47,169 nucleotides of DNA from Caulobacteraceae bacterium (lineage in GTDB: Bacteria; Pseudomonadota; Alphaproteobacteria; Caulobacterales; Caulobacteraceae): positions 1 to 47,169 of the forward strand of contig JAIERG010000061.1 in NCBI GenBank assembly GCA_019747095.1. Direction: 5' to 3'. The notes below the pieces were generated by a model. The model was not told the origin of the DNA. It made no database searches and saw only the letters and a list, made by a program, of their open reading frames with translations. A program made the position numbers and the translations under genes. Positions 1 to 47,169 of the stretch are shown here, one piece after another (position 1 is the first letter of the stretch; every line of letters starts with the position of its first letter).

Positions 1-1772
1 CGGACGGTGACGACGTTGAACATGCCCGCGTGCATGTGCATCAGCATGTGGCAGTGGAAGGCCCAGTCGCCCGGCGCGTCCGCCGTCAGGTCGAAGGTCA
101 CCTTGGACCCCGGCGCGACATTGACCGTGTGCTTCAGCGGCTGATGCCCGGGCGGCCCGCCGGTCACCAGCTCGAAGAAGTGGCCGTGCAGGTGGATGGG
201 GTGGGCCATCATGGTGTCGTTGACCAGGGTCACCCGCACCCGCTCGTTCCGCTCAAAACGGATCGGCTCGACGATCTCTGAGAACTTGCGCCCGTCGAAG
301 CCCCACATGAACCGTTCCATGTTGCCGGTCAGATGAATCTCCAGGGCTCGCGACGGCGGCCTCTGATCCTTGTTGGGGGCCAGCGACACCAGGTCGGTGT
401 AGACCAGCACCCGGTGCGGCACGTCTTCCAGCCCCATGGGCCGTTCGCCCAGACGGTTGGCCGGGTCCGACGAGATCATGTCGACCCCGACGCCGACCGC
501 CATGCCGGCGGGGGCGTTGTCCGGGTTGCGCATGTCGTGGTCCATGCCTGCGTGACCCATGGCGGCGTGATCCATCGACGCGGCGGCGGGCGCGCCGTGT
601 CCCATGGCGGAATGATCCATTCCGTGTCCCATGGCCGAATGGTCCATCCCGGCCATCCCTCCCATGCCCATGTCGCGCATGGTCAGGGTCGGAACCTCGC
701 GCAGCGGCGGAACCTCGGCCGTCATGCCCGGACGGGGCGCCAGCGTCGCCCGCGCCATGCCGGAGCGATCCACGGACTCGGCGACGAGGGTATAGGCGCG
801 GTCCTCGGTCGGTCGGACGACGACGTCATAGGTCTCGGCGACGGAGATCTGGAACTCGTCGGTCTCGACGGGGCGCACGTTCTCGCCGTCGGCGTTGACC
901 ACTGTCATCGCCAGGCCCGGAATGCGGACGTTGAAGATCGACATGGCCGAGGCATTGATGACCCTCAACCGCACCCTCTCGCCGGGCCGGAACAGGCCGG
1001 TCCAGTTCTCGGTCGGACCATGACCATTGACCAGATAGGTGTAGGTCGTGCCGTTGACGTCGGCGATGTCGCGCGGGTCCATCCGCATCTGACCCCACAT
1101 CCGGCGGTCGGCCAGCGACATGCCGTCCTCGCCGGAGAGCAGGCCCGACAGGGTGGTGCGCGACTGGTTGAAGTAGCCAGGGCTCTTCTTCAGCCGGTCC
1201 AGGATCTCGTGCGGGTGCAGGAAGCTCCAGTCCGACAGGACGATCACATGCTCGCGGTCGTAGGCGACCGGATCGGCCCCCGCCGGATCGATAATCAGCG
1301 GCCCATAGTGGCCCATCGCCTCCTGCAGGTTTGAGTGACTGTGATACCAGAAGGTGCCCGACTGGATGACCGGGAACTCATACTCGAACGTCTCGCCCGG
1401 CCGGATGCCGGGAAAACTGACGCCCGGCACACCGTCCATCTGGAAAGGCAGCAGCACCCCATGCCAGTGGATCGAGGTGTCCTCGTCCAGCGTATTGGTC
1501 ACCGACAGCCGCGCCGTCTGACCTTCGCGCAATCGGATCAGCGGCGCGGGCAGTGTGCCGTTTACGGTGATCGCGTGGCCGGTCCGTCCGCCGACGGTGA
1601 AGGACGAATGGCCGACGCTCAGGCGCACGTCCGGCCCGTCCAGCGTCGCCAGATCGGCGCGCCGGCCCGGCGAACCCGTCTGCGCCCAGGCAGGCAGCAG
1701 GCCTTGCGCTGCCCACGCCGTCGCTGCGCCGCCCAGTCCCTTCAGAAGTCCGCGGCGATTTCGGTCGATCAT
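1..1772 (-). CDS. copA: Multicopper oxidase, copper resistance protein CopA family (3' end truncated by window edge)
   Basis: Minus-strand translation from ATG at 1772: MIDRNRRGLLKGLGGAATAWAAQGLLPAWAQ (Tat-like leader), then IHWHG, FWYHSHS, HPIHLHGHFFELV and HCHMLMHMHAGM copper-site motifs and a Met/His-rich insert (MDHSAMGHG). Absent from the ORF track because it runs off the window. Confidence 0.93.
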   Translation of the reverse strand, partial: MIDRNRRGLLKGLGGAATAWAAQGLLPAWAQTGSPGRRADLATLDGPDVRLSVGHSSFTVGGRTGHAITVNGTLPAPLIRLREGQTARLSVTNTLDEDTSIHWHGVLLPFQMDGVPGVSFPGIRPGETFEYEFPVIQSGTFWYHSHSNLQEAMGHYGPLIIDPAGADPVAYDREHVIVLSDWSFLHPHEILDRLKKSPGYFNQSRTTLSGLLSGEDGMSLADRRMWGQMRMDPRDIADVNGTTYTYLVNGHGPTENWTGLFRPGERVRLRVINASAMSIFNVRIPGLAMTVVNADGENVRPVETDEFQISVAETYDVVVRPTEDRAYTLVAESVDRSGMARATLAPRPGMTAEVPPLREVPTLTMRDMGMGGMAGMDHSAMGHGMDHSAMGHGAPAAASMDHAAMGHAGMDHDMRNPDNAPAGMAVGVGVDMISSDPANRLGERPMGLEDVPHRVLVYTDLVSLAPNKDQRPPSRALEIHLTGNMERFMWGFDGRKFSEIVEPIRFERNERVRVTLVNDTMMAHPIHLHGHFFELVTGGPPGHQPLKHTVNVAPGSKVTFDLTADAPGDWAFHCHMLMHMHAGMFNVVTV

Positions 1773-1883
1773 GGGGTAAGGTCTCGATTCCATAGGTGCA
1801 GACTTGCACTGCGTACATTGGTACAGAGTCAACGGCATGGCCTGCGACCGACTGTCCCTTCATCCGTGCGCCGTTAGGAGCCG

Positions 1884-2366
1884 ATGATAACCCGTCTGAT
1901 CCTCGCCGCCCTTCTGGGCCTCGTCGCCGCGAGCGCCGCAGCGCACGACCGTCCGACCGCCCCGGCGGTCGTCCAGACGGCCGACGCCGCCACGGCCTCG
2001 GCCATCGCGGTCGTGGACGCCTTTCACGAGGCTCTGCGCTCGGGCGAGGCCGACGCCGTCCTCGCGCTTCTTTCAGAGGACGTGGTCGTCCTGGAGACGG
2101 GCGTAGCCGAGCGGTCGCGCGAGGAATACGCCAGTCATCACCTGCCTGCCGACATGGCTTTCGCCGCCGCCACGACCGACGAGGTCAGGCGCCGCGCCGC
2201 CTGGGTCGAAGGCGACATCGCCTGGATCCTGACCGAAGGGCGGACGACCGGCACCTTTAATGACCGGCCGGTCAACAGCTTGAACGCGGAGACGATGATC
2301 CTGCATCGCAGGGCCGACGGTTGGCGCATCCGCCACATCCACTGGTCGTCACGGAACGCGCGCTGA
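1884..2366 (+). CDS. SnoaL-like/DUF4440 (NTF2-fold) secreted protein
   Basis: Signal peptide MITRLILAALLGLVAASAAA; VVDAFHEALRSGEADAVLALLSEDVVVLE and the C-terminal ILHRRADGWRIRHIHWSSR pattern typical of NTF2-like proteins; divergent from copA. Confidence 0.75.
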   Translation: MITRLILAALLGLVAASAAAHDRPTAPAVVQTADAATASAIAVVDAFHEALRSGEADAVLALLSEDVVVLETGVAERSREEYASHHLPADMAFAAATTDEVRRRAAWVEGDIAWILTEGRTTGTFNDRPVNSLNAETMILHRRADGWRIRHIHWSSRNAR

Positions 2367-2369
2367 TCC

Positions 2370-3278
2370 TCACATCGATGCCGGCGGCATCTGCACGCCC
2401 ATCGCCGCGACGAGGCCGAGCAGGGCTATCCCGGCGGCCATCTCCACGCCGACGCTGATCCGCAGGCTTTGAACCGCCTCGCCGGTGTCGTCGCCGGCCT
2501 CGATCGCCCGCTCCAGGGCTGGAGTCAGGGTGTAGCGGTTGTGCGAGGCGAGCCAGACCATGATCGTGAACAACAGCAGCTTGGCGAACAGCAGCTGGCC
2601 CCACGCGGAGCTGGCGAGGCGGTCAGATCCTTCCGTCCCGACCAAAAAGGCGGTGTTGACCATGCCGCTGAGTGTCAGCGCCAGCACGGCCGCCGTTCCC
2701 ACGGTCCCGAACCCGGCCAGGGATCGGGCGGAGGCCTCGACTTCGCCTCGCTCACGACGCGCCAGCATCAAGCAGAAGCCGGCGAGGGCCCCCAACCACA
2801 CAGCGGCGGCGAGGGCATGAATGACGTCGGCGATCAGATGGACCAATCCGGCCGCGCCCTCGCTGGACGCCCCGTGGCCGCTCCAGGCGAAACTGGCAGT
2901 GGCCCCGGCGAACGCCACAGCGGCCATCACCGTCACCAAACGTTGCCCCCGGCCTGCGAGCAAAAGCAGCACCCCGAGGAAGGCAAGACCGGCGCGGGCG
3001 ACATGCGCCATCCCCAGGCTTGTCGACTGGATGACGTAGCCGATCGCGGCCACGTCCAGCGCCGCGCCCCATCCTCCGGCCATCATGGCGGTCTGGGCCA
3101 GAAGGCCGCCGACCGCACCGACTGCCAGCAGCAGTCCCGAAAGCACGACCGTCGAGCGCCATGCGGTTTCCGCCGAGGTCGCCGGGCAATACAGTCGAAA
3201 CAGAGGCAGCCCCAGAGCCACCACGGCGACTGCGTACTGAAGCCACCGGAACAGGACGACGATCAGATCGATTGGCAC
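2370..3278 (-). CDS. copD: Copper resistance protein CopD family, multi-pass membrane protein
   Basis: 302 aa, multiple hydrophobic segments, HALAAAVWLGALAGF and LLFAKLLLFTIMVWLASHNRY motifs; next to copC. Confidence 0.88.
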   Translation of the reverse strand: MPIDLIVVLFRWLQYAVAVVALGLPLFRLYCPATSAETAWRSTVVLSGLLLAVGAVGGLLAQTAMMAGGWGAALDVAAIGYVIQSTSLGMAHVARAGLAFLGVLLLLAGRGQRLVTVMAAVAFAGATASFAWSGHGASSEGAAGLVHLIADVIHALAAAVWLGALAGFCLMLARRERGEVEASARSLAGFGTVGTAAVLALTLSGMVNTAFLVGTEGSDRLASSAWGQLLFAKLLLFTIMVWLASHNRYTLTPALERAIEAGDDTGEAVQSLRISVGVEMAAGIALLGLVAAMGVQMPPASM

Positions 3279-3279
3279 G

Positions 3280-3639
3280 TCAGCGGACGGTGAAGCTGTA
3301 TGTTCCAGTCATGCGGTGTCCGTCAGCCGCCGCGATCGCCCAGGTCACCCGATAGGTCCCGGTCGCAAGCGGCGCAGCGAACGACCCTGTAAGGGTCTTT
3401 CCGTCGTCCGACACGGATCGGGTCACCGGGACTGTCCGACCGCGACCATCCTCAACCTCGATGCTCGAGAACGGAGCGGCGAACCGCTCGCTGAAGGTGA
3501 GCGCGACAGTACGCGGAGCGCTGACGGTCGATCCATCAGCGGGAGTCGCGGCCAGAAGTCGCGCGTGCGCCGCGGCTGGAGACGCCGAAGCGACCAGCGC
3601 CGCTGCGCCTGCCAAGGACAGAATGCGATTGGAGAACAC
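3280..3639 (-). CDS. copC: Periplasmic copper resistance protein CopC
   Basis: Signal peptide, then HARLLAATPADGSTVSAPRTVALTFSERF ... GTYRVTWAIAAADGHRMTGTYSFTVR, a classic CopC pattern. Confidence 0.93.
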   Translation of the reverse strand: MFSNRILSLAGAAALVASASPAAAHARLLAATPADGSTVSAPRTVALTFSERFAAPFSSIEVEDGRGRTVPVTRSVSDDGKTLTGSFAAPLATGTYRVTWAIAAADGHRMTGTYSFTVR

Positions 3640-3924
3640 GTTTCAGAGGCCTTTCACGAGCCGGGCACCAGCTGGTCTTGGTAGACCAGTAATCCTTACC
3701 AACCCGGCCTAGCATAGCCTGGAACACAACATCTTCGATGTCTTCGGCGACGCCGATGAACATGCGCCGAATCACGCGTCAGCACTTGGCAGAGAGCGGC
3801 CCCGCCGAAGATCGGCTCTGAGCCAGAAACGGCCTCATGGCCGTCCCACTGGGCACCTACCTAACCCCAAGCGGAAGCGCCTTCCGGCTTAGCATGACCG
3901 GGCGTCAAAGCTAGCGCTACTCTC

Positions 3925-3976
3925 GAACGGTGGTGCCGCTTAGGTGACTCGAACACCTGACCCCCTCATTACGAAT
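3925..3976. repeat. Direct repeat A: 3' half of tRNA-Thr (46 nt, 3931-3976) plus 6 bp; att-like
   Basis: 52 bp (gaacggtggtgccgcttaggtgactcgaacacctgaccccctcattacgaat) identical to 19801-19852, which overlaps the intact tRNA-Thr; the 5' half of the tRNA is absent here. Confidence 0.9.
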
Positions 3977-4200
3977 TCAGCTGAAGGATTGAGCTGGAAG
4001 CATGCCCACAAAGGGTTTGTGGGCCAAAGGCGACCGGTGCTCTCGCGGCCCCCAGCCCCTTCCCAGACTGGCCGAACGGCCTCTTGTGGCACCTCCCAAG
4101 CTAACGATCTTTAGCTGGGAGAGCCGTCGAAATTCGACCTGCGCCATACCTGTAAGGCGCCTGTTCAGAAACGACTTCAACCAAAGTCCGGTTTGTGGGC
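3977..4200. repeat. Element end block, copy 1 (noncoding)
   Basis: Similar to 16783-17002, including gcccccagccccttcccagactggcc and a 31-bp identical block gcacctcccaagctaacgatctttagctggg. Confidence 0.8.
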
Positions 4201-4237
4201 GTTGCGCCGCAGATGGCTCGGCAAGTCGTTTCCGCCG

Positions 4238-4903
4238 CTAAACACGGAGCCGACCCTGCTGCATGGCGACATAGACAGCCTCACCGCGCGAGTTGACCGC
4301 GAGCTTGCGGTAGATGGCCTTGACGTGGTTGCCCACCGTCAGGGGCGAGATTCCCAGTGAGCGCGCAGCCTCTTTGTAGCTTTGGCCAAGCGCGAAGACC
4401 TGCAGGAGCTCGATCTCGCGGGGCGTTAGGCGCTCCTGAGGAGTATCGTTGGCGGGAACAGCGACGGGCTCGGACTGACGTAGGCGGTCCAGCAGGTAGA
4501 CTGCGGCCGATGCGCTGATGGGAGCCCCGCCCATCAGGGTCACCTGAATACCCTCGACGACGGCCTCGGGCGTGCTGTCTTTCAGGAGATAGCCGTCCGC
4601 GCCCGCGCTGAGTGCCGCGACCACGGTGTCCCTGTCACCAAACGCTGTAACCACAAGAACCTTGCAGCCCGAGCCACGCTTCAGTTCGGGGATGAAGTCC
4701 AGCCCGCTCCCATCAGGCAATCCAATGTCGCTCAGCACGATGTCTGGGTCCAGTTGGACAATGCGCTGAGCTTCGGCGAGGCTCGACGCGGTGGCGCAGA
4801 CGACCAATGAGGGCGAGGCGGAGACGATCTCGGTGAAGTGTGTCAGGACGTTGGGGTCGTCCTCGATGATAGCCACACGACGGGGGGCGTCCTCTTGCAT
4901 CAT
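4238..4903 (-). CDS. NarL/LuxR-family response regulator
   Basis: REC domain (VAIIEDDPNVL, DIVLSDIGLPDGSGLDF, LVVTAFGD, YLLKD) and LuxR HTH (LTPREIELLQVFALGQSYKEAARSLGISPLTVGNHVKAIYRKL). Confidence 0.93.
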   Translation of the reverse strand: MMQEDAPRRVAIIEDDPNVLTHFTEIVSASPSLVVCATASSLAEAQRIVQLDPDIVLSDIGLPDGSGLDFIPELKRGSGCKVLVVTAFGDRDTVVAALSAGADGYLLKDSTPEAVVEGIQVTLMGGAPISASAAVYLLDRLRQSEPVAVPANDTPQERLTPREIELLQVFALGQSYKEAARSLGISPLTVGNHVKAIYRKLAVNSRGEAVYVAMQQGRLRV

Positions 4904-6792
4904 GCTTCTTTCGGGTAACGGGGCAGAAGGAGATCGATGCCGGTACCGGTCCTGGAGGAGTCGATCTGAAGTTGGCCGCCGATGAGGTTGGCGCGCGCGG
5001 TCATGTTTCGGAGGCCGTGACCGGATGTGCCCGGTTCGGAGATGCCCTTGCCATTGTCGCGGATAGTCAGCGACACAGTGTCGTCGTCAGGATCGGCACC
5101 GACGACGATGTCGATCCTGGTCCCTCCGGAGTGCTTGAGGGCATTGGTGACGGCCTCCTGAAGGATTCGGAAGATCTGAAGGACTGTGCGCGGTGAGTAG
5201 TCAGGCAAGCTGATTTCCGGCGGGATCGACCAGACCATCTGGAAACCTGCTGCCTCAATTCGCGGGCGCACACGGTCCTGGAAGGTGGTCAGCGCCAAGG
5301 CGAGGGACTCGCCGACCGAGTCCATCGAGTCGATCATCAGGCGCATCTCGTCGATGACCGACTGCAAGCCCTCTGCGACCGAAGCCGGATCAGCCTTTCC
5401 ACGCCGCGCCGCCAGCAGCATGCCCATCAGTTGGCTCCCCAGACCGTCGTGCATGTCGCGCATGATGCGACGGCGCTCCTCGTCATGAGCTTGCTGGCGG
5501 ACCGCTTCGCGTTCTCTCGCATGAGCCTGAGCCAGTTCCGCCTCACGCACGGCCAGTCGTTCGCCGAGCAACTGGTTCAAGCTCATGGCCGATCGGAACA
5601 GGGTGAAGTTGCGCTGGATGAAGGCGACGACCAGCGCAAGGAGCAAGACCGGCGCGGAGTCGACGACGTACTTGCCCTCGTTGATGTTGAAGTACGCCCC
5701 GAGGGCATCCAGTACGACGCAGACGGCGACGATGGTCAGCAATCCCGCCTCGATCCTACGATCCTCGTCCGCAGTCGCAAAGTGCAGGATCAGCCGCAGA
5801 ACGACGGCGGCTCCCATGAAGGTGGTCAGGGCAGACCAGGCCACGCCGGGGATGTCATATGCTTGCGGCATGGGCACAAAGGCCAGACAAGCCGTGGTAC
5901 CGGCAACAAAGACCAGCCAGACCGCCGCTGCGCCTGGTTGAAGCCAACGCAGGGGCCGCCGTGTCCAGGCATCGACAAACCCGAGTAGAGCTACCGAGAG
6001 CAAGCTGTTTGTCGCGAAGAAGGCGACGATCCTCGCAATGCCGCCGATTGGATAATCCAGGACAAGGGCGTAGGCGGCCAGACCGCTCCACGCGAAGCAC
6101 AGTGTGGCCAACCAGGTCGCGAAAGCCCGTTCCTGTGACCTGAACGCCATGACGATCGCGAACAGACCAAGGATGAACGTGGTCCATCCCCCAATCAGTA
6201 TGCTCTCATTCGTCTGCCAGAGACGGCGTGCCGCCCATGTCTTCACCTGGTCCGCGGGCGCCAGGATGGGAGTGTAGAGGTCCGTATAGGGCAAGCCGTC
6301 CCGCACAGTGATGAAGCTGACTGTGTTCACACCTGTTAGGAGCAATCCTGAGGGAACAAGGACCACACGGCCCTTCTGGCCCTGAAACGTCTGTCGCCCG
6401 ATTGTCATTGATCCATCGGCCGCGACGACGGAGCCGTTGACCAGAAGGATCATGTTGTCGACCTGCTGATAGGCCAGCAGACCCAGGCCCTGCTCGGGGA
6501 CCTCATCCAGAACGAAGTCCAGCTTGAGGGACAGGTAAACAGGGTCGCAACAGTCTGTGTACGGCAGGGTGACTGTCCGATGCGTTGCAGCTTCGGCAGC
6601 CTCGAGGGTCGGGGCGGACAGTTCCGCCAGCCGAATGTCGCTGAACGTGACGCGGTCGAGTTCGCCAGCGGACTGGACCGAGAGGAGAGGCTGATAGACG
6701 CCGAACCAGAACAACGCCTGAACCAGCAGGACGATGGTCGCAAACAGCAGAAGCCGACGATGCTTTGGAGTTCCTGGCGTCATGACCGCCAC
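4900..6792 (-). CDS. Membrane sensor histidine kinase, HisKA_3/DegS type, with 7TMR-DISM-like N-terminus
   Basis: EERRRIMRDMHDGLGSQLMGMLL phosphoacceptor motif, LQEAVTNALKHSGGTRIDI N-box, GHGLRNM; several TM segments; overlaps the response regulator by 4 bp. Confidence 0.9.
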   Translation of the reverse strand: MAVMTPGTPKHRRLLLFATIVLLVQALFWFGVYQPLLSVQSAGELDRVTFSDIRLAELSAPTLEAAEAATHRTVTLPYTDCCDPVYLSLKLDFVLDEVPEQGLGLLAYQQVDNMILLVNGSVVAADGSMTIGRQTFQGQKGRVVLVPSGLLLTGVNTVSFITVRDGLPYTDLYTPILAPADQVKTWAARRLWQTNESILIGGWTTFILGLFAIVMAFRSQERAFATWLATLCFAWSGLAAYALVLDYPIGGIARIVAFFATNSLLSVALLGFVDAWTRRPLRWLQPGAAAVWLVFVAGTTACLAFVPMPQAYDIPGVAWSALTTFMGAAVVLRLILHFATADEDRRIEAGLLTIVAVCVVLDALGAYFNINEGKYVVDSAPVLLLALVVAFIQRNFTLFRSAMSLNQLLGERLAVREAELAQAHAREREAVRQQAHDEERRRIMRDMHDGLGSQLMGMLLAARRGKADPASVAEGLQSVIDEMRLMIDSMDSVGESLALALTTFQDRVRPRIEAAGFQMVWSIPPEISLPDYSPRTVLQIFRILQEAVTNALKHSGGTRIDIVVGADPDDDTVSLTIRDNGKGISEPGTSGHGLRNMTARANLIGGQLQIDSSRTGTGIDLLLPRYPKEA

Positions 6793-7032
6793 GCTGCAGG
6801 GACCAGACCGTGGGCGTCAGAGGTCACCGGCCCCACTTCGCGATCGCGCGGCGAAAACCTCATCATGATGAACCTTCCCTGAAAGACGGCTGTTCGGCGA
6901 CCACCATATCCATGGCGGTGGTTGGCCCCCACGGCCAAGCTCTAGACCGGCGCTCTCCAAAGGGCGATCCGGCGTGTTCGGAACGCTCAGCCCAATCACG
7001 GCACATTCGTGCCTGTTCGTGAGCAACCCACC

Positions 7033-7494
7033 ATGAAATCCTCTGTTCTCTTCCCCGCGATCGCAGCGCTCCTGACCCTCGCTGCGTCTCCAGTTCTGGC
7101 CCAGAATGCGGGCCTGACCGCCAACGCCGGCGAGATCCGTCTGAACGCTGGCTTCACCCCCGATCCGTATACGGTGTCCGTGGTCGCCGGCGGGAGCATC
7201 AATGGCGGGGCCCTTCCCGGGGCCTGCACGGGCATGATCAGCGACGCCCCCGATTTCGAGGTTAGCTATTCGGCAGGCAGCTTCCCCTTGGTGTTCCGCA
7301 CTCTGTCCTCGGAAGACACGACGCTCATCATCAACGGGCCGGATGGAAGCTGGTATTGTGACGATGACAGCTACGGTGACGGTGACGCCGAGGTCCGGTT
7401 CAACCGCCCCAGCAGCGGTGTCTACGACATCTGGGTGGGCACCTTCGGTGGTGGGACCGCCTCCGCAACTCTGGTGATCACAGAGACGCCCTGA
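7033..7494 (+). CDS. Secreted hypothetical protein with PPC-like beta domain
   Basis: Signal peptide MKSSVLFPAIAALLTLAASPVLAQ; C-terminal LIINGPDGSWYCDDDSYGDGDAEVRFNRPSSGVYDIWVGTF. Confidence 0.7.
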   Translation: MKSSVLFPAIAALLTLAASPVLAQNAGLTANAGEIRLNAGFTPDPYTVSVVAGGSINGGALPGACTGMISDAPDFEVSYSAGSFPLVFRTLSSEDTTLIINGPDGSWYCDDDSYGDGDAEVRFNRPSSGVYDIWVGTFGGGTASATLVITETP

Positions 7495-7591
7495 CCAGCG
7501 GCTCTCACATTCGGGTGCGTATCACGGCTGGGCTCACCAGAGCCCAGCGACCTTTCCCTGATCAACGCTTCTGCCCTCGATCGGAGCAGCC

Positions 7592-8728
7592 ATGCCTGAC
7601 TCGCATCGCGTGACAACGCGCGAAAACTATTTCCAGCGTTTGGGGAGCAGCCTGATCGGTGCGCTGATCGGTCTGGTTCTGCTGATTGTCGCCTCGATCG
7701 TTCTGTTCTGGAACGAAGGACGTGCCGTGGATGCATCGCGCGGGCTGGATGCGGGGTCGCGCGCAGTGGTCAGCCTTTCGGCACCCACCATAGACGCCTC
7801 CCGAGATGGCGCGCTGATCCACATGTCGGGCAATGCGGTCACCACCGCCCCTCTCATTGATCCTGCCACCGGCGCAGCGTTTCCGGCGACCCTGACGCTG
7901 GTCCGTCAGGTCGAGATGTATCAGTGGATCGAAACGGCGACCTCCGAGACCGAGGAAAAGCTGGGCGGGACCCAGGAGACCACGACCACCTACACCTATG
8001 CCAAAGGGTGGTCGGAACAGCAGCAGGACAGCGCGTCCTTCCAGGTTCCAGCAGGGCACAGCAATCCGGCCATGCCGTTCGCCAATGGTCGTGTAAATGC
8101 ATCGGACGCCCGGCTGGGGGACTTCCTGCTGCCGGAGGGTGTTCTCGAGCGGCTCGATGGAGAGAGCCCTGCCCTGCCGCCCGTGACCCCCGAGGGTTGG
8201 CGTGTCGAGGGTGGACAGCTCTACAGGGGGGCGGGCTCTGCGGCCCAGCCTCAGGTCGGCGATCTGCGTGTCACCTACACGCCGCTGGCGTCGAATACTC
8301 CGGTGTCGGTCGTGGGCCGCCAGGACGGACAGACACTCGCGGGCTGGGTTCGTCCCGGTTCCGATTTTCCGGTGCTGCTGGCCAGCCGTGGCTTGATCGG
8401 TGCAGACCTCATGATCGAGGCCGAGAAAGGTCAGCAACAGGCCATGACCTGGGTCTTTCGCGGCCTCGGGCTCGTACTGAGCATCATCGGCTTCACCCTG
8501 CTTCTCAACCCGCTTCGGGCAATTGCCAATGTCGTTCCCCTCGTCGCTTCGGTGATCGGCGCAGGAACCGGGATCATCGGCTTTGCACTCGGCGTGCTTC
8601 TGACGACGGTCGTGATCGCTGTGGCGTGGTTTGCCGTGAGGCCCCTTCTGTCGGTCGTCCTCGTCGCGACCGGGATTTGCGTCTGGCTCGGCGTGCGTCT
8701 CGTCGCCCGCAGACGCAAGGCCGCCTGA
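7592..8728 (+). CDS. TMEM43 (LUMA) family membrane protein
   Basis: 378 aa; one N-terminal TM followed by FWNEGRAVD, a long extracytoplasmic domain, then C-terminal TM segments (VFRGLGLVLSIIGFTLLLNPL ...). The FWNEGRAV motif and topology match the TMEM43 family. Confidence 0.8.
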   Translation: MPDSHRVTTRENYFQRLGSSLIGALIGLVLLIVASIVLFWNEGRAVDASRGLDAGSRAVVSLSAPTIDASRDGALIHMSGNAVTTAPLIDPATGAAFPATLTLVRQVEMYQWIETATSETEEKLGGTQETTTTYTYAKGWSEQQQDSASFQVPAGHSNPAMPFANGRVNASDARLGDFLLPEGVLERLDGESPALPPVTPEGWRVEGGQLYRGAGSAAQPQVGDLRVTYTPLASNTPVSVVGRQDGQTLAGWVRPGSDFPVLLASRGLIGADLMIEAEKGQQQAMTWVFRGLGLVLSIIGFTLLLNPLRAIANVVPLVASVIGAGTGIIGFALGVLLTTVVIAVAWFAVRPLLSVVLVATGICVWLGVRLVARRRKAA

Positions 8729-8800
8729 CATCGGCTTGCTCGCCGTCCCTTTCGCGCCGCGGTGGTCCACCCGGTCGCTTCCCTTCTGGAAAAGATCATC

Positions 8801-9349
8801 ATGACCTTCGTTGGAACCGCCCTGAGCCTGACTGCCTTGGCCCTTGCCGAAGCTCCGACTGCTGCTCCCCAGACTATTGCTGCGGAGTGGGCCGCCGTCA
8901 GTGCGCTGGAGCCAAGCGGTGGTGCGGGATCGGTGCAGTCCTCGGGCTCGCTTGCTCCACAGCGTCGGACAGCTGTCGCCTTCCTTTGCCCCGAACGCTG
9001 GTACGGTGGCTTGGCGGGGACCGACCGGCCAGACCCCGAGATGTGCTATCCTGGTCCGGGTGCTACGCCGGCCTATCCTCCCGCGGCCGACGAGGAGCCC
9101 TGTATCGCAGGCTACGTCAGAAGCAGCACCTGGTGCGTCCAGAACCCCGAAGCCATCACAACGTCCGGTGGCCCGGCGTCGGCCAGCCCCGTCAGTTGCC
9201 CGCGCCCGACCTCAACAACCGCCAATGCGGGATCCGTACTCGGAGGGCTGCTTGGAAGCCGGCGGGGCAATGCCCAAGCGGGCGCAGCGCTCGGTGGGAT
9301 GCTGGGCAATGCTTTCAGCGGTCAGGCCTCATCATCAAACTGCCCCTGA
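8801..9349 (+). CDS. Secreted hypothetical protein with C-terminal glycine-zipper-like segment
   Basis: N-terminal hydrophobic leader, conserved-type Cys residues, C-terminal GSVLGGLLGSRRGNAQAGAALGGMLGNAF. Confidence 0.55.
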   Translation: MTFVGTALSLTALALAEAPTAAPQTIAAEWAAVSALEPSGGAGSVQSSGSLAPQRRTAVAFLCPERWYGGLAGTDRPDPEMCYPGPGATPAYPPAADEEPCIAGYVRSSTWCVQNPEAITTSGGPASASPVSCPRPTSTTANAGSVLGGLLGSRRGNAQAGAALGGMLGNAFSGQASSSNCP

Positions 9350-9387
9350 TCTCACTGTCGACGACTGCTCCGGCGACGCTTCGAAAT

Positions 9388-9563
9388 CCGACCTGCGCGA
9401 TACCTGCAAGACGCCTCTTCAGGAACGGGCTCAGCCGAAGTCCGGTTCGTAGGCGATCTTCTCGATGACCTTACTGGCCGCGCCACGGGTCGCATAAACC
9501 CCGACGATAACCCCCTTGTCGGTCGCTTCCTCGATCCGGTGCAGCTCCCACCGCTTTTCGGGC
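9388..9563. repeat. Internal copy of the element-end/small-ORF repeat
   Basis: 9431-9563 differs from 16983-17115 at about 4 positions; 9388-9430 resembles 4130-4172 and 16936-16980. Confidence 0.85.
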
Positions 9564-9601
9564 GTTTGGGTCAGGCGGAAAGCGCGGCCGCTCTTGCGCA
9601 T
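9431..9601 (-). CDS. Small hypothetical protein (56 aa), paralogue of 16983-17198
   Basis: MRKSGRAFRLTQTPEKRWELHRIEEATDKGVIVGVYATRGAASKVIEKIAYEPDFG; below the length cutoff of the supplied ORF track. Confidence 0.6.
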   Translation of the reverse strand: MRKSGRAFRLTQTPEKRWELHRIEEATDKGVIVGVYATRGAASKVIEKIAYEPDFG

Positions 9602-9694
9602 GAAGAATGTCTTTGACCCCTGAAGGGGTGTCCACCTGCAGTCCGCACTGCCGCCCTCGACGCTACCGTGCTCCTCTGGCTATGGGGCCAGACC

Positions 9695-11716
9695 CTAGTC
9701 GCCGCGGGATCCGTCTCTATCCCGAGCGATCCCGGGGGCTCTGGATAAGACATCTGCGGTCAGTCCGTGAGCGACGGCTTCGAAGTATCTGGATCGGCAC
9801 GCTGTGTCCTCGAACGGCAGCGCCTGTAGTGCGAAGCTGCCCAATCCTTCGGGATAGATGCGCAGAAACGCTTCGCGGCGCGACACAAGAGCCTGGCGTC
9901 TTCCGAGGATCGCTGCCGTCGCTATTCCAGTCATCAGCGCAGAGGGATGGCTGTCATCCCCCGCCAGGGCCAACTCAATGAAGCGCTCTGCGTCTTCCAT
10001 CCTTCCAGCCATGAACTCGGCCATCGCCCGGCCCGACATCAGGCCGTTGGCACCATAGGCGAGGGGATTGAGACGCTCGGCCTTGTCGAACATCGCATGA
10101 GCCAAGCCGGCCTCGGCCTTCATGGCATGCATCCAGCCACCACAGATCCACGCTGTGTACTCATTGGGATTAAGGGCGATGGCTCGCTCGATGGATTTGC
10201 GGGCCACTTCGAACTCATGCGCCATGTAAAAGAGCGCCGTGCCGGCCGTGGCTTGGGTGCGTGCGTCGTCACGACCATGGATGAGGGCATCCCGGCTCAT
10301 CTGCGCAAATCGCTGAAGGTCGTCGGGTGTCTTGATCGCATTCCCGTATGCCGCCGCCCAAGGCGTCATGGCGAGCGCAGGATGGAACCGAGGGTCGATC
10401 GATAGAGCCTGTTCGAAGAGCGTCAGGGCCAGTCCATAGTCGCGCCCTTCCAGGCTAAAGCCCGCGAAAAGGCCGCGAAGATAGAGCTCGTAGGCGTCTG
10501 CAGAAGACGTTGGTCGCACCTTGCGCAGCCGCAATGCTTCAATCTGCGCCTGAGGCTCGACCTGAACAGCAATGTCGGCCGCTGCCGTCTCTTGCAGATC
10601 CCAAAGATCCGAAAGAATGCCTTCGGACTGACCGAGGGCGAGCATCCGTCCGCTCTCACCGTCCACGGCTCGCCAGCGCAACCTGAGGCGTCCATCGATC
10701 GCGAGAGTCAGGGACCCGCCGACCAGCACCGTTGCGCCAAGCGCCGCCGCTGTTGTGACGGGGTCCTCCAGGCGACCTGCATAGCTGGCCGTTGACGCCG
10801 CATTGATGACCACAATCGAGCGGAACCGTGAAAGAGCGTGGGTCAAGCCATCCAGAAACCCTGCCGGAATGTGGCCGGGCAGGGCCTCGGCGCTCAGGTC
10901 CTGGAAGGGGAGAATCGCGACAACTGGTAACCCCTCAGGACCCTCTACCTTTGCGGTCGTTCCGGACCGCCTTGGTACAGCCCCATCTCGGAGGGCAAGC
11001 CGGAGCTCTGGCCCTGTCTCGACGCCAACGAGACGCATCTGGCGCTCTGTCTGCGAGACGAACTGTTGCGCCTCATCCTTGCGGCCGATCTCTACGAGAG
11101 CCCTAACCAACGCGGCACAAGCACCCTCGTCCATCGGATCCAGAGAAACCAGGCGATGAAGATGGGCTACCTTCGCGGATCCCTCGGAGGCCTCAACCTG
11201 CTGGCGTGAGAGACTCAGGGCGAGATTGCGAAAATCTTCCCTCTGGGCGGCCAACCAGGCCGTGTACTCGGGGCGATCGGGAAGCTCGGCGTCGCCAAGC
11301 AGTTCGCCATCCATGAGGTTCAAGGCTTCTGTTCGCTCAGCCATAGAGAGCGAGCCCGCGTTTTTGCTCATCAGCTGAGAAGCATAAGCGGCGTCGACTT
11401 CCGTTCCGTCGAGGTCAAGGCGAACGGTGTCGCGATCTGCGATCAGGCGGCGTCGGTCAGATGTGTCGGTCAAGGGGCGGAGCTTCGTCAGGCTCCAGCG
11501 CAGAGCGGCCCGAGGATCGTCGGGCTGTTCGAAGAAGAGCTCGCAAAGTCGCTGCCGCGCAACAGGCCGTCCTGTGAGCGCCAGATAGCCTAGGATAGCG
11601 CGCGTCTTCCTCGAGGCCGGGATGGGTAGGTCCATACCACCCCGGCGGATCTGCAGGGGGCCGAACAGCCGAAGCTGCAAGCGCTCAGGGTCGGTCTCGG
11701 CAGCCATAACGCCCAA
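9695..11716 (-). CDS. BTAD/SARP-type transcriptional regulator with TolB-like and TPR regions (possible start 11707)
   Basis: N-terminal winged helix (LRLFGPLQIRRGGMDLPIPASRKTRAILGYLALTG), BTAD (DGELLGDAELPDRPEYTAWLAAQRE), VAILPFQDLSAE TolB-like segment, C-terminal TPR-like helices. Confidence 0.85.
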   Translation of the reverse strand: MGVMAAETDPERLQLRLFGPLQIRRGGMDLPIPASRKTRAILGYLALTGRPVARQRLCELFFEQPDDPRAALRWSLTKLRPLTDTSDRRRLIADRDTVRLDLDGTEVDAAYASQLMSKNAGSLSMAERTEALNLMDGELLGDAELPDRPEYTAWLAAQREDFRNLALSLSRQQVEASEGSAKVAHLHRLVSLDPMDEGACAALVRALVEIGRKDEAQQFVSQTERQMRLVGVETGPELRLALRDGAVPRRSGTTAKVEGPEGLPVVAILPFQDLSAEALPGHIPAGFLDGLTHALSRFRSIVVINAASTASYAGRLEDPVTTAAALGATVLVGGSLTLAIDGRLRLRWRAVDGESGRMLALGQSEGILSDLWDLQETAAADIAVQVEPQAQIEALRLRKVRPTSSADAYELYLRGLFAGFSLEGRDYGLALTLFEQALSIDPRFHPALAMTPWAAAYGNAIKTPDDLQRFAQMSRDALIHGRDDARTQATAGTALFYMAHEFEVARKSIERAIALNPNEYTAWICGGWMHAMKAEAGLAHAMFDKAERLNPLAYGANGLMSGRAMAEFMAGRMEDAERFIELALAGDDSHPSALMTGIATAAILGRRQALVSRREAFLRIYPEGLGSFALQALPFEDTACRSRYFEAVAHGLTADVLSRAPGIARDRDGSRGD

Positions 11717-11843
11717 GCTTTAGCGGAAATCATCCCGATTCAAACGGCGTTCCAACGCTTCATCGAACGGCCGCGCCAACGCCTCGGCATCACAACGCTC
11801 CCACCAAGACGGGAAGGGCCCGTCGCCACAGGGAACAAAGAAA

Positions 11844-12437
11844 ATGAAATCCAGCCTACTTTTGACCGCAGCGGTTACGTTGGTCAGTACGGTCGCGTCT
11901 CACGCAGCAGCTCAACAGTTCAGCGGCCCGTATGTCGCCGTTGAAGCTGCTCACGAAGATTATGATGCTGTCGACGGCGAAAGCTTCGCGCTGATCGCAG
12001 GCTGGGACGTGGAGGTCGCGCCGGCCTGGGTTGTGGGTGCGAGCATCCGGGCGACCGTCGATGGCGTTACCGATACGCGGATCCAGACCCTCGGGGCGAA
12101 CACGGCAACGACTGAAACGGCTCTCGAAGACCAATGGAGCGTCAATACCCGGATCGGTCGTGTGTTCGGCGATCGTGTCCTTGTTTTCGGGCAACTCGGC
12201 TATGAGCAGTTCCACTACAACGCGGTTCGCGAGCTTCGCGCGCCCGTGTGCGTCCCCCCGAATGGATGCCTGATCTCGCGCCTGGACGCCTCTTTCGACG
12301 AGGAGATGGTCACCTACGGAGCCGGGGTCGAATGGGCGGCGACGGACCATTGGCGTCTGCGCGGCACCTACACCTTCGGCGACGGTGACGCTTTTGAGCA
12401 GAAGCGCTTCGCAATCACCGCTGCGTTCCAGTTCTGA
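11844..12437 (+). CDS. Outer-membrane beta-barrel protein (OmpA/Omp25-like)
   Basis: Signal peptide ending SHAAAQ, FSGPYVAVEAAHEDYDAVDGESFALIAGWD, terminal FAITAAFQF with C-terminal Phe. Confidence 0.8.
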   Translation: MKSSLLLTAAVTLVSTVASHAAAQQFSGPYVAVEAAHEDYDAVDGESFALIAGWDVEVAPAWVVGASIRATVDGVTDTRIQTLGANTATTETALEDQWSVNTRIGRVFGDRVLVFGQLGYEQFHYNAVRELRAPVCVPPNGCLISRLDASFDEEMVTYGAGVEWAATDHWRLRGTYTFGDGDAFEQKRFAITAAFQF

Positions 12438-12471
12438 GCGCCAGCCAGTCTCACCCGTCCTGGGTAAAGCG

Positions 12472-12657
12472 ATGACCTTCCTGATGAAGTTTGGCATCCT
12501 GCCGGCGGCCTCGGTCGGGCTTTATCTGATCACGGCCGTCACCACCGATCCTCGTCGAGCAAATGAGGAGGATCGGTGCTCGGCCCCCGCGAGCGCCAGC
12601 ATGACGCTGGACCTTCGCGAGACGCTCGAGTGCATCAAGTCCCGCCTTGGGGCCTGA
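12472..12657 (+). CDS. Small hypothetical protein with one N-terminal hydrophobic segment
   Basis: MTFLMKFGILPAASVGLYLITAVTTDPRRANEEDRCSAPASASMTLDLRETLECIKSRLGA; sits in a compact same-strand cluster. Confidence 0.45.
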   Translation: MTFLMKFGILPAASVGLYLITAVTTDPRRANEEDRCSAPASASMTLDLRETLECIKSRLGA

Positions 12658-12662
12658 CCCCC

Positions 12663-12977
12663 ATGTCAGGGCTTCTCCCAGGCCGCACTGGACCTCAGGT
12701 GATCTGCCTCGCGTGCGAGGCTCACGATGTCGATCGGCGCGTCAGCGAGATCGAGAGCCTTGCAGATCGGCTTGAAGGACACGCGCAGATGCAGAGCGTG
12801 ACCGGTCGGACCACCGCGCTGGCCGTGTCCCTTCCGCTCGTCCACGCCGAGCGCTTCGCCGCCGCTCTCGCTCTGATCGGGGCGACGACGATCGAGCTCG
12901 GAGGAGCCTCCTCACCCTCAGAGTTCCTCGTCGTCATCACTCTGGAATCCAGCCTGTCAGAACGGAAAGACACATGA
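12663..12977 (+). CDS. Hypothetical protein (104 aa)
   Basis: Stop overlaps the next start (ATGA at 12974), indicating translational coupling; no family recognised. Confidence 0.5.
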   Translation: MSGLLPGRTGPQVICLACEAHDVDRRVSEIESLADRLEGHAQMQSVTGRTTALAVSLPLVHAERFAAALALIGATTIELGGASSPSEFLVVITLESSLSERKDT

Positions 12978-13699
12978 AAACCGCTCTTCTCTTTGCCGCA
13001 GCCTCCGCATTGGCGCTTGGCGGCTGCACAAGCATCCAGCCTGCGCGCATGGCTTTGCCTCAAGAACTGGCCTCAACCGCGGTGATCTTGCCTGTCACGG
13101 GCCTTGGCGCAGGGCGCTCAGGGGCGTTCCGAGTCGGCCCTTACTCGGGTCGATTCACACGTTCGGACGAGCGCCTGGGAATCTTCGATCCGATGTTCGA
13201 ACGCCGCGATGGCCGCACGGACTTTGAGCTGACCGGCCCCGAGATCGTCGGCTCCATCCGCGTCGCCTGTCGAGCGCAGGAGCGCACGGTCACGCTCGGC
13301 CTCCTGAGCTTTGAAGCCCAGCCGATGACCTTTGGTTGTGACATCTCCTCGGTCGGCTCCGACCCTGCCAGGCTGGAGATGCGCGCTCACCGCGAGGGAT
13401 TGGGAGGCCGGTTGATGCGGCAGGAGCGGCGGGGGCAGATCACTCTGGACGGCAACACCCTCCAGATCCGCTCCGCTCATGACGTCGAGGGATCCGGCAT
13501 CCAGCTGGCGACGCCGATTGGTTACGTCTTCGACCAGGACGAGGCCTCGATCGGGGCCGTCGAAATCAACGGTAGTCCCACTGTCATCTACGATCCAGTT
13601 GTGAGCGCTAGTGCCCGTCAGGCCATCCTAATCGCATCGGTCGCTCTTGGCCTCTTCTGGGACCCCGCCGAAAGCGCCCTCGGCCGGGAGGGCGAGTGA
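12974..13699 (+). CDS. Predicted lipoprotein of unknown function
   Basis: MKTALLFAAASALALGGC lipobox; 241 aa; overlaps neighbours on both sides (ATGA, TGATG). Confidence 0.75.
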   Translation: MKTALLFAAASALALGGCTSIQPARMALPQELASTAVILPVTGLGAGRSGAFRVGPYSGRFTRSDERLGIFDPMFERRDGRTDFELTGPEIVGSIRVACRAQERTVTLGLLSFEAQPMTFGCDISSVGSDPARLEMRAHREGLGGRLMRQERRGQITLDGNTLQIRSAHDVEGSGIQLATPIGYVFDQDEASIGAVEINGSPTVIYDPVVSASARQAILIASVALGLFWDPAESALGREGE

Positions 13700-14724
13700 T
13701 GCGGACAAGCACAGCCGAAACTCTCGGGATTATGGACGCTAGACGTCGAAGAGCGCCACGGCCTTCGATCAGACGACTGGTCTGGATGGCTGGCGCTGCG
13801 GTCGCGCTGGCCCTGGCCGGATCGGTTACCTACTTCCCCGCATCCGCACAGGACGCTGGGCCCGCTGCGCGCCCGGTGCCCGCACCAACAGTCCATGTCA
13901 CGGATCTGACACCGCGCTTTCTCACGTTTTTCGAAACGGCCCAGGGGCTTGATGCCGATGCCAGGTTCGATGTCTGGCGTCAGACCTATGGCTTCGCTGC
14001 CGTCCCGCCGACCCCTCAGGGTGAGGCCATGGCGCGGAGCCTGCTGGACACCGCATTTGAACGCTACCCTTCAGTCATGCCCCGGATCGAGGCCGGTGCC
14101 GGTGGCATGGGGATCGATCCCGGTGCAGCGGCTTCAGAAGTCGCCGTGCTCCTGGGAGTCGATCAGGCGATTGAGATCGATTTTATAGTGTTCGTCGGCG
14201 GGTTTGAGCAGAACGCGTTCACTTTTCGCGCGCGGAGACCGACCGTGGCCGTGCCCGTCGAGGTTGACCCTGCCTACCAGGCGCTGGCTGGTCGACACGA
14301 GATCGTCCACGCCCTGCACATGGAGATTGCCGAGCTATCGGGCGGATGGGAGCGTTCGATCGCTCAACTCATCCTCCAGGAAGGCCTTGCGATGCGAGCG
14401 ACGCAGGCCCTGATGCCGGATCGACCGGACCTGGAGCACCTCTCAGCCGGCCCGGAATGGTGGGCTCGGGCGAACGAGCGACGTCGCGAGATGCTGATCG
14501 GTGCCTTGCCGCTGCTTTCGGCCTCTGATGGGGCAAGCGTCACGCGCCTCGCCATGGGCCCCGGCGTCGCCGGGCTGCGACGCGAGGCCTACTATCTCGG
14601 CTGGATCATCGTTGGGCGTCTGCTTGGCGAGGGTTGGACGTTCCCTGCGCTTGCCCGGGTGTCCTCCGAGGACATGCCCGATCTCATTCGAGGCGCGATC
14701 GAGCGAGAGCTCGCCGTGTCCTGA
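13699..14724 (+). CDS. Predicted zinc metallopeptidase (HEXXH gluzincin-like), membrane-anchored or secreted
   Basis: N-terminal TM/signal, RHEIVHALHMEIAELSGGW with HEXXH, downstream ILQEGLAMRATQAL containing a candidate third-ligand Glu. Confidence 0.65.
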   Translation: MRTSTAETLGIMDARRRRAPRPSIRRLVWMAGAAVALALAGSVTYFPASAQDAGPAARPVPAPTVHVTDLTPRFLTFFETAQGLDADARFDVWRQTYGFAAVPPTPQGEAMARSLLDTAFERYPSVMPRIEAGAGGMGIDPGAAASEVAVLLGVDQAIEIDFIVFVGGFEQNAFTFRARRPTVAVPVEVDPAYQALAGRHEIVHALHMEIAELSGGWERSIAQLILQEGLAMRATQALMPDRPDLEHLSAGPEWWARANERRREMLIGALPLLSASDGASVTRLAMGPGVAGLRREAYYLGWIIVGRLLGEGWTFPALARVSSEDMPDLIRGAIERELAVS

Positions 14725-14797
14725 GGACATCGACCACCCGACAAGAATGATCACCGCCAAGGTGGCCCTGATTTCCCTTTCCTGTGGAGACTCAACG

Positions 14798-15841
14798 ATG
14801 AAAGCCTTCCTCAGTCGGCGCACCGTGATTGCGGGGAGTGCCTTCCTGCTGAGCAGCCCTGGTGCAGCCACCAGAGCCAAAGCCAGTTGCCAGCCACTCT
14901 CTCCCGACTGGAGTGGTGTTGTCCTCTTCAACGACGGCGGCGCTTCAATCGTTCGCGCTCAAGGCAACCTTTACACGGGCGGTCCGGCGATCACGGCCGA
15001 GACACGATTCAACATCCTCTCGCTCGGAAAGATGATCACCGGCGTGTTGGTGGGGCAGTTGGTCGATGCAGGCTATGTTCGATACAGCGACCCGGTCTCG
15101 GTTCATCTGCCCGATCTTCCGTCGCGCATCGGTGACCTTCGGGTTGGCGATCTGCTCACCCATACGTCTGGCCTCGGCGACTATATCGAGGCGGAGAACT
15201 TCGGGGCCATCGCGGCGGCCCGATCTGCGACCGATCTACTGCCGCTGGTGCTCGCCGCTCCCCACGAGGCCCCTGGCGCGCCCACCTACTCTAACTCCGG
15301 CTATGCGGTGGCGGGGGCCCTGATCGAGCGGATCACGGGTCAGACCTACAAGGACCGGCTCTCAGAACATGTGTTCGCACCCTGTGAAATGCGGTCTGCG
15401 AGCCTCCATCCTCGGGCTGACGACGCCCTCGCCGAGCCGGCGTATGAGGCGTTGCGCTCGGGTCGACCTTCGGTGGGGACCCTCCCCGGCGGCCCGGCTG
15501 GCGGGGCCTTCATGAACGCCGGGGATATGGCGCGCTTCGCACAGACGCTGCTCTCCGGCCGGCTGGTGAGCGACGCAACACGTGACGTCATCACGAGCAT
15601 TCAGGCGGAACGGCAGCCGTTGGCTGCGGACGGCATCCGGCGAGGCTGGGGATTCGGCTTCGGAGTGCGTGGCGAGGGTACAGAGCGTTCGATCGGCCAT
15701 ACCGGCGGCCTGCCGGGGTTCAGCGCCGCCTGCCGCATCCAGCCCTCGCTGGGCCGGATCGTGGTGGCGCTCGCGAACCAGGATCGCCTTGGTGCTGCCG
15801 AAGTGTCGAGCGCGGTCATGGCGAACCCTGATCTCTGCTGA
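14798..15841 (+). CDS. Serine hydrolase, beta-lactamase class C/penicillin-binding fold
   Basis: Tat-like SRRTVIAGSAF leader; SLGK (SXXK), YSNSGYAVAGALIERITG, GHTGGLPGF motifs. Confidence 0.85.
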   Translation: MKAFLSRRTVIAGSAFLLSSPGAATRAKASCQPLSPDWSGVVLFNDGGASIVRAQGNLYTGGPAITAETRFNILSLGKMITGVLVGQLVDAGYVRYSDPVSVHLPDLPSRIGDLRVGDLLTHTSGLGDYIEAENFGAIAAARSATDLLPLVLAAPHEAPGAPTYSNSGYAVAGALIERITGQTYKDRLSEHVFAPCEMRSASLHPRADDALAEPAYEALRSGRPSVGTLPGGPAGGAFMNAGDMARFAQTLLSGRLVSDATRDVITSIQAERQPLAADGIRRGWGFGFGVRGEGTERSIGHTGGLPGFSAACRIQPSLGRIVVALANQDRLGAAEVSSAVMANPDLC

Positions 15842-15997
15842 ACCTGAAAGCTCAAGCTCTGCCGACGATCTGTTTTGGCTCTCGCAAATGCCGCAGGAAC
15901 GGGCTCTCCAGGTACCGGAACAGCAAGCGACGCACTTCCTGCTGCCGTTCGTATGCGAACATCGGTTCGCTACCCTCTATCCGGTCAAGAGCACGGC

Positions 15998-16594
15998 CTA
16001 ACGCCGTGGGGTCGGGCTCAGTGCCCGAGCAGCCTCTGCCCATGCCTCGGATATCTTCGCCCAGTCCGCAGGCTTTGAGGCTCGAACCAAAGGCGAGTTG
16101 TGCAGCGAGCGAAAGATGGCCAAGCCTGTCCCGGCCAGCAGGGGCTCGGCTTTGGCAGCCTTCCTCCCGACCAACACCACAACTTCGACACTGGGTAGCA
16201 GGGCTATCAGGTTGCGGACCTCGGCGGCCCCCTCAGCAAGCTCCTGCCTCGTGATTTTGCGAATGCCATTCCAACCTGGCACCACATTCCACATGACCGT
16301 GTCCTGCCGCCGTATCCCCGCGGCCTCCATGAAGAGGAAGGTAGACTCGGCCGTAGGGTCGTCATTGTCCCGGCTGATGAACCCCGAGCCAGCCCGTCCA
16401 GCGCGGGATGCCGAGGTCATTGGCCCGGGCCTCTCCTTGAGGAACAGCATTCGAGCATTGATCCCACCATCCAGGGGGTCGAAGTCTGGCACCTCGACGC
16501 CGTGGCGAGCGCGAAGGTCGGCAGCAAACCCTGCAAGCGGCGCGATGTACGGTTTGGCCCGATTGCCGAGCCGTTGACAGCTGGCGTGCCGCAT
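15998..16594 (-). CDS. Uracil-DNA glycosylase-superfamily protein
   Basis: ARMLFLKERPGPMTS, FISRDNDDPTAESTFLFMEAAGI, TVMWNVVPGWNG, SLHNSPLV resemble UDG-superfamily motif blocks. Confidence 0.7.
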   Translation of the reverse strand: MRHASCQRLGNRAKPYIAPLAGFAADLRARHGVEVPDFDPLDGGINARMLFLKERPGPMTSASRAGRAGSGFISRDNDDPTAESTFLFMEAAGIRRQDTVMWNVVPGWNGIRKITRQELAEGAAEVRNLIALLPSVEVVVLVGRKAAKAEPLLAGTGLAIFRSLHNSPLVRASKPADWAKISEAWAEAARALSPTPRR

Positions 16595-16734
16595 CCAGTC
16601 AGCAACGACTACCGCCTACAGTCACCACGAACCGAGGGCTGAGATCACTCCCTCTGGGCACCCACCCCGCACCCAAGCGGAAGCGCCTTCCGGTCGGACC
16701 CGGCCAGACGCTAAGGCTAGAGGTGCTCTGGAGA

Positions 16735-16782
16735 GGTGGTGCCGCTTAGGTGACTCGAACACCTGACCCCCTCATTACGAAT
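16735..16782. repeat. Direct repeat B: 3' half of tRNA-Thr (46 nt, 16737-16782); att-like
   Basis: 48 bp identical to the corresponding parts of repeats A (3925-3976) and C (19801-19852). Confidence 0.9.
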
Positions 16783-17002
16783 TCAGCGGAAGCTTCAGAC
16801 CGAGCCCATGCCCCGCAAGGGTTTGAGGGCCAAAGTCGGCCGGTGATCTCGCCGCCCCCAGCCCCTTCCCAGACTGGCCTAAAGTGCTGGTTTTGCACCT
16901 CCCAAGCTAACGATCTTTAGCTGGGCGGGCCCCCGGAATTCGACCTGCGCCATACCTGCAAGAAGCTTGCTGAGGAAAGGACTCAGCCGAAGTCCGGTTC
17001 GT
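16783..17002. repeat. Element end block, copy 2
   Basis: Similar to 3977-4200 (see there); runs into the small ORF on the minus strand. Confidence 0.8.
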
Positions 17003-17198
17003 AGGCGATCTTCTCGATGACCTTACTGGCCGCACCGCGGGTCGCATAAACCCCGACGATAACCCCCTTGTCGGTCGCTCCCTCGATCCGGTGCAGCTCC
17101 CACCGCTTTTCTGGCCATGAGTCCTGAACCAAGCGGGCGGTTCGACAAACGCCTTTGGTTCCGGCCAATCGTTGGATCCAATCCTCACGGTGTCCCAT
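16983..17198 (-). CDS. Small hypothetical protein, paralogue of 9431-9601 (ORF open to 17261)
   Basis: ...PEKRWELHRIEGATDKGVIVGVYATRGAASKVIEKIAYEPDFG, near-identical C-terminal 40 residues. Confidence 0.55.
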   Translation of the reverse strand: MGHREDWIQRLAGTKGVCRTARLVQDSWPEKRWELHRIEGATDKGVIVGVYATRGAASKVIEKIAYEPDFG

Positions 17199-17301
17199 GT
17201 GCCGGGCGCGTTCTGGGTGTGGCGTCAGCGTCTGCCGGACCGTGCGGGTTGAAGATCGCAAGGGTACCGCTATCGTCTTTGCGAGCTTTTATGGGGTGTT
17301 G

Positions 17302-18396
17302 ATGATGCGGATCGGTCTTGTTCTCTGCTCGGTGGGGGTGACCGCAACGATAGTGCTAGCGATGGCAGGGCCAACTGCGGCCCAGTCCAATCCCTGTATC
17401 GAGCTAGGTCAGTATATCGATCCGAACGGCGATGACATCTGGACGGTGCCTCCAAGCAACGCAGCAGCACTCGACGCAGCCAATCGTTGTATTGCGACCC
17501 AAGGCGGCACAGCCAATCTATATGGGATCCGAGCCTACATTCATCGCCTTATGGGCAACTACGCTCTTGCAGATGCTGACGCGACGCGTCGTATCGAGAT
17601 AGAGCCAGCGGGAAACGCTTATCGGAACCGCGCCATTATCAGACAAAACGCAGGCCGGCACGAGGAGGCCATTGCTGATTTGCGCGTGAGTCTCCGTCGT
17701 GGGTACAATCGACCGGCAGTGGCTCACCAAGAGATAGCCGCGTCACTTCGACAACTCGGGCGCTATTCGGAGGCTCTAGCTGCGATAGAGCTGTCTGCGT
17801 CTCTTGATCCTGACTACGAGTGGGCCCTGTACGAGCGGGGCCTTATTTTCTTCGACCAGGAGCGGTGGGATGAAGCCATTGGTGCCTTCACGCGCTACAT
17901 CGCGATAAACAGGTCGAACGCCCAAGCCTATGTCTACCGCTCGACCTCCTTTTTTCGGCTCGAACGCTGGAATGATGGGCTCTCGGACGCAGATCGGGCA
18001 ATCCAGATCGATCCCCGCAGTGCCAACGGCTTCAATAACCGCGGCTTTGCGCTCCACAATCTCGGTCGCTACAGCGAGTCGATTGCTGCTTTTCGCCGAT
18101 CGATCCAGCTTGAACCTACGAACGCGTCGGCCTGGGACAATCTTTGCTCCTACCTGACGGACACTAACGATCCGGCTGGCGCATTGGTGGCGTGCGATCG
18201 ACGTGAAAGCTTGTCGGGTATCACGAGCCGCGATCGGGCCCGCGTCCATAGTTATAGGGGTCTTGCTTATGAAGCCTTGGGCGATATCCCCAGTGCGGTG
18301 GAGGCGTTCCGCACCGCACTGGCCAGTCCTGACGCCCACGCAGCTACTCGCGAGCGTGCCGAGGCTGGGCTGCTACGGTTAGGATATCGCAACTGA
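17302..18396 (+). CDS. Secreted TPR-repeat protein
   Basis: Signal peptide MMRIGLVLCSVGVTATIVLAMAGPTAAQ; repeated helices such as YEWALYERGLIFFDQERWDEAIGAFTRYIAINRSNAQAYVYRS and SANGFNNRGFALHNLGRYSESIAAFRRSIQLEP. Confidence 0.85.
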   Translation: MMRIGLVLCSVGVTATIVLAMAGPTAAQSNPCIELGQYIDPNGDDIWTVPPSNAAALDAANRCIATQGGTANLYGIRAYIHRLMGNYALADADATRRIEIEPAGNAYRNRAIIRQNAGRHEEAIADLRVSLRRGYNRPAVAHQEIAASLRQLGRYSEALAAIELSASLDPDYEWALYERGLIFFDQERWDEAIGAFTRYIAINRSNAQAYVYRSTSFFRLERWNDGLSDADRAIQIDPRSANGFNNRGFALHNLGRYSESIAAFRRSIQLEPTNASAWDNLCSYLTDTNDPAGALVACDRRESLSGITSRDRARVHSYRGLAYEALGDIPSAVEAFRTALASPDAHAATRERAEAGLLRLGYRN

Positions 18397-18645
18397 CATG
18401 ATCTGGATACGCAAACGTCCAATGGCCCCTCAGCGTCGGTGGCGCTGGTGTGTCCCATCAGCCCACATGCATGGTTCAGGTCAGAAGCGGCCGCTGTAGC
18501 TCACACCGAGGGCCGACCTCGCGGCCCTGACCGCGCAACGGACCTGACGAAAGAGCAGCTAGGGGTGGACATCGGAAACTAGCTCGGCCGACCACCAAAG
18601 CCCGACGCGGAGGCCGCTGTCGGCCTGCGCACCAGTACGGCCCAA

Positions 18646-19464
18646 TCAGCGAAAGGACCCCGTACGGCTGAATACCAGCTCACAGCCTGACCAGTTGAGC
18701 TCCGTCGGATTTCCATCAGCCTGCAGCGGTGTTGGCCTGGGCGGGATCGCAGACGGCAGTTCCAGACCTGAGATTACCATGTTCCCGGACTCATCGAAGC
18801 GCGCAGTTCCGCTTTGGTCGCCGACGGTCAAGGCCCCGCTCATGCGATCGAATGTATACGCCTGGCGGGCATCCCAAATTGACGGGCCAAGTCCGAGATC
18901 GAACAGGACTAAGCCTTCAGGGGCGAAACGGACTTCAACGGGTGCCGGGCTGCCGAAACACCCCTCCTGAGCCACCGACCGCCAGTTGCCTTGGATCCCG
19001 CTCTCATTGGCCCCGACAATCGGCAGGACAAGAGTGTGTGCGTGGCCGTTGGCGGTTACTGTGACCCGAATCTCGCTGCCCGAAGCGGCGGAGTCGCTGA
19101 CCTGAAGCACGCGCCGGTCGCTGGACAACGTGGCAGCTTCAGGCGGATCGATCTGCCAGAAATCGACGCACCTCAGCGGAATGTGCTGGGGGCCGGAAGC
19201 TGAGAACTCGAAGCTGTGGCGGAGGTCCACTGTCTCGCCCGGCCTTGCGGAGGCAGGGTCGGCCGTGAGCCGATGGCCAGACGGAACGTTACAGTTCACC
19301 AGTGCACTGCGCCGGCCGGGCTCCTCATGCCGGTCGATCACGCTGCGAAGTATATGCCCTCCGGAGTAAAACCCCGGGCTGGTCGTCGTACATGCCGCAA
19401 GCGTGAGCAGGCCGGGCAGAACCACAAAGCGTTTCAGATACCCCAAGGTGTGTCCTCTCTCCAC
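18646..19464 (-). CDS. Predicted lipoprotein of unknown function
   Basis: VLPGLLTLAAC lipobox; 272 aa; no family recognised. Confidence 0.65.
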   Translation of the reverse strand: MERGHTLGYLKRFVVLPGLLTLAACTTTSPGFYSGGHILRSVIDRHEEPGRRSALVNCNVPSGHRLTADPASARPGETVDLRHSFEFSASGPQHIPLRCVDFWQIDPPEAATLSSDRRVLQVSDSAASGSEIRVTVTANGHAHTLVLPIVGANESGIQGNWRSVAQEGCFGSPAPVEVRFAPEGLVLFDLGLGPSIWDARQAYTFDRMSGALTVGDQSGTARFDESGNMVISGLELPSAIPPRPTPLQADGNPTELNWSGCELVFSRTGSFR

Positions 19465-19747
19465 CAGACCCCTTCAGCCCTCAATACTGTTCACCGACCC
19501 GCACGAGCTCGAACTCACAACTGGCTAGGCTAGGCCGCGGCGGATCGCCCGGCGGCAAGGGTGGGGGCGGCCGTCCGGAAGCATCGTAGTGTCTGTCGAC
19601 TGTGTCGCCACCCGGCCCTCCGAAATGTGCACCTATGGCCTCTGATACCCTCAGTCAGCGTACCCTGAAAGCAGCTGTTTCGAACCGCCGCCTGGAGTCA
19701 GGAGCGCCCTAATGGCCGGTCGGCCGGGCACCCATCCAGAACCCAAG

Positions 19748-19762
19748 CGGAAGCGCCTTCCG
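19748..19762 (-). terminator. Possible hairpin downstream of tRNA-Thr
   Basis: CGGAAG-GCG-CTTCCG 6-bp stem, 44 nt downstream of the tRNA; also at 3872-3886 and 16678-16692; no clear T-tract. Confidence 0.35.
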
Positions 19763-19800
19763 GTCGAGCCCGGTCGGACACCAAGGCTAGAGCTGCTTTG

Positions 19801-19852
19801 GAACGGTGGTGCCGCTTAGGTGACTCGAACACCTGACCCCCTCATTACGAAT
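19801..19852. repeat. Direct repeat C (att-like), overlapping intact tRNA-Thr
   Basis: 52 bp identical to 3925-3976. Confidence 0.9.
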
Positions 19853-19882
19853 GAGGTGCTCTACCAGCTGAGCTAAAGCGGC
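19807..19882 (-). tRNA. tRNA-Thr (anticodon CGT)
   Basis: GCCGCTTTAGCTCAGCTGGTAGAGCACCTCATTCGTAATGAGGGGGTCAGGTGTTCGAGTCACCTAAGCGGCACCA folds as a cloverleaf (GCCGCTT/AAGCGGC acceptor, CCTCA/TGAGG anticodon stem, TTCGTAA loop, AGGTG/CACCT T-stem) with encoded CCA. Confidence 0.97.
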
Positions 19883-19924
19883 CTGCCAGCAGGGCGGACT
19901 GCGCCCGGCGACGGAAGCGGCTCT

Positions 19925-20590
19925 TTATACGCCGGGCCCCGGCTTGCCAAGGGCCGCCAGGAGGGCGTCCTCTGTGGGAACGGTGGCCACGCGGACTTGG
20001 GCGAACCCGAGCGGGGTCAGCGGCGCGGCGGCAGCCTCGGAGATGGCGCAGGCGAGGCGACCGACGACGTCCGCCGCGGCGGAGGCGAGGGCTCGGGCAG
20101 CGCGGGGGCTGTGGATCAGGACGGCGTGCCATGCCTCGGAAGGGCGGGCATCGGTTTCGACGGTCTCATAGACGGTGATGGTGCGGATGTGGGCCGCGTC
20201 GCCAACGAGGGCGGCGAGGTCTCCGGCGGGTTGGGCGGCGGCGGGGTGGAGCAGGGTCAGGCCCTTGCCGTCGACGCGGATCAACGTCGCCAGCGCGGTC
20301 AGGTCACCATCGGCGGAGTGGACCGAGGCGAAGCCCGCCTCCCTAGCAGCACGGGCGGTGGCGTCGCCGACGGCGAAGACGGGTCGGTCGCGTGACGGAC
20401 TCGATGCCGCGAAGGCCGCAACGGCGTTCATGCTGGTGAAGGTTAGGGCGTCGACTTCCGCGAGATCGATCTCGGCAGGAAGGGGCCGCACCACCAGCAA
20501 GGGCGCGACCACCGGTATGAAGCCCAGCGCTGTCAGCCGGGCAGCGGTGGAGTCGGCCCCGGGCCGGGCGCGAGTGATCCAGACCTTCAT
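19925..20590 (-). CDS. hemD: Uroporphyrinogen-III synthase
   Basis: MKVWITRARPGADSTAARLTALGFIPVVAPLLVV ... and adjacency to hemC; start chosen at 20590. Confidence 0.88.
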   Translation of the reverse strand: MKVWITRARPGADSTAARLTALGFIPVVAPLLVVRPLPAEIDLAEVDALTFTSMNAVAAFAASSPSRDRPVFAVGDATARAAREAGFASVHSADGDLTALATLIRVDGKGLTLLHPAAAQPAGDLAALVGDAAHIRTITVYETVETDARPSEAWHAVLIHSPRAARALASAAADVVGRLACAISEAAAAPLTPLGFAQVRVATVPTEDALLAALGKPGPGV

Positions 20591-20600
20591 GGCCTGACGA

Positions 20601-21533
20601 TCAACCGGTGGCCCTCTGATCCCCTGCCGCCGCGTGGACCTGCTGACCCAGCTCCAGACCCAGCGCGCGGGCACGGCCTTCGGCATCCGGCCCGGTCAGG
20701 TCGATCTGGCCCGAGCGGCGCCAGCGGGCCGAGCCGTCAGGAGCCAGCATCTCTGTGGTCAGGGTCAGCGTCTGGCCCGCCACGGTGGCGTGGGCGCCGA
20801 CGGCCGTGCGGCACGAACCCTCGAGCGCGGTCATGGCACCCCGTTCGGCAGCCACCGCGAGGCGTGTGTCGCGGTCGTCCAAAGCCCGGACCCAGTCGTG
20901 ATCGGTGTCGCCTTCGCGCGTCTGGAGCGCCAGCGCCCCCTGGCCCGGGGCGGGCAGGAAAGTCTCGAGCGACAGATAGCCCCTCACGGCCTCGGCGCGA
21001 CCCAGTCGGTTCAGGCCGGACGCGGCCAGCAGGATGGCGTCGAAATCGCCTTCGGCCGCGCGCCGCAGGCGGGTATCGATATTGCCTCTCAGCATTTCGA
21101 TCTGAAGGTCGGGTCGCAAGGTCAGGGCCTGTGCCTGGCGACGAAGTGAGGCCGTGCCGAGCCGTCCGCCGTGGGGCAGGTCTTCCAGAGCCTTGAAGTC
21201 GCGGCTGATGAAGGCGTCCCGCGCGTCCTCCCGCTCCGGGATCGCGGCGATGGTCAGGCCGGGAGGTTGCTCTGCCGGAACATCCTTCATCGAATGGATG
21301 GCCACATCGATGCGTCCATCCAGCAGGGCTTCCTCGATTTCCTTGGTGAAGAGCGCCTTGCCGCCGACTTCCATCAGACGGCGGTCCTGGATCTGGTCGC
21401 CCGTGGTCACGATCTCGATCAGCGGTGTTTCTTCGATCGGCAGGTTCATGGCGGCGGCAATCGCCCGCTGCATCATGCCCGACTGGGCGAGGGCGAGAGC
21501 GGAGCGGCGGGTGCCTATGCGGATGGTGGGCAT
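20601..21533 (-). CDS. hemC: Hydroxymethylbilane synthase (porphobilinogen deaminase)
   Basis: IRIGTRRSALALAQ, VHSMKDVPAE, GTASLRRQAQ, RGNIDTRL, GQGALALQTR motifs. Confidence 0.97.
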   Translation of the reverse strand: MPTIRIGTRRSALALAQSGMMQRAIAAAMNLPIEETPLIEIVTTGDQIQDRRLMEVGGKALFTKEIEEALLDGRIDVAIHSMKDVPAEQPPGLTIAAIPEREDARDAFISRDFKALEDLPHGGRLGTASLRRQAQALTLRPDLQIEMLRGNIDTRLRRAAEGDFDAILLAASGLNRLGRAEAVRGYLSLETFLPAPGQGALALQTREGDTDHDWVRALDDRDTRLAVAAERGAMTALEGSCRTAVGAHATVAGQTLTLTTEMLAPDGSARWRRSGQIDLTGPDAEGRARALGLELGQQVHAAAGDQRATG

Positions 21534-21589
21534 TCGGATCCGTTGCGTCAGGGGGGCCGGGTCGTTACCTGACGCCGGTGGCTATACGG

Positions 21590-22750
21590 ATGGACCTTAG
21601 CAGCGAAAACGGCCCGGCAAAGCCAAATGCCGATGCCGCCTGCGTGGCGATCGCTTCTGTTTCTCGCGACACGGCTCTGACGGTCCTGGGCCTGGAGACT
21701 AGCTGCGATGAGACGGCGGCTTCCGTTGTGCGCCTGACCGCAGACGGTGAAACGGCGGTCCTGTCCTCGATCATCCACAGCCAGATCGACGACCATCAGG
21801 CTTATGGCGGCGTCGTACCCGAAATCGCGGCACGAAGTCATGTGGAGATGATCGAAGGGGTCGCTGCCCGGGCGATGGCGGAGGCGGGTCTGGGCTATGG
21901 CGATTTGGACGGTGTCGGTGCCACCGCAGGTCCTGGACTGGTTGGCGGCGTCATTGTGGGGCTTGGGTTCGGCAAGGCGGTCGCCCTGGCGCGCAGCCTG
22001 CCCTTCGTTGCGGTCAATCATCTGGAGGGCCACGCGGTCTCTGCCCGTCTGGGCGCGCGGGTCGGTTATCCCTTTCTCCTCCTCCTCGTCTCGGGAGGGC
22101 ACTGTCAGCTTCTGGAGGTGCGAGGCATCGGCGACATGAGCCGGCTGGGAACGACCATCGATGACGCGGCGGGCGAGGCCTTCGACAAGATCGCCAAGGC
22201 GATGGGTCTGGGCTACCCCGGCGGCCCCGCGCTCGAACGTCTCGCGGACGACGGCGACGGTAGCCGCTTCGAGCTGCCGAGGGCTCTTCTGGGCCGCAAG
22301 GATTGCGACTTTTCCTTTTCGGGCCTCAAGACCGCCGCCTCGCGTATCGCCCAGACGCTGACGACGGATCAGGAGCGTGCCGATCTGGCCGACGCAGTCC
22401 AGAACGCCATCGCGCGCCAGCTGGCCGAGCGGTCGGATCGAGCCATGGCGGACTATGCTGACCGACATGGGGCGCGGACCTTCGTGGTCGCGGGTGGAGT
22501 GGCGGCCAACAGGACCGTGCGGCGCGTGTTGCAGGAGACGGCGGCAAGTCGTGGCTTTGGCTTTCTCGCTCCTCCCATGGCCTACTGCACCGACAACGCC
22601 GCCATGATCGCTCTGGCCGCGGCCGAAAGGCTGAGCCTGGGTCTGGTCTCAGACATTGATGCGCCGGCTCGCCCGCGATGGCCGCTGGACGAAGCGCGGG
22701 CGATCGCAGACCCTGTCCATCCGACGGGACGCAAGGGTGCCAAGGCCTAG
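21590..22750 (+). CDS. tsaD: tRNA N6-adenosine threonylcarbamoyltransferase TsaD
   Basis: [63 protein letters not shown]. Confidence 0.97.
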
Positions 22751-22758
22751 GGGGGCAG

Positions 22759-23757
22759 ATGCTGTTTCGCAGCGCGGGAGTGATCGGTGCGGGAGCCTGG
22801 GGCACGGCCCTTGCCCAGGTCTGTGCGCGGGCCGGGCTGGAGACTGTGATCCAGGCCCGTGAGCCTGAGGTGGTCGAAAGCATTCGCGCCCGCAGGGTCA
22901 ATGAGCTGTTCCTTCCCGGTGTCGAGTTGGAGCCGGGCATCACGGTCACGCCGGACTTCGCCGATCTTTCGGGTTGCGATCTCATTCTTGCCGTCCCGCC
23001 CGCCCAGTTCATGCGCGCGACCCTGACCGCGTTTGCGCCCTACGCACGAGGCAACGCCCCGATCCTGCTGTGCTCAAAGGGCATCGAACGCGGTTCACTG
23101 AAATTGATGACCCAGGTGCTGGTCGAGACAATCCCGGCGGCTCCTGTCGCCGTCCTGTCAGGCCCGAGTTTCGCTGCGGACGTCTCGCGCGGTCTGCCGA
23201 CGGCGGTGACGCTGGCGTGCGAGGACGCCGCCCTCGGTGAGGCCCTCATGGGTAGCCTGTCGGCACCCGGCTTCCGGCCCTATCTGGCGACAGATCTCAT
23301 CGGGGCCGAGATCGGCGGGGCGATCAAGAATGTCCTCGCCATCGCCTGCGGCCTTTCGGAGGGCCGGGGCCTCGGAAGAAGCGCTCACGCGGCCCTAATC
23401 ACTCGTGGCTTCGCCGAAATGACCCGGCTGGGCGTCGCCCTGGGAGCCGAGCCGCAGACAGTCGCGGGCCTGTGCGGGCTAGGTGACCTGGTTCTGACCT
23501 GCTCAAGCCCCCAGTCACGGAACATGAGCCTGGGTCTCGCGCTCGGTCAGGGTCGGAGCATCGAGGAGGCTCTGGCCGGCAAGCGGTCGGTCGCCGAAGG
23601 CTATGAGAGCGCCCCTGCCGTGCGCGAGCTCGCGACGCGGGCCGGCGTGGAGATGCCCATCTGCGAAGGTGTTGCCGCGCTTCTTGCCGGCGAGACCACT
23701 GTGGACGGCCTGATCGACGCTCTCCTGTCTCGCCCCCTGAAGTCCGAACAGGGATGA
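22759..23757 (+). CDS. gpsA: Glycerol-3-phosphate dehydrogenase [NAD(P)+]
   Basis: [78 protein letters not shown]. Confidence 0.97.
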
Positions 23758-24131
23758 GTGAAGCGGGCGCGGTAGAACGCAAGCGCGTCTGGACGACCCC
23801 CGCCGGCGTGATCCTGTGCGCTCTTGGCGATATCGCTGACCCGGGCTCCCGTGGTTTCGTTCTTCAGATCGGCGAGGCCTACTTCCACGGCTTTGTGGTC
23901 CGCAAGGATGGCGAGGTCGCAGGCTGGGTAGACCGATGCCCGCACGCCGGGTTTCCTATCGCGGTCGAGCTGGATCGTTACCTGACCCCGGACGGGAGTC
24001 AGATCCTCTGCGGTTGGCATGGGGCCGTATTCGAGCCGCTGACCGGCATCTGCGTCGGTGGCCCTTGCGCGGGCGGGAAATTGACGCCTTGGCCGGTGAA
24101 GGCCGACGGTGGGGTGATCCGGACCGCCTAG
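23754..24131 (+). CDS. Rieske [2Fe-2S] domain protein
   Basis: [39 protein letters not shown] (CXH...CXXH); overlaps gpsA stop (ATGA). Confidence 0.88.
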
Positions 24132-24132
24132 T

Positions 24133-24639
24133 CTATTTCTTCAAGCGCCGGGCATTGGCGCGCGCGGCGTCGTGGATCGGCTTCAGCGCCTCGGCTTGGG
24201 CCTTTAGAAGTTCGGCGTTGACGCTCAGGGCCTGGCTCGAAGCGCGGCTCCACCAGCCCATGGCCCAGGACATCTGGGCCGACAGGGCGGCCTGGGGCGT
24301 TCTGGCGCTCGCCATCTCTGATGCGGCTCTGGCGACGTGATCCGCCTCCGCCATCACCGAGGCTGCCGCGCGGCCGGCCAGGTCGCCCAGGGCGCCGGCC
24401 AAGGCTGTCGCGGAGGCTCCCATCGCCTCCAGCTTCTCGGTTCCCATAAGTGACATCTCGCGGATGTCGGCCTTCATCGGGTCGGCCAGTCCGTTTGCCA
24501 GGATGGTCATGCGCGCGGCGATGACCTCGGACGCTGCCCGCATCATGTCGGCACCATTCGCGGCGTGGGCGGCTGCGTCGGAAGCCGTTGCGGCCGCCCT
24601 GCGAACCGCGCGGCCTGACCTCGTCATTTTCGTCATCAC
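24133..24639 (-). CDS. Phasin family protein
   Basis: Ala-rich amphipathic helical protein with phasin-like organisation (ASEVIAARMTILANGLADPMKADIREMSLMGTEKLEAMG). Confidence 0.65.
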   Translation of the reverse strand: MMTKMTRSGRAVRRAAATASDAAAHAANGADMMRAASEVIAARMTILANGLADPMKADIREMSLMGTEKLEAMGASATALAGALGDLAGRAAASVMAEADHVARAASEMASARTPQAALSAQMSWAMGWWSRASSQALSVNAELLKAQAEALKPIHDAARANARRLKK

Positions 24640-24659
24640 GCAGCCCTGCGCCCGTTTCC

Positions 24660-25412
24660 TCAGCCCGGCAAGACCTCGGCGGAGAAGTCGGCCACGTCCT
24701 TGAGCAGGGCGGTCACCGCCGCGTCGATGATCCTTTGGCCCTTCTCCGGGCTGGCCTGCCCAGGATCGGAGCCGATGCGACCGTCAGGGAATCGGGCGCG
24801 GTAGTCCAGGGCGTCCCGGATGGGACCGTTCGGCGCGATCTTCGGCGAGTAGTCGGCCGTCTTGATGCGGTCCGGATAGGCGGCCTGCGTCACCGCGATC
24901 TCGGACGGGGTGGCGTGCATCCCGTGGCCGGTCGAGAAGATGGTGTTGCACAGGCCGTTCACGCCCGGCAGGTCCCACCAGTTCCGCAGCCTTAGCACAT
25001 AGGGGCAAGGTTCCTCGGCGAACGACCAGTCCGCGTAGAGTTCGGAGAAGGTCGCCTCGATGGTCGAGACATTCCCGCCGTGGCCGTTCAGGAAGTAGAT
25101 GCGCTCGAAGCCGTGGCGGCTGAGCGAGCTGACCCAGTCGCTGATCGCTGCCATGAAGGTCGAGGGCCGCAAGCTGATGGTGCCGGCGAACGCGAGGTGA
25201 TGCTGGGCCATGCCGATGTTGAAGGTCGGGGCGACGATCAGGCTGTCGTCGACCTTCTCGGCCGCGTGGGCGATGATTTCCGGGCACATCCAGTCGGTAC
25301 CGAGCAGGCCGGTGGGGCCGTGTTGCTCGTTGGAGCCAATGGGGACGACCACCGTCTTTGTGGACTTCAGACGGGCGTCGATCTCGGGCCAGGCGGAGAA
25401 GGCGATCAGCAT
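24660..25412 (-). CDS. Creatininase (creatinine amidohydrolase) family protein
   Basis: VVVPIGSNEQHGPTGLLGTDWM, FLNGHGGNVSTIE, GMHATPSEIAVTQ; start chosen at 25412. Confidence 0.88.
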   Translation of the reverse strand: MLIAFSAWPEIDARLKSTKTVVVPIGSNEQHGPTGLLGTDWMCPEIIAHAAEKVDDSLIVAPTFNIGMAQHHLAFAGTISLRPSTFMAAISDWVSSLSRHGFERIYFLNGHGGNVSTIEATFSELYADWSFAEEPCPYVLRLRNWWDLPGVNGLCNTIFSTGHGMHATPSEIAVTQAAYPDRIKTADYSPKIAPNGPIRDALDYRARFPDGRIGSDPGQASPEKGQRIIDAAVTALLKDVADFSAEVLPG

Positions 25413-25516
25413 GCGGAACTCTTGGGGATCGATGACAGGCCGCCTTCCTACGCCCGTCGGGCCCCTGGCGTCGATGGCGACTTGCGCCGGGCGATCCAAA
25501 CGGCATCTATCGCTCC

Positions 25517-26797
25517 GTGACCAGTCTCCCCGCCTCCATCGATGTCGCCGTGATCGGAGCGGGAGCCGCCGGTATCGGAGCGGCGCGGGCCCTCACGCAG
25601 GCGGGCGTTTCGGTTGTCCTGCTGGAGGCTCGGGAGCGGATCGGCGGGCGGGCGCATACGGTCGGGTGGCAAGGGCACGGGCTCGATCTCGGCTGCGGCT
25701 GGCTGCATTCGGCCGACGAGAACCCTTTGGCGGATCGGGTAGAGCCGCTGGGCCTGACGCTGGACAAGACCCGTCCCCCCTGGCGGACCCAGGCGTTCAA
25801 CCTGGGCCTGACACCGGCCGAGCAGCAGGCCTTCCGCGACGCCTTCGACGCCTTCGATGATCGTGTCTCCGAGGCCGCCCGGCGCGGCGAGGACCGACCG
25901 GCCGCTGACCTTTTCGTGCCCGGAGATCGCTGGAACGGGCGGATGGACGCCATCTCCGGTGCCCTGAACGGTGCGCGCTTCGCCGAGGTTTCGACGCTCG
26001 ACTACGACGCCTACCGCGACACCGGCGTGAACTGGCGAGTGGTCGAAGGCTATGGCGCGCTGGTCGAGCGGCTGGGGCAAGGGCTGCCAGTCGTTCGGGA
26101 CTGTGCGGTCCAGCGCATCGACCGGCGAAGGCCGACGCTGAAGATCGAGACGACGCGGGGTGTGGTCGAGGCCGCCGCCTGCATCCTGACCCTGCCGACC
26201 TCGGTGCTGGCAGCCGAGGGCGTGCGGTTCGATCCACCCTTGCCCGATCTGATCGAGGCAGCGGCGGGCGCGCCCCTGGGGCTGGCGTCAAAGCTGCACA
26301 TGGCGGTCCAGGGGGCCGAGGACTTTCCGCCGGACAGCCAGCTATGGGGCCGGACCGATACGGCCTCGACCGGCGGCTATCATCTGCGCCCATTCGGGCG
26401 GCCGATGATCGAGGGCTATTTCGGCGGCGACCTGGCCTGGGGGCTGGAGGCGGAGGGCGAGGCGGCCATGTTCGACTTCGCAGCCAGCGAACTGTCGGAT
26501 CTGCTGGGATCGAGCTTCAGGAAACGGCTAGCGCCCGTGTCGATGTCCATGTGGGGGGCCGATCCATGGTCGCTCGGTGCCTACTCTTACGTCCTTCCGG
26601 GTCAGGGCGACCTGGTGACCGGGGCTCGAGCGCGGCTGAGGCGACCGGCGGAGGACCGCATATTCGTCGCGGGTGAGGCGACCTCGCCGCATCTCTACGG
26701 CACGGCGCACGGGGCCTGGATGGAGGGCGAGCGCGCGGCGTCTCACGCGCTGGGACATCTCGGCATCGAAACTCGCTCGGTCGAGGTCAAGGCATGA
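25517..26797 (+). CDS. FAD-dependent flavin monoamine oxidase family protein
   Basis: DVAVIGAGAAGIGAARALTQAGVSVVLLEARERIGGRAHT; C-terminal RIFVAGEATSPHLYGTAHGAWMEGERAA. Confidence 0.92.
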   Translation: MTSLPASIDVAVIGAGAAGIGAARALTQAGVSVVLLEARERIGGRAHTVGWQGHGLDLGCGWLHSADENPLADRVEPLGLTLDKTRPPWRTQAFNLGLTPAEQQAFRDAFDAFDDRVSEAARRGEDRPAADLFVPGDRWNGRMDAISGALNGARFAEVSTLDYDAYRDTGVNWRVVEGYGALVERLGQGLPVVRDCAVQRIDRRRPTLKIETTRGVVEAAACILTLPTSVLAAEGVRFDPPLPDLIEAAAGAPLGLASKLHMAVQGAEDFPPDSQLWGRTDTASTGGYHLRPFGRPMIEGYFGGDLAWGLEAEGEAAMFDFAASELSDLLGSSFRKRLAPVSMSMWGADPWSLGAYSYVLPGQGDLVTGARARLRRPAEDRIFVAGEATSPHLYGTAHGAWMEGERAASHALGHLGIETRSVEVKA

Positions 26798-27576
26798 AGT
26801 CGCCCGCGTCCGCAGGCCCCAAGCAAGCCAAGAGCCGCAAGCCCGCGACCAAGCGAGCGGTAGTTCCGTCCGCTCGCAAGCCTGGCTCGGTGATGACCGG
26901 TGCGCCCGTGCCTGTCTTCGCCTGGCCGCCGGACGAAGACCGGGTCGAGCAGATTTTCGAACGTCTGTCCCGCATCATGCCTGAGCCAAAGACCGAGCTG
27001 CGTTTCCAGGATCCCTACACCCTGGTCGTTGCGGTCGCCCTGTCTGCGCAGGCGACGGATGTCTCGGTGAACAAGGCGACCGACAAACTGTTCGCAGCGG
27101 CCGCGACGCCCGAGGCGATGCTTGCGCTTGGCGAAGAAGGACTGGTGCCGTTCATCGCTTCGATCGGCCTTTATCGAAACAAGGCGAAGAACGTCATCGC
27201 GCTCAGCCGCATCATCATGGAGCAGCATGGCGGGGTCACGCCCCTGAATCGCGCTGATCTCCAGGCCTTGCCCGGCGTGGGGCGCAAGACCGCAAGCGTG
27301 GTGTTGAACGAACTCGGAATCGAGCCCGCTATCGCGGTCGACACCCACGTGTTTCGCGTCTCGCACCGGCTGGGTCTGGCCAATGCGTCAACCGCCGACA
27401 AGGTCGAGGACCAGTTGCATGCCGTCGTTCCGGAGGGCTTCCTCGCCAAGGCCCACCACTGGCTGATCCTGCACGGCCGCTACACCTGCACAGCGCGAAA
27501 GCCGAACTGTGCCGGATGCGCGATTTCCGATCTCTGCCCGTCAAGAGGCTTTCTGTTTGAGCCGCAGGGTGCCTAG
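26794..27576 (+). CDS. nth: Endonuclease III
   Basis: LSAQATDVSVNKAT, LPGVGRKTASVVLNE (HhH), VDTHVFRVSHRLG, 4Fe-4S cluster CTARKPNCAGCAISDLC. Confidence 0.95.
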   Translation: MKSPASAGPKQAKSRKPATKRAVVPSARKPGSVMTGAPVPVFAWPPDEDRVEQIFERLSRIMPEPKTELRFQDPYTLVVAVALSAQATDVSVNKATDKLFAAAATPEAMLALGEEGLVPFIASIGLYRNKAKNVIALSRIIMEQHGGVTPLNRADLQALPGVGRKTASVVLNELGIEPAIAVDTHVFRVSHRLGLANASTADKVEDQLHAVVPEGFLAKAHHWLILHGRYTCTARKPNCAGCAISDLCPSRGFLFEPQGA

Positions 27577-28445
27577 GCTGCGGCCCGTGCGGCGGCCGCT
27601 TCGGCGAAGAGACGGCCCCGATCCGGTGCTTCGGACAGGTAGAAGTCAGGCTCGATCAACTCAGCCTCCATCAGAAGCCATCGGTCCTCGTGCTCGACCA
27701 TATCGATGCGGCCGTAGAGCAGGTCTTCGTCTATGGCCCCCAGCACTTGATCCGCTAGGGCCAGGGCGGCTGGAGGCGGTGCCTCAATCGTCCGGTACAG
27801 CCCTCCGAACTGCGACTGGATACGGAAGTCGCCGGGCGCGGCGGTCTTGAGCACTGCGTGGCTCAAGCGCCCGCCAAAGAAGAGCAGCGACAGTTCGCCA
27901 GTCGTGGCGAGGTCAGGAAGGAAGGGCTGGATCATGACCGAACCTTCAGGCGCGCCCGTCAAGGGCTGGCCACGCGAGACCTTCAGCGTCTTCCAGGCCC
28001 CGCCCGACACCGTCGGCTTGACGATGACCGTATCGGTTCCGAAGCGGTCGAAGGCGGCGTGCACCTCGGCATCTGTGACACCCATCGTCCAGACTGTCGG
28101 AGGAATTGGGACCCCCTGGTGCTCGAGACGACCGAGGTAGGTCTTGTCCGAGTTCCAGGCGAGAACCGAAGCAGGATTGGCGATCCTGACGCCTGCCTCG
28201 GCCCAGGTCCGTGTGGCCCGAAGCCAGTGCGAGTGGTTCTGGTGATAGCCCCAGGCCAGGAGCGGCAGAACGAGCGGGAACTCCAGTAACGCCGAAGCGT
28301 CTTCAGCGTGATCCGGCCATGCCGTGGGTCGAGCAGTCAGGCCCGAAAACGATAGGGCGGCCGCCAGCCGCTCGAGAACTCTTGGCCAGTGCGAACCATA
28401 GGTTCCGTCATCGGCAGCTGGGGTCAGGACGGCGACTTCAGTCAT
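27573..28445 (-). CDS. ATP-grasp domain protein (RimK/GshB-like)
   Basis: TVIVKPTVSGGAWKTLKVSR, GSVMIQPFLPDLATTGELSLLFFGGRLSHAVLK, GRIDMVEHEDRWLLMEAELIEPDFYL. Confidence 0.8.
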   Translation of the reverse strand: MTEVAVLTPAADDGTYGSHWPRVLERLAAALSFSGLTARPTAWPDHAEDASALLEFPLVLPLLAWGYHQNHSHWLRATRTWAEAGVRIANPASVLAWNSDKTYLGRLEHQGVPIPPTVWTMGVTDAEVHAAFDRFGTDTVIVKPTVSGGAWKTLKVSRGQPLTGAPEGSVMIQPFLPDLATTGELSLLFFGGRLSHAVLKTAAPGDFRIQSQFGGLYRTIEAPPPAALALADQVLGAIDEDLLYGRIDMVEHEDRWLLMEAELIEPDFYLSEAPDRGRLFAEAAAARAAA

Positions 28446-28524
28446 GGCGTGGGCCTTACAGCGTTCGGCGGCGTGGACAAGGCGGGGCTGGCGCGGGCGT
28501 CGTCCTGCGGCTAAGGGGCGCCGC

Positions 28525-29538
28525 ATGAACCAGAACACTCCGTCCTACGACATCTGCGCTGTCGGCAATGCCATCGTCGATGTTCTTGCGCCTTGTGAGC
28601 CCGCCTTCCTGACGGCTCAAGGCCTCGCTCCCGGCTCCATGTCCCTGGTTGATGAGGCCCAGAGCGCCGCGCTTTATGGCGCCATGGCGGCCGGTGTGGA
28701 GGCGTCCGGCGGATCGGCGGGCAATACCGTGGCTGGGGTTGGCTCATTCGGCGGTCGCGCGGCCTATCTTGGCAAGGTCGCCGATGACCAACTGGGCCAC
28801 GTCTTCACCCACGACATTCGCGCCGCCGGTGTGCATTTCGATACACCGCCGCTGGTCGACGGGGCTGGTACAGGTCGGTGCTTGATCAACGTCACGCCGG
28901 ATGGCCAGCGTACGATGAGCACATTCCTCGGGGCCGCGAACCAGCTGACGGTGGCCGATGTCGATGCGGACCTGATCGGCGACAGCGCCATCGTCTATCT
29001 CGAGGGCTACCTGTTCGATCCGGCTCCAGCGCGTGCCGCGTTTGAGGCGGCGGCGGAGGCGGCTCATGCGGCGGGCCGAAAGGTGGCGATCACCCTGTCC
29101 GACGCCTTTGTGGTCGGCCGCTGGCGAGATGAGCTGCTGACCTTTATCGAGGCCTCGGCGGACATCGTGCTCGCGAATGAGGCGGAACTTCTGGCGCTTT
29201 ATGAGACCGAGGACTTCGACGCGGCCACCGAGAAGCTGCCGGGGATCGTCGAGGTGGCCGCAGTGACGCGGGGCGAGCACGGCTCGGTCATCCTGAAAGG
29301 CGAGCAGCGGGTACGAATCCCGGCCTTCGCGGTAGATCGCGTGGTCGATACCACCGGCGCGGGCGATCAGTACGCGGCGGGCTTCCTGCTGGGGTTGGCG
29401 CGAGGTCTGTCGCTGGCCGATGCCGGCGCGCTGGGCTCACTGGCCGCGGCGGAAGTGATCGCCCACTGGGGCCCGCGCCCCATGACCTCGCTACACGAGC
29501 TGGCTGAACAGAAGGGCCTCAGGCTCCACGCCGCCTGA
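28525..29538 (+). CDS. PfkB-family carbohydrate kinase (adenosine kinase-like)
   Basis: ICAVGNAIVDVLAP, GGSAGNTVAGVGSFGGRAAYLGKVADDQLG, VDTTGAGDQYAAGFLLGLARG. Confidence 0.93.
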   Translation: MNQNTPSYDICAVGNAIVDVLAPCEPAFLTAQGLAPGSMSLVDEAQSAALYGAMAAGVEASGGSAGNTVAGVGSFGGRAAYLGKVADDQLGHVFTHDIRAAGVHFDTPPLVDGAGTGRCLINVTPDGQRTMSTFLGAANQLTVADVDADLIGDSAIVYLEGYLFDPAPARAAFEAAAEAAHAAGRKVAITLSDAFVVGRWRDELLTFIEASADIVLANEAELLALYETEDFDAATEKLPGIVEVAAVTRGEHGSVILKGEQRVRIPAFAVDRVVDTTGAGDQYAAGFLLGLARGLSLADAGALGSLAAAEVIAHWGPRPMTSLHELAEQKGLRLHAA

Positions 29539-30082
29539 GGGTGACGTAGAAGGCTCCGTCACCGCCGTGACGCCGGTGAGCCGAGGCGAACCCCGACACG
29601 ATCGAGCGCAGGGAGTGGGATTGTAGCCATTCCTGAATCGATGCGCGGATTACGCCGCCTCCTCTTCGACCCTGCCCCGTAATCACAAGGACGGCGCGCA
29701 GGCCGCGCGCATGGGCCCCCATGAGGAAGGCACGCAGCTGATCCTCGGCCTCGAAGCGGCCAAAGCCATGCAGATCGATCGTAGCCTCAATGGGATCCCG
29801 CTCTCGCGACAACCTGCGCTGACGCCGGGGTTCGAGCGCTTCAGGCATGCCATGCGCCGACGGCGCGCGGACAGGCTTTTCAGCCGGGGTCGTCGCTGAC
29901 AACTTCGACGCTGGCCGGGGGCGGCTGGCTGGCGCTTCAGACGGCGTGATCTCTGGCAGGGTCGGGGGTTCGGCGGCGATCCGCAGCGCTTTTCTGGTGC
30001 GCGCAGGCGTCACCGAGCCCGACACGCGGGCCCATAGCCGCCGGTCCTCGGCGGTGAGATCGGGCGGTGGGCGCCGGGCCAC
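29519..30082 (-). CDS. Smr domain protein
   Basis: EATIDLHGFGRFEAEDQLRAFLMGAHARGLRAVLVITGQGRRGGGVIRASIQEWL. Confidence 0.92.
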   Translation of the reverse strand: MARRPPPDLTAEDRRLWARVSGSVTPARTRKALRIAAEPPTLPEITPSEAPASRPRPASKLSATTPAEKPVRAPSAHGMPEALEPRRQRRLSRERDPIEATIDLHGFGRFEAEDQLRAFLMGAHARGLRAVLVITGQGRRGGGVIRASIQEWLQSHSLRSIVSGFASAHRRHGGDGAFYVTLRRRGA

Positions 30083-30086
30083 GCCG

Positions 30087-30326
30087 TCAGGTCTCGTCGT
30101 CGAGGATGTCTGGCTCCGGTGGGCCAGGCTCGTAGGTCAAAAGGTCACCCGGCTGGCAATCCAGCTCGCGGCACAGCGCATAGAGGGTTGTGAAGCGTAC
30201 CGCGCGAGCCTTGCCGGTCTTGAGGATCGACAGATTGGCCACCGTCACGCCGACCCGGTCCGCAAGCTCGGTCAGCGACATTCGCCGCTCGACCAGAAGC
30301 CGGTCCAATTGCACCTTGATCGCCAT
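30087..30326 (-). CDS. XRE-family helix-turn-helix regulator (YozG-like)
   Basis: MAIKVQLDRLLVERRMSLTELADRVGVTVANLSILKTGKARAVRFTTLYALCRELDCQPGDLLTYEP. Confidence 0.93.
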   Translation of the reverse strand: MAIKVQLDRLLVERRMSLTELADRVGVTVANLSILKTGKARAVRFTTLYALCRELDCQPGDLLTYEPGPPEPDILDDET

Positions 30327-30345
30327 TACAGCGTTCCTCCCGCGC

Positions 30346-30972
30346 TCATATCGTCAACTCCGCCTCGCGCCGGAGCCTGGCACCCTCGCGAAAGACTTCC
30401 GCCAAGACGAACACCACGAGGACCGAAAAGATCGGCGTGAGGAGCTCCCCGAATCCCTGGGGCTCCATGACCCCGGGTGCGAGGCGTGAGGCCACGAGCC
30501 CTTGCGCGACCCAGACACCCCCGGTGACGACCGCCAGGATGATGCCAACCTCGCGCAGCCGACGGACATTGTCCGGTTGGAAGGGGTCGCCGATGGTGAG
30601 GGTCCTGAAGATCAGCCTGAGATTCCTCAGGATCATCAGGAAACCGCCGAAGTAGGACGTGAGGGCTCCGACGCCGAACAGAAGCAGGGGTCGCGTCAAT
30701 GGTTGCTGGCGCCCGCCCGCGTCATTCGACACGGTGATGTTCAGATTAGCGATGGGGATGAAGATCGAGGCGAGAAAAAGCAGGAGCAGGATCGCCGTGA
30801 TGACCATCAAGAGCACGTAGGTTACGTCCAGCGCGATCTTCAACAGGCTGGAGACGGAACCGGGACCCAGTGTTCGGAAGGGCAGATTGATGCCGATACG
30901 TGGCAACCCGGGCAGACGTGGAAAGCGTCGCGCGGCATTCTGTCGTTCTGCGGGTGGCCGGTCTGTGGTCAT
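30346..30972 (-). CDS. DUF2975 domain membrane protein
   Basis: Multi-TM protein directly upstream of a YozG-like HTH; C-terminal IFSVLVVFVLAEVFREGARLRREAELTI. Confidence 0.85.
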   Translation of the reverse strand: MTTDRPPAERQNAARRFPRLPGLPRIGINLPFRTLGPGSVSSLLKIALDVTYVLLMVITAILLLLFLASIFIPIANLNITVSNDAGGRQQPLTRPLLLFGVGALTSYFGGFLMILRNLRLIFRTLTIGDPFQPDNVRRLREVGIILAVVTGGVWVAQGLVASRLAPGVMEPQGFGELLTPIFSVLVVFVLAEVFREGARLRREAELTI

Positions 30973-31200
30973 CGGCGATCTCTCGCCGGAGATCAGGCCG
31001 CGATGGCCGCGCGGGGTCCGGCGAACCCCGACGCGGCTCTATACATCGCGTTCCTGGTCAATGGTCAAAACGCCTTGTTTGATTGTCGTCGCTGTTCGGC
31101 ATTCAAGCCGGATAGTCAGCGCGGCAGGAGGGAAAGGGTAATTCCTCGCGAAGTCGCCCTATTTGCGGGCAAGACCGTTGCGGGCGAGTCTATCCCTTCC

Positions 31201-31317
31201 TTAGAAGGCCTGAACTAAGATGGAGACCAGCGCGGTCGGCAGCGCGGCCAGCAGGGCACCATTGACGAGGAAGGTGCCGACCTTGTCGAGCATCAGCGAG
31301 GCGTTCAGGGTGGACAT
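31201..31317 (-). CDS. Small hydrophobic protein (38 aa)
   Basis: MSTLNASLMLDKVGTFLVNGALLAALPTALVSILVQAF preceded by AAGGAAAAACACG (plausible RBS). Confidence 0.45.
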   Translation of the reverse strand: MSTLNASLMLDKVGTFLVNGALLAALPTALVSILVQAF

Positions 31318-31527
31318 CGTGTTTTTCCTTCGATCCTGAGTTCGGGTCATTTGTTGCCCGAGTTGTCTACCACGTGGGTTCGATTTGCTCGCTTCGGCCA
31401 AACCGGGGAACGTTGTGGCCTCCGTTCTTGAAAACATAGATAGGCCGTGCGGATCAGGTTTGCACGTTACATATCGTTTAACGATATTAAACTTCGGCAA
31501 TGGAATGTTTCCGGATCAGGAGCGAAT

Positions 31528-32133
31528 GTGAACTTCAAGCTTATCAAGGGGATGCGGCTGGTCGTGGCCACCCACAACCCTGGCAAGGCCCGCGAAATTC
31601 ACGCGCTGCTGGACGGACATTACGTCGTCGTCACGGCGAGCGAGTTGAATTTGCCCGAACCGGCCGAAACGGAGACCACTTTCGTCGGCAACGCCATGCT
31701 CAAGGCGCGACATGCTGCTCAAGCTTCGGGAGAGGTGTGCCTCGCTGACGACTCGGGTCTGTCAGTCGCCGCGCTTGACGGCGCGCCGGGCATTTATTCC
31801 GCGCGATGGGGCGGACCGGACAAGGATTTCGGCATCGCCATGAGGAAGATCGAAGACAGGCTTGAGGATCTGGGGGCCTCGGATCGCTCCGCCTTTTTCA
31901 CTTCTGCTCTTGCCGTAGCGTGGCCGGATGGTCCCTGCGTGGTCGTCGAAGGCCGGATCGATGGCCGGCTGACCTTTCCGCCGCGCGGAGACCGGGGCTT
32001 TGGCTACGATCCGATCTTTGTCCCGGACGGCCGCGATCAGACATTCGGAGAAATGGACCCGATCGAGAAAGATTCCATGAGCCATCGCGCCATTGCCTTC
32101 CGCAAGCTGAAGGCCGCCCTCATTGATGGATGA
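31528..32133 (+). CDS. rdgB: dITP/XTP (non-canonical purine NTP) pyrophosphatase
   Basis: MRLVVATHNPGKAREIHALL, DDSGLSVAALDGAPGIYSARW, GFGYDPIFVPDGRDQTFGEM; GTG start 31528 (alternative ATG 31552). Confidence 0.95.
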   Translation: MNFKLIKGMRLVVATHNPGKAREIHALLDGHYVVVTASELNLPEPAETETTFVGNAMLKARHAAQASGEVCLADDSGLSVAALDGAPGIYSARWGGPDKDFGIAMRKIEDRLEDLGASDRSAFFTSALAVAWPDGPCVVVEGRIDGRLTFPPRGDRGFGYDPIFVPDGRDQTFGEMDPIEKDSMSHRAIAFRKLKAALIDG

Positions 32134-33277
32134 TCGGCCAGGCGGTGTCGCCGTCTATGTTCACTGGCCCTACTGCGCCCGCATCTGCCCCTACTGCGAC
32201 TTCAACGTGGTCAAGGACCGGGGCTGGCGTGAAGAGCAGGCAGTCCTGGTTCAGGCGATCCTGACCGACCTGGAGGCCCAAGGCGCGCGGCTCGGTCCCC
32301 GACCTCTGGCTTCGATCTTCTTCGGTGGAGGAACGCCGTCTCTCATGCGGCCCGACGATGTGGCGTCTGTGATTTCTGCGGCTCAGCGGTCGTTTTCTCA
32401 AGCAGGCCCGGTCGAAGTCACTCTTGAGGCCAATCCAACCGACGCTGAGGCTGCCCATTTCGCGGCTCTGGCCAATGCGGGCGTCAATCGCCTGTCCCTT
32501 GGTGTCCAGTCCCTGGATGACCGCGAGCTGGCCTTCCTCGGCCGCAACCATTCCGCCGACGAGGCGCGGCGAGCCATCGAGGTGGCTGGAAAGACCTTCG
32601 AGCGCCTGTCCATCGATCTGATTTACGCACTACCAGGCCAAACGGTCGAAGCCTGGCAGAGCGCACTGGACGAAGCCGTGAAGCTCGGATTCGAGCACAT
32701 CTCGCCCTATCAGCTTACGGTCGAGCCAGAGACTGCCTTCGGCCGAGCCTTTGAACGCGGCATGCTTCATGTCCCGGATGAAGACCAGGCGGCTGATCTT
32801 TTCGAGGCGACCCAGGCAATTCTGGAGGAGTCTGGGTTCGAGGCCTATGAGGTCTCGAACCATGCCCGGGCCTCTGCCGCACGCTCCGCGCACAATCTGC
32901 ATGTCTGGCGGGGTGGCGACTACGTCGGGGTCGGTCCGGGTGCGCATGGCCGACTGACTGAACGGGGCGCGAGAGTTTCGACCTTGGCCCATCGCCGGAT
33001 CGCGGACTACGTGGTGGGTGTGGCATCGGGTCAGCCTTGGTCGGAAACACGACGTTTCCCGCCTCGGGAGGCTGCAGAGGAGCGGCTGCTCCTGGGCCTC
33101 AGGACGACCGAGGGCGTTCCCGGGGTCATGATGGATGCCCTGGACCTGACCCCGGAGAGTGCGCCGATGGCCGGGCTTTTGGAGGAAGGCTTCGTGACCT
33201 TGCAGGGGGGACGGCTCGCAGTAACCGCAAGGGGGCGGCCGTTGCTCGACGCCGTGCTGAAGAGGTTGCTCGTCTGA
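32126..33277 (+). CDS. hemW: Radical SAM heme chaperone HemW
   Basis: VYVHWPYCARICPYCDFN, FFGGGTPSLM, VTLEANPTDAE, NRLSLGVQSLDDREL, SPYQLTVEPET. Confidence 0.95.
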   Translation: MDDRPGGVAVYVHWPYCARICPYCDFNVVKDRGWREEQAVLVQAILTDLEAQGARLGPRPLASIFFGGGTPSLMRPDDVASVISAAQRSFSQAGPVEVTLEANPTDAEAAHFAALANAGVNRLSLGVQSLDDRELAFLGRNHSADEARRAIEVAGKTFERLSIDLIYALPGQTVEAWQSALDEAVKLGFEHISPYQLTVEPETAFGRAFERGMLHVPDEDQAADLFEATQAILEESGFEAYEVSNHARASAARSAHNLHVWRGGDYVGVGPGAHGRLTERGARVSTLAHRRIADYVVGVASGQPWSETRRFPPREAAEERLLLGLRTTEGVPGVMMDALDLTPESAPMAGLLEEGFVTLQGGRLAVTARGRPLLDAVLKRLLV

Positions 33278-33320
33278 GGTCCAGCTTGCTCCGCAGTGTC
33301 CGCGCTGGCACGGTCCGGCG

Positions 33321-34196
33321 ATGACCGAGAACGCCCTGTTTCCGCCGACCGCGCCGCCACCCCGGCGTCTGTCTGCAGGGCTCTATCTGGTCTCGACGCC
33401 TATCGGGAACCTGCGAGACATCACCCTGCGGGCTCTTGATGTTCTGGCGACCGCTGATGTCGTGCTTGCCGAGGACACGCGGGTAACCGCCAAGCTGCTT
33501 GCCGCTTATGGCCTGAAGGCGCGCCTGGAGAGGTGCGACGACCATGTTTCGGCGCGCGCGGCAGAGATCGCCGTTCAATCCATGATGAACGGCGGTGTTG
33601 TCGCCCTGGTGTCGGACGCGGGTACCCCCATGGTGTCGGATCCGGGCTTCGTTGTCGCCCGCGCAACAATATCCGCGGGGTTGCCGGTTCATCCCATTCC
33701 CGGAGCATCCAGCCTGCTCGCGGCGCTTGTGCTTTCGGGCTTGCCGGCGGACCATGTGACCTTCGTCGGCTTTCTGCCAGCCAAGTCGACCGGTCGGGTC
33801 GCCTTCCTCAATGAACTGAAGGCTGCCCGCCAGACGCTGGTCATCTTTGAGAGCGGACCCCGACTTCGAGCCAGCCTGACCGACATGGCCACGGTGCTGG
33901 GGCCTCGTCCCGCGGCTGTCTGCCGCGAGCTGACCAAGCTCTATGAGACCTGCATTCGGGGGACGCTGGATGAACTGGCCGTCAACCCGGCGCTGGACGC
34001 CCCCAAGGGCGAGATCGTCGTCGTGGTCGGACCGGGTGAAGTCGAGATGGCCAGTGCTGAAGACGCTGATGCCGCGTTGAGAGAGGCGCTAACCCGACTT
34101 GCGCCGGGCGAGGCGGCATCGGAGGTCGCCCATGCGCTCGACCTACCCAGAAAGGCGCTTTATCGGCGGGCGCTGGAACTGCAGGGTCGGGGATGA
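33321..34196 (+). CDS. rsmI: 16S rRNA (cytidine1402-2'-O)-methyltransferase
   Basis: LYLVSTPIGNLRDITLRALDVLATADVVLAEDTRVTAKLL, VALVSDAGTPMVSDPGF. Confidence 0.96.
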   Translation: MTENALFPPTAPPPRRLSAGLYLVSTPIGNLRDITLRALDVLATADVVLAEDTRVTAKLLAAYGLKARLERCDDHVSARAAEIAVQSMMNGGVVALVSDAGTPMVSDPGFVVARATISAGLPVHPIPGASSLLAALVLSGLPADHVTFVGFLPAKSTGRVAFLNELKAARQTLVIFESGPRLRASLTDMATVLGPRPAAVCRELTKLYETCIRGTLDELAVNPALDAPKGEIVVVVGPGEVEMASAEDADAALREALTRLAPGEAASEVAHALDLPRKALYRRALELQGRG

Positions 34197-34600
34197 AGTG
34201 GTCGCGGGTCGCCCGGCCCCGGACGCCTCCTGCCATCAAGGCCGACTGGCGTCAGGCGGCGGGCGGCCGGGCCTTCAGGGACGGTCATGGTGCCGAGTGG
34301 ATCGCAGCGGCGTGGTTGGTCCTCAAGGGCTATCGCATACTTGGCTTCCGGCTGAAGGCACCGGGGGCCGAGATCGACATTCTGGCTCAAAAAGGACCCA
34401 TTCTCGCGGTCGTGGAAGTGAAGCGCCGCCGCACACCCGGTGAAGCCCGCCTCGCCTTGTCCGCCGATCAGCGCGAACGGCTCCGCCTCGCCGGGGAACG
34501 ACTGTTGCGCCAAAGACCCGGTCTCAGGGGGCTTCGTCTTCGGCTCGACATTGTTACGCTGGTGTCCGGGCGATTTCCGCGCCATCGTCGGGAACTGTAG
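34193..34600 (+). CDS. yraN: YraN family (UPF0102) nuclease-like protein
   Basis: GAEWIAAAWLVLKGYRILGFRLKAPGAEIDILAQKGPILAVVEVKRRRT. Confidence 0.92.
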   Translation: MKWSRVARPRTPPAIKADWRQAAGGRAFRDGHGAEWIAAAWLVLKGYRILGFRLKAPGAEIDILAQKGPILAVVEVKRRRTPGEARLALSADQRERLRLAGERLLRQRPGLRGLRLRLDIVTLVSGRFPRHRREL

Positions 34601-34644
34601 TTTCTCGGAAAACGGGAACGGGTCGTTCGGGGGAGGACGTCGCC

Positions 34645-35460
34645 GTGACACGGGAAAGAGCAGAGGATCTCTTGATCGCGGCAGGACATGCCGACGACGG
34701 TCGTTTTCCGCTGCTTGACGCCGCGATCGCCTGTGCACTCCATGATCACCCGCTGCGCGATGAGACGCCGGTGCGTCGGCTGGCGGACGCTGCCGCCACG
34801 CGGCTGGCCGAACGACTCAAGAGTGAAAGCCCGGATGTTGCCCTCGCCGAAACCTTGGCGGCCGACCTCGGCTTGAACGGCGACCTGCTCGGCTACAGCA
34901 ACCATGCCAGCACGGATGTCATCGACGTTTCCTCTAGGCGGCGAGGCCTTTCGGCCGCCCTGGCTGTCTTCTACCTTGATGCGGCTCGACGGGGGGGGCT
35001 CAGCGCGGCTGGTGTCGATTTCCCGAACCACTTCCTTCTGAGGATCGAGACGCGGTCGGGACCCGTGGCGCTGGACCCCTTCAGCGAGGGCCGGGTTGTA
35101 TCGCCATCCGAACTGGCGCGCCGCGCGCTCCACGCTGGCCTGACTCCGCATATCGCGGATCGCCTCGACGTTCTGATGGCACCCGTCACGGATCGTCAGG
35201 CCTTGATCCGACTCCAGAACGTGCTGTTCAGCCGGGCAATCAAGTCCGAGGACTATGAGAGGGCTGAACGGTCCGCCCTGCGCCGGGCGCTGCTTGACCC
35301 CGAGGATCATCGTCCCTGGCTGGACGTCGCCGCTGCGCGCGAGAAGCAGGGGGCCCTGACCGGGGCGCTCCATGCGCTGGCTCGGGCGCGGGCTGTATCC
35401 GGTCAGGCCGACCCCGTGGCGGAAGCAGCTTTCGACCGCATGCGGATCCGATTGAACTGA
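34645..35460 (+). CDS. SirB1 family transglutaminase-like/TPR protein
   Basis: HASTDVIDVSSRRRGLSAALAVFYLDAARRGGLSAAGVDFPNHFLLRIETRSGPVALDPFSEGRVV. Confidence 0.85.
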   Translation: MTRERAEDLLIAAGHADDGRFPLLDAAIACALHDHPLRDETPVRRLADAAATRLAERLKSESPDVALAETLAADLGLNGDLLGYSNHASTDVIDVSSRRRGLSAALAVFYLDAARRGGLSAAGVDFPNHFLLRIETRSGPVALDPFSEGRVVSPSELARRALHAGLTPHIADRLDVLMAPVTDRQALIRLQNVLFSRAIKSEDYERAERSALRRALLDPEDHRPWLDVAAAREKQGALTGALHALARARAVSGQADPVAEAAFDRMRIRLN

Positions 35461-35529
35461 GCCTCGCCCTTGCGGCCTCGGTCGGGTCCGTCCATGTGCG
35501 GGCGGCGATCGCCTGATGAAGGACCTCCG

Positions 35530-36480
35530 ATGCTGAAAGTCGCCATCCAGATGGACCCCGTCGAGGGGGTCAACATTGCTTCGGACACGACCTTCTTCCT
35601 GGCGCTGGAAGCCCAGCGGCGTGGGCATCCGCTTTGGGTGTACGACTTCCGAACCCTGGCGCTGGAGGACGGAGATCTCTTCTGTCGCGCCCGTCCGGTG
35701 ACTCTGCGGCCGGTGGTCGGCGATCACGTCAGCTTCGGCGATCCGGTCCTTCTCGACCTGGGCCGAGACGTAGATGTGATCCTGATGCGCCAGGATCCGC
35801 CGTTCGACATGGCCTATGTGACGGCGACCTACCTGCTGGAGACGGTTCATCCAAGGACGCTGGTGGTCAACGATCCGGCCGAGGTCCGCTCAGCACCCGA
35901 AAAGCTGTTCGCCACGCGGTTCGAGGGGGTCCAGCCTCCGACCTTGATCAGCGCCGATCCTGTCGCCCTCGTCGATTTCCATGAACGCCATGGTGACGTG
36001 GTCCTGAAGCCGCTCCATGGCGCGGCGGGCTCCGGCGTTGTGCGACTGGGGGCCGGCGACCCGAACCTGGAGGCCTTGATTGAGATCCACGCCGCCGCCA
36101 GCCGAGATCCTCTTGTCATCCAGAAGTTCATTCCGGCGGTATCCAAGGGGGACAAGCGCATCATCCTCATCGAGGGCGAGCCGGTTGGCGCCATCAATCG
36201 CGTCCCTGCCGAAGGACAGGTCCGTTCCAATCTGCGTGTGGGCGGCACGGCCGCTCCGGTTGAACTCACGACGCGGGATCTGGAGATCTGCTCGATCATC
36301 GGGCCGGAGTTGAGGGCGCGAGGCCTGATGTTCGTCGGCATCGACGTGATCGGTGACTATCTGACCGAGATCAACGTCACCTCCCCGACGGGTGCCGTGC
36401 AGCTGAAGGCGTTCACAGGCGTGGACGCGGCGGCAATCCTGTGGGACGCCATTGAGGCAAGACGCACGCCAAACGCGTAA
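35530..36480 (+). CDS. gshB: Glutathione synthase
   Basis: [70 protein letters not shown]. Confidence 0.96.
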
Positions 36481-36540
36481 CGCCGCTCTTGCAAAGGTCG
36501 TAAGTTCATGGTCTGTTCTCCTCGCTGAAGGAGGACGCCC

Positions 36541-38118
36541 ATGCTGGCGAGCATCGCGACCGTGGCGTTCGAGGGGGTCGAAGCGCGCCGCGTCGACGTC
36601 CAGGTACAGCTCGTCGGTAACGACGGACCGACCATCTTCTCCATTGTCGGACTGCCGGACAAGGCGGTTGCAGAAAGCCGGGAGCGAGTGCGGGGTGCCT
36701 TCGCCGGGATCGGCCTGGCGCTTCCGCCCAAGCGGATCATCGCCAACCTGGCTCCCGCCGATCTGCCCAAGGAAGGTAGCCACTTCGATCTTCCGATCGC
36801 TCTCGCCTTGCTCGCGGCACTTGGCGTCATGCCGCCGGATGCGCTGAACGGCTGGGCCGCGCTCGGCGAGTTGGGACTGGACGGGCGGATTCAACCCGTG
36901 GGCGGAACGCTTCCCGCCGCGGTCGCGGCCTCGGCCATGGGCCTGGGCCTTATCTGTCCCGAAGCGAACGGGCCGGAGGCGGCCTGGGCTGGCGATGTCT
37001 CCATCCTGGCACCCCGTTCGCTCATCGGTCTCATCAACCACTTCAAGGGAACCCAGGTGCTCCGCGCGCCCGCCGCAGGGCCGGTCACATCGGGGACGGG
37101 CGTACCGGACCTGAGAGAGGTCAAGGGGCAGGAAAGCGCCAAGCGGGCGCTGGAGGTGGCCGCAGCCGGGGGTCACAACCTCCTGTTCGTCGGCCCACCC
37201 GGATCGGGCAAGTCGATGATGGCCCAGCGTTTGCCGGGGCTTCTGCCGCCGCTGACGCCGCAGGAACTGCTGGAGACCTCCATGGTCTGGTCCGTCGCTG
37301 GCCTGATCGAGCGAGGCACCCTGACGCGCGAGCGGCCGTTCCGCGCTCCCCACCATTCGGCCTCGATGGCCGCCCTGACCGGCGGGGGATTGCGCGCCAA
37401 GCCGGGCGAGGCGTCTCTCGCCCATAATGGCGTGCTCTTCCTCGACGAACTGCCCGAGTATTCGGCCCAGGCGCTCGACAGCCTGCGCCAGCCGCTCGAG
37501 ACCGGCGAAATCGTCGTCGCGCGGGCCAATGCCCATGTCCGCTACCCGGCGCGGTTCCAGCTGGTCGCCGCCATGAACCCTTGCCGCTGCGGGCTTGGCG
37601 GCGCTGGCAAGGGAGCCTGCGGCAAGGCCCCGCGCTGTCAGAGGGATTACCAGAATCGCATTTCGGGACCGATGTTCGACCGCATTGACCTGACGGTCGA
37701 GACACCGCCTGTGACGGCTGCCGATATGGCTCTTCCGCCACCCGCTGAGGGCACGGCTGAGGCGGCCGACCGCGTCGGGGTCGCTCGGGCGATGCAGGAG
37801 GAGCGTGTTCGCGAGGCGGGTCTCGACCCGCTTCAGGCCTTGAACGCCCGAGCCAACGGAGAGACGCTCGACCGCTTCGCCCGGCCGGATGAGGCGGGGC
37901 GGGCGCTCTTGATGCGGGCTGGCGAGGCCGGCGGACTGACGGCGCGAGGCTGGACGCGCACGCTGCGGCTGGCCCGCACCATCGCTGACCTTGAAGGTTC
38001 GACCGGCGTGCTGCGCCGCCATATCGCCGAGGCCCTGATCTATCGCCGCTCGACCGTGGGGGCCCAGGCCGACTTCGAGCGTCAGGATGGGGGGCGGGCA
38101 GAGGTTCGGGCCTGGTGA
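36541..38118 (+). CDS. comM: YifB/ComM family Mg chelatase-like AAA+ ATPase
   Basis: VDVQVQLVGNDGPTIFSIVGLPDKAVAESRERVR, Walker A GPPGSGKSMMAQRLPG, FRAPHHSAS, FLDELPEY. Confidence 0.94.
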   Translation: MLASIATVAFEGVEARRVDVQVQLVGNDGPTIFSIVGLPDKAVAESRERVRGAFAGIGLALPPKRIIANLAPADLPKEGSHFDLPIALALLAALGVMPPDALNGWAALGELGLDGRIQPVGGTLPAAVAASAMGLGLICPEANGPEAAWAGDVSILAPRSLIGLINHFKGTQVLRAPAAGPVTSGTGVPDLREVKGQESAKRALEVAAAGGHNLLFVGPPGSGKSMMAQRLPGLLPPLTPQELLETSMVWSVAGLIERGTLTRERPFRAPHHSASMAALTGGGLRAKPGEASLAHNGVLFLDELPEYSAQALDSLRQPLETGEIVVARANAHVRYPARFQLVAAMNPCRCGLGGAGKGACGKAPRCQRDYQNRISGPMFDRIDLTVETPPVTAADMALPPPAEGTAEAADRVGVARAMQEERVREAGLDPLQALNARANGETLDRFARPDEAGRALLMRAGEAGGLTARGWTRTLRLARTIADLEGSTGVLRRHIAEALIYRRSTVGAQADFERQDGGRAEVRAW

Positions 38119-38205
38119 ACCTGACCGTCCGGGCAAGGCTTACCGATTTTTCACGGGCTCGCCTGATCACGGCAGTCTAGCGTTCCACCCGGAAGGGGGT
38201 GTTTC

Positions 38206-39483
38206 ATGACCGATGCTTCGCTAACCCAGGTCTCTAGGAAGGCGCTGGTGGCGGCTCTGGTGACTGTCACTCTTGGTGCTTCAGCCCTTCCGGTTCTGGC
38301 TAAAGAGCGTTCCGACCCAACATTCCGCTTGGAAGACGTGACAGACAGTCACCTGCCGGACTCTCCGCTTCGCAACAGCATGGACGTTGGCGTGGCAGAC
38401 CTGGACGGCGACGGCGATCCTGACCTTGTGGTCCCGCAGGAGTTTCTCAAGAACAAGCTGTTGCTGAATGCTGGCGACGGCCGCTTCACCGACGCTTCGG
38501 ATCATCTGCCGCCGCTGGATCCGGCGGAGCTCGCGGGCGGGCCGCCGCAACTGTCGGGTCCACTCGCCGGGCATGACAGCGAGGACGTGTCGATCGTCGA
38601 CCTGGATGGCGACGGCGTTCTGGATCTTGTCATTGTGTCCGAGGACGATATCCGGCTGGGTCGTGCGCCGGTTCATGAACGTTATCGCGGCCTGGGCGGC
38701 GGTCGTTTCGAACGGATCCCCGGACTTCCGGACACAGAAGCCGACGCTGTCGCTCATGGCGATGTCGACGGGGATGGTGACCCGGACATTGTCGTCGCCG
38801 GTGCCGGTCAGGATCGGCTGCTCATCAACCACGGTGGCGTTCTGACTGATGAAACCGAGGCCCGTCTGCCGCGCGAAGCGGCAGTGACGCAGGATCTTGA
38901 GCTGGCGGATCTGGACGGAGATGGTGATCTCGACGCCGTGCTTGGCCAGGAAGGGGGCCACGCCTTGTGGCTCAATGATGGGAGCGGCCGCTTTCTTGAC
39001 GCCTCAGATCGCCTGCCGCGATCCGGTAATGTCGAGGCCCGCAAGGTGACCCCGGCCGACATCGATGGCGACGGCGACCTGGACCTGTATTTCAGCCATG
39101 TCGGCTGGCAGGGCCGTACGCCTCAGGACCTGTTGCTGATCAACGACGGATCGGCGCGCTTCGTCGACGAGACGGCCGACCGCATCCCGGAGGAAACCGG
39201 CACCACGCTGGTCGCCCGCTTCGCCGACCTGGATGGCGATGGCGACCTTGATCTTGTCCGTGGCGAAGTGGGTCCCGTGACCGTCTGGAGCAACGACGGT
39301 CATGGGCGGTTCGTCGACGTCAGCGATCAGGTGATGGCCGACCGGGCCCCGGGCGTGAACATCGCCCTTGCGCTTCATGACTTCGATGGGGACGGCCGTA
39401 TCGATCTGTATCTGGGTCAGCTGCGCGCGGGAAATCCCGACCCTGCAATACGCGATAGACTCTTTCTCAACCGCGTCGGTTGA
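38206..39483 (+). CDS. FG-GAP/VCBS-like repeat secreted protein
   Basis: Signal peptide; seven acidic repeats of the type DLDGDGDPDLVV (Ca2+-binding beta-propeller pattern). Confidence 0.9.
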   Translation: MTDASLTQVSRKALVAALVTVTLGASALPVLAKERSDPTFRLEDVTDSHLPDSPLRNSMDVGVADLDGDGDPDLVVPQEFLKNKLLLNAGDGRFTDASDHLPPLDPAELAGGPPQLSGPLAGHDSEDVSIVDLDGDGVLDLVIVSEDDIRLGRAPVHERYRGLGGGRFERIPGLPDTEADAVAHGDVDGDGDPDIVVAGAGQDRLLINHGGVLTDETEARLPREAAVTQDLELADLDGDGDLDAVLGQEGGHALWLNDGSGRFLDASDRLPRSGNVEARKVTPADIDGDGDLDLYFSHVGWQGRTPQDLLLINDGSARFVDETADRIPEETGTTLVARFADLDGDGDLDLVRGEVGPVTVWSNDGHGRFVDVSDQVMADRAPGVNIALALHDFDGDGRIDLYLGQLRAGNPDPAIRDRLFLNRVG

Positions 39484-39507
39484 ACCGTCCTTAAGCCAAA
39501 GGGCCGC

Positions 39508-41088
39508 ATGCTCCTCCTTCACGGGAGGACCGCCATGGCGCGACGGCGCGGAACGGGCGACAGAAACACGCCGACGACCGAGGTCGGGGCAGGCGGTGCT
39601 GATCCGTTTCTGCGGCTGATGAGCCACGAGATGCGCACGCCGCTGAACGGCGTGATTGGCATGCTCGGCCTCCTGACCCGGACCCGGCTGGATGGGGCCC
39701 AACGGGCCTATGCCGAGGCCGCAAAGGATTCGGCCGAGCATCTGTTGGGACTGGTCAATGACCTGCTCGACTATGCCCGCCTTGAGGTGGGAAAACTTGA
39801 GTTCGATCCGGCCCCAGTCGATCCAGAGTCGCTGGTGCGGGGCGTGGCGGAGCTGCTGAGCCCGCGCGCCCACGACAAGGGACTGGAGATCGTCTGGTCG
39901 GTTGCAGCTGACGTGCCTGAGATTCTGGCCGACGAAGGCCGGCTGCGGCAGGTGCTGTTCAATCTGGCGGGCAACGCCGTGAAGTTCACGGAACGCGGCG
40001 GCGTGCATATCGGGGTCGAGCGCGCGGGCGGAACGGATCGTCGGCCAGTGCTGGCCTTCGTGATCGACGATACCGGTCCGGGCGTACCGGTTGAAGCGAG
40101 GCGGAGAATCTTCGAGGAATTCGGCCATGTCGACGCGTCCGACGCCACACGTCACGACGGTGCCGGCCTCGGCCTGGCGGTGGTTCAGCGTCTGGCCGAG
40201 GCCATGAAGGGCAAGGTCTCGGTCTCCGATCGCCCCAAGACCGACGGGCGTGGCGGATCCCGGTTCCGGTTCCAGGCTCCGTTTGACGCGTCTCCCGGCG
40301 CTTCTATTCGTCCGGCCACCCTTTTCGGGCTGAAGATCGCAGTGCGGTCGCCGGACCCGTTTGTCACGGAGGCGGCGCGGGCCCAGCTGATCGCCAGTGG
40401 CGCGACGATCACCGCCGATGCTGCGGAGGCCACCCTGATCGATCACGCCGAAGCCGCGGCGCAGGGGCGAACCCTTGCCGACTTACCGGCAACCGGACGA
40501 GGTATCGTGCTGCTGAAACCGTCGGAGCGGGACCTGATCGCTCGGTATCGCGCGGCGGGGTTCCACGGCTATCTGATCAAGCCGCTTCGCCGGGCCTCGG
40601 TGGTGGAGCGGGTGCTCGCGGCCTGCGCCAGCGATGCGCATCACGCCGGAGCGCGCGCCGCGGCACCAGAAGACGACCGCGTCCTGCCCGTGCGGTTCGC
40701 TGGCACACGCGTTCTTCTGGCGGAGGATAATCCGGTGGGTGCCCTGCTGGCCCGGACGCTTCTCAGGCGTGAGGGCTGTGTGGTCGAGACGGCGGGCACG
40801 GGCCGCGAGGTGATCGAGGCGCTGAAGCGGGCACGCTATGATCTGGTCTTCATGGATATGCGCATGCCGGGAATGGATGGACCCGAGGCGACACGCGCCA
40901 TTCGGGCCTCCGGCGACCACACGCCCATCGTCGCCCTGACCGCCAATGCCTTCGAGGAGGACCGCCGGGCCTGCCTGGAGGCGGGCATGAATGATCATCT
41001 GGTCAAGCCACTGGAACTGGAAGCGCTTCGCGCCGCGCTCGCCCGCTGGACGACGGGGGACATCCGCGCCAAGGTCGTCGCCGTTTAG
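39508..41088 (+). CDS. shkA: Soluble hybrid histidine kinase, ShkA-like (DHp-CA-pseudoreceiver-receiver); likely start 39535
   Basis: [31 protein letters not shown], degenerate REC-like segment (about aa 273-372), linker EDDRVLP, canonical [21 protein letters not shown] ... [22 protein letters not shown]. Confidence 0.7.
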
Positions 41089-41136
41089 GCCAGCCGCCTC
41101 TGAAGCGGCGGCCTTCGAGGATGAGACCGCTGCACC

Positions 41137-42804
41137 ATGACCGTTCCCGCTCCCGAAGTCGCCGCGACCGACGTCAAGCCCAAGGGATTGGGCGTGCTGA
41201 AGGCCGCGTTCCGCGAGCGGCGAACGCTGGCGATGTTGCTCCTCGGCTTCTCGGCAGGACTGCCCTTTGCCATGTTGATCGGTACGCTGAACGCTTGGCT
41301 GGATGCGGCGGGCGTGTCGATCGCAACGATCGGTATCCTGAGCTGGATCGGCCTGTTCGGGGCGTTTCGCTTCCTGTGGTCGCCGGCCGTAGGGTGGACG
41401 CCGCCGGTAATCGGGAGGCGATTCGGGCGGCGGCGCAGCTGGCTTCTCGTGCTCCAGCTCATCATCGCCGTCGCCCTGGCCCTAGTCGCGGTATCGCGAC
41501 CTGAGAGTGGTGTGTTGGGGCCGTTGGCGCTAGGCGCAGCACTCGGTGCGTTCGCCTTCGCGACGCAGGATATCGTAATCGACGCTTGGCGGATCGAGGT
41601 AGCGGATGAACGTGTGCCTATCGATCTGCTGTCGACCATCTACCAGCTTGGATACCGGACGGCAGCACTGGCGGGGGGTGCCGGTGCTCTTCTGCTGGCC
41701 GACGCGATTGGCTGGCCTGGCGTCTTCGTGACCGCGGCGCTTCTGATGGGGCTGGGTCTGATCGGCACGCTGATCGCGCCGGAGCCTCAGCCGGTGTCCC
41801 GCGAGCAGGTGGCCAAGGAGCGGAAGGGGTCCCCGACGCTAAGGATGGCGGTGCTGGGCGCGACGCTTCTGGCCTGGGGGTGGGCGGCCTTCATGCTGGT
41901 CCAGTTCATGGTGACGGCCCTGACCACCAATCCGGCTCCAAGCGCACGGGAATTCACGACGACGTGGGGGCCGTGGATCGTAGCGGCGACTGTCATCCTG
42001 CCGGCCGCCCTGTCGGGTTTGATCGTCTGGAAGGGGCGGGCGGCGACTGCGGCGGAGGGTGCGGCACCCGCGAGCTTCTTCGATACCCTGTATGATGCGA
42101 TCCTGGCTCCTCTGGTCGAACTGATGGGGCGGCTGGGTTGGGGTGCGGTGATCGTGCTGTGTCTGATCCTGACCTATCGGATCACCGACGGTGTCTGGGG
42201 TCCATTCGCCTTTCCCTTCTACATGGGCGACACGGGCGGGGCGCTGGGCCACACCAATGCCGAGGTGGCGCTGGCGTCCAAGACCTTTGGCGTCATCATG
42301 ACCATCGTGGGCATCGCGCTTGGGGGTTGGGCATTGCTCGTGATTGGGCGGATGTGGAGCCTGCTGCTCGGTGCCATAGTCACCTCGGCGACCAATCTGC
42401 TGTTCGTGGACCTGGCACAGGGCGCCCCGAACGTGCATGCCTTCATGTCGACGACGGGGCTTTACGCACTGTTCGGAGCCTTTCAGATCGGCGAGCCCCT
42501 GGCGCGGTTGATGCTGGTGATCGCGGGTGAGAACATTGCTGGCGGCTTCGCGGGTGCGGCCTTCGTGGCCTATCTTTCGGCCCTGTCGAACAGAATGTTC
42601 GGAGCCGTCCAGTTTGCGGTCTTCATCTCTCTGGCGCTCCTGATCGGTACCCTGGGGCGCGGTGCGCTCGGGGAAATCGTCGAGATAGAGGGCTTCGCCT
42701 CCATGTTCATTATCGCCGCATGGCTGGGCCTGTTGGCGATCGTCTTCGTTCTGGTCGAGTGGGTGCGGCTGGGACTGGAGGCGAGGAAGGCCCCCGCCGC
42801 CTGA
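41137..42804 (+). CDS. ampG: AmpG-family muropeptide MFS transporter
   Basis: LLLGFSAGLPFAMLIGTLNAWLDAAGVSIATIGILSWIGLFGAFRFLWSPAV ... QDIVIDAWRIEVADERV; many TM segments. Confidence 0.88.
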   Translation: MTVPAPEVAATDVKPKGLGVLKAAFRERRTLAMLLLGFSAGLPFAMLIGTLNAWLDAAGVSIATIGILSWIGLFGAFRFLWSPAVGWTPPVIGRRFGRRRSWLLVLQLIIAVALALVAVSRPESGVLGPLALGAALGAFAFATQDIVIDAWRIEVADERVPIDLLSTIYQLGYRTAALAGGAGALLLADAIGWPGVFVTAALLMGLGLIGTLIAPEPQPVSREQVAKERKGSPTLRMAVLGATLLAWGWAAFMLVQFMVTALTTNPAPSAREFTTTWGPWIVAATVILPAALSGLIVWKGRAATAAEGAAPASFFDTLYDAILAPLVELMGRLGWGAVIVLCLILTYRITDGVWGPFAFPFYMGDTGGALGHTNAEVALASKTFGVIMTIVGIALGGWALLVIGRMWSLLLGAIVTSATNLLFVDLAQGAPNVHAFMSTTGLYALFGAFQIGEPLARLMLVIAGENIAGGFAGAAFVAYLSALSNRMFGAVQFAVFISLALLIGTLGRGALGEIVEIEGFASMFIIAAWLGLLAIVFVLVEWVRLGLEARKAPAA

Positions 42805-42808
42805 CCCC

Positions 42809-45178
42809 TCACACCGTCGGGGGCACGGCGGTTGAGTGCATGGAGCGCTCGGCCGCTGCGCTGGGGTGGGGGGCTGCGGTTTCGTCCTCCGGTTCGAACT
42901 CCATCGTCACGCCCTCCTCATAGGCAGCGAAGGTGGCCGCGGTGATGATCTCGCTGACCGAGGCGCCGAGCGACACGATCTGAACGGATTTCTCCAGCCC
43001 GACCAGCAGGGGTCCGATCACGGTCGCGCCGCCCAGCGCCTGGACCAGCTGGGTCGAGATGGCGGCGGAGTGCAGCGCCGGCATGACCAGCACATTGGCC
43101 TCGCGGCTCAGGCGCATGAAGGGGTAGTTGGCGCGCTGGTCGGGGGCGAGCGCCAGCTCGGGCGGCATCTCGCCCTCGTATTCGAAGTCCACGCCCTTCT
43201 GGTCGAGGATACGAATGGCCTCGCGCACCTTTTCGCCGCGCTCGCCGGGCGGGTTGCCGAAACTTGAATAGGAGAGGAAGGCCACGCGGGGCGTGCGGCC
43301 GAGCTTTCTGACGGTGGCGGCGGCCTGGATGGCGATGTCGGCCAATTCCTCCGCCGAGGGGAGTTCGTGGATCGAGGTATCGGCGACGAAGATGGTCCTG
43401 CCCTTGGCCAGGACGATCGACAGGCCGATCAGGCTGTCTCCCTTGACGTCCAGGACGCGGCGGACCTCCCTGAGCACCATGTTGAAATTGCGGGTGGTGC
43501 CGGTGACCACGGCGTCGGCCTGGCCCCGTGCCACCATGGCGGCGGCAAAGTAGTTGCGGTCCTGGTTGATCATCCGCTGGACGTCGCGTCGCAGGTAACC
43601 CCGCCGCTGCAGCTTGGCGTAGAGCCAGTCGGTGTAGGCCTCGTTCATGTCCGAGACGCGGGCGTTGACGATCTCTATGCCCATCTCGTCGAAGTTCAGA
43701 CCGGCCTCGGCGGCGTTTCGCCTCACCAGCTCCTCGCGACCGATCAGGATCGGCGTGCCCAGCTCGGCCTGCTTGAAGGCCCAGGCGGCGCGGATGACGG
43801 TCGATTCCTCGCCCTCGGCGAAAACCACCCGCTTGTTGGGCGCTGCGCGGACGGCCGAGCTGATCTTCTGCATCAGGGCGGCGGACGGATCGACGCGTTC
43901 TCGCAGGCGGGCGCGGTAGGCGTCCATGTCCTCGATGCGCTTGCGCGCCACGCCGGAGTCCATCGCCGCCTGGGCGACGAAGGGCGGAATGTACCAGATT
44001 AGGCGGGGGTCGAAGGGCGTGGGAATGATGTAGTCCGGTCCGAAGACCAGCTTGCGCCCGCGATAGGCGACGGCGACTTCGTCGGGCACGTCCTCGCGAG
44101 CCAGCTGGGCGAGCGCGTGGGCGCAGGCGAGTTTCATCTCATGATTGACGCGGCGGGCTCGGACATCGAGCGCGCCCCGGAAGATGTAGGGGAAACCCAG
44201 GACGTTGTTGACCTGATTGGGGTAGTCCGACCGACCCGTGGCGACGATGGCGTCGGGGCGGACGGCCTTGACCTGCTCTGGCGTGATCTCCGGGTCCGGG
44301 TTCGCCATGGCGAAGACGATCGGCCGCGGCGCCATGGTTGCAATCATCTCGGGTGTGATCGCGCCCTTGGCCGACAGACCCAGGACGACGTCGGCACCGA
44401 CCATGGCTTCGGCGAGGGTGCGCTTGGAGGTGTCGGTGGCATGGACGGCTTTCCACTGGTCCATGTCCTCGCGACGACCGCGATAGACGACGCCATGAAG
44501 GTCAACCACGGTTGTGTTCTCGGGGCGCACGCCGAGAGACTTCATGAGGCTGATGGACGACAGGCCCGCTGCGCCGGCCCCGACCAGCACCAGCTTGACG
44601 TCCTCAAGACGGCGGCCGGTGATGTGGCAGGCGTTGATCAGCCCGGCCGTCGAGATGATGGCGGTGCCATGCTGGTCGTCATGGAAGACGGGGATGTCCA
44701 GCTGGTCCTGTAGCTCGGCCTCGATGACGAAGCATTCGGGGGACTTGATGTCTTCCAGATTGATACCGCCCCAGGTGTCGCCGATGTTCTTGACCACGGT
44801 GACGAACTCGTCCGGGTCGGTCGTCTTGACCTCGACGTCGAAGCTGTCGACGTCGGCGAAGCGTTTGAAGAGGACCGCCTTGCCCTCCATGACCGGCTTG
44901 GAGGCCATGTGACCCAGCTTGCCCAGGCCCAGAATGGCCGTGCCGTTTGAGATGACGGCGACCAGATTGCCCTTGGACGTGTAGTCGTAGGCCCGATCCG
45001 GGTCTTCAGCGATGGCGCGGACCGGCACGGCGACGCCGGGCGAATAGGCCAGCGAGAGGTCTCGCTGGGTCGCCATCGGCTTGATCGGAGCCATGGAGAT
45101 CTTGCCCGGGTTCGGAAGGCGATGGAAGTCCAGCGCTTCCTGATCGGAGAAGGTCTGCTTGTCTGTCTGGTCGGGCAT
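42809..45178 (-). CDS. maeB: NADP-dependent malic enzyme with C-terminal phosphotransacetylase-like domain
   Basis: YSPGVAVPVRAI, KGNLVAVISNGTAILGLG, FHDDQHGTAIIS, then PTA-like VVFAEGEESTVIRAAWAF ... VTGTTRNFNMVLREVRRVLDVKG. Confidence 0.95.
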   Translation of the reverse strand: MPDQTDKQTFSDQEALDFHRLPNPGKISMAPIKPMATQRDLSLAYSPGVAVPVRAIAEDPDRAYDYTSKGNLVAVISNGTAILGLGKLGHMASKPVMEGKAVLFKRFADVDSFDVEVKTTDPDEFVTVVKNIGDTWGGINLEDIKSPECFVIEAELQDQLDIPVFHDDQHGTAIISTAGLINACHITGRRLEDVKLVLVGAGAAGLSSISLMKSLGVRPENTTVVDLHGVVYRGRREDMDQWKAVHATDTSKRTLAEAMVGADVVLGLSAKGAITPEMIATMAPRPIVFAMANPDPEITPEQVKAVRPDAIVATGRSDYPNQVNNVLGFPYIFRGALDVRARRVNHEMKLACAHALAQLAREDVPDEVAVAYRGRKLVFGPDYIIPTPFDPRLIWYIPPFVAQAAMDSGVARKRIEDMDAYRARLRERVDPSAALMQKISSAVRAAPNKRVVFAEGEESTVIRAAWAFKQAELGTPILIGREELVRRNAAEAGLNFDEMGIEIVNARVSDMNEAYTDWLYAKLQRRGYLRRDVQRMINQDRNYFAAAMVARGQADAVVTGTTRNFNMVLREVRRVLDVKGDSLIGLSIVLAKGRTIFVADTSIHELPSAEELADIAIQAAATVRKLGRTPRVAFLSYSSFGNPPGERGEKVREAIRILDQKGVDFEYEGEMPPELALAPDQRANYPFMRLSREANVLVMPALHSAAISTQLVQALGGATVIGPLLVGLEKSVQIVSLGASVSEIITAATFAAYEEGVTMEFEPEDETAAPHPSAAAERSMHSTAVPPTV

Positions 45179-45357
45179 GAACGGTCTCGGCTGACGGCAG
45201 GTCCGTCGTAGCCGGGGGACTCTTTAGGAACAACCAAGGACAGGCGTTGGGGGAAGAGAGGCGGAGCCGGGTCGGTGTCCCTGCCCCGTGCAAGAAGCGT
45301 GTTGGGCAAATGGACGGGCGCGACCACCGCCCGGCCGAATGGGCGAGAGGGGAGCTC

Positions 45358-47169
45358 TCAGCCTGCCTGAAGCTGCTGCTTCACCCGCTCGGCCAGCGTC
45401 TTGATGTCGAGCGGCTTGGGCAGGAATGAGACGCCGGTTTCGTCCTGGAGAAGGTCCGAGAAGTCGCTCTCGGCATAGCCGGAGATGAACATGACCGGGG
45501 CGTCGCCGAGGAAGGGTCGGGCCTTTTTGAGCAAGGAAGGTCCGTCGAGGCCGGGCATGATGACGTCCGAGATGAGCATGTCGATCTGGCCCGACCACTC
45601 CTCGGCCAGAACCAGAGCCTCCTCGCCGTCGGCGGCTTCGATGACTTCGTAGCCGCGCTGGCGAAGCAGGCGCGCCGCAATGCCGCGCACGGCCGCCTCG
45701 TCCTCGACGAACAGGATGCGGCCGTTGCCGGACAGATCGCGCGGGGCGGCCTTGGCCTTGGCCTCGACCGGTGCGACCTCGGCCAGGGCCTGTTCGGAGG
45801 CGGCCGGCAGAAAGATGCGGAAAGCCGCCCCCGCCCTTTCGGTGTTGGCGACGGCGATATGGCCGCCCGCCTGCTGGACGATGCCGTAGACGGTGGCCAG
45901 GCCCATGCCGGTGCCCTCGTTCACCGCCTTGGTGGTGAAGAAGGGTTCGAAGATCTTGTCGATGATGGCGGCGGGCACACCGGGACCGGTGTCGGAAACC
46001 TCGATCAGGGCACCGTCCTCGGCGGGAGCTTCCAGCCAGCCCATCTCGCGCGCCTGGGCTTGCGTCAGGCGACGGGTGCGGATGGTGACGACGGCGTCGC
46101 CGGGCGCGACGACGCCGCGCATGGCGTCACGGGCGTTGACCGCCAGGTTCATGACCGCCGTTTCCAGCTGGGACTTGTCGGCCAGGACGATGGGCAGGTC
46201 GCGGCCGTAGTCGGTCTCCAACCGCACATCCTCGCGCAGAAGTCGGCGCAGCAGGACCGCGAACTCGCCGACCAGTTCGCCCAGATCCAGCCGCTCGCGC
46301 CGCACGGTGGACTTGCGTGAAAAGGCCAGAAGCTTGCGGACCAGATCGGCCGCCCGGATGGCCGTCTGGCGAATTTCGTTCAGGCCCTCGTATGACGGAT
46401 CGCCGACCGGGTGGCGTTCGAGCAGCCCGGAGAGCTGCAGCTGGATGGCGGTCAGCAGGTTGTTGAAGTCGTGGGCGACGCCGCCCGCGAGCTGACCCAC
46501 GGCCTGCATTTTCTGGGCCTGGCTGAGCTGCAGCTCCATCGACTTCTGGGTCGAGACGTCGAACAACCAGACGCGGCGCTTGTCCCCCTCGGGCGCGACA
46601 TAGAGGTGCAGGCTGCGGTCCGGGTGGGCGCGGGCGACCAGTTCGATGGGGCCGGACGAACCCTCGGCGAGACGTCGGCGGGCCTCGGCCACGCCATTGG
46701 GTTCGAACAGATGGCCGAAGGCGGCGTCTCTGGCCGCCGCCGGGCCGGTCAGGATGGCGAGGGCTGGATTGGCCTCCTGTGCATGTCCGGCGAACAGGTC
46801 CTCGCCCGCGATCACCGCCGAGCCGAACGGCGCGCCGGCGGCCATGGCGCGACCTTCGCCGGCCGGAGCGACATAGGTCTGGCTTGCAACAGGCGCAGCA
46901 GAGTCGGTCAGCGCGGCTTCGGGGGCCTCACGCACCAGGAAGCGGCCCTGTCCGGCCGGGGCGATCAGGACCTCGATCTCGCGCTCGCCGATGGTAACGA
47001 TCGCCCGGGCCTGGTGGCCCTGTCGGGCCTGAGCGAAGGCCATGTAGAGGGCCTGGGCCGATGTCCCCCGGGGCAGGGCCGTCGTGGCCCCGTTTTGCGA
47101 GGCCCACGCCCCGTTGAAGGCCAGAACCTGTCCCGACGCCCAGACCAGCACGGCGGGTTCGGCGAGCGC
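45358..47169 (-). CDS. cckA: Hybrid sensor histidine kinase CckA-like (5' end truncated by window edge)
   Basis: PAS-like N-terminus, AVGQLAGGVAHDFNNLLTAIQLQLSGLLERHPVGDPSYEGLNEIRQTAIRAADLVRKLLAFSRK, C-terminal REC ILFVEDEAAVRGIAARLLR ... SDVIMPGLDGPSLLKKARPFLGDAPVMFISGYAESDFSDLL; open to window end. Confidence 0.85.
   Translation of the reverse strand, partial: ALAEPAVLVWASGQVLAFNGAWASQNGATTALPRGTSAQALYMAFAQARQGHQARAIVTIGEREIEVLIAPAGQGRFLVREAPEAALTDSAAPVASQTYVAPAGEGRAMAAGAPFGSAVIAGEDLFAGHAQEANPALAILTGPAAARDAAFGHLFEPNGVAEARRRLAEGSSGPIELVARAHPDRSLHLYVAPEGDKRRVWLFDVSTQKSMELQLSQAQKMQAVGQLAGGVAHDFNNLLTAIQLQLSGLLERHPVGDPSYEGLNEIRQTAIRAADLVRKLLAFSRKSTVRRERLDLGELVGEFAVLLRRLLREDVRLETDYGRDLPIVLADKSQLETAVMNLAVNARDAMRGVVAPGDAVVTIRTRRLTQAQAREMGWLEAPAEDGALIEVSDTGPGVPAAIIDKIFEPFFTTKAVNEGTGMGLATVYGIVQQAGGHIAVANTERAGAAFRIFLPAASEQALAEVAPVEAKAKAAPRDLSGNGRILFVEDEAAVRGIAARLLRQRGYEVIEAADGEEALVLAEEWSGQIDMLISDVIMPGLDGPSLLKKARPFLGDAPVMFISGYAESDFSDLLQDETGVSFLPKPLDIKTLAERVKQQLQAG

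Follow-up and report, generated by a model that had tools for sequence, protein, structure and literature searches.

The window analysed here is a 47,169-nucleotide stretch of DNA that makes up the whole of contig C234 in a Caulobacteraceae genome assembly (239 contigs, 94% complete). It contains one intact tRNA-Thr(CGT) gene, detected by ARAGORN and the Rfam tRNA model on the minus strand at 19807–19882. The 46-nt 3' half of this gene, which spans the anticodon loop through CCA, is present three times on the minus strand with 46/46 identity: at 19807–19852 as the proximal attachment core within the tRNA itself, and as two displaced halves, an internal one at 16737–16782 and a distal one at 3931–3976. 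The seed ATTCGTAATGAGG occurs exactly three times in the window (3964–3976, 16770–16782 and 19840–19852) and never in 100 shuffles of the window sequence. A preliminary description of this DNA had reported the exact 46-nt repeats at these coordinates and segments of ~12.8 and ~3.1 kb between them; both are borne out, with site-to-site spacings of 12,806 bp for the larger segment (E2) and 3,070 bp for the smaller (E1). Leftward of all three halves, a weaker similarity continues for ~81 nt, and the resulting repeat family D1 spans 127 nt at 77–100% identity and includes a CCGGAAGGCGCTTCCG hairpin. The same description had recognized this extension and its hairpin, which are real, but had put the length at 85–95 bp. 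On the right side, ~200 bp are common to the two displaced halves (4001–4201 versus 16807–17007, 82%) and missing from the intact tRNA. An Rfam search of the flanking arms matched only the tRNA and no other known RNA.

By the approximate gene lists of a GC3-based gene caller, E1 (16783–19806; 3.07 kb from site to site) encodes a TPR protein, a lipoprotein-like protein and a small conserved ORF. E2 (3977–16736; 12.8 kb from site to site) encodes a LuxR-type regulator, a histidine kinase, a secreted protein, a TMEM43-like protein, a BTAD/TPR protein, a beta-barrel protein, a serine beta-lactamase-fold hydrolase and a UDG-superfamily protein. Neither element contains an integrase gene. PADLOC returned no match for the ten E1 and E2 proteins tested, and thus no defence cargo was found among them. 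Homologues of the E1 and E2 cargo were not found beside tRNA-Thr halves in the stretches of relatives examined. The E2 genes for the regulator, the kinase and the secreted protein (4238–7494) resemble an operon found elsewhere in many Brevundimonas chromosomes at ~66–78% DNA identity, and given these matches at other chromosomal places, E2 may have acquired a copy of a genus-typical operon. The small conserved ORF, which has no Pfam match and ends in ...KVIEKIAYEPDFG, is located just inside the E1 arm (16983–17261) and again just inside a relic arm of E2 (9431–9601), and could be part of the end of the element.

Beyond the distal half, positions 1–3930 carry copC, copD and a multicopper oxidase gene. 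In G007, taken as B. bacteroides DSM 4726, the cop genes directly follow the intact tRNA-Thr (85% over 3.6 kb), and therefore E1 and E2 are both absent there. A fourth copy of the tRNA-Thr half is located on contig C109 of the same genome as the window. Read in the tRNA orientation, C109 presents DNA that matches G007 ahead of the tRNA half (87%, 910 bp), then its own half and then metK, and the gap between the ends of C234 and C109 is bridged by ~2.7 kb of G007 sequence. Because the cop genes directly follow the tRNA in G007 and G007 bridges the two contigs, the cop genes appear to constitute a third element, E3, whose proximal part is at 1–3930 and whose far end and tRNA half are on C109. 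We infer the C234–C109 join, and hence the continuity of E3, from synteny with G007. With this link, the stack would run from the tRNA through E1 (3.1 kb), a half, E2 (12.8 kb), a half, E3 (cop) and a half to the metK side. E1, E2 and E3 have no cargo in common. The locus displays the intact tRNA at one end and the displaced 3' fragment at the other that characterize a tRNA-targeting island, but the integrase expected inside such an island is lacking from E1, E2 and the parts of E3 on C234 and C109.

The attachment sites extend well beyond the tRNA half. Upstream of the halves, alignment reveals a conserved arm U that consists of the doublet GCAGGTATNGCGCAGGT, a TTAGGAAA-like block and CTGGGAAG...CTGGG, and the distance from the doublet end to TTCGTAATG is ~162 nt (160–163) in nearly all cases. 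Downstream, arm D contains CTCTAGC, a GGAAG...CTTCC inverted repeat and spaced TGGGT repeats. In the window, all arms are on the minus strand: arm U of E1 is at 16783–16959, with the doublet GCAGGTATGGCGCAGGT at 16943–16959, arm U of E2 is at 3977–4153, with the doublet (one mismatch) at 4137–4153, and the D arms of E1, E2 and E3 are at 19726–19806, 16656–16736 and 3850–3930, respectively. Two arms that flank a short core resemble the layout of a lambda-type attP. Since arm D follows the left site and arm U precedes the right site, U, core and D would together rebuild a complete attP, and both E1 and E2 have a complete att site at each end (core with arms U and D), as expected of a CIME. The arms are presumably bound by the integrase of related elements, given the arm-binding PF13356 domain of that enzyme.

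The arms also retain traces of the history of the site. The arms of the three window sites differ by 15–32%. Both displaced halves of the window (16737 and 3931) retain full identity to the tRNA, whereas the arms have diverged and the C109 half has decayed, and E1 and E2 are therefore probably late arrivals. Within E2, positions 9382–9563 (minus strand; doublet at 9391–9407) are a 92% copy of the outer E1 arm (16934–17115) that is cut just past the doublet and has no tRNA half; this truncated arm U is, to judge by its sequence, the scar of an older element end. A decayed arm is also found on C109 at ~6113–6216, beyond the half of that contig. With these two additional arms, the site probably took at least five insertions.

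In 84,980 genomes, the pattern of doublet, spacing and core was found in 32 stretches, all but one of which have a tRNA-Thr-like 3' half beside the core; the scan was run without a control, and the chance expectation, estimated from the pattern length, is far below one match. The carriers are Brevundimonas, Sphingomonas, Sphingobium and Phenylobacterium, together with a few binned genomes labelled Phreatobacter, Rhizobium or Caulobacterales. One contig binned as Phreatobacter (L168, 1–2610) shares 2.2 kb of cargo, at 92% and in inverted orientation, with a tRNA-Thr element of the Brevundimonas genome G056 (L183, 3725–6155), so that either the cargo was transferred and inverted or the contig was mis-binned. 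At other loci, L062 (G030), L046–L047 (G024) and L059 (G100), the cores are merely 145–155 bp apart, with a tRNA or half, little beyond an arm and then another half, and these look like elements shrunk to their attachment site. Use of the arm motif at other tRNAs was considered and rejected: those matches within the genus that lie outside tRNA-Thr halves lack a tRNA core at the expected distance and look fortuitous.

The elements that have U-type halves as their boundaries are of two classes. Ten of them (11.7–23.9 kb) carry an integrase and a conserved module, eleven carry no trace of either, and two retain remnants; the eleven comprise E1, E2 and E3 (its parts on C234 and C109) and eight elements of other genomes. 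The integrase of the autonomous relatives is a tyrosine recombinase of ~383 aa with PF00589 and the arm-binding PF13356, and its conserved neighbours encode an XRE regulator, several kinds of short protein, among them small membrane proteins, and an ATPase that is VapE-like or similar. The VapE-like domain in an autonomous relative is only suggestive of a phage satellite. Since E1, E2 and E3 lack the integrase and the other core genes of the autonomous relatives, they are non-autonomous. The two classes share the U-arm similarity, which is absent where the element beside this tRNA carries an unrelated integrase (G101, G042 and G106). In the arm tree, integrase-less and integrase-bearing elements are interleaved, and in G024, taken as B. 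intermedia B-10, one element of each class lies side by side with U arms that are 96% identical. Thus, as in CIMEs, an integrase gene is lacking while a related autonomous element with the same att site exists. Among the elements compared, no two genomes shared a near-identical integrase-less element, which counts against the accretion reading proposed below.

The unrelated integrase family at this tRNA-Thr (L057, L058 and L081–L082) is encoded in opposite orientation and directly adjoins the distal half, in elements without a U arm. In the three integrase-bearing elements examined closely, L049, L052 and L184 (G047, G011 and G025), type I or type III restriction-modification genes lie beside the conserved module, and these elements represent a family of defence-bearing islands. 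An integrase-less element in L056 (G035, ~4700–8700) encodes asparagine-synthetase-like, PqqD-like and kinase-like proteins and, judged by eye, resembles a lasso-peptide cluster.

We propose that the tRNA-Thr(CGT)–metK interval of this Brevundimonas genome was built by tandem site-specific accretion of non-autonomous elements, a reading that the comparative sequence data make highly probable. Recombination between attP and the anticodon loop of the tRNA (TTCGTAATG) would be catalysed by an arm-binding tyrosine integrase like the 383-aa enzyme of the relatives. The incoming 3' half would rebuild the tRNA, and the old half would be displaced downstream to become the next boundary; repeated cycles would yield the stack. 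The elements are best read as members of a hitherto undescribed alphaproteobacterial integrase family. What is the source of the recombinase? Given that E1, E2 and the C234 and C109 parts of E3 contain no integrase, the enzyme either came in trans or was lost. Most likely, an autonomous relative that is now absent supplied it in trans; the chief alternative is that the elements lost their own integrase once inserted. A tblastn comparison of 15 integrase sequences from relatives with E1 and E2 gave only chance-level matches and no integrase relic. None of the seven integrases of the assembly itself is a near relative of the 383-aa family, the best matches being 32% over ~218 aa and 44% over 50 aa, and because the assembly is incomplete and fragmented, a further integrase may have escaped it.

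The alternative holds that E1, E2 and E3 are decayed autonomous elements whose own integrase was deleted after entry, leaving cargo between intact att sites. Integrase decay does occur in this family, as the second element of G007 keeps only the integrase C-terminus and an element of G022 keeps integrase and regulator remnants, and the truncated arm in E2 would be a sign of internal deletion or fusion. However, not a single remnant of the core module is found in E1, E2, the C234 and C109 parts of E3 or the eight other integrase-less elements. Two of these elements, with their intact displaced halves, appear too young to have shed every trace easily. Decay is therefore a serious contender that falls somewhat short of an even chance. 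The absence of remnants and the sharp two-class pattern make us lean towards trans supply, and supply in trans alone is modestly favoured.

Comparison with relatives at the locus bears on the remaining explanations. In G091, the proximal flank matches that of this genome (82.9% over 5.1 kb), with the match running slightly beyond CCA, and the distal flank matches C109 (88.8% over 7.5 kb) with similarity that begins exactly at TTCGTAATG; the distal halves of G091 and C109 have the same 1-nt deletion (AAGCGCACCA). Between these orthologous flanks, G091 carries one 1.7-kb element and this genome carries three. Such junctions, which fall exactly at the core both against G091 and across genera, argue against assembly of the stack by homologous recombination between repeats, for example if the end of the tRNA had been duplicated along with the DNA next to it. 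The tRNA half is indeed a perfect 46-bp repeat on which such recombination could act, but the three sites have divergent arms and the three elements share no cargo, and this explanation is very improbable. That the 3.9–19.8 kb region is ordinary core genome with coincidental tRNA fragments is a reading of next to no probability, refuted by G007, G091 and G130: some E2 genes (the kinase, regulator and secreted-protein operon) do have homologues elsewhere in many Brevundimonas, but E1 and E2 are missing from the locus in the relatives inspected (G007, G091 and G130), whose junctions lie at the tRNA, and in G130 and others metK is close behind the tRNA, the nearly empty site of G130 having ~250 bp between the tRNA core and metK.

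A hand count from the match table gives at least two matches to the site query in ~37 of 131 Brevundimonas genomes, with part of the extra matches inspected. That the cop element is the most ancient of the stack was considered and dropped because G091 lacks this element and gain and loss cannot be ordered; common cargo in E1 and the 1.7-kb G091 element was set aside, as the protein similarity is weak (22%).

Most expectations of the preliminary description agree with these comparisons. It had anticipated relatives with the cop genes adjoining tRNA-Thr and the segments absent, which is the arrangement of G007, and different cargo between the same repeats, which G091 provides, its flanks being orthologous at either end and the boundary falling precisely at the core; conservation of the 3.9–19.8 kb gene order as core, which it named as contrary evidence, was not observed in the relatives inspected. 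Its mobile-element reading is supported by the many relatives with integrases between the same repeats, and site-specific insertion stands, but the reading was incomplete: it missed the ~200 bp right-side arm, the truncated arm within E2, the fourth half on C109 and the missing integrase, which alters the mechanism. Its placement of the stack between the cop genes and hemD also fails at the cop end, where the cop genes form the third element and end at the half before metK.

More tentatively, and with a probability well below an even chance, the two classes may form a helper–satellite system. Autonomous islands, several with restriction-modification genes, would supply the arm-binding integrase at tRNA-Thr in alphaproteobacteria, and separate, repeatedly arising cargo units of 1.7–13 kb would carry only the matching attP arms and stack in an integron-like manner with lambda-type sites. 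Integrase-less islands are often dismissed as remnants. The present site, within a single genus, provides ten autonomous and ~11 non-autonomous elements with the same two-arm site, near-fixed spacing and a named candidate integrase, and carriage of integrase-less cargo units in trans is directly testable at tRNA-Thr. The site also makes it testable how lineage-specific genes such as those for copper resistance, two-component signalling and a relative's lasso-peptide-like cluster gather beside one tRNA.

The Brevundimonas elements resemble known systems in different respects. Like the tRNA and tmRNA islands mapped by Islander (PMC4383910), they combine an intact tRNA at one end, a displaced fragment at the other, a tyrosine integrase family and a crossover in the anticodon loop; in contrast to those islands, the elements described here form a stack in which none encodes its own integrase, and an island mapper that requires an integrase would therefore miss them. 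With CIMEs and their tandem accretion with ICEs and IMEs (PMC5704250), they share att-flanked, recombinase-less, tandem organization and the expectation of movement with a related integrase. However, classical CIMEs derive from conjugative elements, and in the three integrase-bearing relatives inspected along their length, no gene for conjugation stood out. The Dehalococcoides ssrA islands, 16 of 31 of which contain an integration module (PMC3146451), likewise comprise several tandem islands at one RNA gene with direct-repeat boundaries, partial integrase content and niche cargo, but they use tmRNA and a serine recombinase rather than tRNA-Thr, a tyrosine integrase and a two-arm attP. Integrons and CALINs (PMC11389934) are also integrase-less cargo arrays at one site that a related integrase could use in trans, whereas the present units measure 1.7–12.8 kb and have a two-arm attP and a tRNA core. 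Neither attC nor IntI was seen, and the sites are tRNA halves with arms rather than attC hairpins, in a comparison made without a dedicated attC model. In the literature consulted, we found no paper that joins Brevundimonas, genomic islands and tRNA-Thr, and nothing on Brevundimonas members of this element family. Tandem islands at RNA genes, CIMEs and mixed arrays are thus already known, and the new component is a family of CIME-like tRNA islands at tRNA-Thr.
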